Assembly (NCBI RefSeq): GCF_023734115.1
Contig: NZ_AP025737.1
Coordinates: 1,364,001-1,428,000 of the forward strand
Direction: 5' to 3'
Origin: Herbiconiux sp. L3-i23
GTDB lineage: Bacteria; Actinomycetota; Actinomycetes; Actinomycetales; Microbacteriaceae
DNA length: 64,000 nt
Numbering within the stretch: position 1 is the first letter of the stretch; the number at the start of each line of letters is the position of its first letter. Below the pieces are notes generated by a model, which was given only the letters and a program-made list of their open reading frames with translations, searched no databases and was not told the origin of the DNA. The position numbers and the translations under genes were made by a program. This document shows, piece by piece, positions 1 through 64,000 of the stretch.

Positions 1-714
1 CACTGCGGTGCACGCTTCGACCGGCAGCGCGATCTGCGACGTCTTCACGATGGGTCCCGACGCGACGGCGGTCGCGACGTCGGAGTACACCTCGAAGTGG
101 ATGTGCGGCCAGCGTCCCGAGTAGCAGGCGGGGAAGATCGACGTGAAGGTGACGGTGCCGTTCGCGTCGACCTCCTGCACCCCGCGCAGGTAGTTCTCGT
201 TCGCGAGGCCGTTGCTGTAGAGCGAGTAGTTCCCGGCGCGGTCGCAGTGCCACAGGTACACCGCCGCGCCGGTGAGGGCGGCTCCGGTTGCGGCGTCGCG
301 CACCCCCAGCTGAATGGTCAACGGAACGCCCTCGGCGACGGTCGTTGATGATCCGAAGCTCGACCGGATGTCGCTGCGCACGATGCCGGAGTCGTCGAGC
401 ACGTTGACGCCGTTCGACCCGTCGGCGGGATACGGGCCGCCGGTCTCGTCGGGCACCTCGGTCAGCGGGGAGGTGGCCGACGTCGCCGTCGGTGACGGGG
501 TCGACGTGCTCGACGGCGTGGAGGCGGTCGTCCTCGTGGTGCCGGTGAGGGGAGCGCACGCCGCGAGCAGCGCTGTCGCAGAGATCCCGCCGAACAGACC
601 GAGCACGCGCCGCCGGTCGACCAGGGTCTGCACGTCGTAGACGAGGCCGCGATCCTCCTCGTCGATCTCCTCGCCGTGCGGGTCCCGCCACTCGCGGGTG
701 CTTCTCTTCGCCAT
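1..714 (-). CDS. Intradiol ring-cleavage dioxygenase-like lipoprotein, 3' end outside window
   Basis: The minus-strand reading frame is open from the ATG at 714 to the window edge (238 codons seen). Residues 1-35 are charged, then a hydrophobic stretch leads to a lipobox-like LLAACAP (about 49-55), followed by a Ser/Thr/Pro-rich linker, so this looks like an exported lipoprotein. The downstream domain carries the intradiol dioxygenase pattern: GGPYPADG, then VYLWHCDRAGNYSLYS (Tyr ligand region) and WPHIHFEVY (His ligands of the non-heme Fe(III)). Family members cleave catechol-type rings between the two hydroxyls. An anchored, secreted form like this is common in actinobacteria and its substrate is usually unknown. 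A GAGAGGACGA ribosome site precedes the ATG. Confidence 0.85.
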   Translation of the reverse strand, partial: MAKRSTREWRDPHGEEIDEEDRGLVYDVQTLVDRRRVLGLFGGISATALLAACAPLTGTTRTTASTPSSTSTPSPTATSATSPLTEVPDETGGPYPADGSNGVNVLDDSGIVRSDIRSSFGSSTTVAEGVPLTIQLGVRDAATGAALTGAAVYLWHCDRAGNYSLYSNGLANENYLRGVQEVDANGTVTFTSIFPACYSGRWPHIHFEVYSDVATAVASGPIVKTSQIALPVEACTAV

Positions 715-859
715 GACTCGTCCTCTCGATCGGTCGTGGTCCAGTCAGTCAGCCGTCGCTATGCGCGCCCGATGCGATGGCGATGCGGCGCCGGTGGAGA
801 CGCGATGGGTTGTCAATGCCGCCTGACTCGCTTCGCGGGGCGGGCGGGGAGTTGGTGGC

Positions 860-1690
860 TCAGGCGCGGACGAACTGGCTGGCGGTGAAGACGGCGCCGG
901 CGGGGTCGCGGATGAGTGCTTCGTGGGTCCAGTCGGTCTCCCGAGTGGACACGACGGTGGCACCGAGTTCCGTCGCCGACGCGATCGCCGCCTCGCGGTC
1001 CTCGACCGAGAACTGCACCCGCCAGCGCGCAGGCTCCCCATCGATGCTCGGACCGATGCCCGCGACAACATCGGCGAACCCCTCGGGTGCGCCGACCTGT
1101 CGCTCGAAGATGTCGGGGTCGACGGTGTCGGTGAGGTGCTGCCCGTAGCCCGGCTGCGCGACCATCAGATCGCCGAGCGCCGAGTCGGAACCGATCGACG
1201 TCCAGCCGAACACCGCGGAGTAGAACTGCAAGGCGGCCCGCGGGTCGGGGGTGTCGAGGATGCTGAAGTTCCACGCACCGGGAATGTTGGTGACCTGCAC
1301 GCCGAGCCGGTTCTTCGCCTGCCAGAGCCGGAATTCGGCCCCCGCGGGGTCGGCGCAGACGGCGAGCCGGCCGGCGGGACCGATGTCTTGGGCCGGAACG
1401 AGCACGCTGCCGCCCGCCGCTTCGACCTTCTTCTCGTAGGTCTCGACGTCGTCGACGGCGATATAGGTGTTCCACTGCGAGTCGGCCTCGGTCGGCCCGC
1501 TGATCGCCGCGGCGTCCGCGCCGTCGAGGGTCGCGACCAGGTACTGCGGCTCTACGCCCGGAGGAGTTGCGACGGTGAACTCCCAGCCGAGCACCGCGCT
1601 GTAGAAGGTGGTGGCGGCGCGGGTGTCGACGCGTTCGAGGTCGATCCAACTGGGGACGCCGGTCGGGTAGGTGTGCGGGGGAGTGGTCAT
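860..1690 (-). CDS. VOC (glyoxalase/bleomycin resistance) family protein, two-domain
   Basis: A 276-aa protein with two consecutive vicinal-oxygen-chelate modules. The first begins VPSWIDLERVDTRAATTFYSAVLGW and the second NFSILDTPDPRAALQFYSAVFGW. Each has the typical F-Y-x-x-VFGW start and a terminal strand (FRLWQA, FTASQF). The two-module layout matches the glyoxalase-like hydroxylase family often annotated in actinobacteria, whose reaction is mostly undetermined. The ATG at 1690 was chosen because AAAGGA lies upstream. An open frame continues to 1762 but lacks a better ribosome site and is Arg/Pro-rich in a non-family way. Confidence 0.85.
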   Translation of the reverse strand: MTTPPHTYPTGVPSWIDLERVDTRAATTFYSAVLGWEFTVATPPGVEPQYLVATLDGADAAAISGPTEADSQWNTYIAVDDVETYEKKVEAAGGSVLVPAQDIGPAGRLAVCADPAGAEFRLWQAKNRLGVQVTNIPGAWNFSILDTPDPRAALQFYSAVFGWTSIGSDSALGDLMVAQPGYGQHLTDTVDPDIFERQVGAPEGFADVVAGIGPSIDGEPARWRVQFSVEDREAAIASATELGATVVSTRETDWTHEALIRDPAGAVFTASQFVRA

Positions 1691-1784
1691 CGTCGTGCCG
1701 TCCTTTCCGTTACGGCGCCAGGGTAGAACCGGGAAGCGGACACACCCCCGTCTCGGAGCCACCTCCCAGTTGCGCGAGCAGCCC

Positions 1785-2050
1785 CGGTCGCCGAGTAAGC
1801 GGAGCGCATCGAGACCGCAGTGCCGAACTCCGGGGCTGCGCTCTCGGTGCGCTCGTTCCTCGCTTACTCGAGCCGTCTCGATACGGGCTTCGCCCTACTC
1901 GACGACCGGTGTGGGAGTCGTGTCCTTCGTATCGCTGCGCTCAACCGGCGGGATGAACCCGGTCGTCGAGTAGCGACGGAGGAGCGTATCGAGACGGGTC
2001 GAGTAAGCGAAGCGCATCGAGACCGGAGTGCCGAGATCACCGCACCGCCG
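1785..2050. repeat. Cluster of REP-like palindromic repeats
   Basis: The stretch between the VOC and GATase genes holds several copies of a short element around GTAAGCG(A/G)AGCGCATCGAGACC, and one copy of the CTTCGTATCGCTGCGCTCAACC half-site family. Some copies are in opposite orientation and could pair into stem-loops. No plausible coding frame is present. Related half-sites recur at about 30.9, 34.2, 37.5, 38.7, 60.7 and 63.7 kb. Confidence 0.7.
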
Positions 2051-2125
2051 TAGCGCGGCGTCATATTCCAGGCGCCTCCGCGCCCCGCGGCATATCGTCG
2101 ACACCTACGCCGCAGGAGAGGGGAC

Positions 2126-2845
2126 ATGATGACAGTACGTCGCGTCGCCGTCCTGCACGTCACCGAGTCGCGCGAGACGAACCCGCGGTACCAGCGGCTC
2201 GCCGACGAGCTCAACCTCTCGGCACTCGCCACCATCCGCTCGCTCGGGTGGCAGCCGCGGCTGCACGCCAGCGGCGACGCATCCGTCACGGCCACCCTCG
2301 AGGTCGTCCGCGCCAGCGACCTCGTCGTCATCGTCGGCGGCGAAGACGTGCACCCCGACTTCTACGGCGGCCCTCTCGACTACGTCGGCGGCGGAAACCA
2401 CCGCGAGGCGGCCGACGAGGCGCAGCTCGCCGCGATCGCCGAAGCGGCCACCATCGGGGTACCCGTGCTCGGCATCTGCCGCGGGCACCAGATCGTCAAC
2501 GTCGCGTTCGGCGGCGACCTCATCCAGCACCTCGACGACACCGACCACCACCGCGTCGACCGTCCCGGCGCCGGCTCCTTCACCCGCCACACCGTCGACC
2601 TCGCGGGCGGGCGGCTCCGTGGTGCCATCCGACCCGGCGAAGAGGTGCAGAGCTCGCACCACCAGGCGGTCGCCCGGCTCGGTCGCGGGCTCAGCGCCGC
2701 CGCATCGAGCGAGGACGGCATCGTCGAAGCCATCGCGCACGACGATCTCCCGATCCTCGGCGTGCAGTGGCACCCCGAGCACCACGGCGCCCCGACCGAC
2801 CAGTTCGGCCGACTGCTCCGACACCTCGACGCCCACGCCGCCTGA
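2126..2845 (+). CDS. Class I glutamine amidotransferase (gamma-glutamyl-GABA hydrolase-like)
   Basis: A 239-aa protein of the peptidase C26 / PuuD type. The nucleophile elbow is GICRGHQ (Cys near residue 117) and the His-Glu pair is in GVQWHPEHHG near residue 212-217, so the Cys-His-Glu triad is complete. Members hydrolyse gamma-glutamyl amides such as gamma-glutamyl-GABA in polyamine breakdown. No glutamine synthetase-like or other puu partner is adjacent, so the substrate is open. GGAGAGGGGAC precedes the ATG. The ATG at 2129 is an equally possible start. Confidence 0.85.
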   Translation: MMTVRRVAVLHVTESRETNPRYQRLADELNLSALATIRSLGWQPRLHASGDASVTATLEVVRASDLVVIVGGEDVHPDFYGGPLDYVGGGNHREAADEAQLAAIAEAATIGVPVLGICRGHQIVNVAFGGDLIQHLDDTDHHRVDRPGAGSFTRHTVDLAGGRLRGAIRPGEEVQSSHHQAVARLGRGLSAAASSEDGIVEAIAHDDLPILGVQWHPEHHGAPTDQFGRLLRHLDAHAA

Positions 2846-2891
2846 GAGACGACGCGGGCGTCGGAAGCCCGTCGAACGCTCGACCTGACGG

Positions 2892-3737
2892 TCAGGCTCC
2901 GAGAATCGGTTTCCCGCCGGTGACGGGCAGCACCGCGCCGGAGATGTAGCTGCCCTCATCCGAGGCGAGCAGCACATAGGCGGGAGCAAGCTCGGCGGGC
3001 AGGCCCGCTCGACCGAGCGGGGTGTCGCCGCCGAAGTCCTCGACCTTCTCGGGAGGCATGGTCGCGGGGATGAGCGGCGTCCAGATCGGTCCCGGCGCGA
3101 CCGCGTTGACGCGGATGCCCTTCTCGCCCCACAGCTGGGCGAGCGACGCGATCATGCTCGCGAGCCCGGCCTTCGTCATCGCGTAGGGCAGCAGGTCGGG
3201 GCTCGGCGAGTCGGACTGGATCGACGACGTGGCGATGACGGCCGACCCGGCCTTCAGGTGGGGCTCGGCGGCCTTCGACAGGTGGAAGAACGCGCTGAGG
3301 TTCGTCGCGACCGTGAAGTCCCACTCCTCGTCGGGGGTCTCCTGCAGGCTCGGCCGCGACATCTGGAAGGCGGCGTTGCTGACCAGGATGTCGAGTCCGC
3401 CGAGGTCTTCGACGGTCTTCTGCACGAGGTAGCGGCACTGGTCGGGGTCTGCGACGTCGCCGGGCAGCAGGATGGCGCGGCGGCCGGCCTGCTCCACCCA
3501 GTGCGCGGTGTCCTTCGCGTCCTCCTCCTCCGAGAGGTAGGAGATCGCGATGTCGGCGCCCTCGCGGGCGTAGGCGATGGCGACGGCTTTGCCGATGCCG
3601 CTGTCGCCGCCGGTGATGAGCGCCACCTTGCCCTCGAGCAGGCCGCGCCCCTGGTAGCTCTGCTCGCCGTGGTCGGCGGTGGGCGTCAGGTCGGCCTCGG
3701 TGCCGGGCACCGGCTGTTGCTGGGCGGGGATGTCCAT
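2892..3737 (-). CDS. SDR family oxidoreductase (YhxD/YghA-like)
   Basis: A 281-aa short-chain dehydrogenase with a roughly 35-aa N-terminal extension before the Rossmann core, as in the YghA/YhxD subgroup. It shows TGGDSGIGKAVA (nucleotide-binding TGxxxGIG), NNAG-equivalent VSNAAF, catalytic Ser in TSSIQS and the YxxxK motif YAMTK. It probably uses NADP(H) on an alcohol or aldehyde. The ATG at 3737 has AAGGAGAACATCCG in front. The gene is convergent with the GATase 47 nt away. Confidence 0.9.
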   Translation of the reverse strand: MDIPAQQQPVPGTEADLTPTADHGEQSYQGRGLLEGKVALITGGDSGIGKAVAIAYAREGADIAISYLSEEEDAKDTAHWVEQAGRRAILLPGDVADPDQCRYLVQKTVEDLGGLDILVSNAAFQMSRPSLQETPDEEWDFTVATNLSAFFHLSKAAEPHLKAGSAVIATSSIQSDSPSPDLLPYAMTKAGLASMIASLAQLWGEKGIRVNAVAPGPIWTPLIPATMPPEKVEDFGGDTPLGRAGLPAELAPAYVLLASDEGSYISGAVLPVTGGKPILGA

Positions 3738-3899
3738 CGGATGTTCTCCTTCGGCGTCGTGGTTCGCGCCGCGCCGCCGAGAGGCGGGCGGTGCTCGTCG
3801 TGTTTCCCATCCGACCGGGCCTAGCTGGGGGAACTCCGACCACCAGCTGAGTCGACGCCTTCTCAGCGCCGACAGGTCGGTGTGCGCCACACTGGGATC

Positions 3900-4364
3900 A
3901 TGCGTCTAGCCGAAGCTCTGATGGAACGCGGTGACTTGCAGAAGCGCATCGAGCAGCTGCGCGCACGCATCGCGGCGAACGCCCGCTACCAGGAGGGCGA
4001 GGAGCCCGGTGAGGATGCGGCCGCACTGTTGCTCGAGGCGATCGCCGCGGTCGACGCCCTCGGGGTGCTGGTCGCGCGCATCAACGCCACCAACGCGATC
4101 ACTCGCGGCGCGTCCGATCTGACCGTCACCGACCTGCTCGCCTCGCGGGACACACTGCGGATGCAGCACTCGCTGCTGACCTCCGCCGCCGATGCGGCGA
4201 CCGGTGCGAGCGGGTTCCGTCAGCTGCGCAGCGAACTGCGCACCGTCTCAGCACTGCCCGCGGGCGAGCTGCGCCTCCGCGCCGACGAGGTCGCGAAGCG
4301 TCTGCGCGAGGTCGACAGCGAGATCCAACGCATCAACTGGGAGGCCGACCTGCTGGGCGAGTGA
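3900..4364 (+). CDS. DIP1984 family (septicolysin-like) protein
   Basis: A 154-aa, helix-rich, charged protein starting MRLAEALMERGDLQKRIEQL, with a long amphipathic helical pattern and a central INATNAI segment characteristic of the DIP1984 family of actinobacteria. No catalytic motif, signal peptide or membrane segment is visible. The molecular role is not established. It stands alone, divergent from the SDR to its left. The ATG at 3900 fits the family start better than the upstream ATG at 3882. About 250 nt of apparently non-coding sequence follow. Confidence 0.8.
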   Translation: MRLAEALMERGDLQKRIEQLRARIAANARYQEGEEPGEDAAALLLEAIAAVDALGVLVARINATNAITRGASDLTVTDLLASRDTLRMQHSLLTSAADAATGASGFRQLRSELRTVSALPAGELRLRADEVAKRLREVDSEIQRINWEADLLGE

Positions 4365-4621
4365 CGACGGAACGCGATGCGGTGAGTCGGTAGGCGCACC
4401 GGGGCGAGTACGAACCCGACGGGTCGGCGGGATCTCCGACCCTCCTGTGGCGCTGAGGGCGGCGCCGTGGCTCACGCCGCGCACTTCGCAGCCCAGCACG
4501 CCGCACGAGTGACAGCGCACCTCGCACTGTTCATCACCACGTACTGACCGGATGCGCCGAGGGTGGGCTCGGGGACCTCCACCGCATGCTGAGGCGGCGT
4601 CACGGCGGCGCCGCGGCGCTC

Positions 4622-5095
4622 TCAGCGGGCGACGAACTCCATCGCCGCGGCGATGGCGACCTCGTGATCGATGACGTCCGGTTCGCCCGAGGTAGTGATG
4701 GTCGCGACCAGCTCGTCGTCGACGAAGATCGGCACGGCGCCGCCGTGCGCGGCGAAGTCGGCCTCGTCGAGGCCGCCGTCGGCGAGCGTGTGCCCCTCGG
4801 CCTCGAGGCGGCGGCGGACGAGCAGCGACGGCTCGCCCCGGCGCTTCGCCGTGTTCGACTTGCGGCGCAGCCAGTCGGCGGTGTCGCCCGAGACCCCGTT
4901 CAGCGCGGCCTTGTAGACGACGTGCTCGCCGATCACGATCTGCACCGCCATGACGAGCCCCCGGTCGCGGATCATCTCGGCGGCGATGGTGCCGAGGGCG
5001 TACGCGTCGTCCTGGTCGAACGAGCGCAGGCGCAGCAGCGCGAGCTGCGGCTCGAGGCTCTCGATCGTGAACACGGGCAGCGCATCGTCGGTCAT
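4622..5095 (-). CDS. Heme-degrading domain (HbpS/UPF0303-like) protein
   Basis: A 157-aa protein matching the UPF0303 / HbpS-like fold. Features are an N-terminal helix pair with RSFDQDDAYALGTIAAEM, the WLRRKSNTAKR segment that is conserved in the family, HGGAVPIFV, and a C-terminal GEPDVIDHEVAIAAAMEF. Family members bind or degrade heme or act as cofactor-sensing proteins. The actual ligand here is not predictable. The ATG at 5095 is preceded by a run of G that may serve as a weak ribosome site. No two-component partner is adjacent. Confidence 0.85.
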   Translation of the reverse strand: MTDDALPVFTIESLEPQLALLRLRSFDQDDAYALGTIAAEMIRDRGLVMAVQIVIGEHVVYKAALNGVSGDTADWLRRKSNTAKRRGEPSLLVRRRLEAEGHTLADGGLDEADFAAHGGAVPIFVDDELVATITTSGEPDVIDHEVAIAAAMEFVAR

Positions 5096-5190
5096 CCCCC
5101 CATTCTCCCGGATCCGATATTGCGGGCACAGACGCACGTTCCGGCGGGCGCACGTGCCCGGAACGTGCGTTCTCGTGGAGCTCCTGGCGA

Positions 5191-6717
5191 TTACCGCATC
5201 GCCCGAGCGATCACCTCGCCGACCAGCACCGCAGAGGCGGCAGGGCCGCGGCGCGGGGTGTCGGGCAGGATCGACGTGTCCGCCACCCGGAGTCCGGTGA
5301 CCCCGTGCACCCGTCCGCTGCCGTCGACGACAGCCGCGGGGTCGCTTTCCGACCCCATCGGTGCGGTGGCGCTCGCATGCACCGAGGTACCGAGGCGCGC
5401 CCCGATCCACGAGTCGAGCCGGTCGTCGTCCGAGTCGAGCAGCGCCGGTTCGGCGTTCCGAACACCGACGTCCTGCATGGCGTCGCTCGCGAGCAGCCCC
5501 GCGGCAATCCGAACGGCGTCGCGCAGCCCCGCTCGATCGGCCTGCTCGCTCAGGTACTGGTAATCGATGATCGGCGGCCCGTTCGGATCTCGCGGGTCGA
5601 GCCGGAGTGTTCCGCGCGACCGCGACACCTGCAGGGACACCAATAACGGCAACGGCAACTCCGCGCCGTCGGAGTCGTCGCCTGCGAGAACGGCGAGAGG
5701 GGTCGACGATTGCAGGATCTCGGCTTCGCCCGCCTCGCCGCGATGCTCTGTGCGCAGATTCAGAGCGTGAGAGAGCCACCGCTCCGACACCTCGAGCGGC
5801 GCCGACCGAGCCGCCTCGACGATGACCTGCGGGTGATCGGCGAACGAGGTGCCGACCGGCGAATCAGCGACGACCTCGACCCCGGCTGAGGTCAGTGCGT
5901 CGGCGGGCCCGACTCCCGACCGAAAAAGCAGCGCGGCGCTGCCGAACGCGCCCGCGCACAGCACGACCTCTCCCGCCTCGATCAGCTCCACCCGACCGGC
6001 GCGAACGACCTCCACGCCGACCGCCCGGCCGTTCTCGATTCGGATGCGGTGGACGTTCTCGTCGCCGCGGACCTCCAGATTCGATCGGCCCATCGCGGGA
6101 AGCAGGTAGGCGGCTCCCGCATTCCAGCGCACGCCATCGGCCACGTTCATCGGCACCGGCCCCACACCGATAGGACCCTCGGCGTTCTTGTCGACCTCGT
6201 CGACGTGACCCATCGAACGGGCGGCATCGGCGAACGCCCGCGACCACGCATCATCCGCTCGGGGTCTGCTGACGGGGATCGGGCCGGCGTCGCCGTGCAG
6301 GGCGGACGCACCGTAGTCGAGGTCCCGTTCCATCCGCCGCAGCACCGGCAGGACGTTCGGGTATCGCCACGCGTCGCCTCCCGCCTCCGCCCACCGTTCG
6401 AGGTCGATGCGGCGCGGGCGGATGAAGTAGCCGCCGTTCACCGCCATGGAGCCTCCGAGCATCCGCCCGCGCAGCACCGTGTAGTCGCGATCGGACGTCA
6501 GCCGGACCGGGTACCGCCACACCTCCTCCGTGCGCGGATCGGCGCCGGGGACCCGCGCCGCATCGAGCAGCGCCGAGCCAAAACCGGCCACGTCGGTCGG
6601 CACCCGCCCCGCCTCGAGCACCAGGACACGTCGATCGGGGTTCTCGGACAGCCGCGCGGCGAGTGCCGACCCGGCCGCACCGGCGCCCACGACGATGACA
6701 TCCCACCCGTCCCGCAT
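5191..6717 (-). CDS. mftG: MftG-like GMC oxidoreductase (mycofactocin dehydrogenase)
   Basis: A 508-aa GMC-family flavoprotein. The FAD-binding GAGAAGSALAARLSE is near residue 11, RGRMLGGSMAVNGGYFIRPRR (about 84-104) is the GMC signature 1 region, and the C-terminal block has HASATAPMG, VADTSILPDTPRRGPAASA. The GGYFIRPRR form and the compact length are typical of MftG, the enzyme that re-oxidises mycofactocinol and passes electrons to the respiratory chain. The gene overlaps the upstream mftR1 by one base (TGATG), indicating translational coupling. It lies next to the precursor gene mftA, which supports the assignment over a generic choline-type GMC enzyme. Confidence 0.85.
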   Translation of the reverse strand: MRDGWDVIVVGAGAAGSALAARLSENPDRRVLVLEAGRVPTDVAGFGSALLDAARVPGADPRTEEVWRYPVRLTSDRDYTVLRGRMLGGSMAVNGGYFIRPRRIDLERWAEAGGDAWRYPNVLPVLRRMERDLDYGASALHGDAGPIPVSRPRADDAWSRAFADAARSMGHVDEVDKNAEGPIGVGPVPMNVADGVRWNAGAAYLLPAMGRSNLEVRGDENVHRIRIENGRAVGVEVVRAGRVELIEAGEVVLCAGAFGSAALLFRSGVGPADALTSAGVEVVADSPVGTSFADHPQVIVEAARSAPLEVSERWLSHALNLRTEHRGEAGEAEILQSSTPLAVLAGDDSDGAELPLPLLVSLQVSRSRGTLRLDPRDPNGPPIIDYQYLSEQADRAGLRDAVRIAAGLLASDAMQDVGVRNAEPALLDSDDDRLDSWIGARLGTSVHASATAPMGSESDPAAVVDGSGRVHGVTGLRVADTSILPDTPRRGPAASAVLVGEVIARAMR

Positions 6718-7328
6718 CAGTCGCGCCTCAGCTGGTGTCGTTCGAACACGGCGAACGCCGCGTCAATCAGCGTCGCGAGATCCGCGTCGTCGTGCCGGAG
6801 CCACTGCTCGTAGGCCGAAAGCGAGAGCGAGAGTAGTGCCCAGCCGAGGGTCTGCGGCTCGAGGTCGTCGGCGGAGAGGCCGAGACGCTCGGCTGCGTAC
6901 TCGGCGATCACCTGCCGCCACGAGGCGTAGCGGAGGGTCGAATGGGCGACGAGCGAGGGAACGTTCAGCAGCAGCGTCATTCGCTGGCGGTGGTACTCGA
7001 TCTCCTCGTCGGGGAACGCGTTGAACTCGATGACCGCCGCGTGCAGGGCGTCGATCAGCGGCACCTCCGGCGGCACGGACGCGAGGTAGTCGCGCATCGA
7101 GTCGAGCAGGTCCTCGAACTCGCCCCACGGCAGGTCGTTCTTCGATGAGAAATAGCGGAAGAAGGTGCGTCGCCCGATTCCGGCCGCTGTGGCGATGTCG
7201 TCGACCGTCGTGGCATCGAAGCCGTTCTCGATGAACAGTGCGAGCCCGATGTGGCTCAGCTCGGTGACGGTGGTCGATCGTTGCCGCCCGGTCCGGGGGC
7301 GAGGAACCGACGGATCCGCCTCACTCAT
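6717..7328 (-). CDS. mftR: TetR-family regulator, MftR-type (copy 1)
   Basis: A 203-aa TetR/AcrR regulator. The helix-turn-helix is in TTVDDIATAAGIGRRTFFRYFSSKND, ending with the FFRYFSSKNDLPWGEF wording that is characteristic of mycofactocin regulators. The C-terminal ligand domain includes FNAFPDEEIEYHRQRMTLLLNVPSL. The MftR studied in mycobacteria responds to long-chain acyl-CoA and controls mft expression, so the same is plausible here. The ATG at 7328 was chosen because AGGAAAGGGG sits before it. A GTG at 7352 is an alternative. It is the first gene of a two-gene unit with mftG and is divergent from mftA. Confidence 0.88.
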   Translation of the reverse strand: MSEADPSVPRPRTGRQRSTTVTELSHIGLALFIENGFDATTVDDIATAAGIGRRTFFRYFSSKNDLPWGEFEDLLDSMRDYLASVPPEVPLIDALHAAVIEFNAFPDEEIEYHRQRMTLLLNVPSLVAHSTLRYASWRQVIAEYAAERLGLSADDLEPQTLGWALLSLSLSAYEQWLRHDDADLATLIDAAFAVFERHQLRRD

Positions 7329-7423
7329 CGATCTGCCCCTTTCCTTCGGCACTGGGTGTCATTAGTCTCGAACGCAAGCAGAGAAATCGCCAACAGAGCC
7401 GATTCTCGTCGTGAGGAGCAACG
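7329..7423. promoter_or_regulatory. Divergent promoter region mftR1 / mftA
   Basis: This 95-nt gap must hold the start signals for both mftR1-mftG (leftward) and mftA (rightward). It is locally less GC-rich (GTCATTAGTCTCGAAC, AGAGAAATCG). The mftA ribosome site GTGAGGAGC is at its right end. I could not find a clear palindrome matching the operator candidate at 24776-24796. Confidence 0.45.
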
Positions 7424-7558
7424 ATGCACATCGCCGAACCGACCGCCTCGAACCTGTCGTTCAGTGCCGACGAATCCGTCACCGTCGGCGAATTCGTCGG
7501 CCGAGCCGACGCCCATTTCGAGAAGGCTTCGATCGAGAGCCTGTGCAGCGTCTACTGA
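7424..7558 (+). CDS. mftA: Mycofactocin precursor peptide MftA (variant CSVY C-terminus)
   Basis: A 44-codon gene with the good ribosome site GAGGAGC 5 nt before the ATG. The product is an acidic leader followed by KASIESLCSVY. The MftA family ends in S-I-D-G-M-C-G-V-Y. The match S-I-(D/E)-x-(M/L)-C-x-V-Y at the exact C-terminus, the length and the location between mftR/mftG and MFT-type SDRs make this a precursor. MftC normally decarboxylates and crosslinks the terminal Val-Tyr, and MftE releases it after the Gly. Here that Gly is Ser, which is unusual. The maturases MftB, MftC and MftE are not encoded in the window. The gene is too short for normal ORF cut-offs. Confidence 0.88.
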   Translation: MHIAEPTASNLSFSADESVTVGEFVGRADAHFEKASIESLCSVY

Positions 7559-7924
7559 GCCGACGCTCGACCATTCTCGGGCCGATGCGCTTCCGACCCC
7601 GATCACCACACGCCGCAGGGTGCGACCAGACACCGCACGCCGGTCTCTCAGATCGCACCCGTCGCAGTGTTCCCGGTCGCGGCTTCGCCAGCCAGGGCAC
7701 GAGACGAGATCCTCACCGTGGGAGTGACCAGCCCACCTTCACAAGGAAGCTGCCGCGTATGCAGCGCCGACCCCGCTCGAGGAGGTTACGGCTGCTGACA
7801 CCGAGACACCCCGCGGGCCGCCCCATCGGGTGAGTGCGCGTGAACCAAGCGCGGGTTCCGACCGGAACCTGTGATCGACGGCCCCGAACCGGGGACCTGG
7901 ATGAGAGAAAGAAGGTGCACGCAC
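7559..7924. other. Non-coding gap between mftA and first SDR, with an inverted repeat
   Basis: About 365 nt without a credible gene. I looked for an MftB-like small protein in it and found none. A perfect inverted repeat GGGTGCGA / TCGCACCC occupies 7618-7625 and 7653-7660. It could form a stem with a 27-nt loop or be an operator, and there is no T-tract. The ribosome site of the next gene (GAGAGAAAGAAGG) lies at the right end. Confidence 0.5.
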
Positions 7925-8731
7925 ATGGGGCGTGTTGAAGGAAAAGTCGCGTTCGTCACCGGGGCAGCTCGTGGTCAAGGGCGTTCGCACGCGCTGCGAC
8001 TGGCGCAGGAGGGCGCCGACATCATCGCGGTCGACATCGCGGAGCACATTCCGAACATCGCCTACCCGTCCCCGACCGAGGAGGACCTCGCTGAGACGGT
8101 GCGGCAGGTCGAAGCGCTCGACCGTCGCATTATCGCCACGAAGGCGGACGTCCGCGATCGGGGAGCGTTGAAGAAGGCGATCGACGACGGCGTGGCCGAG
8201 CTCGGACATCTCGACATCGTGGTCGCCAACGCCGGAATCTGCGTTGTCGCCGATTGGCAGAACACCACGGAAGACATCTGGGATCAGACCGTCGACACGA
8301 ACCTCAAGGGTGTCTGGAACACGATCTCGCTCACCGCCCCGCACCTCATCGAAGCCGGCGGCGGATCGATGATCCTGACCAGCTCGGCCGCCGGGCTCAA
8401 GGGCCTGCCGTTCCTCAGCGCCTACGTTGCAGCGAAGCACGGTGTCGTCGGTCTCATGCGGGCCTACGCGACCGAATTGGCTCAGCACAACATCCGCGTC
8501 AACACCATCCACCCGACAGGCGTCGAGACGCCGATGGGTGAGATGGGCAACGCCTTCGGTCCGCTGCTCGAGAAGAACCCGGCCGTGGGCGGCATGCTCG
8601 CCAATCTGCTGCCGATCCAGAGCACCAAGCCGGTCGACCAGAGCAACGCGGTGCTGTTCCTCGCCTCCGACGAGGCCCGTTACATCACCTCGCTCGCCAT
8701 GACGGTGGACGCCGGCAACACGCAGTACTGA
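7925..8731 (+). CDS. Mycofactocin-coupled SDR family oxidoreductase 1
   Basis: A 268-aa short-chain dehydrogenase of the mycofactocin-coupled subfamily. The diagnostic wording is FVTGAARGQGRSHALRLAQ at the N-terminus, then the extra segment EDLAETVRQVEALDRRIIA between beta-2 and beta-3. It also has ANAGI, LTSSAAG (Ser) and YVAAKHG (YxxxK). Members hold a tightly bound nicotinamide and pass electrons to mycofactocin rather than exchanging NAD. The substrate is likely an alcohol/carbonyl pair (carveol dehydrogenase is a known relative). The ATG at 7925 has GAAGG ahead of it. A strong hairpin follows, so it may be transcribed separately from the next four. Confidence 0.9.
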   Translation: MGRVEGKVAFVTGAARGQGRSHALRLAQEGADIIAVDIAEHIPNIAYPSPTEEDLAETVRQVEALDRRIIATKADVRDRGALKKAIDDGVAELGHLDIVVANAGICVVADWQNTTEDIWDQTVDTNLKGVWNTISLTAPHLIEAGGGSMILTSSAAGLKGLPFLSAYVAAKHGVVGLMRAYATELAQHNIRVNTIHPTGVETPMGEMGNAFGPLLEKNPAVGGMLANLLPIQSTKPVDQSNAVLFLASDEARYITSLAMTVDAGNTQY

Positions 8732-8734
8732 TTC

Positions 8735-8774
8735 ATCGAGGGTGCGCCGCCGCACGCCGCGGCGCGCCCTCGAT
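8735..8774. terminator. Hairpin terminator candidate after SDR 1
   Basis: ATCGAGGGTGCGCCGC (8735-8750) pairs with GCGGCGCGCCCTCGAT (8759-8774) across an 8-nt loop, with one mismatch, starting 4 nt after the SDR 1 stop codon. No U-tract follows, so it may act as a Rho-assisted terminator or an mRNA stabiliser. Confidence 0.6.
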
Positions 8775-8878
8775 CAGTAGGCGCCCTAGCGGGCGCATCT
8801 GACGGAAGACGGCCCCGGCCACGCCTTCCGTCCCTTCTCGGCCGGGACGATGAAGATCCAGCTAAGGAAATGAACACA

Positions 8879-9697
8879 ATGGGCAACACACTCGAAGGCA
8901 GAGTCGCCTTCATCACCGGTGCGGCGCGCGGTCAGGGCCGCAGCCACGCCATCCGGCTCGCGCAAGAGGGAGCCGACATCATCGCGATCGACATCAATGC
9001 GCAGATCGAGAGCGTCAAGTACCCGATGTCGACACCGGAGGACATGGAGGAGACGGTCCGGCAGGTCGAAGCGCTCGACCGGCGGATCGTCGCCCGCACC
9101 GCCGATGTGCGCGACCGGGCCGCACTGCAGGCGGTGTTCGACGAGGGCACCGCGGAGCTGGGTCCAGTCGACATCGTGCTCGGCAACGCCGGCATCGCGC
9201 CCATGTCGATGTCTCCCACCGAGCAAGAGTGGTTCGACGTCCTCGACGTCAATCTCACCGGCGTCTACAACACCGTCGAGGTCGCCAAGCCGTCGATGAT
9301 CGAGGGAGGCCGGGGCGGGGCGATCGTGCTCACCAGCTCCACCGCCGGCATCGCGGGCATCGGCGGGAACTCGCCCGGCGGACTCGGCTACACGGCCGCC
9401 AAGCACGGGGTCGTCGGCTTGATGCGCGCCTATGCCAATCAGCTGGCCGAGTACAGCATCCGCGTCAACACGATCCACCCGACCGGGGTGAACACGCCGA
9501 TGGTCATGAACGACGTCATCCAGGAGTTCCTGCAGAGCGACCCGTCCATGTCTCAGGCGATCCAGAACGCACTTCCCGTTCCGATGATCGAGGCGGTCGA
9601 CCTATCGAACGCGATCCTCTTCCTCGTCTCGGACGCCGCCCGTTACATCACGGGCGTCACCCTGCCGGTCGACGCCGGCTTCCTCAACAAGAAGTGA
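8879..9697 (+). CDS. Mycofactocin-coupled SDR family oxidoreductase 2
   Basis: A 272-aa paralogue of SDR 1 with the same subfamily marks: FITGAARGQGRSHAIRLAQ, MEETVRQVEALDRRIVA, GNAGI, LTSSTAG and YTAAKHG (YxxxK). The region before the catalytic Tyr is longer (GGNSPGGLG) than in the other copies, which may change the substrate pocket. The ATG at 8879 (AAGGAA 7 nt upstream) is preferred to the ATG at 8870, which would lie almost on top of the ribosome site. It is followed after 23 nt by SDR 3 and probably begins the operon SDR2-SDR3-SDR4-moxR-vwa. Confidence 0.9.
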   Translation: MGNTLEGRVAFITGAARGQGRSHAIRLAQEGADIIAIDINAQIESVKYPMSTPEDMEETVRQVEALDRRIVARTADVRDRAALQAVFDEGTAELGPVDIVLGNAGIAPMSMSPTEQEWFDVLDVNLTGVYNTVEVAKPSMIEGGRGGAIVLTSSTAGIAGIGGNSPGGLGYTAAKHGVVGLMRAYANQLAEYSIRVNTIHPTGVNTPMVMNDVIQEFLQSDPSMSQAIQNALPVPMIEAVDLSNAILFLVSDAARYITGVTLPVDAGFLNKK

Positions 9698-9720
9698 CGG
9701 AGAGGCAAGGAGAAGGACTG

Positions 9721-10560
9721 ATGGCAGGACGAGTCGAAGGCAAAGTCGCCTTCATCACCGGCGCGGCACGCGGACAGGGACGCAGCCACGCGTTGCGACT
9801 CGCGCAGGAGGGCGCCGACATCATCGCGATCGACGCCTGCGAGAAGCAGCCGAACACGCCCTACGACGGGGCGACCGAGGAGGACCTGCAGGAGACGGTG
9901 CGGCAGGTCGAGGCGCTCGACCGTCGCATCGTGGCGACGAAAGCCGACGTGCGGGACTTCGCGCAGCTGAAGGGCGCCGTCGACGACGGGGTCGCCGAAC
10001 TCGGCCGGCTCGACATCGTGTCGGCGAACGCGGGGATCAGCGGCATGCCGCACCTCTCGGAGGAGATCGAGGACTCCGAGTGGGTCGACATGCCGGAGGT
10101 CAACCTCAACGGAGTGTGGCGCACCTGCAAAGCGGCGATCCCTCACCTGAAGGCGAATGGGAAGAAGGGCGGGTCGATCATCCTCACCAGCTCGGACGCC
10201 GGCCTGTTCGCCTACCAGAACATTTCGCACTACGTGGCCGCAAAGCACGGCGTCGTCGGGCTCATGCGTACCTTGGCGCTCGAGCTCGGGCCGCACTTCA
10301 TCCGCGTGAACAGCATCCACCCGACGACGGTCGACACTCCCATGGTGCAGAACGACGACATCTACAGGCTGTTCCGGCCCGACCTCGACTCGCCGACGAA
10401 GCAGGACTTCGCCGACGCGGCCACGCAGATGAACTCCCTCCCGATCCCGTGGGTCGAGGCAGTGGACATCAGCAACGCCCTGTTGTTCCTCGCCTCCGAC
10501 GAGTCGCGCTACATCACCGGGGTGCCCCTCCCGGTCGATGCGGGCGCGGCGGTGAAGTAG
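9721..10560 (+). CDS. Mycofactocin-coupled SDR family oxidoreductase 3
   Basis: A 279-aa member of the same subfamily. Its start MAGRVEGKVAFITGAARG is shared almost exactly with SDR 4, showing recent tandem duplication. It has LQETVRQVEALDRRIVA, ANAGI, LTSSDAG and YVAAKHG. It carries the longer C-terminal loop IYRLFRPDLDSPTKQDF that copies 4 and 5 also have and copies 1 and 2 lack, so the five genes fall into two groups. The ribosome site AAGGAGAAGG lies just before the ATG. The next gene starts 7 nt after the stop. Confidence 0.9.
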   Translation: MAGRVEGKVAFITGAARGQGRSHALRLAQEGADIIAIDACEKQPNTPYDGATEEDLQETVRQVEALDRRIVATKADVRDFAQLKGAVDDGVAELGRLDIVSANAGISGMPHLSEEIEDSEWVDMPEVNLNGVWRTCKAAIPHLKANGKKGGSIILTSSDAGLFAYQNISHYVAAKHGVVGLMRTLALELGPHFIRVNSIHPTTVDTPMVQNDDIYRLFRPDLDSPTKQDFADAATQMNSLPIPWVEAVDISNALLFLASDESRYITGVPLPVDAGAAVK

Positions 10561-10567
10561 GCGCACG

Positions 10568-11410
10568 ATGGCAGGACGCGTCGAAGGCAAGGTGGCCTTC
10601 ATCACGGGCGCAGCCCGAGGCCAGGGTCGCAGCCACGCGCTGCGACTCGCCCAGGAGGGAGCCGACATCATCGCGGTCGACGTCGCGGAGCCGCTGCCCG
10701 GGATGGACCGGTATTACGCCGGCGCGACTCAGGCCGACCTCGACGAGACGGTGCGGCAGGTCGAAGCGCTCGATCGGCGCATCATCGCGCGCAAGGCCGA
10801 CGTCCGCGACTACGGGGCTCTGAAGGGCGCCCTCGACGAAGGGGTCGCCGAGCTCGGCCACGTCGACATCGTGAGCGCGAACGCGGGCATCTTCGCGTTC
10901 GGTGACAAGACGCAGGACGTCACCGACGAGGAGTGGGACCTCGTCAACGACATCAACGCGAAGGGCGTCTGGCACACGGCGAAGGCGGTGATCCCGCACC
11001 TCATCGAGCAGGGCACGGGCGGATCGATCATCCTGACCAGCTCGACCGCGGGCATCAAGGGCACCCCGAACGTGGCGGCGTACACGGCGAGCAAACACGC
11101 GGTGGTGGGCATCATGCGCACCCTCGCGCTCGAGCTCGCCCCGCACCGAATCCGGGTGAACACGGTGCACCCCACCGGGGTCGCGACGGACATGATCCTC
11201 AATGAGGCGACCTTCCGCCTCTTCATGCCCGACGTCGAGCATCCGACCAAGGAGCAGGCGGCACCGATCTTCGAAGGCACGAACGCGCTGCCCATTCCGT
11301 GGGTGGAGGCGGTCGACATCTCGAACGCGGTGCTGTTCCTCGCCAGCGACGAGGCACGGTACGTGACCGGGACCGAGCTCAAGGTCGACGCGGGATACAC
11401 GATCAAGTGA
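10568..11410 (+). CDS. Mycofactocin-coupled SDR family oxidoreductase 4
   Basis: A 280-aa paralogue. Rossmann motif FITGAARGQGRSHALRLAQ, insert LDETVRQVEALDRRIIA, ANAGI, LTSSTAG and YTASKHA (YxxxK) are all present, and the long C-terminal loop is TFRLFMPDVEHPTKEQA. It is the member directly upstream of the MoxR ATPase gene, and the spacing (23 nt to the chosen ATG) indicates co-transcription. Confidence 0.9.
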   Translation: MAGRVEGKVAFITGAARGQGRSHALRLAQEGADIIAVDVAEPLPGMDRYYAGATQADLDETVRQVEALDRRIIARKADVRDYGALKGALDEGVAELGHVDIVSANAGIFAFGDKTQDVTDEEWDLVNDINAKGVWHTAKAVIPHLIEQGTGGSIILTSSTAGIKGTPNVAAYTASKHAVVGIMRTLALELAPHRIRVNTVHPTGVATDMILNEATFRLFMPDVEHPTKEQAAPIFEGTNALPIPWVEAVDISNAVLFLASDEARYVTGTELKVDAGYTIK

Positions 11411-11433
11411 CAGCGGAAGTAGGAGAGGTGTCG

Positions 11434-12363
11434 ATGGAACGCACGACGCAGACCGGGGGAGGGCGCCTCACCGAAAGCCGTGCTCGTATCGCCGAACGCA
11501 TCGTCGGCCGTGAGCGTGAGTTGGAGCTCACGCTCGCGGCCGTCGCCGCGGGGCGCGACATGCTGCTCGAGGGGCCGCCCGGTACCAGCAAGACGACCAT
11601 GCTGAAGGCGATCACCGAGGAGTGGGGCATCCCGCTGTTCTTCGTCGAGGGCAATGCCGACCTGACACCCGCGAAGATCGTGGGTCATCACAATCCTTCG
11701 CGCGTGTTGAAGGAGGATTACAGCGCCGACAACTTTGTCGCGGGCCCTCTCGTCGAGGCGATGCAGCACGGCGGGTTCCTCTACATCGAGGAGTTCAACC
11801 GTGCCCCCGAGGACACCCTCAACACTCTGCTCACGGCGATGGCCGATCGTCGAATCTCGATTCCCCGAGTGGGAACGGTGGCGGCGAAACCGACCTTCCG
11901 GGTGATCGCGTCGATGAATCCGTACGACAACGTGGGCACCACGCGGCTGTCGACCAGTGTGCACGACCGCCTCAACCGGCTCGCCGTCGACTACCAGGAC
12001 GAGGAGGCGGAGCGGGGCATCGTCGCTCTGCGAACCGGGGTGACCGGTCCGCTCGGCGAGCGTCAGATCGCCGACTCCGTCGCGGTGACCCGTGCCACTC
12101 GCACGCATCCGGATGTGCGCCAGGGCAGCAGCGTGCGTGGAGCGATCGACTGCGTTCTCGTGGCATCGCAACTCGCTGTGCTGCGCGGAGTCGAGCGCGC
12201 GGACGACGAGCGGTACGCCGAGCTGATGTACGACGCGATGATCGTCTCGCTCTCGGGGCGCATCCACCTCGACGAGGCGATCGGCACGACGCCGGAGCGG
12301 GTGCTGCGTGAGATCTGGGAAGACCGGTTCATTCTCGAACCGGCGACCGCGGCGCCGGGTTGA
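11434..12363 (+). CDS. MoxR-family AAA+ ATPase
   Basis: A 309-aa MoxR-type ATPase. Walker A is EGPPGTSKTTM (residues about 46-56, with Ser before Lys instead of the more usual Gly), Walker B is FLYIEEFNRAP (about 112), the sensor is VIASMNPYDNVGTTRLS and the lid follows. MoxR ATPases act as chaperones that insert metals or cofactors into an enzyme, together with a VWA protein, which is encoded next. The pairing here, inside an SDR array, suggests activation of an oxidoreductase of the same pathway. The start is the ATG at 11434 behind GGAGAGG. In-frame GTG codons at 11428 and 11407 are alternatives. Confidence 0.88.
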   Translation: MERTTQTGGGRLTESRARIAERIVGRERELELTLAAVAAGRDMLLEGPPGTSKTTMLKAITEEWGIPLFFVEGNADLTPAKIVGHHNPSRVLKEDYSADNFVAGPLVEAMQHGGFLYIEEFNRAPEDTLNTLLTAMADRRISIPRVGTVAAKPTFRVIASMNPYDNVGTTRLSTSVHDRLNRLAVDYQDEEAERGIVALRTGVTGPLGERQIADSVAVTRATRTHPDVRQGSSVRGAIDCVLVASQLAVLRGVERADDERYAELMYDAMIVSLSGRIHLDEAIGTTPERVLREIWEDRFILEPATAAPG

Positions 12364-12462
12364 AGAGCGGTCGAAGCTGAGACGCCGATTACCCGTCGGT
12401 CTGAGGCCGGTGCGCCGCCGCGGCGGCGTCCGAAGCCGAAGCAGCTCGACGAGGCGCCGACG

Positions 12463-13338
12463 GTGTTCGAGCCGTCGGCGGGTTCGGGAGGTTTCGTACT
12501 TCAGCCGCGGGCGCGGGAGCGCGCCGCTGGCGGGGAGACGCGTCCGGGCGGTGTCGTCGCGGGGTTCACCGACGAGAAGGGTGAACTGGTGGGCATCGAC
12601 GAGTTCGCCGAGGTCGACCAGCTCGTGCGGCAGCGGGCGCGACAGATCGCATCGCGGCTGGCCCTGCGCAAGCCCCGCAACGACGCGTCCGCCCGTCGCG
12701 GCGTCGGGGACCTGATGAGCATGCCGTACCGGGGCGGCTCCGACGACATCGACCTCGACCGCACCATCGAGCTGCTGGCAGAGCGCCCGATGCCCGAGGA
12801 CGAGGACATCATCGTCCGAGACCGGATGCGCACGGGACGTTCAGTCGTGCTCGCCGTCGACGTGAGCGGATCGATGAAGGGCGAACGGGTGAGGACGGCG
12901 GCGGCGACCGTCGGTGCGCTGGCGGCCGAGCTGCAACGCGACGACCTCGGCGTGCTCGCGTTCTGGTCGGATGCGGCGATCCTGCTTCCGCTCGGCGCAG
13001 ACGTGCGACCTCTCGAGGTGCTCGACGACCTGCTCCGCATCCCGGCGCGGGGTCTGACCAATGTGAGCTTCCCGCTGGAGATCGCGGCGACGCAGCTCGC
13101 CGGGGCTCCGGCGCGCGACTCGCGGGTCGTGCTCCTCTCGGACTGCGTGCACAACGCAGGCCCCGACCCTCGCGTCGCCGCCGCACGGCTCCCAAGACTC
13201 GACGTGCTGCTCGACACCAGCGGCGAGAAAGACGTCGAACTCGGCCGCGACCTCGCTCGCGTCGGGCGGGGTCGGTTCCGCGCGATCCGCTCTTTCCACG
13301 ACGTCGCCCCGGCGCTCAGCGCTCTGTTCTCCGAGTGA
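12463..13338 (+). CDS. VWA domain protein, MoxR partner
   Basis: A 291-aa protein. Residues 1-120 are charged and disordered-looking. A von Willebrand factor A domain follows, with the metal-site motif AVDVSGSMKGERVR near residue 131-144, then LAFWSDAAILLP, PARGLTNVSFPLE (Thr of the MIDAS) and VVLLSDCVHNAG (Asp). All MIDAS residues are present. VWA proteins next to MoxR bind the target enzyme and stimulate the ATPase. It is in the same frame as moxR, with 99 nt between stop and the GTG start. The ribosome site (GACGAGG) is weak, so the true start could be a non-standard codon further upstream. Confidence 0.82.
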   Translation: MFEPSAGSGGFVLQPRARERAAGGETRPGGVVAGFTDEKGELVGIDEFAEVDQLVRQRARQIASRLALRKPRNDASARRGVGDLMSMPYRGGSDDIDLDRTIELLAERPMPEDEDIIVRDRMRTGRSVVLAVDVSGSMKGERVRTAAATVGALAAELQRDDLGVLAFWSDAAILLPLGADVRPLEVLDDLLRIPARGLTNVSFPLEIAATQLAGAPARDSRVVLLSDCVHNAGPDPRVAAARLPRLDVLLDTSGEKDVELGRDLARVGRGRFRAIRSFHDVAPALSALFSE

Positions 13339-13523
13339 TGAGTGCCGCGGGGTGGAACCGAGGTCGCACGCGTGCTCGACATCGTGAGGGCAGCCATCCC
13401 TTCGAGCGAGGGAGAACTCAGGAAGGGCGTCGGTGGCAGCCGCTGCTGTAGCGCTACGCAGATCTCCTGCGAGATGCAGGGAGAATGCCCGCCACGAAGC
13501 GGGAACGAGAGAAGGAAGAAGCA

Positions 13524-14351
13524 ATGGGCAAGCTAGATGGCAAGGTCGCGTTCATCACCGGCGCGGCCCGAGGACAGGGTCGAAGCCACGCGGTGCGTTT
13601 GGCGCAAGAGGGTGCCGACATCATCGCGATCGATATCGCGGGCCCGGTCGAGACGGTGCCATACCCGGGAGCGACTCCGGACGACCTGGCTGAGACGGTG
13701 CGGCAGGTCGAAGCGCTCGACCGCCGCATCGTCGCGACGAAGGCCGACGTGCGCGATGCCGCCGCGCTCAAGGCCGCCGTCGATGACGGGGTCGCGCAGC
13801 TGGGCCGGCTCGACATTGTGCTTGCGAACGCGGGCATCTCCACGCCGGCATCCACGCTCGAGATGGACGAGGAGGTCTGGCAGACGATGATCGATGTCAA
13901 CCTCACCGGAGTGTGGAAGACACTCAAGGCCTCGGTTCCGCACATCATCGCCGGTGGTCGCGGCGGGGCAGTCGTGATCACGAGCTCCCTCGCGGCGATC
14001 TACGCGAACCCGAACACCGCGCACTACTCCGCGGCGAAGGCTGGGCTGGTCATGCTCTCGAAGGTGCTCGCCAAAGAGCTCGGACCGCAGTCGATTCGCG
14101 TGAACACGGTGCACCCGACGACGGTTGCCACCGACATGATCCTCAACGACGCGACCTACCGGCTGTTCCGACCCGACCTCGAGCAGCCGACTCGCGCGGA
14201 CTTCGAGCAGGCTGCGCTCACCCTCAACAAGCTGCCCATCCCGGCGATCGAGTCTGAGGACATCTCGAACGCGATCCTCTATCTCGTCTCCGACGACGGG
14301 CGATACGTGACCGGGACGACCCACATCGTCGATGCCGGCGGTCAGTTGTGA
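13524..14351 (+). CDS. Mycofactocin-coupled SDR family oxidoreductase 5
   Basis: A 275-aa fifth paralogue: FITGAARGQGRSHAVRLAQ, LAETVRQVEALDRRIVA, ANAGI, ITSSLAA and YSAAKAG (YxxxK). The long C-terminal loop TYRLFRPDLEQPTRADF groups it with copies 3 and 4. The ATG at 13524 has AAGGAAG in front and is preferred over the open upstream frame. It is separated from the VWA gene by 185 nt and may have its own promoter. A strong hairpin follows it. Confidence 0.9.
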   Translation: MGKLDGKVAFITGAARGQGRSHAVRLAQEGADIIAIDIAGPVETVPYPGATPDDLAETVRQVEALDRRIVATKADVRDAAALKAAVDDGVAQLGRLDIVLANAGISTPASTLEMDEEVWQTMIDVNLTGVWKTLKASVPHIIAGGRGGAVVITSSLAAIYANPNTAHYSAAKAGLVMLSKVLAKELGPQSIRVNTVHPTTVATDMILNDATYRLFRPDLEQPTRADFEQAALTLNKLPIPAIESEDISNAILYLVSDDGRYVTGTTHIVDAGGQL

Positions 14352-14372
14352 TTCTTCGCTAACGACCTCGAA

Positions 14373-14410
14373 TGCCGGGCGGGACCTCGTGCTCGAGGGC
14401 CCGCCCGGCA
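14373..14410. terminator. Perfect hairpin after SDR 5, terminator candidate
   Basis: TGCCGGGCGGG (14373-14383) and CCCGCCCGGCA (14400-14410) are perfectly complementary, and CTCG/CGAG inside the loop extends the pairing. The hairpin lies 22 nt after the SDR 5 stop codon. No U-tract is present. Confidence 0.6.
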
Positions 14411-14476
14411 CGAGGGAGTCGAGGTGGGAGAAGTTATTGTGCTGAACATGCCTCTCGTCGACGACAGCGCGACCGA

Positions 14477-15493
14477 ATGACCGCGGACACTGCGCTCGGC
14501 GGCACATCGCGTCGCCCATCGGTGGTGGTCGCGGTGGACGGCGGCGGTGAGAAGACGGATGCTGTCGTGCTCACCATCGAAGGCGAGTTGAGGGCGCGCG
14601 TCACAGGGCCTGGGTCCAGCCCGCGCGTAGCGGGAGTCGAGAAGGCCGCCGCGACGCTCGAGGACATCGTGGGCACCGTGCTCGCCGAAGCCGGTGAAAC
14701 GACACCGGACGGTGTTCATGCGTTCGTGTCGGGTTTGAATCTGCCGGACGACACCGTTGCTCTTCGCGCCGCGCTCGGTCGTGCGCCGTGGACGCATCGA
14801 GCGGTTCTCACGCTCGACAACGACATGCCCGCGTTGCTGCGAGCGGGCACCGACGCCGCAGACGCGGTCGCCGTCGTGTGTGGAACGGGAATCAACGCGC
14901 TGGGCGTTCGCGCGGACGGCGCCACCGCGACCTTCGCCGCGCTCGGCACGATAAGCGGTGACTGGGGCGGCGGCTGGGAGCTGGGTCAACAGGCCCTCTG
15001 GCACGCTGCCCGATCCCGGGACGGGCGGGGCCCGGCCACGCTCCTCGCCGACGCCATCCCCGCTGCCTTCGGGATGTCGACTCTGGACGACGTCATCGCC
15101 GCGCTGGACGGAGGCCGGCTGCCTCATGCAGAACTGCGCCGCCTCGCTCCGGTCCTTCTGACCGCGGCCACCTCGGGCGACGAGGTAGCCGGCGCCCTCG
15201 TCGACCGTCAGGCCGACGAGATCATCACGTTGGCGTGCGCTGCACTGAACCGGCTGCAGCTCAGCAACGCTGCGGTCCCGGTGGTGTTCGGCGGCGGCGT
15301 CATCGCTTCCGGCAATCCGCGCCTGAGCCGCGGCATCCGAGACGGACTGGCTGAACGCGCCCCCCATGCGCACCCGGTCCTGCTGAAGACCGCCCCCATC
15401 GTGGGTGCCGGGGTACTGGCCGTCGCGGCAGCCGGCGGCGACGATCACGCTCGTGCACGAGCACGCGCAGCCCTCACCGCCGGCCAGCACTGA
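14477..15493 (+). CDS. BadF/BadG-type ATPase, N-acetylglucosamine-kinase-like sugar kinase
   Basis: A 338-aa ASKHA-fold kinase. VAVDGGGEKTDAVVL (phosphate-1, about 15-29), LTLDNDMPALLRAG, VVCGTGINALG (phosphate-2), GTISGDWGGGWELGQQAL and FGGGVIASGNPRL (adenosine site) are in the family order. Relatives phosphorylate N-acetylglucosamine or related sugars. Mycofactocin carries a glucose chain, so a role in handling released sugar is possible but unproven. The ATG at 14477 overlaps the stop (ATGA) of a 13-codon frame (14439-14480) that has its own GGTGGGAG site, so translation may be coupled to that leader. It is convergent with livF. Confidence 0.8.
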   Translation: MTADTALGGTSRRPSVVVAVDGGGEKTDAVVLTIEGELRARVTGPGSSPRVAGVEKAAATLEDIVGTVLAEAGETTPDGVHAFVSGLNLPDDTVALRAALGRAPWTHRAVLTLDNDMPALLRAGTDAADAVAVVCGTGINALGVRADGATATFAALGTISGDWGGGWELGQQALWHAARSRDGRGPATLLADAIPAAFGMSTLDDVIAALDGGRLPHAELRRLAPVLLTAATSGDEVAGALVDRQADEIITLACAALNRLQLSNAAVPVVFGGGVIASGNPRLSRGIRDGLAERAPHAHPVLLKTAPIVGAGVLAVAAAGGDDHARARARAALTAGQH

Positions 15494-15541
15494 CGACGGC
15501 GTTGATCGTCACCCGAAGCACCCCACCGACCACGAACCGTC

Positions 15542-16252
15542 TCAACTGAAGTCATCGGGGTCTGCCAGGTAGGGGGCCGCGAGCGCGGCTCTGTCGCTCA
15601 GAAGGTCGACGCACGGGGCGGATCGGACGATGCGACCGCCCTGCATGATGTGGGCCGTGGTCCCGATCGCGAGGGCTTGCTCCGCGAACTGTTCCACGAG
15701 CAGAACTCCGACGCCCGTGGAGGCGAGATCGGCGAGGGTCTGCATGAGGCTGTTCACGACCATCGGCGCCAGGCCGAGGGAGAGCTCGTCGACGAGGAGG
15801 AGGCGTGGCCGCGTGGCCAGAGCGCGGGCGATGACGAGCATCTGCTGCTCACCGCCCGAGAGGAGCCCTGCGCGCGTGGTGCGCTTCTCGGCGAGGCGGG
15901 GGAAGAGCTCGAACGCACGTCGGAGTGCGGACGGTGAGCGGTCCACCACGGCGATGTTCTGTGTCACCGTGAGGTGTCCGAACACGCTGCGACCCTGTTC
16001 GATGTACGCGAGCCCATGCCTGGCGCGCCGGTGCATCGTCATGGTGTCGATGCGGCGTCCCTGCAGCGTCACGGCTCCGTCCGCGGGCGGAATCACGCCG
16101 GCGATCCCGTCGAGCAGGGTGGTCTTCCCTGCTCCGTTGGCGCCGAGCAGCACGGTGATCTCGCCCTCGGGCACGACGAGGGAGATGTTGCGGCAGATGG
16201 TCAGTCCGCCGCGCCTCAGGGTGAGAGCCGAGACGTGCAGCCCGCCGGTCAT
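15542..16252 (-). CDS. livF: Branched-chain-type ABC transporter ATPase LivF
   Basis: A 236-aa ABC ATPase: Walker A LLGANGAGKTTLLDG (about 33-47), signature LLSGGEQQMLVIARAL (about 130) and Walker B LLLVDELSLGLAP. ELSLGLAP in place of EPSLGLAP is usual for LivF. It is the last gene of the leftward operon and starts within the end of the fused livM/livG gene (ATGA overlap). Together with LivG, LivM, LivH and the binding protein it makes a complete importer of the hydrophobic-amino-acid/amide class. Confidence 0.92.
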   Translation of the reverse strand: MTGGLHVSALTLRRGGLTICRNISLVVPEGEITVLLGANGAGKTTLLDGIAGVIPPADGAVTLQGRRIDTMTMHRRARHGLAYIEQGRSVFGHLTVTQNIAVVDRSPSALRRAFELFPRLAEKRTTRAGLLSGGEQQMLVIARALATRPRLLLVDELSLGLAPMVVNSLMQTLADLASTGVGVLLVEQFAEQALAIGTTAHIMQGGRIVRSAPCVDLLSDRAALAAPYLADPDDFS

Positions 16253-18039
16253 GCCGCCGCCTCCGTGCCGAGATACGCTGCGACGACCCGCGGGTCGCGC
16301 AGTACCTCGGCCACCGGCCCGGAGCTGATCACGCGGCCCTCGTCGAGCACCGTGGCACGACGGGCGGCCACTCGGATGAAGCCCATGTCGTGTTCGATCA
16401 GCAGCACCGACGTGCCGAAAGTGTCGGGAATGCGTCGCACGAGTTCAGCGAAGGCATGATGCTCCTCCTCGCCCAGGCCGGCCGCGGGCTCGTCGAGCAA
16501 CAGCACGCCGGGCCGCGAGGCGAGAGCCGCCGCGACCTCGAGGATGCGGCGCGATCCGATGTCCATGAGCCGGATCGGGACATCGCCGTCCGGCAGGCCG
16601 AAGAACGTATGCACGACGTCGACGGGCATACCCTCTGCGGCTAAGCACAGATACTCGGCCACCGTGAGCGCCTCGACCGCGCGCGATTGCTGGAAGGTGC
16701 GCCGGATCCCAAGCTTCGCCCTCCGGCGGGCGGAGAGAGCGTCGACGGATGTGCCGTCGAACATCACGCTGCCCTGGTGGCGAGCAAGGAAGCCCGTGAC
16801 CGCGTCGACGAGGGTCGACTTCCCCGCACCGTTCGGCCCGATGAGCGCCTGCACCTCTCCCACCGCGAGATCGAGATCGACCCCGTCCAGGGCGCGATTG
16901 CCGCCGAAGTCGACCGTCAGTCCGCGGACGCTCAGGCGCGGCCGGCGCTCAGCCGCACCCGCGCCGGCCTCAGCGCCGGCGAGATCGGGACCCGCGCCCG
17001 ACCTCGCCGTCTCTGCGATCTCGCACGTGACCCTGACATCGCGGAAGGAACGCTCCTCACGCCACCTCGTGAACTGTTCCATGAGCCCGCCATTGCCGCG
17101 ACGTAGGGTGTCGAACGCGCCGATGGCGAGCAGCGCGTTGCCGAGATCGAGCGGAAGGTCCAAGCGCCTGAGCACCTCGGGGATGAGCACACCGAACGCG
17201 CCCGCCAGCACAGCGCCGCTGAACAGTGCGGCACCGCACAGCACCGCCGTCGCCAGGGAGACGAGTGACGCGAGGGGACTGAACACGCTCGTCGTGAGCA
17301 GACCGTATTGCCCGGCGAGCAGGCCACCCGCGAGCCCAGCGATCAGCGCCGACGTCCCGAACGCCGTGGCCTTCGACGCAAGGACCGGGACGCCGAGCGA
17401 TGCTGCTGCTCGTTCGCCGCCCCGCACGGCCTGCCAGCTGACACCGTGCCGCGACCGGGCGAGGGCAGCGACCCCGAGCTGCGTCACGATGAGCACAGCC
17501 ACGGCGAAGACGGTGAACCAGCGCGCATCATCGAATGGAGCAGTGGGCAGCACCGGAACCCCCTGCCCAACGCCGGGGAAGCTGGTCTGCCGGAGTACGA
17601 GGTCGAGCGCGGTGGCGAAGCCGAGCGTCACGACCGCGAGCTCTACCCCTCGGATCCGGGCCGTCACGACGCCGATCACCGTCCCGATGGGGAAAGTGGC
17701 GAGCCCCCCGAGCAGCACGAGAACGGGGAAGGGAGCGGAGGGCCACTGCAGCGCGAGCCAGGAGACGACCCAGCCTCCAATGGCGGCGAACGACAGCTGG
17801 CAGAGCGTGATGATGCCGACCTGGCCGGTGAGAAGGCCGATGCTGCGCGCCACCAGCGCGCCGACCCCGACCGTCGACAGCAGGTACACCCAGTAGAAGG
17901 GGAGGAACGCGGACAGCAGAGCGACGACTGCGAGGAAGACTGCGCCGGCGAACATCGACCGGGCACGTCGGGCCCGCCGCCGCGCGGCGGCATCCGGCGG
18001 CCTCGGCGTCACCTCGCGCCGTCCCTCATCGGGCCTCAC
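16249..18039 (-). CDS. Fused ABC permease-ATPase (LivM-LivG)
   Basis: A 596-aa two-domain protein. Residues about 30-320 are a LivM-type permease with 8-10 hydrophobic segments and the family block ARSRHGVSWQAVRGGERAA. Residues about 350-596 are a LivG-type ATPase with Walker A LIGPNGAGKSTLVDAVTGF, RRTFQQSRAVEALTV, Walker B VLLLDEPAAGLGEEEHH and LLIEHDMGFI. Fused LivM-LivG proteins are known in actinobacteria. A recognisable signature (LSGGQ) is weak: EYLCLAAEG... IGSRRILEVAAALASRP. The GTG at 18039 follows GGGAGGTG and overlaps the livH end by 14 nt. Confidence 0.9.
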   Translation of the reverse strand: MRPDEGRREVTPRPPDAAARRRARRARSMFAGAVFLAVVALLSAFLPFYWVYLLSTVGVGALVARSIGLLTGQVGIITLCQLSFAAIGGWVVSWLALQWPSAPFPVLVLLGGLATFPIGTVIGVVTARIRGVELAVVTLGFATALDLVLRQTSFPGVGQGVPVLPTAPFDDARWFTVFAVAVLIVTQLGVAALARSRHGVSWQAVRGGERAAASLGVPVLASKATAFGTSALIAGLAGGLLAGQYGLLTTSVFSPLASLVSLATAVLCGAALFSGAVLAGAFGVLIPEVLRRLDLPLDLGNALLAIGAFDTLRRGNGGLMEQFTRWREERSFRDVRVTCEIAETARSGAGPDLAGAEAGAGAAERRPRLSVRGLTVDFGGNRALDGVDLDLAVGEVQALIGPNGAGKSTLVDAVTGFLARHQGSVMFDGTSVDALSARRRAKLGIRRTFQQSRAVEALTVAEYLCLAAEGMPVDVVHTFFGLPDGDVPIRLMDIGSRRILEVAAALASRPGVLLLDEPAAGLGEEEHHAFAELVRRIPDTFGTSVLLIEHDMGFIRVAARRATVLDEGRVISSGPVAEVLRDPRVVAAYLGTEAAA

Positions 18040-18889
18040 CCCACACCTCCCGCCTGCGTTGCCAGATGAGCGCGACGATGATGATGACGAACGGAAGCGC
18101 GCCTCGATAATCGGCGACGAGCGGCAGGTGCACGCCGACTCCCTCGAGGGCGCCGATGGCGAGACCACCCGCAGCCGCGACCCAGACATTCGTGAAGGCC
18201 CCGAGGAGCCCCGCCGCGAGAGCAGGGACCACGAGGAACGCCATCGTCTCGAACGTCGGATTCCGGGTGGGCGCGACGAGGAGCATGGCCAGGGTCGACA
18301 CCGCCCCGGTCGCCGCCCACGCGCCGATCGCGAGCCGATGCGAGTTCACGCCGAGCAGTTGAGCAGTCGTCGGCCGCTCGGACATCGCCTGCAGGCGGAG
18401 GCCGATCTGCGTCCGTGAGAGCAGCAGCGACAGGCCTCCCGCGAGGAGGAAGGTGAGCGCCAGCGCGACGACGGTCGTCAGGGAGACCCGAACACCGCCG
18501 AGGTCGAACGACACCGCGGGAACCAGGCTCGGCATGACCCGCGGAGAGTCGCCGAACAGGCGGAACCCGAGCGTGAGCACGAGGATCAGCAGCACCACTG
18601 CGACCGTGGCCCGGACGGTTTCCGTCGGTTCCGCGAACCAGCGCGCGAACAGCCCCCCGGCGAGCGCCGACGCCGACGCCGCGGCCGCGACGCCGAGGAT
18701 CGCCGCGACGGGCAGCGGAACGCCCAGCCCGAGAAGGGTGTAGCAGCTGTAGGCCCCGAGGCCTCCGAGCGCCGCCTGGCCGACGTTCAACACCCCTCCG
18801 AGCCGGTACAGCACGACGATGCATACGGCGAGAATCGCGTAGGCGGCCCCATTGACCAGTCCGGCGACGAGGCTTTCAAGCATGATCAC
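18026..18889 (-). CDS. livH: Branched-chain-type ABC permease LivH
   Basis: A 287-aa membrane protein beginning MIMLESLVAGLVNGAAYAIL, with about 8 hydrophobic segments. It contains the permease block SRTQIGLRLQAMSERPTTAQLLGVN, which matches the LivH EAA-like cytoplasmic loop. It pairs with the permease half of the fused gene to form the membrane channel. The start is 51 nt from the stop of the binding-protein gene in the same operon. Confidence 0.9.
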   Translation of the reverse strand: MIMLESLVAGLVNGAAYAILAVCIVVLYRLGGVLNVGQAALGGLGAYSCYTLLGLGVPLPVAAILGVAAAASASALAGGLFARWFAEPTETVRATVAVVLLILVLTLGFRLFGDSPRVMPSLVPAVSFDLGGVRVSLTTVVALALTFLLAGGLSLLLSRTQIGLRLQAMSERPTTAQLLGVNSHRLAIGAWAATGAVSTLAMLLVAPTRNPTFETMAFLVVPALAAGLLGAFTNVWVAAAGGLAIGALEGVGVHLPLVADYRGALPFVIIIVALIWQRRREVWGEAR

Positions 18890-18940
18890 GTGCCTTGTCG
18901 TGGTGCATCGTGTTCACGAGCGTCCGTCGTGGTGCCGCGG

Positions 18941-20131
18941 TTACTCCGGAACCTCGACCCAGTCGCCGACGGGCTCCCACCCGTTCTCCGTCGCCCGCAC
19001 CATCATGCTCGCCCGGTTCGGATTGTGCGCATCGGAGTCGTCGAACACGTACGGCATACCCATGAGCGGGTTCTCGATCTCGCCGGCGCCGCGCAGGGCC
19101 TCTGCCACCGATTCTGCGGTGATCTCTCCGTCGATGCTCCTCAGCACCTCGACGAGGATCTGCGCCGCCACGTAGCCGCCCTCGGACAGCGAGGTGATCG
19201 GCACATCAGCCGCTTCCAGGGTCTCGCGCCACTCGGCGACTTCGGGAGCGTCGGCGGAGGCGGGGAGGAACTCGGAGTTGGCGTACACGCCATCGGTCGT
19301 TCCCTGCGCCTGCAACGCCTCGATGGCGGAGTCGGTGTAGACGTTGGACAGCATCAGCCAATCGGCCTGATCGAGGACGCCCTGCTGCTGGACGGTGTTC
19401 ATGAACGACACACCCTCGGGCTCGGTGGGGTTCACAGCGACAGCATCGCAGCCCGCATCCTTCACGGCGAGAATCGCCGGGGTCGGGTCGTCGCCGAGAT
19501 TGACCGACGTGTCGACGTGCGCGAACGTCATGCCCGCCTTGTCTTGCCACGCGTCGAGCAATGCCAGGTACGGCTCGGTGAGCCCCTCGCTCTTGAGGAT
19601 CACCGGGCAGATCCGCTCCGCCTCGAGCTCATCCTTGGCGAACCAGAGGAGGCTCTCGTAGCCGTTGAAGGTGCCGGCGTTGACGGGCGCGATGTTCCTC
19701 GAACCGAAGCAGGACGGCTCGACGCCCGTGCCCATGATGTTCACGACGTCGCGCTGCTCGTAGAAGGCCGCGTTGGCGCTGCACTCGACGAGGCTGGCCC
19801 CGCCGACCATCGCGACGACGCCCTCTTCGTCGACGAGTCGACGGGCCGACTGGCTGGCCTTGGCAGGATCGGCCCCGTCGTCCTCGGAGAAGTACTCGAT
19901 CATGCGCCCGTTGATTCCGCCCTCGTCGTTCACCTGGTCGAACACCGCCTGCGCGGCTCCGGGTACCTCGGGGAAGGGCGCGGGACCGGTGAGCGAGCTG
20001 ATGGCTCCGATCTTGATGGGCTGATCGGAACTGCCTGGCTCTCCCGAATCCGACGAGCAGCCGGTCGCCGCGAGGCCGACGACGAGGGACAGCGACAGCA
20101 GCAGGACACTCCGGTTGGCGCGCGACGACAT
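18941..20131 (-). CDS. ABC transporter substrate-binding lipoprotein (Leu/Ile/Val-binding family)
   Basis: A 396-aa extracytoplasmic binding protein. The signal peptide SVLLLSLSLVVGLAATGCSSDSG has a clear lipobox (LAATGC). The mature part starts IKIGAISSLTGP and continues with the periplasmic-binding-protein type 1 pattern, including INGRMIEYFSEDDGADPAKASQSARRL and SEGGYVAAQILVEVL. The ATG at 20131 follows GAGGAAG. The open frame extends upstream to 20320, but that part is Arg-rich and antisense-like. It lies 61 nt downstream of mftF1 on the same strand, so the importer is likely co-transcribed with mycofactocin genes. The ligand is unknown. Confidence 0.9.
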   Translation of the reverse strand: MSSRANRSVLLLSLSLVVGLAATGCSSDSGEPGSSDQPIKIGAISSLTGPAPFPEVPGAAQAVFDQVNDEGGINGRMIEYFSEDDGADPAKASQSARRLVDEEGVVAMVGGASLVECSANAAFYEQRDVVNIMGTGVEPSCFGSRNIAPVNAGTFNGYESLLWFAKDELEAERICPVILKSEGLTEPYLALLDAWQDKAGMTFAHVDTSVNLGDDPTPAILAVKDAGCDAVAVNPTEPEGVSFMNTVQQQGVLDQADWLMLSNVYTDSAIEALQAQGTTDGVYANSEFLPASADAPEVAEWRETLEAADVPITSLSEGGYVAAQILVEVLRSIDGEITAESVAEALRGAGEIENPLMGMPYVFDDSDAHNPNRASMMVRATENGWEPVGDWVEVPE

Positions 20132-20192
20132 GAACAGACTTCCTCTTCGTGAGTGGATCCCGCGCGGAAGTCGCGCGGGTCTTGCTTGAGAC

Positions 20193-21752
20193 CTACTGGG
20201 GGTCCGCGACTTGCGGTCCGGCTTGCATCGACACGCCGCCCGACGTCGTCCTCCGCGGCCAGGAGGGGAAACGCACGCGGGGGAGTACGACCGCGGGCAC
20301 GCCCCTGCGGATCGCCCCACGGATCACCCCGGTCCCGTACGAGGCGTCGTCGAGCAGCCGCAACGCAAGGCTCTTCACGGGGCCGAGCCGTGTGGGACGC
20401 AGCAGGTGATCGCGCACCGGCTCCCACGCCATCGCCGCGGCGACGCCACGGGCCAGGCGGGAGAACGGGGTCAGCGCGAGAACGCCCCAGCCAACGGGCC
20501 ACCAGTCGCGGCGCAACAGGTGCCCCGTCCAGAACGCGTCGGAGAACAGCGATCTGCCGGTCATCTCGATCGCGACCGACAGCGGCATGTCGGGCCCGAG
20601 CATCCGTCGCTGACGCACAAGCTCATAACCGGCGATGGGGAGCGCCAGCAGGCGGACCCACCCCCTCTTGTTCGAGAGTGTCGCGATGACCGCGAGTCCT
20701 GCGAGCGACGGACTGGCGGGGGTCAGCCTGCCGGGATGCCGTATCTCGAGGTCTGCGGCAGAGCCGCCGTACCCGGCGCGACGGGACGTGAAGTCGGCGA
20801 TCCTCGTGCGCACCTCGTGATGGTTGACGACGTCGGTGACGTAGCGCACGGTCCACCCCGCCTCGTGCATGCGCCAGAACAGGTCGACGTCCTCTCCCAA
20901 GCGGATCGTGGGATCGAACGGGGGTTCCGTGACGGCGCTTCGCCTGACGATGGCGGAGGCGGTGGGCAGCCAGCCGGCGGGGACGCCGAAGACGACCCGG
21001 CTCGGGTCGGCGCCCATGTCGAGCTCGGAGCGCGCCTCTTCGTACAGCTCGATGTCGGACGTGCCCTTCACGTCGGGAAGTACTCGGGGGCCGACCGCCC
21101 CGACGAGAGGGTCTTCGAAGATCGGGCGAAGCCGGGATACCCACTTCGGCGACGCGATCGCATCGGCATCGATGAACGCGACGATCGGCGCGGTGGACGC
21201 CTTGAACCCGTCGGTGCGCGCCGCTCCCGGCCCGCCGTTCTCCGTTCGCACGATGAGCCGGGCGCCGTGCTTCTCCGCGAGCTGCCGGATGCGGGCCGCG
21301 TGCGGGGCCGGTGAGGCGTCGTCGACGACGATCACGGGCACCCCTTCGGCATCGAGCGACGCGAGGCACCGCTCGAGCGGGCCGGGGTCGCCGTAGACGG
21401 GGACGACGATCTCGACATCCGACGGCTTCTCCGCCTGCGCTTCCGACGACGGCAGCGGGTCGGCGATACCGCGGTCGAGCAGGTAGACCGCAGCGTCTTG
21501 CTCCTCTGGAGTGGACGCGGTGATGCCGGTGCGGTTCGCCGCGTAGAGCTTCCGCGCGAAGGGGAGCACCGACTCAGGTAGTCGAGTGACCGCCCACGGA
21601 GATCCGCCGATCGTGACCTCACCCGCGCGCAGAGCCACGCCTGAGGTCCACGCGAGCGGCACCCGCGTCGTGAACTCGGACGTGACTCGCGTGCGGACGG
21701 GAGGCTCGGGGAACGGCATGCTCCAGCGCGCGCCGACTTCAGGGGTGGCCAT
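20193..21752 (-). CDS. mftF: Mycofactocin-system glycosyltransferase MftF (copy 1)
   Basis: A 519-aa family 2 glycosyltransferase of the MftF type. The N-terminal 110 residues form the MftF-specific region (VALRAGEVTIGGSPWAVTRLP, DRGIADPLP). The GT-A core starts VEIVVPVYGDPGPL (about 113), with the metal-binding DAD at 195-197, then LGEDVDLFWRM and hydrophobic C-terminal segments. MftF adds beta-1,4-linked glucose units to the cofactor precursor at the membrane. AGGAAAG precedes the ATG. It is one of two paralogues flanking mftD. The last ~25 residues differ from copy 2 (SMQAGPQVADPQ). Confidence 0.9.
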   Translation of the reverse strand: MATPEVGARWSMPFPEPPVRTRVTSEFTTRVPLAWTSGVALRAGEVTIGGSPWAVTRLPESVLPFARKLYAANRTGITASTPEEQDAAVYLLDRGIADPLPSSEAQAEKPSDVEIVVPVYGDPGPLERCLASLDAEGVPVIVVDDASPAPHAARIRQLAEKHGARLIVRTENGGPGAARTDGFKASTAPIVAFIDADAIASPKWVSRLRPIFEDPLVGAVGPRVLPDVKGTSDIELYEEARSELDMGADPSRVVFGVPAGWLPTASAIVRRSAVTEPPFDPTIRLGEDVDLFWRMHEAGWTVRYVTDVVNHHEVRTRIADFTSRRAGYGGSAADLEIRHPGRLTPASPSLAGLAVIATLSNKRGWVRLLALPIAGYELVRQRRMLGPDMPLSVAIEMTGRSLFSDAFWTGHLLRRDWWPVGWGVLALTPFSRLARGVAAAMAWEPVRDHLLRPTRLGPVKSLALRLLDDASYGTGVIRGAIRRGVPAVVLPRVRFPSWPRRTTSGGVSMQAGPQVADPQ

Positions 21753-21815
21753 CCGCTACTTTCCTCACTGCTTCAGGGCCACCGACAGGGTCGATGTTCC
21801 CCTTCTTCTTCCGGG

Positions 21816-23093
21816 TTACTGGATGGTCTTCTCGATGGGGCGGTCGGCCACCGGCTTCTTCGTCTTCCTCTGCTGCGGCGCGGCTGCCGGAGCGGCATCG
21901 CCGTCGGCGCCGAACGCGCGCTCGAAGCCCGCGGGAACGTAGAGGTCGTCCCGGCTGAGCTCCGAGATAGACGAGTGCCCGAGGCCGAGCACGGCCGAAT
22001 CGAGTCCCATGCGCAGCAGGTCGAGGACGTTCTCGACGCCCTTCTGACCGTTCGCGCCGAGACCCCAGAGGTAGGCGCGGCCGATCATCACGGCGTGAGC
22101 GCCGAGTGCTAGCGCCTTGGCGACGTCACCGCCGCGGCGGATGCCGCCGTCGAGGAGCACCTCGATCTGGTCGCCCACGGCGTCGGCGATGCCGGGGAGA
22201 CAACGGATCGGCGCCGGGGTGGTGTCGAGGTTGTTGCCGCCGTGGTTCGACACGGAGATCGCGTCGGCGCCGATGTCGACCGCGTGCTTGGCATCGTCGA
22301 TGCGGGAGATGCCCTTGACCATGAACGGGCCGCCCCACTGTTCACGCAACCACTCGAGGTCTTCCCAGGTGGGGGGCGGTGTCCGCGACCACTCGCCATA
22401 GGCCTGGAAGAACGTGGGCGCCGGGCCGGTCGGGGGCTTCAAGTTCGGCGCAGTGAGGTCGGGCAGGCCCGCCCTCAGCCAGGTCAGCGTCCACTTGGGC
22501 CGCACGATGCCCTCAGGCATCATCTTGTAGACGGCCGGGAAGTTCATCTTCTCCGGGATCGAGGGGCTGCCCCAGTCGCGGCCGATCGAGAACGACCAGT
22601 CGGTGGTGGTGATGAGCGCCTTGGCGCCCGCCGCCCTCGCGCGTTCCATGCGCTGCAGGATGTCGTCTTTCGACCCCGTCCAATACATCTGGAAGAACGT
22701 GTTGGGGTTCGCCGCCGTGACTTCCTCGACCGACTTCGAGGCGAAGCTGCTGAGGCCCATGATGGTGCCGCGGCGCGCGGCGGCCTTCGCGACGGCGACC
22801 TCACCCTCGGGGCGGATCGCCTGTACACCGGTGGGGGAGATCATCACCGGCATCGACACCGGAACCCCGAGGATGGTGGTCGACAGGTCGCGTTCGGCCT
22901 TGTGGCCTGCGACCTTCGGCTTGAACTCGAGTTCGGCGAAGGCGCTCACGTTGTCCTGCGGCGTGCGGCCCCTCTCGGATCCCGCCACGAGCGCCGCATA
23001 CACCGACGCCGGAAGGAACTTCTTGGTGCGGCGCTGCGCCTCGAGCACCGTTTCGAACCAGGGATTCTTCACCCACGGCCAGATCTTGCTCAT
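21816..23093 (-). CDS. mftD: Pre-mycofactocin synthase MftD (FMN-dependent deaminase)
   Basis: A 425-aa FMN enzyme of the lactate-oxidase/glycolate-oxidase family, closely resembling mycobacterial MftD along its length: MISPTGVQAIRPEGEVAVAKAA, GLSSFASKSVEEVTA, ALITTTDWSFSIGRDWG, AYGEWSRTPPPTWEDLEWL, the active-site SNHGGNNLD (catalytic His), and LLDGGIRRGGDVAKALALGA, IGRAYLWGLGANGQ. MftD oxidatively deaminates the crosslinked Val-Tyr product to give pre-mycofactocin. AGGAG precedes the ATG. The C-terminal 30 residues are Ala/Lys-rich. Spacing is 91 nt to mftF2 and 63 nt to mftF1, so the three are one transcription unit. Confidence 0.95.
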   Translation of the reverse strand: MSKIWPWVKNPWFETVLEAQRRTKKFLPASVYAALVAGSERGRTPQDNVSAFAELEFKPKVAGHKAERDLSTTILGVPVSMPVMISPTGVQAIRPEGEVAVAKAAARRGTIMGLSSFASKSVEEVTAANPNTFFQMYWTGSKDDILQRMERARAAGAKALITTTDWSFSIGRDWGSPSIPEKMNFPAVYKMMPEGIVRPKWTLTWLRAGLPDLTAPNLKPPTGPAPTFFQAYGEWSRTPPPTWEDLEWLREQWGGPFMVKGISRIDDAKHAVDIGADAISVSNHGGNNLDTTPAPIRCLPGIADAVGDQIEVLLDGGIRRGGDVAKALALGAHAVMIGRAYLWGLGANGQKGVENVLDLLRMGLDSAVLGLGHSSISELSRDDLYVPAGFERAFGADGDAAPAAAPQQRKTKKPVADRPIEKTIQ

Positions 23094-23184
23094 TCGATCT
23101 CCTCGCTCTCGCTCTCGCTCTCGCGCCCGATTGCGTCACGCGGCGTGGTCCACCGATCTGCGACGTCATTGGCACCCGGTGCCA

Positions 23185-24696
23185 TTATGCCTTCGTCCAG
23201 CGTGGAACGTGCACGCGGGGTCCGATCACGGTGAACTCGCGCCGACGGGCGGCGCCGACGATGACGCCAGTGCCGTAGGAGGCGTCGTCCATCATCCGCA
23301 GGGCGAGGCCGCGCGCCGGGTCGACACGTGACGTGCTCAGGATGTGATCGCGGATCGGCGGCCACATCATGCACGCCGCAACGACGCGCGCGACGCGGGA
23401 GAACGGCGTGACGGCGAGCACTGCCCAGCCGATGGGCCACCATTCGCGTCGCAGCAGATGGCCGAGCCAGTACGCGTCGTTGTAGAGCGAGCGGCCGGTC
23501 ATCTCCACCGCGACGGACGCCGGCACCTCAGAACCCAGTACCCGACGCTGGCGCAGGAACTCGAGCGCGGCGATCGGCAGGACGAGAGCCCGCACCCACC
23601 GGTGGCGACTCGTCAGCACTGCGATCATCGACAGCCCGATGACTGAGAGCCAGGCGGGAATCAGGCGGTTCGGATGCCGCGCGTCGAGGGAGGCTGCACC
23701 GGTGCCATAGCTCACGCGACGACCGACGAAGTCGCGGAGCGAGGTGCGCACCCGGTGGTGGCTCACCACGTCGGGGGCGTAGCGCACGGTCCACCCCGCG
23801 TCACTCATGCGCCAGAACAGGTCGACGTCTTCCCCCACCCGCAACTCGGGGTCGAACGGCGGATCGGGGAGGGCGCTGCGGCGGACGATCACGGAGGCTG
23901 TCGGCAGGAAATTGACTGGCACCCCGTAGACCACCCGGCTCGGCTCCTCGCCCATGTCGACGCTCGAGTGCCTTTGCTCGTACCCTTCGATCGCCGAAGC
24001 TCCCGTAATCAGCGGACCCACACGCGGTGCCACCGCACCGACCAGAGGGTCATCGAACAGCGGCCTCAGTTGCGACACCCATGCCGGCGCGGCGACTACA
24101 TCGGCGTCGACGAACGCGACGAAGGGCCGCTCGGTCGCGGCGACCCCGGTCGCGCGAGCGGCACCAGGGCCGCCGTTCGTCTCGCGAACGACCAATCTCG
24201 CTCCGTACCGGAGAGTCAGGCGCCGGATCCGAGCAGCCTCTGCCGGCTCAGACGCGTCGTCGACGACCGTGACCGGCAGCCCCTCCTGCGCCAGCGCGGC
24301 GAGGCAGTCCGCGAGCACGCCCGCGTCGCCCCGCACCGGAACCACGACGTCGACGTCCGTCGGCCGCGTCGCCTCCCCGGCTGGCATCGGAAGTGGATCC
24401 GCGATGCCCCGATCGAGGAGCTCGAGCGCAGCTCGCTGCTCGACGGGATTCGAGGCGATGAGCCCCGCGCGTCCCGCAGCGAACAGTCGCCTCGCGAATG
24501 GCAGCGTGTCCGGCGGCAGTACCGTGACCTCCGACGGCGACCCGCCGACGATGACCCTGCCCGCCCGCAAGCGGACCCCGGTCGTCCACGCGATCCGAGC
24601 CGCGCCCGCATAGGCGATGCGCTCGACCTTCTCGACCGTCGGCGCCGGGGCCCGGCGCGAGCGTCGCCACGACGCGGTGCGCGTCCTATCGGTCAC
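23185..24696 (-). CDS. mftF: Mycofactocin-system glycosyltransferase MftF (copy 2)
   Basis: A 503-aa paralogue of copy 1 with the same layout: VRLRAGRVIVGGSPSEVTVLP, RGIADPLPM, GT-A core VDVVVPVRGDAGVL, metal-binding DADV, VGEDVDLFWRM and MMDDASYGTGVIVGAARR. The GTG at 24696 is chosen because AAGGAACAGCCG stands directly before it. The open frame runs on to 24870, but that region is the promoter shared with mftR2 and encodes nothing family-like. It is the first gene of the leftward operon. Two MftF enzymes could act at different steps (priming and extension) or on different chain lengths. Confidence 0.88.
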   Translation of the reverse strand: MTDRTRTASWRRSRRAPAPTVEKVERIAYAGAARIAWTTGVRLRAGRVIVGGSPSEVTVLPPDTLPFARRLFAAGRAGLIASNPVEQRAALELLDRGIADPLPMPAGEATRPTDVDVVVPVRGDAGVLADCLAALAQEGLPVTVVDDASEPAEAARIRRLTLRYGARLVVRETNGGPGAARATGVAATERPFVAFVDADVVAAPAWVSQLRPLFDDPLVGAVAPRVGPLITGASAIEGYEQRHSSVDMGEEPSRVVYGVPVNFLPTASVIVRRSALPDPPFDPELRVGEDVDLFWRMSDAGWTVRYAPDVVSHHRVRTSLRDFVGRRVSYGTGAASLDARHPNRLIPAWLSVIGLSMIAVLTSRHRWVRALVLPIAALEFLRQRRVLGSEVPASVAVEMTGRSLYNDAYWLGHLLRREWWPIGWAVLAVTPFSRVARVVAACMMWPPIRDHILSTSRVDPARGLALRMMDDASYGTGVIVGAARRREFTVIGPRVHVPRWTKA

Positions 24697-24775
24697 CGGC
24701 TGTTCCTTCGTTGGTAATGCCGCCACGGCCTCGAGAGTTGAGTGGTACCCGCCATGATTCCACCTCTGCGTGCCT

Positions 24776-24796
24776 TTTTGGCGCTCGATGCCAAAA
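24776..24796. promoter_or_regulatory. Operator candidate for MftR2 (inverted repeat)
   Basis: TTTTGGC (24776-24782) and GCCAAAA (24790-24796) form a perfect inverted repeat with a 7-nt spacer in the space between mftF2 and mftR2. AT-rich arms in otherwise very GC-rich DNA, the symmetry and the position between divergent genes fit a TetR-family operator that would control both directions. Confidence 0.55.
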
Positions 24797-24911
24797 TCAG
24801 TCGAAGGCTCCGATGCGTTCGCGGGCCGGTACGCGGTACTGTCCATCACCGAGATGAGGAGCTTCTCCATCTCGCCCGCCTTCCGGCTGACTTTCGAGAA
24901 GGGATGCCACT

Positions 24912-25547
24912 GTGCCGCAGCAGGATGCCGGGGCCGCCCATCGAGAGGCTGTCGACAGCTTCCGCGGTCGCCCCGCGGCCACCTCCCGCGGTGAGATCGA
25001 GCGCGCGGCGTTCGTCCTGTTCGAGACGTACGGCTTCGGCGACACGACCATTGCGATGATCGCCGCGGAACTCGGCGTATCGCCGCGCACCGTCACCCGC
25101 TACTTCCCGTCGAAGAACGACATCCCTTGGGGGGCCTTCGATGCGACGCTCCCGCGCTTCCATGACATCCTCGCCACGACCCCGGATGATCTGCCGCTGT
25201 GGGCAAGGATCCACGACGGTGTCCTGCGTTTCAACGAGTTCCCGGACGATGCCCGGCCGTCCCACCGCGCCCGTATGAGCCTGATCTTCTCGACGCCGTC
25301 GCTGCAGGCGCATTCGGTGCTGCGCAACGCCCGGTGGAAGGCGGAGATCGAGCGCTTCGTCGTCGGGCAGCTCGGACCCGAAGCAGAAGGGAGCGCCCTG
25401 CCCAACGTCGCCGGTCAGGTCAGCATGGCGCTGGCCACGTCGGCCTACGAGCAGTGGCTCGCCTCCGGCGCCGTCGCGAACAGCGACCTCATCGCCATCA
25501 TGAATCGCTCCATGTCGGCCCTGCGCGACTATCTCCGCGAGACCTGA
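24912..25547 (+). CDS. mftR: TetR-family regulator, MftR-type (copy 2)
   Basis: A 211-aa TetR regulator with the MftR-like HTH: TTIAMIAAELGVSPRTVTRYFPSKNDIPWGAFDATL. The ligand domain has FNEFPDDARPSHRARMSLIFSTPSLQAHSVLRNARWKAEI, which parallels copy 1 (FNAFPDEEIEYHRQRM... ), so the two are paralogues. The GTG start at 24912 follows AGAAGGGA. It is divergent from mftF2-mftD-mftF1 and the transporter and most likely represses that operon. Confidence 0.88.
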   Translation: MPQQDAGAAHREAVDSFRGRPAATSRGEIERAAFVLFETYGFGDTTIAMIAAELGVSPRTVTRYFPSKNDIPWGAFDATLPRFHDILATTPDDLPLWARIHDGVLRFNEFPDDARPSHRARMSLIFSTPSLQAHSVLRNARWKAEIERFVVGQLGPEAEGSALPNVAGQVSMALATSAYEQWLASGAVANSDLIAIMNRSMSALRDYLRET

Positions 25548-25607
25548 CCGGGGGCGAACCGAGATGGAGATGGCGACGAGAATCGCCCTCAAGAAACAGT
25601 CGGGGCA

Positions 25608-25691
25608 CTCAGTCCTCCACCGGTACCGGCGCGATGGGCAGAGTACGGCGCCGCCGTCGATGAACCGCTCCGACCCGGTGCCGTAGGTGGT
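25608..25691 (-). pseudogene. Remnant of an SDR gene 3' end
   Basis: The minus strand encodes TYGTGSERFIDGGAVLCP and then loses frame. With one base restored it would continue ...PVPVEDstop. This matches the last ~28 codons of the SDR fragment at 34224-34589 (TYSTGSEWVIDGGAVLGP, then VPVPMED). The piece is a stranded C-terminus with at least one deletion and no upstream part. Nothing else is visible in the 215-nt gap. Confidence 0.75.
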
Positions 25692-25762
25692 TCGGAGCCG
25701 TGCGCGGACGGTCGATCCCGGCGTTGATCCCGCGGATCGCCGCCCGAGCGCGTCGCTCCGCG

Positions 25763-27154
25763 CTACTCGCAGCCGACCCCGTCGCCGTCCCGGTCGAGCT
25801 TGCGCGAGTATCCGGGCTGGCCGGCGTAGATCGGTGCCGCTCCAGCGGCGCGGACGGCGTCGCAGTTGGCGTAGAAGGCGTCGGCGACCGGTGCCGGGGC
25901 GGGCGCGGGTGCGGTCTGTGCGGGCGGCGCTTCGACGACCGGTGCGGGCGCGGGGGCGACGACGGGCGCCGGCTCGGGCGCCGGCGGTGCGGGGATCGGC
26001 GTGAAGCCCGAGATCGGCGCCATCTCATCCGGGCAGGCGGTGAGCACACGGGCGATCGCGTCGTGCTCGGCCGCCGTCACCCACAGCGAGTAGGTCGCCT
26101 TCACCGCGACCTGTCGTGCGACGTAGGCGCAGCGGAAGGCGCGGTTGGCGGGAAGCCAAGTGGCCGCATCGCCGTCGCCCTTCTGGCTGTTCGCGGGGCC
26201 ATCGACCGCCAGCAGGTTGAGCGGGTCGTTGGCGAGGCTGGTGCGCTGCTCGGCGGTGAGCTGCTGGGCGCCCTTCTGCCACGCGTCGGAGAGCGCGACG
26301 ACGTGGTCGATCTGCACGAGGGTGCTCGTGGTGTTGCCGCGGACGAAGTCGATCGTCGTCGCGGTGTACGGGTCGGCGAGGCGTCCGGTGAGCACCTTGC
26401 AGGGGCCGGACAGTGTTTCGTCGACGAGGTCGCGCTGGAGAATGTCGTTGCGAGTGTCGCATCCGTTGCGGTCGACATCGAGCCACGCCTGCCCGAACTG
26501 CCCGACCCTGTCGTAGCCGGTCTTCGCGGCGCGGCCCTTGATGGGCAGCGTCGCCAAGAGGTCGACCGCCCGCACGGAACTGCTCGGCGCGGTGGCGGCG
26601 ACCGCGATGGCGCCCCCGGCGACCGGCTCGTCGGGGTCGAGCTCGACGGTGGCGGTGGGGGTCGGGGTGGGTGTTTGTGTCGGTCGAGCGGTCTTCGTCG
26701 GGATGGGCGACGCCGTCTCGGTCGAGGTGGCCGCCGCGAGGTCGGCGTCGGCCCGCCCGGTGGTCGCGCCGTAGACGCTGGTGCCGGCGATGACAGTGAC
26801 GAGCGCGCCGGCGAGCACGGCGGCGCCGAGCTTGCGGGTGCCGAGCAGCAGCCACGAGCGGCGTCCGGTCGCCAGTGTGTAGAGGGCGCTGAAAAGCGCG
26901 ACGATGCCGGCGAGAATCAGCAGTCCGCCGATCCCGCTGGAGATGAGGGTGATGATGCCGAAGAGCGCGAAGGCGCCGGCGCCGACCCAGGTGAGGAACG
27001 GGATCCGCGAGACGGCGCCCGACGCTCGTGGTGCGGGAGCGGGTGTGGGTGGCGCGGGGGCGTAGTGCTCGGTCCAAGCGGACCCGTCCCAGTACCGCAG
27101 CCGCTCGTCCTCGTCGGACGCCCTGTACCACCCGGCTTCGGCAGCCATCTCCAC
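25763..27154 (-). CDS. Membrane protein with DUF2510, HNH/DUF1524 nuclease and excalibur domains
   Basis: A 463-aa mosaic. Residues 1-35 are a DUF2510 module (AGWYRASDEDERLRYWDGSAW). About 50-125 contains three hydrophobic segments. A Thr/Pro linker follows (about 150-170). The DUF1524-like HNH core is at about 215-370, with IDHVVALSDAW (catalytic His), NDPLNLLAVDGPANSQKGD and the Trp-Leu-Pro that follows. A Pro/Ala-rich linker leads to a C-terminal excalibur calcium-binding repeat, YSRKLDRDGDGVGCE. The arrangement suggests a surface-exposed or secreted-domain nuclease anchored in the membrane. Its role is unknown (nutrient DNA, competition or defence). Confidence 0.88.
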   Translation of the reverse strand: MEMAAEAGWYRASDEDERLRYWDGSAWTEHYAPAPPTPAPAPRASGAVSRIPFLTWVGAGAFALFGIITLISSGIGGLLILAGIVALFSALYTLATGRRSWLLLGTRKLGAAVLAGALVTVIAGTSVYGATTGRADADLAAATSTETASPIPTKTARPTQTPTPTPTATVELDPDEPVAGGAIAVAATAPSSSVRAVDLLATLPIKGRAAKTGYDRVGQFGQAWLDVDRNGCDTRNDILQRDLVDETLSGPCKVLTGRLADPYTATTIDFVRGNTTSTLVQIDHVVALSDAWQKGAQQLTAEQRTSLANDPLNLLAVDGPANSQKGDGDAATWLPANRAFRCAYVARQVAVKATYSLWVTAAEHDAIARVLTACPDEMAPISGFTPIPAPPAPEPAPVVAPAPAPVVEAPPAQTAPAPAPAPVADAFYANCDAVRAAGAAPIYAGQPGYSRKLDRDGDGVGCE

Positions 27155-28388
27155 CCTCTCGCGCCCCGCCGTCGGAGCAGTCGCGCCACGCTACTGCCGA
27201 GCCCCCGCCCACCCGCCACGGCGCGCCGCCTGGTCATTGAGGAGGGCCGCCAGGCCCGTCGCGAAAAGACGTGACTCGCACTTCCCTTGAGGCCTGGAAC
27301 CCCAGCCGCCCGTTGAGCAAAGCGATACGAAGGCAAGACGCCGGGGCTCCACCTGGTCATTGAGGAGGGCCGCCAGGCCCGTCGCGAAATGACGCGACTC
27401 GCACTTCCATCGAAGCTGAGGGACCCGGGCCGCTCGTTGAGCGAAGCGATACGGAGGCACTGCACCCTTCGTATCGCTCCGCTCAACGGGCGGGCATCTG
27501 GTCATTGAGGAGGGCCGCCAGGCCCGTCGCGAAATGACGCGACTCGCAGACTCCCAAGTCCGGCGCAGGCAGAGACCCGTGTCGCATCGCGACGGTCGCA
27601 GAGCGACCTCCTCAGCGACCAGTGAGACCCGTCGTGCTCCATCTGGTCATTGAGGAGGGCCGCCAGGCCCGTCGCGAAATGACGCGACTCGCAGGTTAGC
27701 TAGTCCGACGCACGCAGAAACCCTGTCGCATCGCGACGGTCGCAGAGCGACCTCCTCAGCGACCAGCGGAACTGAGCTGCTCTGGTCATTGAGGAGGGCC
27801 GCCGGGCCCGTCGCGAAATGACGCAACTCGCAGCTTCCCAAGTCCGGCGCCGCTGTAACTCGTGTCGCATCGCGACGGTTGCAGAGCGACCTCCTCAGCG
27901 ACCAGCGGAACTGAGCTGCTCTGGTCATTGAGGAGGGCCGCCAGGCCCGTGGCAAAATGACGCGACTCGCAGGTTCCCAAGTCCGGCCTCGCTGTAACTC
28001 GTGTCGCATCGCGACGGTTGCAGAGCGACCTCCTCAGCGACCAGTGCAACTGAGCTGCCTCTGGTCATTGAGGAGGGCCGCCAGGCCCGTCGCGATATGA
28101 CGCGACTCGCAGGTTCCCCTGGTCCGGCACACGCAGAAACTCGTGTCGCATCGCGACGGTCGCAGAGCGCCCTCCTCAGCGACCAGCGGAACCCGACCGC
28201 CCGTTGAGCGAAGCGATACGAAGGCACCCTCGCGCCTTCGTATCGCTCCTCTCAACGGGCGGGCATCTGGTCATTGAGGAGGGCCGCCAGGCCCGTCGCG
28301 AAATGACGGGACTCGCAGATTCCCCCGTCCGGCGATGATGAAACCTTTGTCGCATCGCGACGGGCCTGGCGGCCCTCCTCAGCGACCA
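27155..28388. repeat. Array of ~140-bp palindromic repeat units
   Basis: Eight copies of a block beginning GGTCATTGAGGAGGGCCGCC start at 27232, 27355, 27500, 27645, 27784, 27923, 28063 and 28269. Copies 3-7 are spaced 139-145 nt apart. Most units contain, about 60 nt after the first block, its imperfect inverse (GTCGCATCGCGACGGTCGCAGAGCGACCTCCTCAGCGACC), so each can fold into a long stem-loop. Between them is a semi-conserved piece around TTCCCAAGTCCGGC. REP-like CGTTGAGC(G/A)AAGCGATACG elements are interspersed at 27310, 27436 and 28202. Reading frames through the area are repeat-encoded artefacts. A hybrid inverse copy at about 28350-28388 closes the array. Confidence 0.85.
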
Positions 28389-29212
28389 GCCGGCATCACC
28401 GCCCGGTGCTCGGCCCTCGCCGGCGCCACGATCGTCGCCCGCCGACCCGACTCGTCCGGCTCCGAGTCCCGGCCGAGGATCAGCGTGCGAGCTTCGCCAT
28501 GCCGGTGCCAGATGCTCGCCGTCCACGCGCAGAGGACCGCGTCGAGCAAGTCCTCCCGATGCTTGTATACGCGGTCGCTCAGCGGCGACGGCTCCGAAAC
28601 CAACGCGGCAGTGACCGGGTGACTCATCAGATCGACCGGCGGATCCGCATCCCGCAGCGTCGCCACTCGTTGAATCAACTCATCGCAGATCGCGGCCCGA
28701 GTCACTCGACTCTCCGCGGGCGACAACTTCGGATCGCGCCCTTTGTACCGCGGCTTGCGTTCGTCGTAGCCGAGCTCGGGCATCCCGACGATCGTGGTGC
28801 TCGGATAGCACTCGAACATGACGAGCTCGTCGGCGGCCGAGACGCGAGTGCCGTCGGTGTACGCGATCCCCGCACTCTCGAGCCGCTCCCGCAGCGCCAC
28901 ACCGCTCAACCACCCGAGCCCCGGATGCGACGGATACGCGGAGAACCCCCACCGCCCATACCGTCGACCGACCTCGCGTTCGCACTCCCGCATAATCCTC
29001 GGCGCATTGTGAACCACGAGCGGCCCGTCGGCGGCGACGACCGCGCCCCCGGCCATCCGTTCAGTGATCCACTCGGCGACCTCATCCACGCCGCGGGCCC
29101 ACCCCGCATCGATCACGACGCCGCGCTCATCGATCACCACGAGACCCGACTCATTCGCCGGCCGCGCGGCGGACCCGACACCCCACGCGAGGTCGACACC
29201 GAAGTACTGCAC
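28379..29212 (-). CDS. DUF429 protein (predicted RNase H-like nuclease)
   Basis: A 277-aa member of DUF429, a family predicted to have an RNase H-like fold. The N-terminal VDLAWG carries the first acidic residue, VAADGPLVVH the second, and KHREDLLDAVLCAWTA near the C-terminus contains the usual ED-LDA motif. The GTG at 29212 is preferred because GAGG lies 7 nt upstream. A GTG at 29218 is also open. The stop codon TGA at 28381-28379 is supplied by the flanking palindromic repeat (CGCTGAGGAGG), so the last residues PAGR are repeat-derived. Function is unproven. Confidence 0.82.
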   Translation of the reverse strand: MQYFGVDLAWGVGSAARPANESGLVVIDERGVVIDAGWARGVDEVAEWITERMAGGAVVAADGPLVVHNAPRIMRECEREVGRRYGRWGFSAYPSHPGLGWLSGVALRERLESAGIAYTDGTRVSAADELVMFECYPSTTIVGMPELGYDERKPRYKGRDPKLSPAESRVTRAAICDELIQRVATLRDADPPVDLMSHPVTAALVSEPSPLSDRVYKHREDLLDAVLCAWTASIWHRHGEARTLILGRDSEPDESGRRATIVAPARAEHRAVMPAGR

Positions 29213-29284
29213 CCACACACCTCAGCACACTGATCTGCGGTTCGAGGCGGCGGAGGGCGTGCCGGGTGTGGGATCGTGGCCACC

Positions 29285-30868
29285 ATGACCGATGCCATCA
29301 CGTCACCCGCGGGTCTCACCCCCGACGAGGGCGAGCGGGTCGAGGCGGCGGCGTCGGCGGGCACCTTCATCGGTCGCCGCGACGGCAGCGTCGCCGTGTG
29401 GAAGGGCATCCGCTACGCCGAAGCCCCGGTCGGACCGCTGCGGTGGCGAGCCCCGCGTCCGGCTCCGGCAGCCGCCGAACCGGTCACGGCTTTGGCTTTC
29501 GGCAACGCGTCGCCGCAGGAGCTCGTGCCCGAGATGCACCTCGGCGAGGGCGTCGCGCTCAGCGAGGACTGCCTCTTTCTCAACGTGTGGAGCCCATCCG
29601 CATCACTGCCGAGCAACTCCGACCCGGCGCCCGCACGCCCGGTGATGGTGTGGATCCATGGCGGCGCCTACACCTACGGCGCGGCGAGCCAGCCCGTCTA
29701 CGACGGCGCTGCCCTCGCCTCCATCGGCGATGTCGTCATCGTGACCGTGAACTACCGGCTCGGCGCGCTCGGCTACCTCGACCTCACTTCCTTCGCCACC
29801 GACACCGAGCAGTTCGACTCGAATCTCGCGCTGCGCGACGTGCTGCTCGCACTCGAGTGGGTGCGCGACAACATCGCGGCCTTCGGCGGCGACCCCGACG
29901 CGGTCACCGTATTCGGCGAGAGCGCCGGCGCCGGCATGATCACCGCCCTGCTCGCGACCCCCAGCGCCGAGGGCCTGTTTCACCGGGCGATCGCCGAGAG
30001 CTCGCCCGCGTCGTCGATGTACGGGCCTGCCCGCTCGAAGCTCGTCGCCGAGCATTTCCTCGCCGAGGCGCGGATGGGTGAGGGCCCGATCGGTGAGGTG
30101 CGGTCGATGCCCGTGTCGGCGATCGTCGAGGCCGCGACCCGGGTGTACAGCTCGGTGCCGAGCGAGTCGCCGGGCCTGCTCGCCTTCGCGCCCGTGGTCG
30201 ACGGCGACCTGCTTCCCGAACATCCCATCACGGTGCTGCATCAGGGGCGCGGCCTGCCGGTGCCGCTGATCATCGGCACGAATCACGATGAGGCGACGCT
30301 GTTCAAGTTCATGAAGTCGCCGCTGATGCCGATCACCCCGGCGGCGATCACGACGATGATGCAGCGGCTCGCGTCCGAAAACCCTGATGCGGTGCTGCCG
30401 TCGCGCGAGCAGCTGCTCGGCGCGTACGAGGGGGTGCGGTCGCGGGCGGTCGGGCTCGGAATCGCGCGGGACATCGGATTCCGGATGCCGACCGTCTGGC
30501 TCGTCGAGGGCCACTCGACCATCGCGCCGACCTACCTGTACCGGTTCGACTGGGCGACACCGATGCTGCGCCTGATCGGCATGGCGGCGGCGCACGCGAC
30601 CGAGTTGCCGTACGTCTGGGGCAACCTCGACTCCAATCGCCGCGACTACACGTTCGCGCTCGGCGGCCGCCGCACGGGCGAGGAGATCTCGGACCGGATG
30701 ACCCAGTGGTGGACCTCCTTCGCCGCGACCGGCACCCCGGGATCGGAGTGGCCGTCGTACGACGCCGACCGGGCGAGCCTCGTGATCGACCGCACCGACC
30801 GCGTGGAGCACGACCTCGACGCGGGCCTGCGCAAGGGCTGGGGCGACGCGGTCCTCAGCTTCACCTGA
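29285..30868 (+). CDS. Carboxylesterase type B
   Basis: A 527-aa alpha/beta-hydrolase of the type-B carboxylesterase family. FKGIRYAEAP-like VWKGIRYAEAPVGPLRWR is near residue 37-54, the disulphide-loop region CLFLNVWSP, the oxyanion-hole MVWIHGGAYTYG, the nucleophile elbow VTVFGESAGAGM, the acid in TNHDEATLF and His in AAHATELPYVWGN. No signal peptide is apparent, so it is likely cytoplasmic. It hydrolyses carboxylic esters and the specific substrate is not predictable. The ATG at 29285 is chosen over the GTG at 29276 without a strong ribosome site for either. Confidence 0.9.
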   Translation: MTDAITSPAGLTPDEGERVEAAASAGTFIGRRDGSVAVWKGIRYAEAPVGPLRWRAPRPAPAAAEPVTALAFGNASPQELVPEMHLGEGVALSEDCLFLNVWSPSASLPSNSDPAPARPVMVWIHGGAYTYGAASQPVYDGAALASIGDVVIVTVNYRLGALGYLDLTSFATDTEQFDSNLALRDVLLALEWVRDNIAAFGGDPDAVTVFGESAGAGMITALLATPSAEGLFHRAIAESSPASSMYGPARSKLVAEHFLAEARMGEGPIGEVRSMPVSAIVEAATRVYSSVPSESPGLLAFAPVVDGDLLPEHPITVLHQGRGLPVPLIIGTNHDEATLFKFMKSPLMPITPAAITTMMQRLASENPDAVLPSREQLLGAYEGVRSRAVGLGIARDIGFRMPTVWLVEGHSTIAPTYLYRFDWATPMLRLIGMAAAHATELPYVWGNLDSNRRDYTFALGGRRTGEEISDRMTQWWTSFAATGTPGSEWPSYDADRASLVIDRTDRVEHDLDAGLRKGWGDAVLSFT

Positions 30869-30884
30869 CCCGCGCCCGCCCGCC

Positions 30885-31013
30885 CGTTGAGCGCAGCGAT
30901 ACGAAGGGACGCACTGCCTCCGTATCGCTTCGCTCAACGAGCGGTGGGCTCACCCGCCCGTTGAGCGCAGCGATACGAAGGGACACACTGCTTCCGTATC
31001 GCTTCGCTCAACG
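30885..31013. terminator. Two tandem REP-type hairpins between convergent genes
   Basis: Two nearly identical inverted repeats, 30885-30939 and 30959-31013, each pair CGTTGAGCGCAGCGATACG with CGTATCGCTTCGCTCAACG around a ~17-nt loop. They separate the esterase gene (+) from the MmyB-type regulator (-) and probably act as a bidirectional terminator. They belong to the dispersed REP-like family of this genome. Confidence 0.65.
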
Positions 31014-31020
31014 ACCGGGG

Positions 31021-31866
31021 TCAGCCCACGGACCCCATGCGCTGCTCGCCGATGACGGACAGCAGCTGCAGCTTCTCGTAGCTCTCGGTGCCGGGCGTCG
31101 CGGTGAACACGAGCAGCGAGTGCCCCTGCTCCTCGTCGAGCAGCACCTGGCATTGCACTTCGATGACCCCGACCTCGGGATGCATCACCCGCTTCTCCCG
31201 CGCATGCACCGCGTTGATCTCGTGCGCCGCCCACAGCTCGGCGAATTCGGGACTGCGCTCCAGGAGGTCCTCGGCCATGGCGGCGGCGCGGGATCCGCGT
31301 CCGTGCTGGGCCGCGATGGACCGGAGCCCGGCGGTGAACCCACGTGACAGGGCGGCCTGATCCTCCACCGGATACGCCGCGCGCGCGTCGGGGTCGACGA
31401 ACCACCGGTATCCGACGCTGCGTCGGAACCCCTCGTGCCGGGTCTCGTCGCCGAACAGCGCCCGCGCTGCGGCGGTCTGGATGAGCGTCTCGCCGAGGTC
31501 GTTCATGACCTGGGCGGGAGTGTCGGCGAGCCGGTCGAGGATGCGCATCAGGCCGGGTGAGACGTGGTCGCTGCGCGGACCGCGGGCGGGCGCGTTCTGC
31601 CCGGCGAGGCGGAACAGGTGGTCGCGTTCTTCGAGGCTGAGCCGCAGCCCCCGCGAGATCGCGGAGAGCATCTGCTCCGACGGCTGCGGCCCGCGCTGCT
31701 GCTCGAGCCGGCTGTAGTAGTCGACCGACATGTCGCTGAGCGCCGCGACCTCTTCGCGTCGCAGCCCGGCGGTGCGGCGGCGAGCGCCCCGCCCCAGCCC
31801 CACATCTTCGGGCTGCAGCGCTTCGCGTCGGCGCCGCAAGAAGTCGGCGAGCTGTTCACGATCCAT
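31021..31866 (-). CDS. MmyB-like XRE-family transcriptional regulator
   Basis: A 281-aa regulator. The N-terminal helix-turn-helix is in TAGLRREEVAALSDMSVDYYSRLEQQRGPQPSEQML, the wording typical of the MmyB family. A C-terminal PAS-like MmyB domain contains VGYRWFVDPDARAAYP, ELWAAHEINAVHAREKRVMHPEVG and LLVFTATPGTES. Fatty-acid or hydrophobic ligands have been seen in this domain in relatives. It lies 62 nt downstream of an SDR gene on the same strand and probably controls that unit. Confidence 0.9.
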   Translation of the reverse strand: MDREQLADFLRRRREALQPEDVGLGRGARRRTAGLRREEVAALSDMSVDYYSRLEQQRGPQPSEQMLSAISRGLRLSLEERDHLFRLAGQNAPARGPRSDHVSPGLMRILDRLADTPAQVMNDLGETLIQTAAARALFGDETRHEGFRRSVGYRWFVDPDARAAYPVEDQAALSRGFTAGLRSIAAQHGRGSRAAAMAEDLLERSPEFAELWAAHEINAVHAREKRVMHPEVGVIEVQCQVLLDEEQGHSLLVFTATPGTESYEKLQLLSVIGEQRMGSVG

Positions 31867-31928
31867 GCGACGAGTCTGCGGGGTACGCGGCGCGCGTGCC
31901 AGGGACCCGGAATCCCTGGGTGCCGCGG

Positions 31929-32867
31929 TCACGAGGCGACGACCACGCCGGAGAGCCGTTCGGAAAGCTGCCAGACGCGGCGCGCATCCGCCTCGCTGCG
32001 CAGCCGCGAGTACATCGCCTGCTCGGCGGGAGCGCCGCCGAGGTGCCCCAGACCGCGCGGCCCGTAGAGCTGTCCGCCCTTGGCGTCGGGGCTTGTCGCG
32101 GCGAGTACGGCGGGCAGCGCGGCCGATTCGGGGGTGCCGAGCAGGATGCGGTGGCGCGAGAGCCAGCTGATCACTCTCCACTCTGTGGTGACGCTCGGGC
32201 GTCCCATCTGCGGTTGCGCGGCGAGCAGGTTGGTGGGGGAGACGCCCGGGTGCGAGAGGTTGCTGCGGATGCCCCACCCGCCCGCCGCGCTGAGCCGATC
32301 GAGTTCTGCAGCGAAGAGGCCGAAGGCGATCTTCGACGAGCCGTACGCACGCCCCGCGTTGTAGCTGTTCTGCCAGTTGATGTCGTCCCAGTTGATGGCG
32401 CCCGTGTTGGCGGCGATGCTCACCTGGCTCGTGACGTGGGCGCGGCCCGCCTTGAGCAGCGGCAGCAGTGAGCCGACGAGCGCGAAGTGTCCGAGATGGT
32501 TGGTGGCGAACTGCAGCTCGAACCCGTCGACGGTCACCTGCCGCGTCGGCGGGGTCATCACTCCGGCGTTGTTGATGAGGATGTCGACCGGTCGCCCGTC
32601 GCGGAGGAGTTCGTCGGCGAAACCGCGGACCGACGCGAGCGACGACAGGTCCATCGTGCGAACCTCGATCCTCGCGCCGGCGACGTCGTCGCGGATGCGG
32701 CGGGCAGCATCCTGCCCCTTCTTCTCGTTGCGGACGGGCATGAGCACGTCGGCACCGGCGCGCGCGAGTCGCGAGGCGACGCGCAGCCCGATGCCGTCGC
32801 TGGCGCCGGTGACGATCGCGAGCTTTCCGCTGAGGTTGAGAACGGTGATGTCGATGTTCTTCGGCAT
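31929..32867 (-). CDS. SDR family oxidoreductase (retinol-dehydrogenase-like)
   Basis: A 312-aa short-chain dehydrogenase. It has [42 protein letters not shown] and AYGSSKIAF (YxxxK). Its length and the [16 protein letters not shown] block match the retinol dehydrogenase/protochlorophyllide-reductase-like subgroup found with MmyB regulators in actinobacteria. The ATG at 32867 follows GGAGGATCCTC. The pair with the downstream regulator suggests substrate-induced expression. Confidence 0.9.
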
Positions 32868-33043
32868 GAGGATCCTCCAGATGTGTTGGTTCCTCCACAT
32901 TCGCGTCGATCTGCGGCGGCGTTCAGGCCGCAGTTACCCACGGATCGCCGATCCCTGCCTCCGCCTTCCCGTTCACGCGTTGAGCGAAGCGATACGAAGG
33001 GTACGCCGGCCTCCGCACTGCGGCGCGGGGCGAGCGGTCCGAA

Positions 33044-34048
33044 TTACTGCGTAGACGTAGCGACTCCGACGGTGCGCTCGCCCTCGCGCTCATGGACATA
33101 CCGCCGAAGGTTCCTGAAATAGCGCCCGTAGGCCACGACGAGGAACACGATTGCCACGACCAGGAGCGAGACCGAGATCACGTTCAGCAGGTCCGGCTCG
33201 TCGTCACTCAGGATCCGCGGAAGCTGCAGCGGAAACTGCGCACCGAAGATCAGTCCGAACAGCCACGCCTGCACCGGAAGCAGGCGCTGCATGCCCGACG
33301 CGTAGGCATCTGCTCGCTCGAGCTCGTCGGGAGTGAGCGATTCGTTCTTGCCCGAGAGAACTCGCCGCTGCACGCGCTTGCTCAGGCCGAAGGATCCGTG
33401 CGTCGTGGCGCGAACAGCCTGCGACCCCTCGTAGACGGGGAGGAAGAGCGAACTTCCCGCTGCGAGCATGACGATGGCGAGGACGAACCAGCCCGTGTCG
33501 AGGAGGTCGCCGGGGTTGCCGTCGCCGACGGCGAAGTTCAGTCCGACGGCGATCGTCACGCCGATGACGAGTCCGATGCCTGCTCCGAAGCTGACGTTGC
33601 GGGCCACCCGCCGGGCGCTCAAGCGGACGACCCCGGTGCCGCCTCCGTCCCGGGGCGGCAGCGCCGTCTTCTGGAGGTGATTGGCGATCGCGTACAACGC
33701 GGCGGTGGCGGCCGCCGAGCCGACGACCTGCGCGATGACGAGCCACACAGGGAGGGCGCCGAGGACGGACGCGGTGATGAGAGCGGCGGCTCCGATGATC
33801 TGAATCGCGGTCACGATGACGAGCCAGCGGCGGAACTGCGTGGCGCCGTCGCCGCGGAACGGATCGGAGGGCCAGTACTGCCACTGGGAGCCGAATGTCA
33901 CGGGAGGCAATGCCATCGCGAGACCGGCGCAGAGGGTGACGAAGAGCCAGCCGGCGCCCTGGAACTCGCGGATCGAGGCGAGCGGGATGAGCAGGGTCGT
34001 GCCGACGACGAGCACGGCGACGAGCGCGAAGTAGAGGAAACGCAGCAT
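33044..34048 (-). CDS. Multi-spanning membrane protein, function unknown
   Basis: A 334-aa protein with about seven to eight hydrophobic segments. The pattern starts FLYFALVAVLVVGTTLLIPL and includes WLVIVTAIQIIGAAALITASVLGALPVWLVIAQVV. A middle region FGLSKRVQRRVLSGKNESLTPDELERADAYA is cytosolic and charged. It resembles nothing I can name. It is flanked by single half-REP elements and is not obviously in an operon. The ATG at 34048 begins MLRFLYFALVAV. Confidence 0.6.
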   Translation of the reverse strand: MLRFLYFALVAVLVVGTTLLIPLASIREFQGAGWLFVTLCAGLAMALPPVTFGSQWQYWPSDPFRGDGATQFRRWLVIVTAIQIIGAAALITASVLGALPVWLVIAQVVGSAAATAALYAIANHLQKTALPPRDGGGTGVVRLSARRVARNVSFGAGIGLVIGVTIAVGLNFAVGDGNPGDLLDTGWFVLAIVMLAAGSSLFLPVYEGSQAVRATTHGSFGLSKRVQRRVLSGKNESLTPDELERADAYASGMQRLLPVQAWLFGLIFGAQFPLQLPRILSDDEPDLLNVISVSLLVVAIVFLVVAYGRYFRNLRRYVHEREGERTVGVATSTQ

Positions 34049-34150
34049 GGAAGGGGGCCTCTCGTGGGGGTGGCGAGGTCCCCAGCACGATAGCGAGCCC
34101 AAAGCGGAAGCCCGGTCAACTCCCAGAGTTCTTACAGGCTGCGATATCCC

Positions 34151-34211
34151 GCTCGTTGAGCGCAGCGATACGAAGGGAACAGTCACCTCCGTATCGCTGC
34201 GCTCGACGAGC
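34151..34211. repeat. REP-type hairpin
   Basis: GCTCGTTGAGCGCAGCGATACG pairs with CGTATCGCTGCGCTCGACGAGC, an inverted repeat of the dispersed family described at 30885. It separates the membrane-protein gene from the SDR fragment. Confidence 0.7.
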
Positions 34212-34223
34212 GGCGCCGGAAGG

Positions 34224-34589
34224 TCAGTCCTCCATCGGCACCGGCACGACGGGGCCGAGCACGGCGCCACCGTCGATGACCCACTCGGAGCCGGTGCTGT
34301 AGGTGGCCTCGGCGGCGAGGAAGATCATCAGCGCCGTCACCTCGCTCTGCTTGCCCATGCGGGGGATCGGCTGCTGGTTGTACGACTCTTCCTGCACCTG
34401 CGCGGTCATCGGCGTCTCGACGACGCCCGGGTGAACCGACACGACGCGGATGCCGAGCGGCGCGAACTCGAGCGCGGCTGCCTTCGTCAGTCCGCGGACA
34501 CCCCACTTCGACGCGACATAGGCCGGCTCGGCGGCGAAGCCCTGCAGGCCCGCGGTCGACGACACGTTGATGATTAGCGTCTCAGTCAA
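34224..34589 (-). pseudogene. 5'-truncated SDR gene (C-terminal half only)
   Basis: The 121-codon frame encodes only the second half of a short-chain dehydrogenase: LIINVSSTAGLQG (Ser), YVASKWGVRGLTKAAALEF (YxxxK), VSVHPGVVETPM and TYSTGSEWVIDGGAV. The Rossmann TGxxxGxG and NAG motifs, roughly the first 125-130 residues, are missing. The sequence upstream is not SDR-like. Two copies of GTCAAGCGCCG within ~30 nt of the breakpoint (around 34587-34615) mark a rearrangement scar. A protein without the cofactor site would not be a functional dehydrogenase. A related stranded C-terminus is at 25608-25691. Confidence 0.8.
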
Positions 34590-34634
34590 GCGCCGGGGGA
34601 TGTCAAGCGCCGCGGCGACGCGGCGAACTGCGAG

Positions 34635-34799
34635 CTAGTCGATCGCTCGCCGCTTCGCTAGTAGTTCAGCGGCGAGTCGCTCGGCCGCTGCCTCGTCGAG
34701 GATCTGCCCGGACAGGGTGGTCCATGGTTTTTCGTCGAGGTCGATGTCCTCGATTGTCGAGTCCGGTGTGACTCGGAAGTCCTCGGGATTGATGCGCAC
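34635..34799 (-). CDS. Small protein, function unknown (54 aa)
   Basis: GTG-initiated frame behind GGGAGTTGAG. The product starts VRINPEDFRVTPDSTIEDID and ends with an acidic-to-basic helix DEAAAERLAAELLAKRRAID. It has no cysteines or membrane segment, and the composition looks protein-like (amphipathic C-terminal helix). It lies directly upstream of the truncated SDR, at the rearranged junction. I do not recognise it. It could be an antitoxin-like or mobile-element leftover. Confidence 0.45.
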   Translation of the reverse strand: MRINPEDFRVTPDSTIEDIDLDEKPWTTLSGQILDEAAAERLAAELLAKRRAID

Positions 34800-34914
34800 C
34801 CTCAACTCCCTGTCTTGTAAGCATCTCTTGTCTCAGCGGTCTCGAGGGTAGTAGCAGCGGCTCGTGGGCGGCTTCTTATTACCCCCTTGCGCTCGATCTC
34901 GGCGAGTCCTAACC

Positions 34915-34932
34915 TACAACCAAATGGTTGTA
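34915..34932. promoter_or_regulatory. ArsR operator palindrome over the start codon
   Basis: TACAACCA-AA-TGGTTGTA is a perfect 8+8 palindrome with a 2-nt spacer whose right arm overlaps the ATG of the ArsR gene (34924). Operators of this form (ACAACCA...TGGTTGT) are known for ArsR regulators paired with AHSA1/SRPBCC genes. Placement on the start codon would couple repression to its own gene. No SD precedes the ATG, so the mRNA may be leaderless. Confidence 0.7.
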
Positions 34933-35283
34933 CGACAGCAGATCGAACTCAGCGACGACGACGTGGATCGCATGTTCCGCGCCCTCGCCGACGCCACCCG
35001 GCGTGACATCGTCCGACGCACACTCCGTGCCGAGGCGACGGTCTCCGAGCTCGCCACCTCGTACGCCATGTCGTTCGCGGCCGTGCAGAAGCACGTCGCC
35101 GTATTGGAGGAGGCGGGTCTGGTGACCAAGCAACCTCGTGGACGTGAGCGCATCGTGCGCGGCAACCCGGACGCGATCCGGCGCGCGCAGGCGGCACTCG
35201 ACCAGTTCGAATCCATCTGGCGGGCGCGCATCGATCGACTCGACGCGCTGCTCGAAGAAGACACCCCCACGAAATCCGACTGA
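34924..35283 (+). CDS. ArsR-family transcriptional regulator (SRPBCC-associated)
   Basis: A 119-aa winged-helix repressor: MFRALADATRRDIVRRTL, then the recognition helix region VSELATSYAMSFAAVQKHVAVLEEAGLV and the wing KQPRGRERIVRGNP. Metal-binding cysteines are absent, as expected for the subgroup that regulates AHSA1-domain partners. The downstream double-AHSA1 gene begins 12 nt after the stop. The ATG sits on an operator-like palindrome. The upstream in-frame codons from 34864 are unlikely to be coding. Confidence 0.9.
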   Translation: MVVRQQIELSDDDVDRMFRALADATRRDIVRRTLRAEATVSELATSYAMSFAAVQKHVAVLEEAGLVTKQPRGRERIVRGNPDAIRRAQAALDQFESIWRARIDRLDALLEEDTPTKSD

Positions 35284-35294
35284 AAGGTTCTGTC

Positions 35295-36293
35295 ATGCCC
35301 GTCACTTCTGTCGAGAAGGATCTCGACGCACTGACCCTGACGATCGTCGCCGACTTCGCCGCCCCGGTGCAGCGAGTGTGGGACGCCTACACCGACCCGC
35401 GCCAGATCGAACGCTTCTGGGGTCCGCCCACCTATCCCGCCACCTTCACCCGCCATGATGTCGCGGTCGGCGGCCGCAGCATCTACGCGATGACCGGCAC
35501 CGAGAACGGCGACTCGCACGGCGGCTACTGGGAGTGGACCGCCGTCGACGCCCCGAACTCGTTCGTCGTGAACGACGGCTTCCTCGCCGAGGATGGCACC
35601 GCGACCACCGGGCTCCCGGTCACGCGGATGTACTTCACCTTCGCTCCCACCGACTCCGGCACCCGAGTAACCACGGTCTCCTCCTACGACTCGCTCGAGG
35701 GGCTCGAGCAGGTTCTCGCGATGGGCATGGAGGAAGGCCTTCGTCAGTCGATGGCGCAGATCGACGACGTGCTCGCCGACCTCTCGTCGTTCGCGGCGGA
35801 CCACGCAGCCGAGTCGCAGATCCTCAGCGACACAAAGGTGCGCGTCTCTCGCGTCATTCGTGGGTCGGTGGCGCAGGTGTGGCAGGCGCACAACGATGCC
35901 GACCTGATGAAGCAGTGGCTGCTCGGCCCCGACGGCTGGACGATGCCCGTCTGCGAGATTGCAACGAACGTGGGCGACACCTACCGCTACGAGTGGGAGC
36001 AGGACGGGGGAGAGGGCCGCTTCGGCTTCACCGGCGAGCTCCTCGAGAGCGACGCGCCCTACCGCGCGGTCACGACGGAGTCGATGATCGGCATGGAGGG
36101 CCCGGGCACCACCAACGAGATGACCCTCACTCCGGTGGAGGGTGGCACGCTGCTCACGATCCTGATCACCTACCCGAGCGCCGAGGTCCGCGACATGGTG
36201 CTCAACACGGGAATGGTCGGCGGCATGGAGGCCAGCTACGCCCGCCTCGAGTCGGTCATCGCCTCCGACGCCCGGGAGCTCGCCGACGCCTAG
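35295..36293 (+). CDS. Double SRPBCC (AHSA1-like) domain protein
   Basis: A 332-aa fusion of two Bet v1/AHSA1 domains. The first (about 15-160) starts TIVADFAAPVQRVWDAYTDPRQIERFWGPPTYPATFTRHDV. The second (about 180-325) starts KVRVSRVIRGSVAQVWQAHNDADLMKQWLLGPDGWTMPVCEI. Each has the W(G/L)GP motif and the C-terminal long helix. Single-domain partners of ArsR regulators are common. The head-to-tail fusion is notable. The domains probably bind hydrophobic ligands in the cytoplasm. Co-transcribed with the ArsR gene. Confidence 0.88.
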   Translation: MPVTSVEKDLDALTLTIVADFAAPVQRVWDAYTDPRQIERFWGPPTYPATFTRHDVAVGGRSIYAMTGTENGDSHGGYWEWTAVDAPNSFVVNDGFLAEDGTATTGLPVTRMYFTFAPTDSGTRVTTVSSYDSLEGLEQVLAMGMEEGLRQSMAQIDDVLADLSSFAADHAAESQILSDTKVRVSRVIRGSVAQVWQAHNDADLMKQWLLGPDGWTMPVCEIATNVGDTYRYEWEQDGGEGRFGFTGELLESDAPYRAVTTESMIGMEGPGTTNEMTLTPVEGGTLLTILITYPSAEVRDMVLNTGMVGGMEASYARLESVIASDARELADA

Positions 36294-36325
36294 CCCATCC
36301 GGGACCGCCCGTTGAGCGAAGCGAC

Positions 36326-36364
36326 ACGAAGGGACCCCGCCACCACCGGTCGGGGTCCCTTCGT
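36326..36364. terminator. Perfect 14-bp hairpin between convergent genes
   Basis: ACGAAGGGACCCCG (36326-36339) and CGGGGTCCCTTCGT (36351-36364) are exactly complementary with an 11-nt loop. It follows the AHSA1 gene by 32 nt, precedes the oppositely oriented DUF6157 remnant and overlaps a REP half-site. It likely terminates both directions. Confidence 0.7.
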
Positions 36365-36391
36365 CACGCCTGGGGCAGTTCATCGCAACAG

Positions 36392-36803
36392 CTAGGCCCG
36401 CTTCGACCGCATCGCCTTCAGCTGCTTGATCCCGTCGTCCGCCACCAACTCGGCGTACCGCTCCGACCCGAGCGCGACGAGCGCGAGCCGGCCTTCCGCA
36501 TCGTGGTGTGTGCCCCACCCGTACCGCTTGCCGAGCGGCGACGAACGGAAGCAGGCCTGATCCTTCGCGAAGAACGCTTCTCGCGCGGCGGGCTTGTCGG
36601 CATCCGCGATCTGTTGGCGGGTGGCATACACCTCGAACAGAACATCGTCGGAGGTGAACTCGTAGGGATGCGCGGCGATGAGCTCGTATTGAAGTGCTGC
36701 CACGGTCGGGCCTTTTCGCGTTCGCGGGAGGCTCCTCCGGCCCGCTCACCGGGCAGTCGTCGGCGACCTGGATGAACGCGTTGGCGTAGTTCGTGGTTCC
36801 CAT
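36392..36803 (-). pseudogene. DUF6157 gene with a frameshift
   Basis: The start codon at 36803 opens MGTTNYANAFIQVADDCPVSGPEEPP, the DUF6157 N-terminus. The rest of the family, TVAALQYELIAAHPYEFTSDDVLFEVYATRQQIAD ... CFRSSPLGKRYGWGTHHDAEG ... KAMRSKRA, is encoded in another frame (36703 down to 36392). The two frames meet at a TTTT run (36713-36716). Removing one T/A restores a normal ~136-aa protein (...PANAKGPTVAALQYE...). This may be a real inactivation or a sequencing error in the homopolymer. The family has no known function. Confidence 0.82.
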
Positions 36804-36881
36804 GACACCACCTTGCCGAGCGCGGCATGGCTCCGCTAGCCCGCGGCGAAGCTGCAGCCGCTCGTCGCGTCGAGATGGGCG

Positions 36882-37443
36882 CTACTGGGCGCAGGCGAGG
36901 TCGGACGCGAACAAGCCGACGCCGGCTGCGCGGGCCTCGGCGGACGCCGCTTCGATCTCAGCGAGGAACCGGAAGTTGTCGCCGTACTGCACCGGCTCGG
37001 CGAGCCCGGCCCGCGCGAGCTCGGTGCCGACGCTACGTCCGTCCTCGAGGTAGACCGCGGCGAGCAGCCGGTCGTACCGGCCGGTCGGCTCGACATCGAA
37101 GGCGAGCCGCACGGACGTCCCCGACGGGAGCAGCTGCGACGTGAACGCCGACGCTTCGGGCCCCAGGCACTCGACCGGCGAGTCCGGCTTGACGCTCTCG
37201 GGGGCGTCGACATTGAGGATGCGCACCCGCTGACTCCCGCCGTCGAACGTGACGATCACGGTGTCGCCATCGACGACCCGCTCGACCACCGCTTCAGCTT
37301 CGGAGGCCCCCGAGCTCCCAGCGACCGGAACGTTCGCGCCGGGAGCGTCCTTGAGTCCCGAAGTACCAGACAGCTACCAGCACGATGAGCGCGCCGATTA
37401 CCACAGACGCAAACCGTCCTTCTATCCGCCGCGACCGCGCCAC
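36882..37443 (-). pseudogene. Membrane-anchored thermonuclease-like (SNase) gene with a frameshift
   Basis: The nuclease domain (from about 37289) is intact: VVERVVDGDTVIV, RVRILNVDAPESV, ECLGPEASAF, VRLAFDVEPTGRYDRLLAAVYLEDGRSVGTELARAGLA, which includes the catalytic Arg/Glu-type positions of Ca-dependent thermonucleases. In front of it, in a different frame, a GTG at 37443 encodes a basic start and membrane helix (ARSRRIEGRFASVVIGALIVLVAVWYFGTQ). Removing one G near 37349-37350 joins them (...FGTQDAPGANV...). As sequenced, the nuclease lacks its export/anchor segment unless translation starts at the GTG at 37289. Sequencing error is not excluded. Confidence 0.75.
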
Positions 37444-37504
37444 GTCGACTCACTTTCTGCTGGAACCCGGCCCGCCCGCTGAGCAAAGCGATACGGAGTC
37501 CCGC

Positions 37505-38167
37505 CTACGGCCCACCCCGCCAGTGATCGATCCGATGGTGATCAGGCGTGAACCCATGATCCACACCCCAGAGCACCGCTTGGGTACGACTCTCGACACC
37601 GATCTTGCGGTAGGTGCTGCGGATGTACGACTTCACCGTGTTCGGGCTCAAGTAGGTGAGCTGGGCGACCTCGGCGTTGCTCTTGCCCTGCGTGATCAGC
37701 GCCAGGATCTCGGATTCCCGATCCGTGATCCCCTCGCGCTTGCCCGGCCAATCGAGTCCCGGCGCACTCCGTGCCCGACGTGGCTCCTCCATAAAGAGGA
37801 CCTCGCCGGCGTGGATGCGCTCGAGCGCCTCGACGAGCTCGCCTGCGCCGAGTGTCTTCGACAGGTACCCGTCGACGCCGTGGTCGCGGGCGCTCTGCAC
37901 GAGCGAGGGCTGGAAGTTCCAGGTGTAGACGACGACTTTGTCGGCACTCGGATTCTTCACCAGCTCGGCGATCTGGTCGTGATCCGATTCGGGCTGCGCG
38001 AACGAGTCGTAGAGCACGATGTCGACCCGGTCGTTGGTGTCGGTGTTCGCGTTGATCTCGGCGACGAGCACGCGGTCGCGGTAGTCGTCGAACATCCGGG
38101 CCAGCCCCATGAGCACGACGTCGTAGTCGTCGACGAGGGCGACCGTGATCGCGTCGGAGCCGTTCAT
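37505..38167 (-). CDS. NarL/LuxR-family response regulator
   Basis: A 220-aa two-domain regulator. The receiver domain (1-130) has acidic LVDDYD, phospho-acceptor Asp in DIVLYDSF, Thr in VVVYTW and Lys in LSKTLG. The HTH is ITDRESEILALITQGKSNAEVAQLTYLSPNTVKSYIRSTYRKIGV. No kinase is adjacent, so it is an orphan. Two similar elements upstream (38186-38220) are candidate binding sites. The ATG at 38167 has no good SD. Confidence 0.9.
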   Translation of the reverse strand: MNGSDAITVALVDDYDVVLMGLARMFDDYRDRVLVAEINANTDTNDRVDIVLYDSFAQPESDHDQIAELVKNPSADKVVVYTWNFQPSLVQSARDHGVDGYLSKTLGAGELVEALERIHAGEVLFMEEPRRARSAPGLDWPGKREGITDRESEILALITQGKSNAEVAQLTYLSPNTVKSYIRSTYRKIGVESRTQAVLWGVDHGFTPDHHRIDHWRGGP

Positions 38168-38185
38168 GATGCGCCCACGCTAACC

Positions 38186-38220
38186 CTCCCTAGGGGTGTA
38201 GTCCCACCTCCCCAAGGGTG
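38186..38220. promoter_or_regulatory. Tandem operator-like elements upstream of the LuxR regulator
   Basis: CTCCCTAGGGGTG (38186-38198) and CTCCCCAAGGGTG (38208-38220) are 22 nt apart, two helical turns, in the gap between the LuxR-type gene and the divergent GlsB-like gene. Each is a partial palindrome, which suits dimer binding by a response regulator. Confidence 0.45.
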
Positions 38221-38315
38221 GAAAGACTGGAACCTCATCCCGGCGCCGCGCTCACTCGGGCGCAGTCGGGGAAGCGCATGTCGGTAGACGTGCACCAACG
38301 AAGAAGGCGGACATC

Positions 38316-38594
38316 ATGCTCGGTCTCATCATCAGCATCATCGTCATCGGCCTGATCGCGGGCGCTCTCGCCCGACTGATCGTGCCGGGCAAGCAAAACG
38401 TCGGAATCGTCGCGACGATCCTGCTCGGCATCGTCGGGTCGTTCATTGGAGGCTTCCTCGGCTTCCTGCTCTTCGGCCAGGACGCGCAGGACGGCTTCCT
38501 CCAGCCCGCGGGCATCATCGGCTCGATCATCGGCGCCATCATCGCCCTGCTGATCTGGATCGCGGTCACCCGCCGCAGCGCCGCCCGCCGCTGA
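38316..38594 (+). CDS. GlsB/YeaQ/YmgE-family membrane protein
   Basis: A 92-aa protein with three hydrophobic helices: [23 protein letters not shown], then [25 protein letters not shown], then [19 protein letters not shown], and a basic C-terminal tail. It matches the transglycosylase-associated / GlsB stress-response family in length and Gly pattern (GxxxG). Located in the cytoplasmic membrane, function uncertain. AAGAAGG precedes the ATG. It is divergent from the LuxR regulator, which may control it. Confidence 0.9.
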
Positions 38595-38652
38595 GGCGTT
38601 GACTCGCTCGGAGGCCCGGCAGCTCATCGCGAGCCGCTGGGCCTTCGCGCAC

Positions 38653-38682
38653 CCGCCCGTTGAGCGAAGCGATACGAAGGGA
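38653..38682. repeat. Single REP half-site
   Basis: CGCCCGTTGAGCGAAGCGATACGAAGGG occurs as one unpaired half between the GlsB-like gene and the ABC ATPase gene. Similar single halves are at 32977, 37474 and 60711. Confidence 0.6.
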
Positions 38683-38758
38683 ACAGTCGCAAGCGCCCAC
38701 CTGTGGGTCCCCCTTGAGACGGACGCGAGCGAGCCGAGCATTCCCTAACGTGCTGGAC

Positions 38759-39571
38759 ATGGCCAACGAAACCGCAGCACCTGCCGTCCCGTCGCCTGAA
38801 CCCGTCGCCCCCGGCGGCGCACCAGCCTTACGCATCTCCGGCTTACGCAAGTCGTTCGGTCAGAAGGTCGCGGTCGATACCCTCGACCTCACCGTCCCGA
38901 CCGGCTCCTTCTACGGTCTCGTCGGCCCGAACGGCGCCGGCAAGACGACGACCCTGTCGATGGCGACCGGGCTCCTCCGCCCCGACGCCGGCACGATCGA
39001 GGTGCTCGGCACCGACGTGTGGCGCGACACCGTCAAGGCGAAGTCGCTCGTTGGCGTGCTGAGCGACGGCATCGCGATGTTCGACCGGCTCACCGGCGAA
39101 CAGCTCGTCACCTACCACGGCCTCCTCAACGGCATGGACAAGCCGACCGTCGCCGAACGCGTCTCCGACCTGCTCGACCTGCTCGACCTGAAGTCCGCGG
39201 GCGGCACCCTCGTCGTCGACTACTCGGCCGGTATGCAGAAGAAGATCGCGCTCGCCTGCGCCCTCGTCCATGCTCCGCGTCTGCTGGTGCTGGATGAGCC
39301 GTTCGAGTCGGTGGATCCGGTGTCGGCGGCGAACATCCGCGACATCCTCGCCGGATACGTCCGCGGCGGCGGAACCGTCATCGTGTCCAGCCACTCGATG
39401 GATCTCGTGCAGCGCATGTGCGACCACGTCGCCGTGATCGGCGCCGGCCGGCTGCTCGCCGCGGGCACCGTCGATGAGGTGCGCGGCGGATCTACCCTCG
39501 AAGACCGTTTCGTCGAGCTCGTCGGCGGACGCCAGCACTCGGAGGGCCCGGCATGGTTGCACACCTCCTGA
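38759..39571 (+). CDS. ABC transporter ATP-binding protein (exporter type)
   Basis: A 270-aa ABC ATPase. Walker A GLVGPNGAGKTTTLSMATG, Q-loop region LVGVLSDGIAMFDRLTG, signature-like DYSAGMQKKIALACAL and Walker B LLVLDEPFESVDP, with switch His in VSSHSMD. The signature is D-YSAGMQ, as in export ATPases of the CcmA/YhaQ group. It overlaps the permease gene by 19 nt. The ATG at 38759 has no clear SD. GTG at 38750 is in frame. Confidence 0.9.
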   Translation: MANETAAPAVPSPEPVAPGGAPALRISGLRKSFGQKVAVDTLDLTVPTGSFYGLVGPNGAGKTTTLSMATGLLRPDAGTIEVLGTDVWRDTVKAKSLVGVLSDGIAMFDRLTGEQLVTYHGLLNGMDKPTVAERVSDLLDLLDLKSAGGTLVVDYSAGMQKKIALACALVHAPRLLVLDEPFESVDPVSAANIRDILAGYVRGGGTVIVSSHSMDLVQRMCDHVAVIGAGRLLAAGTVDEVRGGSTLEDRFVELVGGRQHSEGPAWLHTS

Positions 39572-41127
39572 GCCTGCGTTACCGCTTGATGTGGAACGGG
39601 ATGCGCCGCAGCACCCTGATCCTCATCTCGACCCTGCTCGGTGCGTTGTGGGGTCTGTTCGTGCTCGTCGGCCTGGTCATCGGCCTTTTCGCGCTGTCGT
39701 TCACCGACCCGCAGACCATCTGGATGGTTGCCACCCTCGTCGGCGCGGTGACCGTGCTCGGCTGGGTGATCGTGCCGCTTCTACTGCGTGCGATGGACCA
39801 GTCGCTCAGCGTCGAGAAATTCCGCACCTTCCCGATCCAGCCGCGCCGCCTCGTCGTCGCGCTGCTGGCCGTGGCGCTGCTCAGCGTCCCGGCGATCGTG
39901 ACCGCCGTGGCGGCGCTCGGCACGACCCTTAGCTGGGTGCGGGAGCCGACCGCACTGATCGCGGCGCCGTTCGCCGGTGCCCTCGGTGTGCTGATCTGCG
40001 TCACCGCGTCGAAGGCGTTCGAGTCGGTGGGCGCGTCGCTGTCGTCGGGACGCCGTTACCGCGAGGTGATGGGCGTGATCGTCTTCGTGCCGCTCATCCT
40101 GATCGGCCCGATCATCGGCCTGGTCGGTTCGTCGGTGGAGTCGATCGCCGGCGACCTGCCGCGCATTGCGTCGATTGTGTCGTGGACGCCGCTCGGCGCT
40201 CCGTGGTCGATCCCGGGCGACATTGCGCTCGGCCGCCCGCTCGAGGCGCTGGCGAAGCTCGCGATCGCGCTCGTCACGCTGGCGGTGCTGGTCCTGCTGT
40301 GGAGCCGCAGCCTCGCCGTGCTGCTGGTGGCGTCGCCGCGCGCCGGTTCAGGGTCGTCGAAGTCGAAGGGCCTCGGACCGTTCAACTGGTTCCCCGGCAC
40401 CCCGACGGGCGCGGTCGCCGCCCGCACCTCCGTCTACTGGATGCGCGACCCCCGCTACGGCGGATCCCTCGTCGTCCTACCCGCACTCGCCATCCTGGCC
40501 GTGTTCCTAGCCTTCACGGGCTCGGACTGGTTCCTGCTGGGCCTCGGCCCGATCTTCGCGGCGATCCTGTCGATCACGTTGTGCGCGGAGGTGTCGTACG
40601 ACGGCACCGCGTTCGCCTCGCACTTGTCGTCGCGCCTGAGCGGCCGCGCAGACCGGGCGGGTCGGGTGTGGACATTCGCGATCATCTCGGTGCCGCTCGT
40701 GCTGGTCGCAACCATCGTCCCGCTGATCGCGCTCGATCGCGCCGCGGACATCCCCGCGCTGCTGGGCATCGCCCTGGGCGTCCTGCTGACAGGCTTCGGT
40801 GTCTCGAGCGTCGCATCGGCCCGGTTCTTGATGCCGGTGCCGGCGGCGGGGGACAGCCCTTTCAAGTCTCCGTCGGGCAGCTCCTTTGCGGGCCAGCTGC
40901 AGATGTTCGTGACCTGGGCGATCGTGTTCGCGCTGGCGATCCCCGAGCTAGTGCTCGGGGCGATCGGGCTGATCACGGGACAGGTGCTCTTCGGTGTCCT
41001 TACGCTGGCCGTCGGCGTAGTGCTCGGGGTGGTGCTGATGATCGTCGGCATCCGCCAGGGCGGTGCGCTGCTTGACCGCCGCGGGCCGGAGCTGCTGACC
41101 GCACTGCGGCGCGCGAAGGGTGCCTGA
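39553..41127 (+). CDS. ABC transporter permease (exporter partner)
   Basis: A 524-aa membrane protein with about 12 hydrophobic segments, beginning SLRYRLMWNGMRRSTLILISTLLGALWGLFVL. The large loop (about 270-300) includes GSSKSKGLGPFNWFPGTPTGAVAARTSVYWMRDPRYGG. The overlap with the ATPase gene indicates a two-gene transporter. The substrate is unknown. No drug-resistance marks are visible. Confidence 0.85.
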   Translation: MVAHLLSLRYRLMWNGMRRSTLILISTLLGALWGLFVLVGLVIGLFALSFTDPQTIWMVATLVGAVTVLGWVIVPLLLRAMDQSLSVEKFRTFPIQPRRLVVALLAVALLSVPAIVTAVAALGTTLSWVREPTALIAAPFAGALGVLICVTASKAFESVGASLSSGRRYREVMGVIVFVPLILIGPIIGLVGSSVESIAGDLPRIASIVSWTPLGAPWSIPGDIALGRPLEALAKLAIALVTLAVLVLLWSRSLAVLLVASPRAGSGSSKSKGLGPFNWFPGTPTGAVAARTSVYWMRDPRYGGSLVVLPALAILAVFLAFTGSDWFLLGLGPIFAAILSITLCAEVSYDGTAFASHLSSRLSGRADRAGRVWTFAIISVPLVLVATIVPLIALDRAADIPALLGIALGVLLTGFGVSSVASARFLMPVPAAGDSPFKSPSGSSFAGQLQMFVTWAIVFALAIPELVLGAIGLITGQVLFGVLTLAVGVVLGVVLMIVGIRQGGALLDRRGPELLTALRRAKGA

Positions 41128-41193
41128 TTTCGGCGTCCTTCCTGTTTGCAGCGCCTAATGAGTGGCGCAGTGCGCGCGGTTAGTCTTCGGCGC

Positions 41194-44100
41194 CTAAGCC
41201 GCACCCGAGGGCACAGCGTGCAACTTCACTTCCTCGAGAATCTGCACGATCTCGCCAACCTGCTCTTCACTGAAAAGGTGCTCGGGTCCGGTTGGAGCAT
41301 GGTCAGTGAAGGGAGATTCGAATAGTCGGCGCGGTTCCATGACCCCGTTGCGGGTCAGCTCCTCGACGATCAAGCCGATGAATCGAATCTGGTCAACGGT
41401 GAAGCGCAGCTCGTCGAGATAACTACCGAAGGCATCAGTTGCGGCAACCCGGTCGAGACCAACCAGTGAACGGATGAAGAGCCCAAGACCGTTCGACTCT
41501 GCGGCTGCCTGCGCTAGGTCGCCGTCTTGAACAATGCCGGCGCTGACAAGCATCTGCTCGAGCGATTCAAGGTCCATGTTGGTGAGCTGTCGATTGCGGC
41601 GCAGCCGCTGCAACGCGACGTGCTCTTCGTGGTCTCGGAGATACGCCGCCGTCTTCTGCTTGAACCGTTGCCAGTCTGTGCCGGGAGTGGGGCGCCCGAG
41701 GTCCACATCGACAGCGGCACTGAGCTCGTCCTCGAAGTCTGTGTAAACGACCAAGCGCTGACCCCTCGGTACGAAGCGTGCAAGTGAGCGCAGCCGCAGA
41801 CGCACGAATTCGAGCATTGGCAGGGTTACATCTACCCACCACTCGTCGCCCGCCACCTCGTCGAGGAGAGCCTGTTGCGCAGCGACGGAGGGGATGGCTG
41901 TGTTGGCGAGAAGGACACTCGCGATCTGCTGCACCGTCTGTCGGACTCGCTCGGCGGTGAAGGTGTCGCCGTCGAGCTGTGCGAGCTGTCGGGTGAGGAT
42001 GAGGAGGTCGAAGCGTTTCGCCGTCTCATCGGTGTCGCGCACAGCGGAGGGGAGTCCGCTGAGTCGCTCCGCGACTTCACTCACCTCGCGCGGATCGAGC
42101 TTCTCCCAGCGCGAGGGATCCGCCCATGCCTCGACTTGCTCGCGATGCGGCTTGACAAGGAAGTTGTCGAGGTTCATCCCGCCGACCACGCGGCTCAGCC
42201 AGGTGACGGTGCTCGTGCGGATATCGAAGTCGGCAACAGTGCGGTCAAGGGCGGTGACGAGCGCGACACGACCTTCGAACAGGCGCTGAGTGAGTGACTT
42301 CTGGGTCGAGCCTTCGCTGCCGGGGAGACCCTGGCTGAAGTACTCGAGGTTGCCGCAGAAGTCGAAAACGAGGAACTCGGACTTGTCCTCGCCCGGCCCG
42401 AAGAGGTCGGGCCGCAGACGAGTGCCGCGTCCGATCATTTGCCAGAACTTCGACGTCGAGCGAACGAGCTTGAAGAGGACGAGGTTGACGACTTCGGGCA
42501 CGTCGATACCGGTGTCGAGCATGTCGACCGAGATTGCGATGTGCGGAGCCTTGTCGGCCTGCGAGAAGTCGTCGATGAGGGTTTCGGCGTAGGTGGTGGC
42601 GTGGGTGATGACTCGCGCGAATTGGCCGCCGTATTCGGGATACTGGGCGTCGAAGCGCTCTTGGATGTATTCGGCGTGCGCCTGGCTTTTCGCAAAGATG
42701 ATGGTCTTGCCCAGCCGGTCGCCGCCAGCAACCTTGAGGCCGTCGACCATAAGGGTGGCGAGCACCTTGTCGACGGTGTCTTCGTTGAACAGGAACCGGT
42801 TCAGCTCTTCTGCACCGACCTCATCTGGGATGTCGCCGTCGCCCCAGTCGAGGGAGTCCCACGCGTCCTTTTCCTCGTCGGTCAGCTCGTCGTACTTGAT
42901 GCCGTCCCGCATGAACTTGGTGCCAACGGCGACTCCGTGTGGCGGAACGAGGAAGCCGTCGTTGATCGCCTCGTCAAGGCTGTAGGCGTCGGTGGGAACG
43001 CCGTCCTCCAAATCGAAGAGTCGATACGTGTTGTGGTCGACCTCATCCTTCGGTGTTGCGGTCAGGCCGACGAGCATGGCGTCAAACCAGCCGAAGATGG
43101 CGCCGTACTTCTGGTAGACCGAGCGGTGGGCCTCGTCGATGACGATGAGGTCGAAGTATCCGGGCCCGAAGCGGCGGACCCCGGCGTCAACGTCGTCGAT
43201 GAGACCCATCATCGTCGGGTAGGTGGAGACGTAGACGCGACCTTCACCGTTGTGGTCGGTGACGAGGTTGACGGTCGTCGCGGACGGCAGGTGTTCTTTG
43301 AACGCGTTGGTCGCCTGCCGGACGAGGGCGGTGCGGTCGGCAAGGAACAGGACGTTCTTCACCCATCCGCGGTTCATCAGCTGGTCGACCAGGGCGATCA
43401 CGGTGCGGGTCTTGCCCGAGCCGGTTGCCATCACGAGAAGCGCTTCCCGCTGCTTGCGGTCGAACGCGTCGCCGACCGCTTTGATCGCGCGGTGCTGGTA
43501 GGGGCGCTCGACTATCTCGCTCTTGATCGGGGCATCCGCGAGCGGGAAACGGGTGCGCCGACGCTGCTCCATGAGTTCAAGTTCGTCGCGGGTGAAGAAG
43601 CCCTGCACTTCGCGGGGCGGATACCCGGCGGCGTCGTCCCAGAGCCAGTGCGTGTAGCCGTTGGAGTAGAAGATGACGGGCCGCCGTCCGGTCTGCGCTT
43701 CTAGCGCATCGGCGTAGAGCTTGGCCTGCTGCTGACCGAACTGCGGACTGCTTCCGGTGCGCTTGGCTTCGACTATCGCAAGGGGGAGGCCGTCGCTTCC
43801 CCACAAGACGTAGTCGACGTATCCGCTGCCCTGTCCGCCCGCCATCTCGGCGACCTCATATTCGCGGTCACGGTCGTTGGTGAGCGGCCAGCCCGCCTCG
43901 GCGAGGTCGACGTCGATGAAGCTGCGGCGCGTCTCCGCCTCGTTGTAGTCGCGGTCGTCGGTAACCGTCGCGACCGCTTGCGCCTGAGCGATTTTGGCCC
44001 GGAGGCGCTTGATCTCGGCCTCCTGCTGGGCAGCGAGGTCGTCTCGTTCGGCGAGCTGCTTGGCGTGGGCCTCGTCCTTCGCCTTGAACTTAGCGGCGAG

Positions 44101-44562
44101 CCCGGCCACCTGATCACGCGACAGCCGCGGTGCTGGTGCAGCCGCAAGCTTCACGTCGAAGACGGCATTCTTCGGAACGGACTCAGGCGAGAGCGAGTAG
44201 TGGAAGGCTGCCCAGATCAGCACGTGATGCAGCTCGCGAAGAGCGGCCAGCGCGATCTCGGGGCGGATGGGTCGAGTGTCGTGGACGGCCGCGTTCCCGG
44301 CCTTGCGGAGCAGGTTGAGCTTCTGACCGATGCCAACGCCGACCCTTGCCTTGAAGGCTGAATCGTTGATCCTCGCCGCGAGGTCGTTGGAGTAGGGGAG
44401 CGGCAACGCCATCAGGTCGTAGAGGTGAGCGACAAGCTGCTCGACTGTGCGGCGACCGTAGAAGCACGCCGACCGGGGGTCAGTGGCCATGTACGACTCA
44501 GCTAAAGCGGCGTCGGTGAACACGTCAGGCCAGACCGGCTTCAGAAAGTCGAAGTTCGACAT
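41194..44562 (-). CDS. hsdR: Type I restriction endonuclease subunit R
   Basis: A 1122-aa motor-nuclease. Residues 1-140 form a HEPN-like DUF4145 module ([20 protein letters not shown]). Next comes the PD-(D/E)XK nuclease with [21 protein letters not shown] (about 249-267), then a superfamily 2 translocase with Walker [11 protein letters not shown] (about 377) and DEAH in [10 protein letters not shown] (about 470), [11 protein letters not shown], and [11 protein letters not shown]. The C-terminus is the EcoEI-type HsdR region. It starts one base after the hsdS stop, so hsdM-hsdS-hsdR is one unit. It cuts unmodified DNA after translocation. Confidence 0.95.
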
Positions 44563-45714
44563 CTACAGTTCACCCTTGAATGCGCGGAATTGAAGCGATG
44601 CGAAGAGGGCCTCAGCTTCGGCGAACGCAGCAGTGCTAGACAATTCTGACATCGAAACGGCGTCTAGAAATGATACGAATTGCGCTTGAAGCGCCAGAGG
44701 TGGAAGGGAGATCTCCACGGCTTTAACGATTGGCCCATTGAGGTTCTTCTGGGTACCTTCCGGCGCGAGGGCGACGAGTTGCGTCCGAAGAGACTCGAGC
44801 GCGGCCTGCAACCATCGCGTCATAACGGACGAACTGACATCGAGAAATGCCAGGAAACCATCGTGGATACATGTTGACGGACCAATAATTTTTGCCACTC
44901 CTACCGTCGCGCTATTCGTGAGTATCAGTGTTTCCGCCGGAATAAGCACGCTTCGTGCGCGACCTTCCTCAGTGACGGTTTCTCTGATCCGTTGAACGAC
45001 TGGGCCGCGAGTTGCGGTGATGTCGGAGATCTTCAGCCAAGGGATATCGCCTCCGAAGTACCGAGGATCCCCGGCTGGCCGGGGGCTCGCCCCTCGTACT
45101 ATGCGACTGATTTCCCCAAGCTTGACGCGCGGCCAACTCGACGATGACTCGACCTTGAAAAGCCTCTGGAAGACTGCCTGGGGGAGGGCGTCGAGGTGGG
45201 CGAGGACCTGGCGGCGTTTCGCGCGGAGTTCATCGGCTTGGTCGAGGATCTCGGCGATCCGTCGTTGCTCATCCATCGGAGGCAGCGGAATCTGAATCTT
45301 CCTCACATGTTCCGGTCTTGCCCGCATGAGGGAACCGCCGACTCCCGCGACGGTGTTCATGAAAGAAGCGTGGAAACTGTCGCTCAGCAGAAAATGACGC
45401 AGGTAGTCGGGGTATATCTCGGGATGTCGAAGCACAATCCATTCACCGGAGGCGATCTGTCGGTGGCCGAGCTGTTTGCCTACTCGGCGAGCCCGCCTAA
45501 TATGCGGGACTATCTTCGATATCAAGATGTCGTCGGGTGCAACAACTTGCTTGGCCGATCCGATTTCGGAGCCCAAAATAAACTCGGAACCCCCGCGATC
45601 GTGCGCAGCAATGCTATAAAGCTCGAAAGTCTCGTCGGGGAAGCGTGACGGCAAAACGGAACCGCCTCGAGCAACCATCGAATCTCCGAGCGGGACCCGC
45701 CGATCGGAGATCAC
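44563..45714 (-). CDS. hsdS: Type I restriction-modification specificity subunit S
   Basis: A 383-aa specificity protein with two target-recognition domains, each followed by a conserved helix. The first conserved part is PLPPMDEQRRIAEILDQADELRAKRRQVLAHLDALPQAVFQRLF. The second TRD begins WPRVKLGEISRIVRGASPRPAGDPRYFGGDIPWLKISDI and ends LPPLALQAQFVSFLDAVSMSELSSTAAFAEAEALFASLQFRAF. The DNA is visibly less GC-rich than the neighbours, especially in the TRDs, as expected for exchanged specificity modules. It overlaps hsdM by 4 nt. The two half-sites cannot be predicted. Confidence 0.93.
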   Translation of the reverse strand: MISDRRVPLGDSMVARGGSVLPSRFPDETFELYSIAAHDRGGSEFILGSEIGSAKQVVAPDDILISKIVPHIRRARRVGKQLGHRQIASGEWIVLRHPEIYPDYLRHFLLSDSFHASFMNTVAGVGGSLMRARPEHVRKIQIPLPPMDEQRRIAEILDQADELRAKRRQVLAHLDALPQAVFQRLFKVESSSSWPRVKLGEISRIVRGASPRPAGDPRYFGGDIPWLKISDITATRGPVVQRIRETVTEEGRARSVLIPAETLILTNSATVGVAKIIGPSTCIHDGFLAFLDVSSSVMTRWLQAALESLRTQLVALAPEGTQKNLNGPIVKAVEISLPPLALQAQFVSFLDAVSMSELSSTAAFAEAEALFASLQFRAFKGEL

Positions 45715-47180
45715 CTGAACATCCCCCTAAGCTGCCGCAGACCTTCCGCAATCTCCGCCTCGATCGCCTCAAGGTCAGCGATGATGTCAAGCGGGGCGCG
45801 GTGTTCGGTCTCGTCGTGGACGACCTCTTTGTAGCGGTTGATGGAGAGGTCGTAGCCCTGGGCGACGATGTCGTCCTTCGGGACGGTGAACGACCTGTCG
45901 GTGCGAGCCCGATCGCGTTCGCTACCCGTTCGGTTCTGCCATCGTGCGAGCACGTCGGATAGGTCGCTGGTTTCGGTGGGGGAGCGCTTGTCGTCGAGAG
46001 AGAAGCCATCGGCTTGCACGTCGTAGAACCAGACGTCCTCGGTGCCGCCGGAGTCGGTCTTGGTGAAGAAAACGATTGCGGTGGAAACTCCCGCGTACGG
46101 CCGGAAGACGCCAGACGGCAGCTTCACGATGCCGTCGAGCTTCTGATCCTCGACGAGCGCCTTTCGCAATGCTTTATGTGCGGTCGAGGAGCCGAAGAGC
46201 ACACCATCCGGGACGATGACGGCTGCCCGCCCGCCGGGCTTCAGAAGCTTCAGGAAGAGCGCGAGGAAGAGAAGCTCGGTCTTTTTCGTCTTCACCATGC
46301 GCTGTAGGTCCTTCGCGGTCGACTCGTAGTCGAGCGAGCCGGCGAAGGGCGGGTTAGCGAGGATGAGCGAGTACCGTTCAGTGTCCTCGCTGGCGCCCTC
46401 CGAGAGCGAGTCGCGATAGCGGATGTCTGGCGACTCGACACCGTGGAGAAGCATGTTCATGCTGCCGATTCGCAGCATGGTGGAGTCGAAGTCGTAGCCA
46501 TGGAACATCGACCGGTGGAAGTGCTTTCGCTGTGTCGCGTCGGTCAGCGCATCGGCGTGATGCTTGCGAAGGTACTCCGACGCGGCGACAAGGAAGCCAG
46601 CAGTACCTGCGGCGGGGTCGCAGATGTCATCGGTCGGGGTCGGGGCCATCATGTCGACCATGAGTTTGATGATGTGACGCGGAGTCCGGAACTGACCGTT
46701 GACGCCCGCGCTGGCGATCTTCGAGAGCAGGTACTCGTAGAGGTCGCCGTTGGTGTCCCGGTCGGCCATTGGGATGTCGTTGAGGAGGTCGACAACCTTG
46801 CTCAGTAGAGCAGGGGTCGGAATGGTGTATCGGGCGTCACGCATGTGGTCGCCGTAGGTGGAGCCGTCGCCACCAACCTGGTCTCCGAGTCCGCGCAGGA
46901 ACGGGAACACCTCGTCGGCGACGAGCCGGTGCATCACCTCGGGGCTCTCGTTCTTAAAGCTGCTCCACCGCAGCCGCTCTTGGTCGGACACGTAGACCGG
47001 ACTCTCGATCGTGCCGGTGATGCGTCCCTTGTTCTCGGCGAGACGCTGCAGGTCGTCGAGACGGCGGAGGAAGAGCAGGTAGGTGATCTGCTCGATGACC
47101 TCGAGCGGATTGCTGATCCCGCCCGACCAGAACGCGTTCCAAACCTGATCGACCTTGCTCTTGATTTCGCCCGTGATCAC
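45711..47180 (-). CDS. hsdM: Type I restriction-modification methyltransferase subunit M
   Basis: A 489-aa N6-adenine methyltransferase. The N-terminal HsdM helical part contains EVIEQITYLLFLRRLDDL. The SAM site is DPAAGTAGFLVAASEYL (about 185-201) and the catalytic motif is LANPPF (about 275-280). The GTG at 47180 follows AAGGTGG. It is the first gene of the leftward RM operon and faces the coiled-coil gene at 47346, from which it is separated by a 165-nt divergent promoter region. Confidence 0.95.
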   Translation of the reverse strand: MITGEIKSKVDQVWNAFWSGGISNPLEVIEQITYLLFLRRLDDLQRLAENKGRITGTIESPVYVSDQERLRWSSFKNESPEVMHRLVADEVFPFLRGLGDQVGGDGSTYGDHMRDARYTIPTPALLSKVVDLLNDIPMADRDTNGDLYEYLLSKIASAGVNGQFRTPRHIIKLMVDMMAPTPTDDICDPAAGTAGFLVAASEYLRKHHADALTDATQRKHFHRSMFHGYDFDSTMLRIGSMNMLLHGVESPDIRYRDSLSEGASEDTERYSLILANPPFAGSLDYESTAKDLQRMVKTKKTELLFLALFLKLLKPGGRAAVIVPDGVLFGSSTAHKALRKALVEDQKLDGIVKLPSGVFRPYAGVSTAIVFFTKTDSGGTEDVWFYDVQADGFSLDDKRSPTETSDLSDVLARWQNRTGSERDRARTDRSFTVPKDDIVAQGYDLSINRYKEVVHDETEHRAPLDIIADLEAIEAEIAEGLRQLRGMFR

Positions 47181-47345
47181 CCGACCACCTTATGAGAGCG
47201 CTGCGCTCCCGCGGCGGAGGCGGTCTCGATGAGCGCCGGGTGGCCCGCGATCTGGAGCGCCTGATGTCGTTGGCATACGGTTCAATAAACGCGGGAAACT
47301 ATGCGGCGATTGCCATCTTGCTGACGCGGAAGCTCGGGGAACTGC

Positions 47346-49280
47346 ATGACATTGGGGTATAGAGCGATTCTTCGCTTGAGCGATCGCGACGACGCGGTGC
47401 AAATCGCTGACGAGGAGCTTCGCAGCTGGCTGCGAACCAAGGCTGGCGGCCGTCGTCGGTCGGTGGAATCGATCGACTGGGACGGACCGGGTGAGTACCG
47501 CCTAGGCCCACGCGCCGACCTGCGAGTCGTTCGCATCGAACACGAGACCGATCCCGGCGTCCGGCAGTTGGCTCGCTTCACTGAGCGCAATGAGGCCGGC
47601 GAGTGGCTCGTGAACCTATACGCCTTCTCAACGCCTACCTCGCGTCGAGGCGCTTCCCAGACGATCGTCGTTGAGGCCGGACTGGTGGGTGCCGACGAGG
47701 ATGAGGTTCATCGGAAGCTCGCGCCACCGCGGGTCGTCGAGCAGATCTTGACGCGCGCCAATGCCTTCGACGGGGACATTGTCCTTCGAGGCCGCCCCGA
47801 GGTGGTCCGTCAGGACGACGTGCAGGAGGTCATCGACGCCATCTTCGACGACGGGCGTTCGGTTTCTCTGATTGTCGCGTCCTCACCGGGGTATGAAGTC
47901 GACCAGGCCTGGACCGAGATAGCAGGCTCACTCACCAAACACAGCGTCGGTGTAGCAACGACGTTTGTCGTCACAGATGGCGCCGTTGAATCGCTCAATG
48001 CGCAACTTCCGAGCCACCTGCAAGTCCGGCGTGGACGGGTGCGCACCTTCATGCCCGGCGTCGATGCTGCGAATGAGGCGGACGGTGTGCGGCACCGAAT
48101 TTTGGGGCCCGCCACACTTGCGCGCGCCATTCGAGGGAGACGCGTCGACTCAGCCTTGCAAACTATCCACGCAACCGGTCCGCGTCGCCGTCTGCTCGAG
48201 CAGGTCCTTCCCGCAGACGTCCGACGAGGGATGGAGCTGCTTGCGAAGGAAGAGACGGCTCGCGAGCGACTCGTTCGGGTCAACGAGCGGATACTGCAGT
48301 CGGTCGAGCCATCAGCGGCGGACATACGAACAGAAGCGGACTCGACACGGTCTCCTGACTCGCAGGCAGAAGCTGACCATGAAGCAGCGCAATCGGGTTC
48401 GAATGCCACCGGTTCCGAAAATCGGCCTGGCGCGGCACCGTTGCCTCAGCGCCTTGCGCGCTTCCTAGCCCGCTGGCTCGGTCGTCCGGCTCGTTCCGAA
48501 GCGGAACTCGATGAAGTAGACCACTTGCTCACGCGCCACAAGACGGAAGCTGAGGTGGCCCTCGAGCAGATCGACGAACTCCTGGTAACGCAAAACAACC
48601 TCGAACAAGAGCTCAAGACTTTGCGCACGGAACTCGACGAGATGGAGATCGACACCGCGCTTCAAGAGCTGGAAGCACAGGAAGCCCGCCGCCAGGCGGA
48701 GGCCTACCGGGCGAGACTCAAAGCGGCGAAGAGATTCGACGACCTGTTCGTCGCTCCCGAGCAGGAGCGATGGAACCCACCTGAGTCAATCCAGGAGCTA
48801 CTTGCGAGGCTGACGGAAGGTGAAGAAGCCCATCCTGTGCTCGAGCGAGTGGTCTTTACAGGGGACGCCAGCATCGCCTTGGAAGTGCAGAAGCGAGATC
48901 AGATGGGCCGGTACGCGGCAACATTCTGGGACTACGTCCGCGTGTTGCACGACTACGCACGCGCAAAGGCAACCGACTCCTACGCGGGCGGTGTGCACCA
49001 GTACCTCACGGACCCGAACGCTCCCGAAGGCAGACGCTGCCCGCCCCAACGCCACGCAGCAACCGAAAGCGAATCGGTCATCAACCAGTGGCTGCATGAA
49101 AGGATCTTCCCTGTGCCACTTGAGGTGGATGGCTCCGGGAAAAAGGCGATGCTCGCTCATTTCAAACCAACCCACGAGAACACCTTCGCGCCTCGGATGC
49201 ACTACTTCGACGACACGTCCAGAAGCGGCAAGGTCTACATCGGCTACATCGGGAAACACCTCACCAACACGAAGACCTGA
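47346..49280 (+). CDS. Unrecognised 644-aa coiled-coil protein in the defence island
   Basis: Residues 1-120 contain SIDWDGPGEYRLGPRADLRVVRIEHETDPGVRQLARFTERNEAGEWLVNL. Residues 120-320 have a mixed alpha/beta region with DDVQEVIDAIFDDGRSVSLIVASSPGYEVDQAW. A Glu/Ser-rich linker (about 325-370) leads to a coiled coil (about 380-470: LLVTQNNLEQELKTLRTEL... ) and a distinct C-terminal domain with YAATFWDYVRVLHDYARAK and GSGKKAMLAHFKPTHEN, APRMHYFDDTSRSGKVYIGYIG. No enzymatic motif is obvious. It is encoded immediately before the 2148-aa helicase/nuclease gene. I suspect it is a sensor or regulatory partner, but I do not recognise the family. Confidence 0.7.
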   Translation: MTLGYRAILRLSDRDDAVQIADEELRSWLRTKAGGRRRSVESIDWDGPGEYRLGPRADLRVVRIEHETDPGVRQLARFTERNEAGEWLVNLYAFSTPTSRRGASQTIVVEAGLVGADEDEVHRKLAPPRVVEQILTRANAFDGDIVLRGRPEVVRQDDVQEVIDAIFDDGRSVSLIVASSPGYEVDQAWTEIAGSLTKHSVGVATTFVVTDGAVESLNAQLPSHLQVRRGRVRTFMPGVDAANEADGVRHRILGPATLARAIRGRRVDSALQTIHATGPRRRLLEQVLPADVRRGMELLAKEETARERLVRVNERILQSVEPSAADIRTEADSTRSPDSQAEADHEAAQSGSNATGSENRPGAAPLPQRLARFLARWLGRPARSEAELDEVDHLLTRHKTEAEVALEQIDELLVTQNNLEQELKTLRTELDEMEIDTALQELEAQEARRQAEAYRARLKAAKRFDDLFVAPEQERWNPPESIQELLARLTEGEEAHPVLERVVFTGDASIALEVQKRDQMGRYAATFWDYVRVLHDYARAKATDSYAGGVHQYLTDPNAPEGRRCPPQRHAATESESVINQWLHERIFPVPLEVDGSGKKAMLAHFKPTHENTFAPRMHYFDDTSRSGKVYIGYIGKHLTNTKT

Positions 49281-49440
49281 CCGAATCCCAGCCGGCCGTT
49301 GCGACCCTTTGCTGCGGGGTGTGGGGGGGGGTAATTGCTGCAAGCGGCGTGCGCAGGACTGGCGACACCACAATGTCGTCCATCCTCAATATGCTGACCC
49401 GTGCTGGATTAGCTCATGCTCATGCATGGAGGGGGCTTCA

Positions 49441-52400
49441 ATGGAGACGGTCGACTACCGAGCGAAGATCGGCGACGCGCTGGTTGCGCTGATTGAAGGG
49501 CTAGGACCCTTCGTCGAGACCACTCTCGCTGGCGCCGCCCCCGAGCTCGGTGACTGGACGTCGCTCCTCGAACACAAGGACAAACAGAACGGGCGCCACG
49601 GTCTCCGTTACTCGAAGGGCGACGTTTCCCTGCTTCTGCGGGTGATGACCGAGCGACTCGGCTCGCTCGGGTATCCGTTCGAGCGCACCCTTGGTCGACG
49701 CGGGTCCAATTACGCGAGCGAGCTTCGGAACGTGCGCAATAGATGGGCGCACCACGAGGCCTTCTCGCAGGCTGAGACTTACCGAGCTCTCGACTCCGCC
49801 GAGCTCTTGCTCGCGCTCGTCGGCGCAGATCAGCAGGCGGCAGACATCTCGACGCTCAAGGGCGACGTGATGCCTGCGGCGCCGGGTACACCTCAGACTG
49901 ACAGCGAGCGTGCGGCCGTGGAAGAGCCTGGGACGGGCGAGTCCGCTGGTCTTACGCCCGAGGGAGCTCCAGCCGAACCGAATGGCGGCATCGAGATGTC
50001 GGTCACGACCTCGCCGTTCCTCAACTACGCCATGGCGCACAACCGTATTCAGGTGGTGAACGAGCTTCGAATCGAGAACAGCGGCGACGAGCAACGGGGG
50101 GTGTCGGTCGAAGTTGAAGTAGTTACTGCGCGTGGCCAGCTCGGCGATCCGAAGATCCTGTTCGCCGATCTCGGTCGACAGGCGAGTACGACCTTCCGCG
50201 ACATCGACCTGCTGCTTGACCCGGCGCGCATGCTCGATGTCGACGAGCAGATGCCCGGAAGCATCCGGATCACCGTTCGCTCGGCCTCCGGCGAACCGTT
50301 GGCGACCTCGCAGACACAGGTCGACGTGCTGGCGGCAAGCCAGTGGCAGTCGAAGATGCGTGAACTCGAGCTGGAGCTGCTCACCTCGTTCATCCAGCCG
50401 AACTCGCTGAGTGTTGCGCCGCTGCTCACCGAGGCGTCCGATCGCCTGCTCGGGATGACTGGGAGTGGCGATCTGAACGGTTATCAGTCGGATTCACCGC
50501 AACGCGTCGATGCCATCGTCCGGTCAATCGCGGAAGCGATGACCGCGCGAGACATCCGCTACGCCGAGCCGCCCGCCAGCTGGCAGGAAGGACAGAAGGT
50601 TCGCACGCCGGCCGAGGTGCTCGAAGGTCGCTTGGGCACATGTCTCGACACGACTCTGACCCTCGCCGCGGCTCTCGAACAGGCTGGTGTTCACGCGACC
50701 CTGTGGCTCATTCCGGGTCATATCTTCCTCGGGTACTGGCGCGAAGAATTCCTCGAGCTCGAAACTCCCGTAGAGACAGCGCCAGAAAGCGTCGTCAACG
50801 CCGTCGCCCTCGGCCACATGGGGGTTATCGAGACGACGCTTCTCACCGGCGGCGCGTCTGCTCCTCCATTCGAGGTCGCGGCATCGACGCCTCGCCAGAC
50901 GCATCTGCAGAACGTGGAGCGAATCGCCGCAGTTGTGGACGTCGCGCTCGCGCGTCAGCGAGTGCTGCCGCTCCCGTCCCGACGCTTCGATCCCGACGGT
51001 GAGATCACTGTCACGACCTACCAGCCCGCGGGGGCGAAGCTACCGGAGGCTTACGTCTCGACGGGCGGTGGCCGCCGTAGAGACGGTGAGGCCATCCCGC
51101 TTCGCGTCGCCCAATGGAAGAACGCGCTGCTCGACCTGAGCCTCCGCAACCGACTCATCAACTACACCGAGCGCGCGGGCTACTCACTCGCCGTCCCGTC
51201 TGTTTCGCTGTCGCGTCTCGAGGACATGGTCAACGGCGGAGCCGCTATCACCTTGCTCCCAAGTGACCAGATAGCCGCCATCGATAAAGCGCGAGGTGTG
51301 CGCTCTGCGCGTGACCTTCCCGAGCTGACTCGCGATCAGACGCTCAACGACAAGAAGTCCGTCTACATCGAAACGACGGATGCGTCGTACACCAGCAAGC
51401 TCCGTTACCTCGCCAACAAGGCGAAGACGATCGCTGAAGAAACTGGTGCGAACAACCTCTACCTGGCGTTCGGGATGCTGAAATGGCGTTCAGGAGACCG
51501 CGACTTGCGCTCTCCCCTCGTCCTCGTTCCGGTCACGCTGCAAACTCCGAGCCGCGGCGCCAGCTACCGCATTCAAGTCGACGAGTCCGGCACTTCAACG
51601 CCGAACTACTGCCTGCTCGAGAAGCTTCGCACTCAGCTAGGGCTCGCGATCCCAGGCCTTGAGAATCCGGCGGAGGATGACTCGGGAATCGACTTGGAAG
51701 CGGCGTTCGCAGCCACCCGTGCCGCAATCCGAGAAGCAGGGCTTCCGTTCCTCGTGGAAGAGACGGTCGACCTCGCGATTCTGCAGTTCTCGAAGTTCCG
51801 GTTGTGGAAGGACCTCGACGAAAACTGGGCGCAGTTCGACACTAACTCGCTCGTTCATCATCTGATCGAGACGCCACTCAGCCCCTTTGTGGATCCCGTC
51901 CCCACACGAGCGGACGTCGATCTCGACGCGCTGGGGGCCGCGTGCCCCGTGCCAGCCGACTCGTCGCAACTCGACGCCGTCGCTGAAGCAGTCGCAGACC
52001 GAACGTTTGTGCTCGAAGGACCTCCGGGCACCGGCAAGTCGCAGACCATCACCAACCTTCTCGCTCGGGCCTTGGCTGAGGGCAAGCGGGTGTTGTTCGT
52101 CGCCGAGAAGCGCGCTGCGCTCGAAGTTGTCAAGAAGAGGCTCGACGCTGTCGGACTCGGGAAGCTGTCGCTCGATCTCCACGATAAGGGCGCGCGGCCC
52201 GCAGCGGTCCGAGCACAAATCAAGCAGGCCCTCGACCTGCGCATCGCGAGCGACGTCGCCGGTTACCAGGCGGCAGCGAAGGCGTCGGCTGCGGCTCGGG
52301 GCTCCCTCGCGCGCTATGCGGATCGCCTGCATGAGGAGAACCCGGTGGGCTTCTCCATGTACAGCGCACGCGGCGAAGAACTCGCCGGCGACGACACGAT

Positions 52401-55400
52401 CGAGCCACTCGAACTGCCGGTAACGTTCGTGGCGACCGCGGCTCCCGAACAGCTCGAGCGGTTGCGCGACGCGCTCGCAGCGCTTCCGGAGACCGCTGAT
52501 CTCGCCCGCCCCCGCCGCGACCACCCATGGGGCTTCCTCGATGAAGCCGCAGGCGGCCAGCTGGATGGGGTGGAGGTTCACCGACTCGCGGCCGCTTTCG
52601 ATGAGGCGCTCGAAGCGACGATCAGGAGCGGCATCGAGATCGACGCGCTCGACCGTGCCGGCACTCCTGAGCGCCTCGACCGTTTCATTCGAGTGGCTTC
52701 CGCCCCGCGTCACGACCTGTCCACGCTCGACGCTCTCGGATCCGACGACTGGCTGAAGTACATCGACGGTCTGGCGAAGCAACTAGCCGAGGCAAACGCC
52801 GCCCTACCCCCGGTGCTCGCAACCGTGCGGCCGGCAGCCCTGCATCTCGACACATCAGCACTGCACGCCGAAGCACTGGCTGCCGACCAGGCCGGCTTCT
52901 TTGGGCGCAAGAAGCGGCGCCGGGCCGTGCTCGGCAAACTCGACGGACTGTTGACAGTCGACGCCAAGAGCATTCCCCTCAAGACGGTGAGCCATTTGAC
53001 GGCTTCCTTGGCTGAGGCGCAGCAGCGGAGCCAGGAGCTCCGCAAGGCGATCGACGCAGTTCCGCTCGGGCTCGTGGCCGCTGACTGGGCCGCTTACGAC
53101 GAAGGTGCCCTAGAGCGTGCTGCGGCGGCTGTGGGCTGGGTGGGCTGGCTCGCGCGGTCCCTACGGACAGATGACAGCGACCCCATGTCCTCCGACCTGC
53201 GACGGCACTATTCGTCCACCCCGTCCGGCGCGTCGGTAGAAGCGTTGAGTTCGCTTGCCGGATCGATGCGCGCATTCGACATCGGGGTCCGTTCTGTCAG
53301 GGGCGACCTCTACACCGAGTGGGCTCAACAGCGGTTCCTGCAACGGTGGCGCGTCACCGCCTCCGCCCGCTCGCTGCAGACCGGAAGTGTCTCGCTGGAG
53401 AGGTGGCTCGCGTTCCTTCGTTCCACGGAGGAGCTGCGCGCCGCAGGGCTCGATGCCGCGAGGAAGACCCTTCTTCAAGGTGACGCTCCGGCGGACACTG
53501 CGGTGCTTGCTTTCGACAGGGGGCTGGCCGTGGCTTCCATTAGTGAACGACGTGACGCCACGGCGCTCATCGACTTCGACGTCGAGGCGCACAACAAGGC
53601 GATCGGACGGTTCACCGCCACAGCCTCGCTCCTTCGGGCCGCCCTTCCCACGGTGATCCCTAACGGCGTGCTCAGTCAGAGAAGCTTCGACGCGTTGAAC
53701 AGCGGGGGACAGATCGGTGGCCTCCGCCGCCAGCTTGACCGGCAGCGGGGCGGGCTGTCAGTGCGCAAGTTGATGGAGAACTACGGCGACGTGATCACTC
53801 AGATCGCGCCCTGTACTCTCATCAGCCCAGAGTCCGTCGCGCGATTCTTCCCTGCCCAAGCCGGCATGTTCGACATCGTCGTATTCGATGAAGCGTCGCA
53901 GATCCGCGTGGCGGACGCGGTCGGTGCGATGGGCAGAGGGCGTTCGGTCGTCGTCGTCGGAGACAGCAAGCAGATGCCGCCGACGTCCTTCGCCGAAGCG
54001 AGCATCGGTGGTGAAGACGACGCTGGGGAATCGGTGGCCGCGGTTAAGGATGAGGAGTCGATCCTCACTGAGTGTGTGCAAGCACAGGTGCCGAGCAAGT
54101 GGCTCTCCTGGCACTACCGGAGCCAAGACGAGTCACTGATCTCCTTCAGTAATCACCACTACTACGAGGACCGACTTTCGTCGTTCCCGGCCCCTCTGAC
54201 CGGTACGGCGAGCGATGGATCGGATGGTCATGGGCTGTCTTTGATCCGTGTCAACGGCCATTTCGAGCGCAACGGCAAGGGGCGTGCGCTTCGCACGAAC
54301 AGTGTTGAAGCCACCGCCATCGTGGAGGACATTCTGCGGCGGTTCGCGCTGTCGATCGATGAGACTCCGTCCGTCGGAGTGGTGACGTTCAACTCGCAGC
54401 AGCGGGACCTGATCGAGAACCTCCTGCGCGACAGCGACGACCCTCGTGTCAGTGCCGCGCTGGACGAGCCTGACGGATTGTTCGTTAAGAACCTCGAGAA
54501 CGTCCAGGGCGACGAGCGAGACGCGATCCTCTTCTCGATCGCATTCAGCGCCAACGACAAGGGAGTGGTCCCGTTGAACTTCGGCCCGCTTACCCGCGCG
54601 GGCGGTGAACGGCGGCTGAATGTCGCCATCACCCGCGCCAGGCGACAGGTCGTTCTGTATTCGAGCTTCGACCCCTCCGAGCTCCGAGCCCACGAGACCG
54701 CCTCCATTGGGCTCAAACATCTGAAGGCGTATCTCGAGCTAGCGCAGCGAGGAGTGGAGGCAGAAGCGGCAGGGCTCGCGCGGCAGGGGTACGTCGACCG
54801 TCACCGGGACGAGATAGCCAACGAGCTGCGCATGCGCGGCTACGCGGTGAGAACGGACCTGGGACTTTCCGACTTTCGCGTCGACATCAGCATCGCGACA
54901 GCGCAATCGCCCGAGGTCCCGCTCGTTGCAGTCCTCCTCGATGGGCCGTCTTGGCGCCTGAGGAGAACAGTGGCCGACCGTGACGGCTTGCCGGTCGAAG
55001 TGCTCGGCAACCTCATGCGGTGGCCGTCGGTTCAGCGTGTGTGGCTCCCGGAGTGGCTGCAGGACAAGGAGGCGACGCTCGATCGGCTCGAGGACGCAGT
55101 CGCGTCTTCCACTGAGAGTTTCGACTCGCGGCCCTCCACAACAGTCGAGCCTGCGTCGATCGAGATCGATGAGCTCGGAATCGACGAACTCCTTGAGGAG
55201 GCTTGGGCGAGCGGCGAGGCGGGGTCGAGTGGGCAAGCGGCTGCAGGAAAGTCGACAGCTGAAGGTATGGCTCTTCGCACGGCTTCCGCCGCATCCGTGG
55301 TGTCCGCGGGCCGCAGGCATCCTCTGATCGAAGACTTCGACGAGTGGAGGCCGCCGCGTCTCGGCACAGTCGCGACGCTCGACGACCTGCCGAGATCGGA

Positions 55401-55887
55401 TGCCCGCCGGCGTGTGAGCGCAGCGATTGCGGACGCCGTCGAGGCGGAGGGGCCCGTCAGTCGAGCCCGACTTGCAAAGCTGGTGGCGGGAGCCTTCGGG
55501 CTGGAGCGAGTCGCGCAGAGTCGCGTCCAAGCGATTCTTCGTTGCACGCCGGAACACTTGGCGACGCACGGCGACCGTGAGTTCTTGTGGCCGAGCGGCA
55601 TTACGCCGAGCGAGTGGATGAGCGTGCGTGAGACTGCAGCTGGTTCGTCGCGGTCGATCGAGGCCATCCCGCTGGAAGAGATCGCTAACGCCTTCATGGT
55701 CGTCGCGGAGCAGTCGGCCGGGGGCGAGGAGTCCGAGCTCAAGCGTGCTGCGATGGCGCTGTTTGGCATTCGCCGCCTCACGACCCAAATCGACGAGCGG
55801 CTTTCACGGGGACTCGAGTTTGGGCTCAAGTCCGGCCGGGTGGAGCGCGCGGCGTCGGGACTAGTCGTCAGCGCGAGGCGTGGCTGA
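49441..55887 (+). CDS. Giant HEPN / DUF4011 / SF1 helicase / Vsr-like nuclease / DUF3320 protein
   Basis: A 2148-aa multidomain protein with ribosome site GGAGGGGG. Order of parts: Swt1-type HEPN-like (about 1-130); a middle domain (about 180-300); a transglutaminase-like segment with Cys401 (GTCLDTTLTL) and His427 (PGHIFLGYW); DUF4011 (about 555-830, NALLDLSLRNRLINY); superfamily 1 helicase with Walker A GPPGTGKS (860-867), Walker B VVFDEASQ (about 1481-1488), WHYRSQDESL, NLENVQGDERD and NVAITRARRQ; a Vsr/MTES_1575-like nuclease (DFRVDIS near 1811, AVLLDGPSWR near 1830); and DUF3320 at the end. It resembles the single-gene HEPN-helicase-endonuclease defence type (called Hhe, from memory). 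All listed motifs were read directly. Confidence 0.9.
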   Translation: METVDYRAKIGDALVALIEGLGPFVETTLAGAAPELGDWTSLLEHKDKQNGRHGLRYSKGDVSLLLRVMTERLGSLGYPFERTLGRRGSNYASELRNVRNRWAHHEAFSQAETYRALDSAELLLALVGADQQAADISTLKGDVMPAAPGTPQTDSERAAVEEPGTGESAGLTPEGAPAEPNGGIEMSVTTSPFLNYAMAHNRIQVVNELRIENSGDEQRGVSVEVEVVTARGQLGDPKILFADLGRQASTTFRDIDLLLDPARMLDVDEQMPGSIRITVRSASGEPLATSQTQVDVLAASQWQSKMRELELELLTSFIQPNSLSVAPLLTEASDRLLGMTGSGDLNGYQSDSPQRVDAIVRSIAEAMTARDIRYAEPPASWQEGQKVRTPAEVLEGRLGTCLDTTLTLAAALEQAGVHATLWLIPGHIFLGYWREEFLELETPVETAPESVVNAVALGHMGVIETTLLTGGASAPPFEVAASTPRQTHLQNVERIAAVVDVALARQRVLPLPSRRFDPDGEITVTTYQPAGAKLPEAYVSTGGGRRRDGEAIPLRVAQWKNALLDLSLRNRLINYTERAGYSLAVPSVSLSRLEDMVNGGAAITLLPSDQIAAIDKARGVRSARDLPELTRDQTLNDKKSVYIETTDASYTSKLRYLANKAKTIAEETGANNLYLAFGMLKWRSGDRDLRSPLVLVPVTLQTPSRGASYRIQVDESGTSTPNYCLLEKLRTQLGLAIPGLENPAEDDSGIDLEAAFAATRAAIREAGLPFLVEETVDLAILQFSKFRLWKDLDENWAQFDTNSLVHHLIETPLSPFVDPVPTRADVDLDALGAACPVPADSSQLDAVAEAVADRTFVLEGPPGTGKSQTITNLLARALAEGKRVLFVAEKRAALEVVKKRLDAVGLGKLSLDLHDKGARPAAVRAQIKQALDLRIASDVAGYQAAAKASAAARGSLARYADRLHEENPVGFSMYSARGEELAGDDTIEPLELPVTFVATAAPEQLERLRDALAALPETADLARPRRDHPWGFLDEAAGGQLDGVEVHRLAAAFDEALEATIRSGIEIDALDRAGTPERLDRFIRVASAPRHDLSTLDALGSDDWLKYIDGLAKQLAEANAALPPVLATVRPAALHLDTSALHAEALAADQAGFFGRKKRRRAVLGKLDGLLTVDAKSIPLKTVSHLTASLAEAQQRSQELRKAIDAVPLGLVAADWAAYDEGALERAAAAVGWVGWLARSLRTDDSDPMSSDLRRHYSSTPSGASVEALSSLAGSMRAFDIGVRSVRGDLYTEWAQQRFLQRWRVTASARSLQTGSVSLERWLAFLRSTEELRAAGLDAARKTLLQGDAPADTAVLAFDRGLAVASISERRDATALIDFDVEAHNKAIGRFTATASLLRAALPTVIPNGVLSQRSFDALNSGGQIGGLRRQLDRQRGGLSVRKLMENYGDVITQIAPCTLISPESVARFFPAQAGMFDIVVFDEASQIRVADAVGAMGRGRSVVVVGDSKQMPPTSFAEASIGGEDDAGESVAAVKDEESILTECVQAQVPSKWLSWHYRSQDESLISFSNHHYYEDRLSSFPAPLTGTASDGSDGHGLSLIRVNGHFERNGKGRALRTNSVEATAIVEDILRRFALSIDETPSVGVVTFNSQQRDLIENLLRDSDDPRVSAALDEPDGLFVKNLENVQGDERDAILFSIAFSANDKGVVPLNFGPLTRAGGERRLNVAITRARRQVVLYSSFDPSELRAHETASIGLKHLKAYLELAQRGVEAEAAGLARQGYVDRHRDEIANELRMRGYAVRTDLGLSDFRVDISIATAQSPEVPLVAVLLDGPSWRLRRTVADRDGLPVEVLGNLMRWPSVQRVWLPEWLQDKEATLDRLEDAVASSTESFDSRPSTTVEPASIEIDELGIDELLEEAWASGEAGSSGQAAAGKSTAEGMALRTASAASVVSAGRRHPLIEDFDEWRPPRLGTVATLDDLPRSDARRRVSAAIADAVEAEGPVSRARLAKLVAGAFGLERVAQSRVQAILRCTPEHLATHGDREFLWPSGITPSEWMSVRETAAGSSRSIEAIPLEEIANAFMVVAEQSAGGEESELKRAAMALFGIRRLTTQIDERLSRGLEFGLKSGRVERAASGLVVSARRG

Positions 55888-55909
55888 CCCACCGAACAGG
55901 AGGCAATCA

Positions 55910-56290
55910 GTGCCTGTTAGCGCTGTGCGAGATATTGAGCGTCGGCTGGCCGAGCTTGAGCGCGGTGTGCTAGTGAGGGACAAGGTCGAGGGGGTTGCGG
56001 TGCAGTCATTTCATCGCGTCCTAGAGGACCTGAGTCAGCTACAGCGGGAGCTCGAACGGATACCGCGCGTGATGGTTCCCAGGAGATTGAGGAGTCGAAT
56101 GCAGCACCTCGTCGACCTGATCCATCGGCTACCAAAGGAAGTGCGGTCGGGGAACGGCGTGCCCGCGCAGACGCGAGTGACGCCTGAGCAACCTGCACAG
56201 TCCACCGCCATCGCGTCCCCTCGGTCGATTCCCGAGTCACAGCAGGGACCGATCTCGGACAATTACCACATGGATCCGCGAGACAAGTAG
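55910..56290 (+). CDS. Small helical protein in the defence island, function unknown
   Basis: A 126-aa product starting with GTG (55910), chosen because AGGAGG lies 6 nt upstream. The upstream in-frame GTG at 55880 overlaps the previous stop. Residues 1-75 form an amphipathic helix-rich segment (VRDIERRLAELERGVLVRDKVEGVAVQSFHRVLEDLSQLQRELERIP), and the rest is polar and likely disordered (PAQTRVTPEQPAQSTAIASP). It follows the 2148-aa gene by 22 nt and is likely co-transcribed. No known family recognised. Confidence 0.65.
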   Translation: MPVSAVRDIERRLAELERGVLVRDKVEGVAVQSFHRVLEDLSQLQRELERIPRVMVPRRLRSRMQHLVDLIHRLPKEVRSGNGVPAQTRVTPEQPAQSTAIASPRSIPESQQGPISDNYHMDPRDK

Positions 56291-56390
56291 TGGTAGGCGG
56301 CGACACTCTCAAGACACACCGAGTTCAGGTTTGGACGCTGCGGGGGCACAGCCATACATTCGCTTCATTCGGGTCCGGGGGAGGGCGCAC

Positions 56391-57626
56391 GTGCTAGATG
56401 GCGGTTTCGCGATCATCGACTTCGAGACGACCGGGTTGTTCCCCGGGCGACATGATCGAATCATTGAGGTTGCCGTCGTCCATACCGACCGGCTAGGCAA
56501 CGTAACGGGCGTCTACGAGACACTGGTCAATCCGGGACGCGACCTCGGACGGCAGGATATCCACGGCATCACGGCAGCCGAAATTCAGCGTGCGCCGGCG
56601 TTCGAGCAGATCGCCCCGCGTCTCGTCGAGCTCCTGTCGGGACGTGTGATCGTCGCTCACAACGCCCGCTTTGACACCGGGTTCCTACTCGCCGAACTGG
56701 ACCGAATCGCATACGGACTCGACATTGACCTTCCGTCCATCTGCACCATGCGGCTTGCTCGCGAGTTCCTTCCGGGCGCTGGGCGTTCGCTCGCTGACTG
56801 CTGCGCGGCGCTCGACATCAATCTCAACGGTGCGCATCGTGCTTCGGTCGACGCGCTTGCTACGGCGCAGCTCCTCGCTGCCTACATCGGCATGTCTGAG
56901 GACTTGGCGTATTGGGACGGGCTGATCGACGGTGCTGCGGAGCTGGTGTGGCCGCCGCTCGCCATCATCGATTCCGAGTGGATCGCGCGCGAGTTGGCAC
57001 AGTCGGGATCGACGAGCTTCTTGCAGCGCATCTCGACCCAGTTGCCCGATTATTCGGGACCGTCGGAGCACTCCGACTACCTCGCTCTGCTCGATCGCTG
57101 CCTTCTCGACCGGCGCTTGGCGGTGCACGAGGCCGAAGCGCTCGTCGAGGTAGCTGAGTCGCTTGGAATCGGGCGTGAAACGTGCCAGCACCTGCATCGC
57201 AGCTACTTCGACGACCTCGTTCGAGTCGCGTGGGCAGACGCCCATCTGACGTCTGACGAGGTCGCCGACATCGTCACCGTCGGAAAGCTCCTCGAAGTCG
57301 GTAGCGAAGCAATTCTTGCGGCGATGCTTGAACCGACTCCCGTTGACTCAGGATCGTCTGAAGCGCGCTCCTCGTCCTTTGCGCTAGAGGCAGGAGACCT
57401 AGTGGTTCTGACGGGGGAGATGTCCCGCCCGCGGGAGCTGTGGCTGTCCGAGCTCGAAGCCCGAGGTTTCGTCCCGTGGAGCGCCGTGACCAAGAAGGTC
57501 AAGCTGGTCGTCGCAGCCGACCCCGACTCCCTATCAGGAAAAGCCCGTAAGGCCCGCGACTACGGGATCACAATTGTTGATGAGGCCGGCCTCGAATCGC
57601 TTCTTCGGCGTGCTGTCCCGGCGTGA
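56391..57626 (+). CDS. DEDDh 3'-5' exonuclease (DnaQ-like) with C-terminal BRCT domain
   Basis: A 411-aa protein. The exonuclease domain (about 1-175) has IIDFETTG (Asp/Glu near 10-12), AHNARFD (about 88-94) and HRASVDALATAQL (His/Asp near 149-154), so all DEDDh residues are present. The middle contains TerB-like helices (LLDRCLLDRRLAVHEAEALVEVAESLGI and LTSDEVADIVTVGKLL). The C-terminus (about 340-411) is a BRCT domain: GDLVVLTGEMSRPRELWLSELEARGFVPWSAVTKKVKLVVAAD. The GTG at 56391 follows GGGGGAGGG. The open frame begins earlier (56331) without a ribosome site. This resembles polymerase-III-epsilon-like proteins. Its place after the defence genes suggests nucleic-acid processing in the same island. 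Confidence 0.88.
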   Translation: MLDGGFAIIDFETTGLFPGRHDRIIEVAVVHTDRLGNVTGVYETLVNPGRDLGRQDIHGITAAEIQRAPAFEQIAPRLVELLSGRVIVAHNARFDTGFLLAELDRIAYGLDIDLPSICTMRLAREFLPGAGRSLADCCAALDINLNGAHRASVDALATAQLLAAYIGMSEDLAYWDGLIDGAAELVWPPLAIIDSEWIARELAQSGSTSFLQRISTQLPDYSGPSEHSDYLALLDRCLLDRRLAVHEAEALVEVAESLGIGRETCQHLHRSYFDDLVRVAWADAHLTSDEVADIVTVGKLLEVGSEAILAAMLEPTPVDSGSSEARSSSFALEAGDLVVLTGEMSRPRELWLSELEARGFVPWSAVTKKVKLVVAADPDSLSGKARKARDYGITIVDEAGLESLLRRAVPA

Positions 57627-57706
57627 CTCAGTCAACAACTCGACGGAAAATCATCCGGGCGGCTCGCGGCCCATGTGGATAAGAAAGTGGATGGTAGGGA
57701 ACTGGC

Positions 57707-58204
57707 ATGAGTGAAGTCGACAGTGATGGCTTGTCAGAGCGCGAGTTCGGCTCTCTGAAGAAACTGGCTCGGAAAAACTTCGCCAAGTTTGCAGTGGCGA
57801 TACAGCACGTGAGCACTGAGGCGCAGTTGAAGCTCATCGAGCAGCTGCCGGAGTTTCGGAAGCTAGCCATGGGAGCTGTCGAATCCATCAGCAGTGCCTT
57901 CGAGGCAACTCTCGATGCAGACGAGCGCAGCGAGGCGCACGTGCACGAGGGGTACCGCGAATGGCGGCGCGCGCTTATCTCGCTGCTCGAACAGCAGGAC
58001 TTGTCGCTGGACGAGAAGCTCCGGATTGCCAGCCTGATCGGCGAGACCGTCAAGGAGCAGGCCCAGTTCGATTCTCGAGGGAAGGCCTTCAAGAAGGAGG
58101 TGCTCGCGAAAGTTGGTCTGAGCGTGCTGGGAGTGGTCGGCGTTATCGCTTTGGCGCTCACCGGCGGCAAGCTGATGGTGGACGATGAAACCGATGATGC
58201 CTGA
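57707..58204 (+). CDS. Small protein with C-terminal membrane helix
   Basis: A 165-aa protein, ribosome site AGGGAACTGGC. Residues 1-130 are helical and charged (LKKLARKNFAKFAVAIQHVS, AQLKLIEQLPEFRKLAMGAVE, YREWRRALISLLEQQDLSLDEKLRIASLIGE). Residues about 138-155 are a hydrophobic helix (VGLSVLGVVGVIALALTGG). A tail-anchored, cytoplasm-facing topology is likely. I recognise no family. The gene follows the exonuclease gene by 80 nt on the same strand and may share its promoter. A 220-nt spacer before the PadR gene contains the PadR ribosome site but no obvious gene. Confidence 0.65.
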   Translation: MSEVDSDGLSEREFGSLKKLARKNFAKFAVAIQHVSTEAQLKLIEQLPEFRKLAMGAVESISSAFEATLDADERSEAHVHEGYREWRRALISLLEQQDLSLDEKLRIASLIGETVKEQAQFDSRGKAFKKEVLAKVGLSVLGVVGVIALALTGGKLMVDDETDDA

Positions 58205-58423
58205 GCGCTGTCTGAGGCAGCCTTCGAGAGTGACGGAAGACAGGGACATCGAGTTGCTTTGACGGCGTTACGTCGACATAGGGCCGGAGCCGCCGTCCTT
58301 CGCGACTGAGTCACCCAAGGTTCGAAACCTGACGTGTGCGTTGTCGTTCAAAGGCTCGCACCCTGATCCCAGCCCCCTCATATATCGCTGAGTATCGTTG
58401 ACCTCGATCGAGGAGGTTCACTC

Positions 58424-58966
58424 ATGAACGGATCATTTAGGGCCGATCAGTTCGGCGCGGCGGGGTCGATCCCTGTCGACGGCATCTGGCAGGCGTTCGA
58501 GCAGCTGCGTTCCAAGTTCGAGAAGAGCGGCGGCAGCCGTGTCGGCCGCGGTGACGTGCGCGCCGCAGTGCTCGCGCTGCTCGCCGAGCAGCCGATGCAC
58601 GGCTACCAGCTCATCCGCGAGATCGAAGAGCGCAGCGGCGGCAACTGGAAGCCCAGCGCCGGCTCCGTCTACCCGACGCTGCAGCTGCTCGCCGACGAAG
58701 GGCTCATCAGCGCCGAGGAGTTCAACGGTCGCAAGACCTACACGCTCACCCCGGCGGGACGCATCGAGGTGGAGAAGTCCGGCGGCACCGCACCGTGGAG
58801 CACCAGCGACGGCGACAAGTCGTCCTCGTTGCCCAAGGCCGGCGTCGAGCTCGCGCAGGCGGCCGCGCAGGTCGGACGCACCGGGACGGACGAGCAGACC
58901 AAGCAGGCCGTCGAGGTGCTGAACGAGGCGCGGCGCAAGCTCTACGCGATCCTCGCCCAGAGCTGA
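58424..58966 (+). CDS. PadR-family transcriptional regulator
   Basis: A 180-aa regulator. The winged helix is RGDVRAAVLALLAEQPMHGYQLIREIEERSGGNWKPSAGSVYPTLQLLADEGLI, the hallmark PadR pattern, followed by FNGRKTYTLTPAGRIEVE and a C-terminal helical dimerisation part. GAGGAGG precedes the ATG. A direct repeat TATCG (58383-58387, 58393-58397) lies about 30 nt before the ATG and may be part of its operator. The ABC1-kinase gene begins 6 nt after the stop codon, so the two genes are probably co-transcribed. Confidence 0.93.
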   Translation: MNGSFRADQFGAAGSIPVDGIWQAFEQLRSKFEKSGGSRVGRGDVRAAVLALLAEQPMHGYQLIREIEERSGGNWKPSAGSVYPTLQLLADEGLISAEEFNGRKTYTLTPAGRIEVEKSGGTAPWSTSDGDKSSSLPKAGVELAQAAAQVGRTGTDEQTKQAVEVLNEARRKLYAILAQS

Positions 58967-58971
58967 CCCGA

Positions 58972-60705
58972 GTGGCGACAGTTCAACCCCAACGCGGCGG
59001 AAGCGCGGCGGGCGCAGGCCTGACCGGCAACAACGCGGGCCGCGCCCGCTACCGCCGCATCCTCCGGTTCGCGGCCCGGCACCTCGCCGCGACCTGGTGG
59101 TGGGAGATCCTCCTGCCCCGCATCGGCCTCAGCCGCCTCAGCGAACGCACCCGCACCCGCCGCATGCAACGCATCGCGCGCCGGTTCCACGGGCTTGCGC
59201 TCGACCTCGGCGGGCTCATGATCAAGGTCGGCCAGTACATGTCGTCGCGCCTCGACGTGTTGCCGCCCGAGATCACCAGAGAGCTCGAAGGGCTGCAGGA
59301 CGAAGTGCCCGCCGTGCCGTTCCCCGCGGTCCGCACCCTCGCGGAGGCGGAGCTCGGGACGGCGCTCACCAGCGCCTTCGCGACGTTTGACGAGCGGCCC
59401 ATCGCATCCGCGTCGCTCGGGCAGGCCTACCGCGCCCGGCTCGTGCCGTCGCTCGCGGACGAGGCCGGGTTCGAGGATGTGGTCGTCAAGATCCAGCGAC
59501 CCGGCATCGACACGATCGTCGCCGTCGACCTCTCGGCGCTGCGCCGGGTTGGGGGATGGCTGAGCCGCATCCGCCTCGTCTACACGCGCGTCGACATGCC
59601 CGCCCTCGTCGAGGAGTTCGCGACGACGAGCCTCGAAGAGATCGACTACCTGCACGAGGCCGCCAGCTCGGAGCGCTTCGCCGAGGTGTTCGAGGGCGAC
59701 TCGCGCGTCGCCGTGCCGCGGGTGGTGTGGGAGCGGATCAGCCGCCGCGTTCTCACCCTCGAAGACGTCACCGCTATCAAGATCAATGACGTCGACGCCC
59801 TCGTCGCCGCCGGCATCGACCCGTCCGAGGTCGCGGGCGTCTTCGCGACGGTGATGTTCGACCAGGTGTTCACCGACGGCTGGTTCCACGCCGACCCGCA
59901 CCCCGGCAACATCTTCGTCACCCCGCTCGCCGAGCCGGTGAGGGAGGGCGGCCGCACCTGGAAGCTCACCTTCATCGACTTCGGCATGATGGGCCAAGTC
60001 CCGCCCACCCTCCGCGCCGGCCTACGCAAACTGCTCATCTCGGCGGCGGGACGCGACGGCAAGGGGCTGGTCGACGGCATCCGCGATGTCGGGATGCTGC
60101 TGCCCTCGGCCGACACTGTCGAACTCGAACGCGCGATGACCGCCCTGTTCGGCCGGTTCGGGGGGATGGGTTTCGCGGAGCTGCGTGAGGTGGATCCGCG
60201 CGAGTTCCGCGACTTCGCGAAGCAGTTCAACGACGTGGTGCGCACGCTGCCGTTCATGCTGCCCGAGAACCTGCTGCTCGTCATCCGCGCCATGTCGCTG
60301 ACGTCGGGGGTGTGCAGCGCGCTCGACCCGAAGTTCAACCTGTGGGACTCCGTCGAGCCCTACGCCCGCCAGTTGCTGCGCGACGAGCGCGGCAACCTCG
60401 TGCAGGACATTGGCCAGCAGGCGCTCGACTTCGTGTCGGTTCTCGCGCGGCTGCCGAGGCGAATGGATGGGCTGCTCGACACCATTGAGGATGGGCGCCT
60501 CGAAGTTCAGATGCCGCGGCTCGAGAAGCGGATCGCGCAGTTGGATCGCACGCTGCGGCGTATCGGCGCGGCGCTGGTGTTCGCGGGGCTGATCGTCGCG
60601 GGGGCGCTGGTGCGGCCGGATGATGGGGGGCTCGGGACCGTGCTGATGATCGGGTCTGCCGTGCCGTTGCTGGTCGCGGTGTTCTCGGGGCGGAACGGGC
60701 GGTAA
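58972..60705 (+). CDS. ABC1/UbiB-family atypical kinase
   Basis: A 577-aa protein of the ABC1 (AarF/UbiB) family. Marks: KVGQYMSSRLDVLPPE (KxGQ near 85), ASLGQAYRARL (Ala-rich loop), VVVKIQRPG (Lys), DYLHEAASSERF, WFHADPHPGNIFV (catalytic loop) and LTFIDFGMMG (metal Asp). Two C-terminal hydrophobic helices (about 530-577) suggest membrane association. Relatives support isoprenoid-quinone or lipid metabolism. Whether it phosphorylates a protein is unproven. The GTG at 58972 is the chosen start. It has only a weak ribosome site. Co-transcribed with PadR. Confidence 0.9.
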   Translation: MATVQPQRGGSAAGAGLTGNNAGRARYRRILRFAARHLAATWWWEILLPRIGLSRLSERTRTRRMQRIARRFHGLALDLGGLMIKVGQYMSSRLDVLPPEITRELEGLQDEVPAVPFPAVRTLAEAELGTALTSAFATFDERPIASASLGQAYRARLVPSLADEAGFEDVVVKIQRPGIDTIVAVDLSALRRVGGWLSRIRLVYTRVDMPALVEEFATTSLEEIDYLHEAASSERFAEVFEGDSRVAVPRVVWERISRRVLTLEDVTAIKINDVDALVAAGIDPSEVAGVFATVMFDQVFTDGWFHADPHPGNIFVTPLAEPVREGGRTWKLTFIDFGMMGQVPPTLRAGLRKLLISAAGRDGKGLVDGIRDVGMLLPSADTVELERAMTALFGRFGGMGFAELREVDPREFRDFAKQFNDVVRTLPFMLPENLLLVIRAMSLTSGVCSALDPKFNLWDSVEPYARQLLRDERGNLVQDIGQQALDFVSVLARLPRRMDGLLDTIEDGRLEVQMPRLEKRIAQLDRTLRRIGAALVFAGLIVAGALVRPDDGGLGTVLMIGSAVPLLVAVFSGRNGR

Positions 60706-60786
60706 GGGCTGCCCTTCGTACCGCTTCGCTCAACGGGCGAGCTCGTCGAGGCGCGTCGTCGGAAGGCGATCGGCCAAACTGAGACC

Positions 60787-61881
60787 GTGATCGACGAAGA
60801 CTCCCTGGCCCGAGCCGCATCCGCTCTCGACTCTGAACCGCTTGGACGCATCATGTTCGGTCAGCGAGAGTTGTTCCATAGCAATTTGCTGGCCTGGTTC
60901 TTCGATGCTCTTCCGACCGCGGCGGATCGGGTGTTCGGCGAGCTCACCGTCGCCGCCGACAGCGGTGATGATCGCAGCGCGAGGCGTGAGGAAGAGAAGA
61001 TCGACCTCATGCTGCGGTGGCCTGACAAGGCCCCTCTCGCCATCGAGAACAAGGTCTTCTCTCTTCCCGACATGTCTCAGCTCGACCGATACTCGGACGT
61101 GCTCGACAAGCGTCGAGGTGTATCGGCGCGTCGAGTACTGCTGAGCGCGTCAGGTGCCGCCACAGCCCTGCACGCCGACGCGACTGACGGGGCGCTTCCG
61201 ATTCTGCCCAATGGTTGGAGGGTCCTTACCTACGGACAGCTCGCTGCTCGCATCGAGTCCGCCTTGGGAGACGCGCCCACCGACTATTCGCACGACACGA
61301 TGCGTCACTACGCGTCGATAGCTCGTCATATCGACACGCTCGTCTCGGCGACGGCCGTCGAATCCGATGAGGAGACAGCATGGCTGCCCTCGTCAGCCCT
61401 CCGCTTGATCTCGTCGCCGCAGGTGCAGCAGGCGCTCATGAAGGTTCGTGCGCGTCGAGTGGCGGAGCGCATCAGCGAGGAATATCCCGACGGATGGGCC
61501 GGAGCTACGCTGCTGCATGCGCAGCCCCTCGTCGAATGGCGAGTCCCAGCGGAGCGCGACGGTGCCCGCATCGAGGTGGGGTGGCAGTACCAGGAGGGTG
61601 ATCTTCGGCGGTACGTCATCGCCCCGCACCTGACCGGCCGCGGGAAGGATGCGCGACTCCGCCGCGAGGAGTGGGCTGATCGGTACCCGGATCTCTTCGA
61701 TTTCCAGCCCCTCGAGGCCGCGCTGGGCGGCAACGCGGTCATTCAGGGTTTTCGAGGCGGTGGCTCCTACGGTCACTTCGACCCCGACTTCCTCTACCAG
61801 CGGGTACGCCGCAACGATCTCACCGTCCGTCAACTGCTTGAGGTAACGAGGACGCTCCTCGCCAGCGTTCGCTCGCGCTGA
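60787..61881 (+). CDS. PD-(D/E)XK nuclease family protein (PDDEXK_4-like)
   Basis: A 364-aa protein with an N-terminal FHSNLLAWFFD helix and the nuclease core EEKIDLMLRWPDKAPLAIENKV (about 70-92), whose Asp and Glu-x-Lys match PD-(D/E)XK. RYSDVLDKR, a C-terminal beta-rich part with VGWQYQEGDLRRYVIAPHLTG and YPDLFDFQPLEAALGG follow. The family is often found in defence islands and near phage genes, and its substrate is unproven. The start is GTG at 60787. A REP half-site separates it from the ABC1 kinase. Confidence 0.85.
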   Translation: MIDEDSLARAASALDSEPLGRIMFGQRELFHSNLLAWFFDALPTAADRVFGELTVAADSGDDRSARREEEKIDLMLRWPDKAPLAIENKVFSLPDMSQLDRYSDVLDKRRGVSARRVLLSASGAATALHADATDGALPILPNGWRVLTYGQLAARIESALGDAPTDYSHDTMRHYASIARHIDTLVSATAVESDEETAWLPSSALRLISSPQVQQALMKVRARRVAERISEEYPDGWAGATLLHAQPLVEWRVPAERDGARIEVGWQYQEGDLRRYVIAPHLTGRGKDARLRREEWADRYPDLFDFQPLEAALGGNAVIQGFRGGGSYGHFDPDFLYQRVRRNDLTVRQLLEVTRTLLASVRSR

Positions 61882-61959
61882 CCGCCGCTCACCTTCGCTT
61901 CCAGGGGCGCGGGGGCGGGAGGCGCGGCTCCGGATGGCTGTGGCGAGCAGGAGGCGCTC

Positions 61960-62862
61960 CTACGGCGTGGACATCTCGGCGAGCATCGTGGGGATGACCA
62001 CCGTCAAGAAGATCCACAAGCCGCCGAGGGTCAGGGCGACCTTCACGAGAGCCTCAGCCGGCGAGCGCTTCGCTCGCCGCCTAGGAGGTCGCCGACGAGC
62101 TGGCGTAGAAGACGTCGACGGCGCGCGGCGGCGCATTGGTGGCGCAGCTGTCGCTGGGGCACCAGCAGGTGCCCCGCCCTCAATAGGGGCCGGCTGCGCC
62201 CCTTGAAGACTGCGGGCAACGATGGCGTTGAACTGCAGGATCGTCTTCTGGCTGGTCAGCACCGAGGTGGGCGAGGCATTCCACGTTTCGGGACGGGCGG
62301 CGGCGAACGCTATTCGCTGCACCTGCTCTTGGCTGAACTCGCGGCGCTGTGTCTGCAGGAAGTGGAGCAACTCCCAGTCCGCGAGCACCTGCACGCCCTT
62401 CTCGGGCGGGGCTTTCGTCGTTCGAGTGCCCGGGTTGACAAAGACGATGAGTGGGGTCACGGGGACCGTGAATCCCACGCCAGCTGCGAGCAACGAATCG
62501 GCTCGTTCCGCTTCGAAGGCGGCTTTGTTGACGTAGTTCGTCTTGTGTCCGCCGACTATCAGGCCGAATCCGCCGATCCACAGATCCTGCCGTGGGTGAC
62601 TCTTCGTGTTGATGGTGAAGACGCCAGGCGGCCCGATGACGACGTGGTCGATGTCGGCTCCGTTGGTACCGACTGGGACGGAGTGGAGGACGGCCCAGTC
62701 GGCATCGAGGTACGAAAGGACACCGGCGACGGCGATCTCTCCGAGCGCGCCGCGATACCAAGACAGCGCCTCCCCCGACGGCGTTGTGAAGCCTTGCGGG
62801 TGCAACGCGAGCGTCTGCTCCATCAGCGACTGCCCGGGCACGCGCGACCTGAGGTCGGCCAT
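61960..62862 (-). CDS. NERD-domain (nuclease-related) membrane protein
   Basis: A 300-aa protein. The NERD domain (about 30-175) contains ALGEIAVAGVLSYLDADWAVLHSVPVGTNGADIDHVVIGPPGVFTINTKSHP, which holds the G-x-E, D-IDHVV and K residues. A basic Pro/Arg-rich linker (about 225-270) precedes a C-terminal membrane helix (VKVALTLGGLWIFLTVVIPTM). NERD proteins are predicted nucleases or nucleic-acid sensors. GGAG precedes the ATG. It is convergent with the PDDEXK gene. Confidence 0.88.
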   Translation of the reverse strand: MADLRSRVPGQSLMEQTLALHPQGFTTPSGEALSWYRGALGEIAVAGVLSYLDADWAVLHSVPVGTNGADIDHVVIGPPGVFTINTKSHPRQDLWIGGFGLIVGGHKTNYVNKAAFEAERADSLLAAGVGFTVPVTPLIVFVNPGTRTTKAPPEKGVQVLADWELLHFLQTQRREFSQEQVQRIAFAAARPETWNASPTSVLTSQKTILQFNAIVARSLQGAQPAPIEGGAPAGAPATAAPPMRRRAPSTSSTPARRRPPRRRAKRSPAEALVKVALTLGGLWIFLTVVIPTMLAEMSTP

Positions 62863-63084
62863 AGCGACTCCGTTCGGCCGCGCCCCCCAGCGCGACGTCC
62901 ATCGACCATATGCCTCGAGGGCACAGACGCGGATGCCCCAGTTCGAGTGCGATTTCTACGTCGAAGCATCGTGGCCCGTGACATTCTGCTGCGATAAAGC
63001 GCTGGCGACGCGATGTCGGAGGTTGTTTATAGCGTTCTGGCAGCCGGAAAACCGGCGACGAAGCGAAATCAAAGGGGATGCATT

Positions 63085-63237
63085 GTGAAAGTAGCGGCTT
63101 ACCACTCGTCCAACTACGTTATTCCGCACGTCCACCACACCTACGACGACTGCCCTTCGGGCAAGCAGATTCCGTCGTACTACAAGGTCAGCGGTACTGG
63201 CGGCCTGCGCCTGTGTGACCACTGCGCGGAGCGATGA
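63085..63237 (+). CDS. Small protein with a CxxC pair (50 aa)
   Basis: GTG start at 63085 behind AAAGGGG. The product reads MKVAAYHSSNYVIPHVHHTYDDCPSG and ends LRLCDHCAER, so three cysteines and several histidines could bind zinc. Such small HxxC/CxxC proteins are often annotated as hypothetical in actinobacteria. It is preceded by about 220 nt without a confident gene. I do not recognise a family, but the composition and ribosome site support translation. Confidence 0.55.
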   Translation: MKVAAYHSSNYVIPHVHHTYDDCPSGKQIPSYYKVSGTGGLRLCDHCAER

Positions 63238-63498
63238 GGCTTCAGGACCTCGGGACTCGACATCTGGCTCGCAGCCAACGTCAGTCGGACGCGCCGAGAA
63301 GGGCGTCCGACTGACGCTGCTCATCCGCTCACACAAGGCGATGATCAGCGATCACATCTCCTGTGTGGGGCGTTGCGGTTCTCGTCGTTTGTTGATGTGC
63401 CGCCGGCAACAGATGAGGATAGGGAGTGCAGTCATCAAGGTGGTCTTCGCGCAGCAGACGTCGCAGCCCGCGCCCTCGAGATTCGGATGGTCGAAACG

Positions 63499-63678
63499 AT
63501 GAGTGAGTACAGCGAACTCTCGCAACAACTCGCCCGAGAGCTCGCCGCCAAAGCGGCCAAGAACCTGAGTCGGTCGGGCAAGACTGTGCGACTCGATTCC
63601 AGCGGGCGGTACGTCGTCTCGGATCGCGCGAATGCTGAACGAGGCGGGGCAGATCGCAGGCGTCGCAGCGCTCGGTAG
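63499..63678 (+). CDS. Short hypothetical protein (59 aa)
   Basis: The ATG at 63499 opens MSEYSELSQQLARELAAKAAKNLSRSGKTVRLDSSGRYVVSD, an amphipathic basic protein that ends in an Arg-rich tail. The first half has a good helical pattern. Ribosome-site evidence is weak and an ATG at 63487 is in frame. It could be a small DNA- or ribosome-associated protein or non-coding. The 260-nt region before it (63238-63498) shows no clear gene. Confidence 0.35.
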   Translation: MSEYSELSQQLARELAAKAAKNLSRSGKTVRLDSSGRYVVSDRANAERGGADRRRRSAR

Positions 63679-63683
63679 GAGTC

Positions 63684-63795
63684 AGTCCTACGTATCGCTT
63701 CGCTCAACGGGCGGGTAGGGGTGGTGCTTCGTATCGCCCCGGTCAACGGGCGGGCGGGCAGGGGAGCCTTCGTGTCGCTTCTCTCAGCGGGCGGC
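63684..63795. repeat. Three REP half-sites in direct order
   Basis: Sequences related to CTTCGTATCGCTTCGCTCAACGGGCGGG occur at about 63687, 63726 and 63767. All lie in the same orientation and are degenerating. The last one provides the TGA stop codon (63786-63784) of the FGGY kinase gene. Confidence 0.65.
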
Positions 63796-64000
63796 GGGGG
63801 TACGGATCGCTATCGCATTCACCCAGTCCGGGCGAGGGTCGAAGACCTGGCCGCTGATAACTGGTGCTGGCCGGCCTGCCGCCAACAGGGCGGCACCAAA
63901 CAACGAGGACTCAGCCTCGGTGCTCACCGAGACCGGGCGGGCGGTTGCGTCGGCGAGGAGTTGGGCGAAGATCGGGGAGCCCGTCACCACGCCGCCCGAG
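63784..64000 (-). CDS. FGGY-family carbohydrate kinase, C-terminal end (5' part outside window)
   Basis: Only the last 72 codons are seen. The frame is open to the window edge and encodes SGGVVTGSPIFAQLLADATARPVSVSTEAESSLFGAALLAAG, which matches the C-terminal ATP-binding part of gluconokinase/xylulokinase-type FGGY kinases (GG-xx-S, then E-SS-x-GAALLA). The sugar substrate cannot be assigned from this part. Confidence 0.8.
   Translation of the reverse strand, partial: SGGVVTGSPIFAQLLADATARPVSVSTEAESSLFGAALLAAGRPAPVISGQVFDPRPDWVNAIAIRTPAAR

Follow-up and report, generated by a model that had tools for sequence, protein, structure and literature searches.

A probably degenerate mftA in a Herbiconiux locus that may use mycofactocin without making its core

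The mycofactocin (MFT) locus of Herbiconiux sp. L3-i23 has lost mftB, mftC and mftE, and in the position of the precursor gene mftA it carries a 44-codon open reading frame (ORF) whose product ends in CSVY. On balance, we regard this ORF as a degenerate remnant of mftA and the locus as one that uses mycofactocin but is unable to make its core, with an imported precursor probably supplying the core. The pathway break falls at AHDP: the makers A, B, C and E are gone or eroded, and D, F, G and the SDRs are kept. The absence of mftBCE, with a “potential mftA” still present, has already been reported for this strain, the only one singled out among the 312 genomes treated by Graca et al. (2025, eLife, PMC11778925); in the part of that article consulted, the account is a single sentence that gives no peptide sequence, transporter, second case or salvage idea. 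Herbiconiux belongs to the Microbacteriaceae, as do most of the named relatives that share this gene order.

The window, that is, the whole stretch of 64,000 nucleotides that was analysed, contains the following features of the locus, given with position, strand and model matches.

5191 to 6717, minus strand: mftG, GMC dehydrogenase (TIGR03970, 454 bits; cut-off, 387)
6717 to 7352, minus strand: mftR, TetR-type regulator (TIGR03968, 268 bits; cut-off, 225)
7348 to 7365, plus strand: operator-like sequence GGCACTGGGTGTCATTAG, between mftR and the CSVY peptide
7413 to 7418, plus strand: ribosome-binding site GAGGAG, ATG 5 nucleotides downstream
7424 to 7558, plus strand: MftA-like 44-amino-acid ORF ending SIESLCSVY, read here as a degenerate mftA
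7926 to 8731, plus strand: mycofactocin-coupled SDR 1 (TIGR03971, 369 bits, over cut-off; longer frame, 7871 to 8731)
8870 to 9697, plus strand: mycofactocin-coupled SDR 2 (TIGR03971, 380 bits)
9709 to 10560, plus strand: mycofactocin-coupled SDR 3 (TIGR03971, 397 bits; longer frame, 9229 to 10560)
10568 to 11410, plus strand: mycofactocin-coupled SDR 4 (TIGR03971, 392 bits)
11419 to 12363, plus strand: MoxR-type AAA ATPase, start approximate (PF07728, PF07726)
12463 to 13338, plus strand: VWA/CoxE-type protein, kept in relatives (PF13519)
13485 to 14351, plus strand: mycofactocin-coupled SDR 5 (TIGR03971, 395 bits)
15542 to 16252, minus strand: livF-type ABC ATPase (PF00005)
16249 to 18189, minus strand: livM-livG fusion of permease and ATPase, whose real start is probably close to 18012 (PF02653, PF00005)
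18026 to 18889, minus strand: livH-type permease (PF02653)
18941 to 20131, minus strand: livK-type lipoprotein binding protein (PF13458)
20193 to 21752, minus strand: mftF1, divergent glycosyltransferase (TIGR03965, 301 bits; cut-off, 280; tree)
21816 to 23093, minus strand: mftD, premycofactocin synthase (TIGR03966, 659 bits)
23185 to 24870, minus strand: mftF2, divergent glycosyltransferase (TIGR03965, 321 bits; cut-off, 280; tree)
24912 to 25547, plus strand: second MftR-like regulator, divergent from mftF2 (TIGR03968, 181 bits, under the cut-off of 225; PF17754)

A BadF/BcrAD-type ATPase gene, weakly NagK-like (14372 to 15493, plus strand), lies between the last SDR gene and livF, and the ORF survey also returned an open frame of 2,355 codons at 48820 to 55887 (plus strand).

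All five SDRs exceed the TIGR03971 cut-off and MftG and MftR exceed theirs, as expected of a locus that uses mycofactocin. In relatives, the usual order is mftG and mftR followed by mftA, mftB, mftC, the SDR genes, MoxR, VWA, mftD, mftE and mftF. The window agrees with this canonical cluster in the order of mftG, mftR, the mftA position, SDRs, MoxR and VWA, and in having MftD, MftG and MftR over their model cut-offs. It differs in lacking mftB, mftC and mftE, in having an eroded mftA, after which the SDR genes follow directly, in having two divergent mftF genes, and in that its mftD-mftF block is reversed and stands in line with an ABC importer.

The ORF at 7424 to 7558 (plus strand) translates as MHIAEPTASNLSFSADESVTVGEFVGRADAHFEKASIESLCSVY followed by a stop codon. 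Its last residues are KASIESLCSVY and it falls under the usual gene-length cut-offs, as the preliminary description of this DNA had stated; the setting given there, between mftR/mftG and MFT-type SDRs, is likewise borne out by the model scores. It is a short ORF with a ribosome-binding site, adjoining mftR in the mftA slot. Its GC3 of 0.84 is coding-like, and the spacing of the GAGGAG sequence resembles that of mftA in a relative (G143). The operator-like motif GGCACTGGGTGTCATTAG was derived in the present analysis from relatives, to which it is common and in which it lies upstream of mftA; it is a candidate binding site for MftR. The last 14 residues of the peptide score 34 (BLOSUM62) against LVEEVSIDGMCGVY, whereas the runner-up among the 1,309 stop-ended frames of at least 20 codons in the window scores 12. 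The top tail among 507,517 such frames from 300 shuffled windows, in which two-base blocks were moved so that dinucleotides were only roughly preserved, scores 28. The likeness to mftA is therefore not a matter of chance, and a chance ORF was ruled out.

The CSVY ORF shares with MftA precursors (TIGR03969) its short length, its place beside mftR, a C-x-V-Y end and an S-I-acidic-x-hydrophobic-C tail, but the family model misses it: TIGR03969 matched nothing at E <= 10, neither across the whole genome nor in the peptide itself, and the peptide matched no NCBIfam or Pfam model. Seven of the last eight residues of MftA are described as invariant in the consulted part of the 2011 survey by Haft (PMC3023750), yet only four of eight (I, C, V and Y) are equal between IESLCSVY and IDGMCGVY, and the invariant CGVY end of the family is absent.

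MftD exceeds its cut-off in 34 of the 398 family genomes, the window's genome counted. Up to 40 kb around MftD was taken from the other 33, giving 34 stretches, of which 23 have MftC and all 23 of these a CGVY peptide; the remaining 11, six of them cut by contig ends, have no C-x-VY peptide. Among 27 named loci with MftR, a set that overlaps the first in some genomes, MftC and a CGVY peptide occur together in the same 21 and six have neither. When the codon before Val was left free in the search pattern, 114 matches were found in 111 of 394 class genomes, with Gly in all 114. This pattern requires an otherwise near-canonical tail and so would miss eroded peptides; it also misses the CSVY peptide of the window. 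The preliminary description was thus right that the known family ends in CGVY and that Ser occupies the family's Gly position here.

In genome-wide searches, MftC was absent from L. weissii (G445), G482 and Homoserinimonas sp. OAct 916 (G119) and present in G449, a congener of L. weissii. It was missing in 7 of the 16 entries checked: Homoserinimonas twice (G119, L134), G445, G419, G260, G374 and G437, the last only 81% complete. Microbacterium salsuginis and Flexivirga were ruled out as MftC-less, having MftC elsewhere in their genomes. G419, G260 and G374 (L111 to L116) have MftD-like proteins over the TIGR03966 cut-off and 51 to 52% identical to MftD; the same loci contain Liv genes and encode a GMC enzyme and an aminotransferase-like protein, and the genomes have no MftC. 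They were ruled out as MftC-less mycofactocin loci, with no MftF or MftR match within 40 kb and neighbours that look catabolic by eye, and their MftD-like proteins are possibly misnamed as MftD.

The Herbiconiux genome (3.18 Mb, two contigs) is rated 99.99% complete. Genome-wide model searches gave no match to MftB at E <= 10, none to MftE at E <= 1 and none to MftC over its cut-off of 265, the best MftC score, 49 bits, belonging to MoaA. The searches for MftA, MftB and MftE covered this genome; for L. weissii, G482 and Homoserinimonas, MftC was the protein searched for. The six PF04055 radical SAM proteins are MoaA, MiaB, HemW, an Rv2578c-type protein, RlmN and a spore-photoproduct-lyase-family protein; all being other enzymes, another radical SAM maturase was ruled out. 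Permissive blastn with the mftABC genes of three relatives found no mftB or mftC remnant at 7558 to 7926, and its sole match at the locus was 21 nucleotides of the mftA 3' end (7542 to 7562; E, 0.08). According to the consulted part of PMC7491314, deletion of mftC in Mycobacterium smegmatis abolishes all MFT compounds and intermediates, and deletion of mftE only lowers MFT compounds. MftC is therefore the telling absence, and since this maturase is missing the CSVY peptide would not be made into MFT.

Erosion appears to have affected the precursor selectively. Over the last 14 codons, the window's ORF compared with 41 distinct canonical tails has a mean pN of 0.26 and pS of 0.41, against a pN of 0.017 and pS of 0.50 for pairs of canonical tails, a set picked by its DGMCGVY end, so that its pN is held down. 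Judged by these values, the CSVY tail shows no protein-level constraint. The window's MftD, MftG and MftR keep 163 of 170, 64 of 64 and 44 of 44 invariant columns, drawn from 30, 21 and 20 other sequences, respectively, most of them from genomes with MftC; its two MftF proteins keep 60 and 61 of 87. Because MftD, MftG, MftR and the five mycofactocin-type SDRs look intact, mftA would be the only one eroded, and these counts, set against the raised pN of the mftA tail, point to maintenance of the using half and not of the peptide. In a codon comparison of genes other than livK, synonymous sites were near saturation and the ratios were set aside.

The genes mftF2, mftD, mftF1, livK, livH, livMG and livF follow one another head to tail on the minus strand with short gaps and are probably co-transcribed. 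The liv genes, on the same strand as mftD and mftF, encode a complete branched-chain-type importer comprising a lipoprotein binding protein, a free permease, a permease joined to an ATPase and a separate ATPase. The order mftD-mftF1-livKHMGF also occurs in line in L. weissii and G449, with identities to the window of 78 and 84% for MftD, 75 and 75% for MftF1 and 76 and 76% for LivK, respectively; close MftF1 proteins occur in 3 of the 54 genomes of the genus of L. weissii. In G482, mftD and mftF1 are followed by an SDR gene up to the contig end, with no Liv genes; an oligopeptide-type ABC importer, recognised by eye, ends beside mftG in that genome (L164, 8.5 to 13.7 kb). No Liv gene of at least 50% identity was found in 31 other mft stretches (six cut by contig ends), a count that omits G419, G260 and G374, whose Liv genes are 36 to 42% identical. 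Neither LivK nor mftF1 had a match of at least 60% identity on plasmids. For LivK, no assigned family and no close solved relative were found, and its structure model (mean pLDDT, 54) is too poor for use.

In the MftF tree, both window proteins group with those of G445, G449 and G482 (100/100), and a long branch separates this clade from the 25 others, with the bootstrap unsettled; in the MftD tree, the proteins of the same four genomes group together (100/99) within canonical MftD. The two MftF proteins of the window are paralogues of the divergent clade that flank mftD and share changes at many otherwise invariant sites. These altered sites suggest another acceptor or sugar, and the divergent clade may make a different product, a point against our interpretation.

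The importer and the missing early steps do not always go together. The window and L. weissii fit such a pairing. G449 combines the importer with a separate four-gene maker locus of mftA, mftB, mftC and mftE (L169, about 10.5 to 13.1 kb), some 280 kb away from mftD-mftF; an importer alone is thus no sign of auxotrophy. G482 (contig-end-cut) and Homoserinimonas lack MftC and have no Liv genes in line with mftD; as Homoserinimonas illustrates, loss of the makers is possible without Liv genes nearby. These three genomes weigh against our interpretation.

Among the other explanations, the one that survives best, unlikely as we consider it, is that the ORF is an mftA relic and that nothing of the MFT pathway is imported: Liv would carry a substrate of the SDRs, such as an alcohol, amine or aromatic compound, and the remaining mft genes would act otherwise or fade slowly. 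This would accommodate the coexistence in G449 of the importer block and its own mftABCE, the distance of the MftF clade from other MftF proteins and the three catabolic-looking loci in which Liv genes adjoin MftD-like genes. It fits poorly with the near-complete set of invariant columns in MftD, which points to the same substrate, with the absence of decay signs in mft genes other than mftA, and with the position of the Liv genes, which line up with mftD and mftF and not with the SDR genes.

The preliminary description regarded the peptide as a divergent mycofactocin precursor. As to descent this stands, the ORF being an mftA homologue in the mftA slot; as to function it fares badly, and it seems to us quite improbable that the peptide is a functional variant precursor which some unrecognised enzyme matures and a peptidase different from MftE cleaves. 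The ORF is intact, has a ribosome-binding site and retains C, V and Y, and in M. smegmatis MftE is not an absolute requirement (PMC7491314, in the part consulted). In a crude neutral simulation with 13 random changes, C-x-V-Y survived in only 5.6% of stop-free outcomes, so some constraint on this core is possible, although this ending was also the criterion by which the ORF was selected. Of the 13 differences from G143, 8 lie in codons 1 to 5 of the final 14. Yet the genome has no MftE, no MftB and no MftC over cut-off, and none of its other radical SAM enzymes is an evident peptide maturase. No known enzyme is thus available to modify or cleave the peptide, and the changed MftE specificity or different product proposed earlier finds no support; the former is ruled out by the lack of MftE. 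Conservation in close relatives, on which that proposal had been staked, did not emerge either: there is no convincing counterpart in 118 other genomes, ten matches besides the peptide itself (E, 0.003 to 0.72, the best ending at residue 39) being taken as noise, and the residue before Val is Gly in every class match. Nor does a C-x-VY peptide occur at the same site in the five other clusters without mftBC there, those of L. weissii, Homoserinimonas, M. salsuginis, G449 and G482.

A short ORF in the mftA place of L. weissii (L131, 9800 to 10000) ends SSPLRALCDDLRRNS and may be a more decayed mftA. Re-use of the CSVY ORF as a short regulatory or spacer ORF upstream of the SDR genes seems just as improbable as a functional precursor. 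Homoserinimonas and M. salsuginis, which have no mftBC there, do carry unrelated short ORFs behind Shine-Dalgarno-like sequences at this place, by eye (L134, L128; about 9750 to 9950), but no sequence is conserved among such ORFs and none was seen at the site in G449 or G482. Least probable of all is that the strain has mftABCE on DNA lost or unassembled: the mftABCE locus of G449 does stand apart from mftD and completeness estimates are blind to lost plasmids, but the assembly is near complete in two contigs, its 39.5-kb second contig has no match to mftB, mftC or mftE, and whole-genome searches found no MftC in L. weissii, G482 or Homoserinimonas either.

We therefore return to a user of mycofactocin without synthesis of its core. 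In this reading, mftB, mftC and mftE would have been lost and a degenerate mftA left in place; the promoter on the mftR side may still drive expression of the CSVY peptide, which would not be turned into MFT. The steps kept would be conversion of AHDP to premycofactocin by MftD, glycosylation by MftF, re-oxidation by MftG and the reactions of the MFT-type SDRs. MFT would thus be used in a cell that does not make the Val-Tyr core. This core would be acquired externally, probably in the form of AHDP or a closely related compound, and the Liv-type ABC importer in line with mftD and mftF is the best candidate for the entry route. Auxotrophs for vitamins and cofactors are known to salvage a late precursor via an ABC importer. 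The window resembles them in having lost early steps, kept late ones and an importer nearby; it differs in that the cofactor is a peptide-derived redox cofactor and in that an MFT-pathway ligand of the importer and release by producers are hypothetical here. More tentatively, and with rather less confidence, we suggest that in a Microbacteriaceae group the pathway has come apart into two modules, one for making (mftABCE) and one for finishing and import (mftD, a divergent mftF and livKHMGF), that the window's strain and L. weissii, lacking the former, live on an imported AHDP-type precursor, and that CSVY is a fossil of the change.

Published accounts, in the parts consulted, treat mycofactocin as made and used within one cell. 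The 2011 survey that named it found no associated transporter, and PMC7744413 makes no mention of extracellular MFT, both in the sections consulted (PMC3023750 for the former). In the titles and abstract openings of open-licence literature, we found no work on mycofactocin salvage, nor, as a point against our interpretation, did we find any account of extracellular MFT or AHDP. The locus also cautions that an MftA-like peptide, MftG or MFT-type SDRs are no proof that a cell synthesizes mycofactocin. We found no earlier description of transporter-linked mycofactocin salvage; if it is true, mycofactocin would be a shared good, and a locus with the steps from AHDP onward, the earlier steps missing and an importer in line makes cofactor sharing directly testable.
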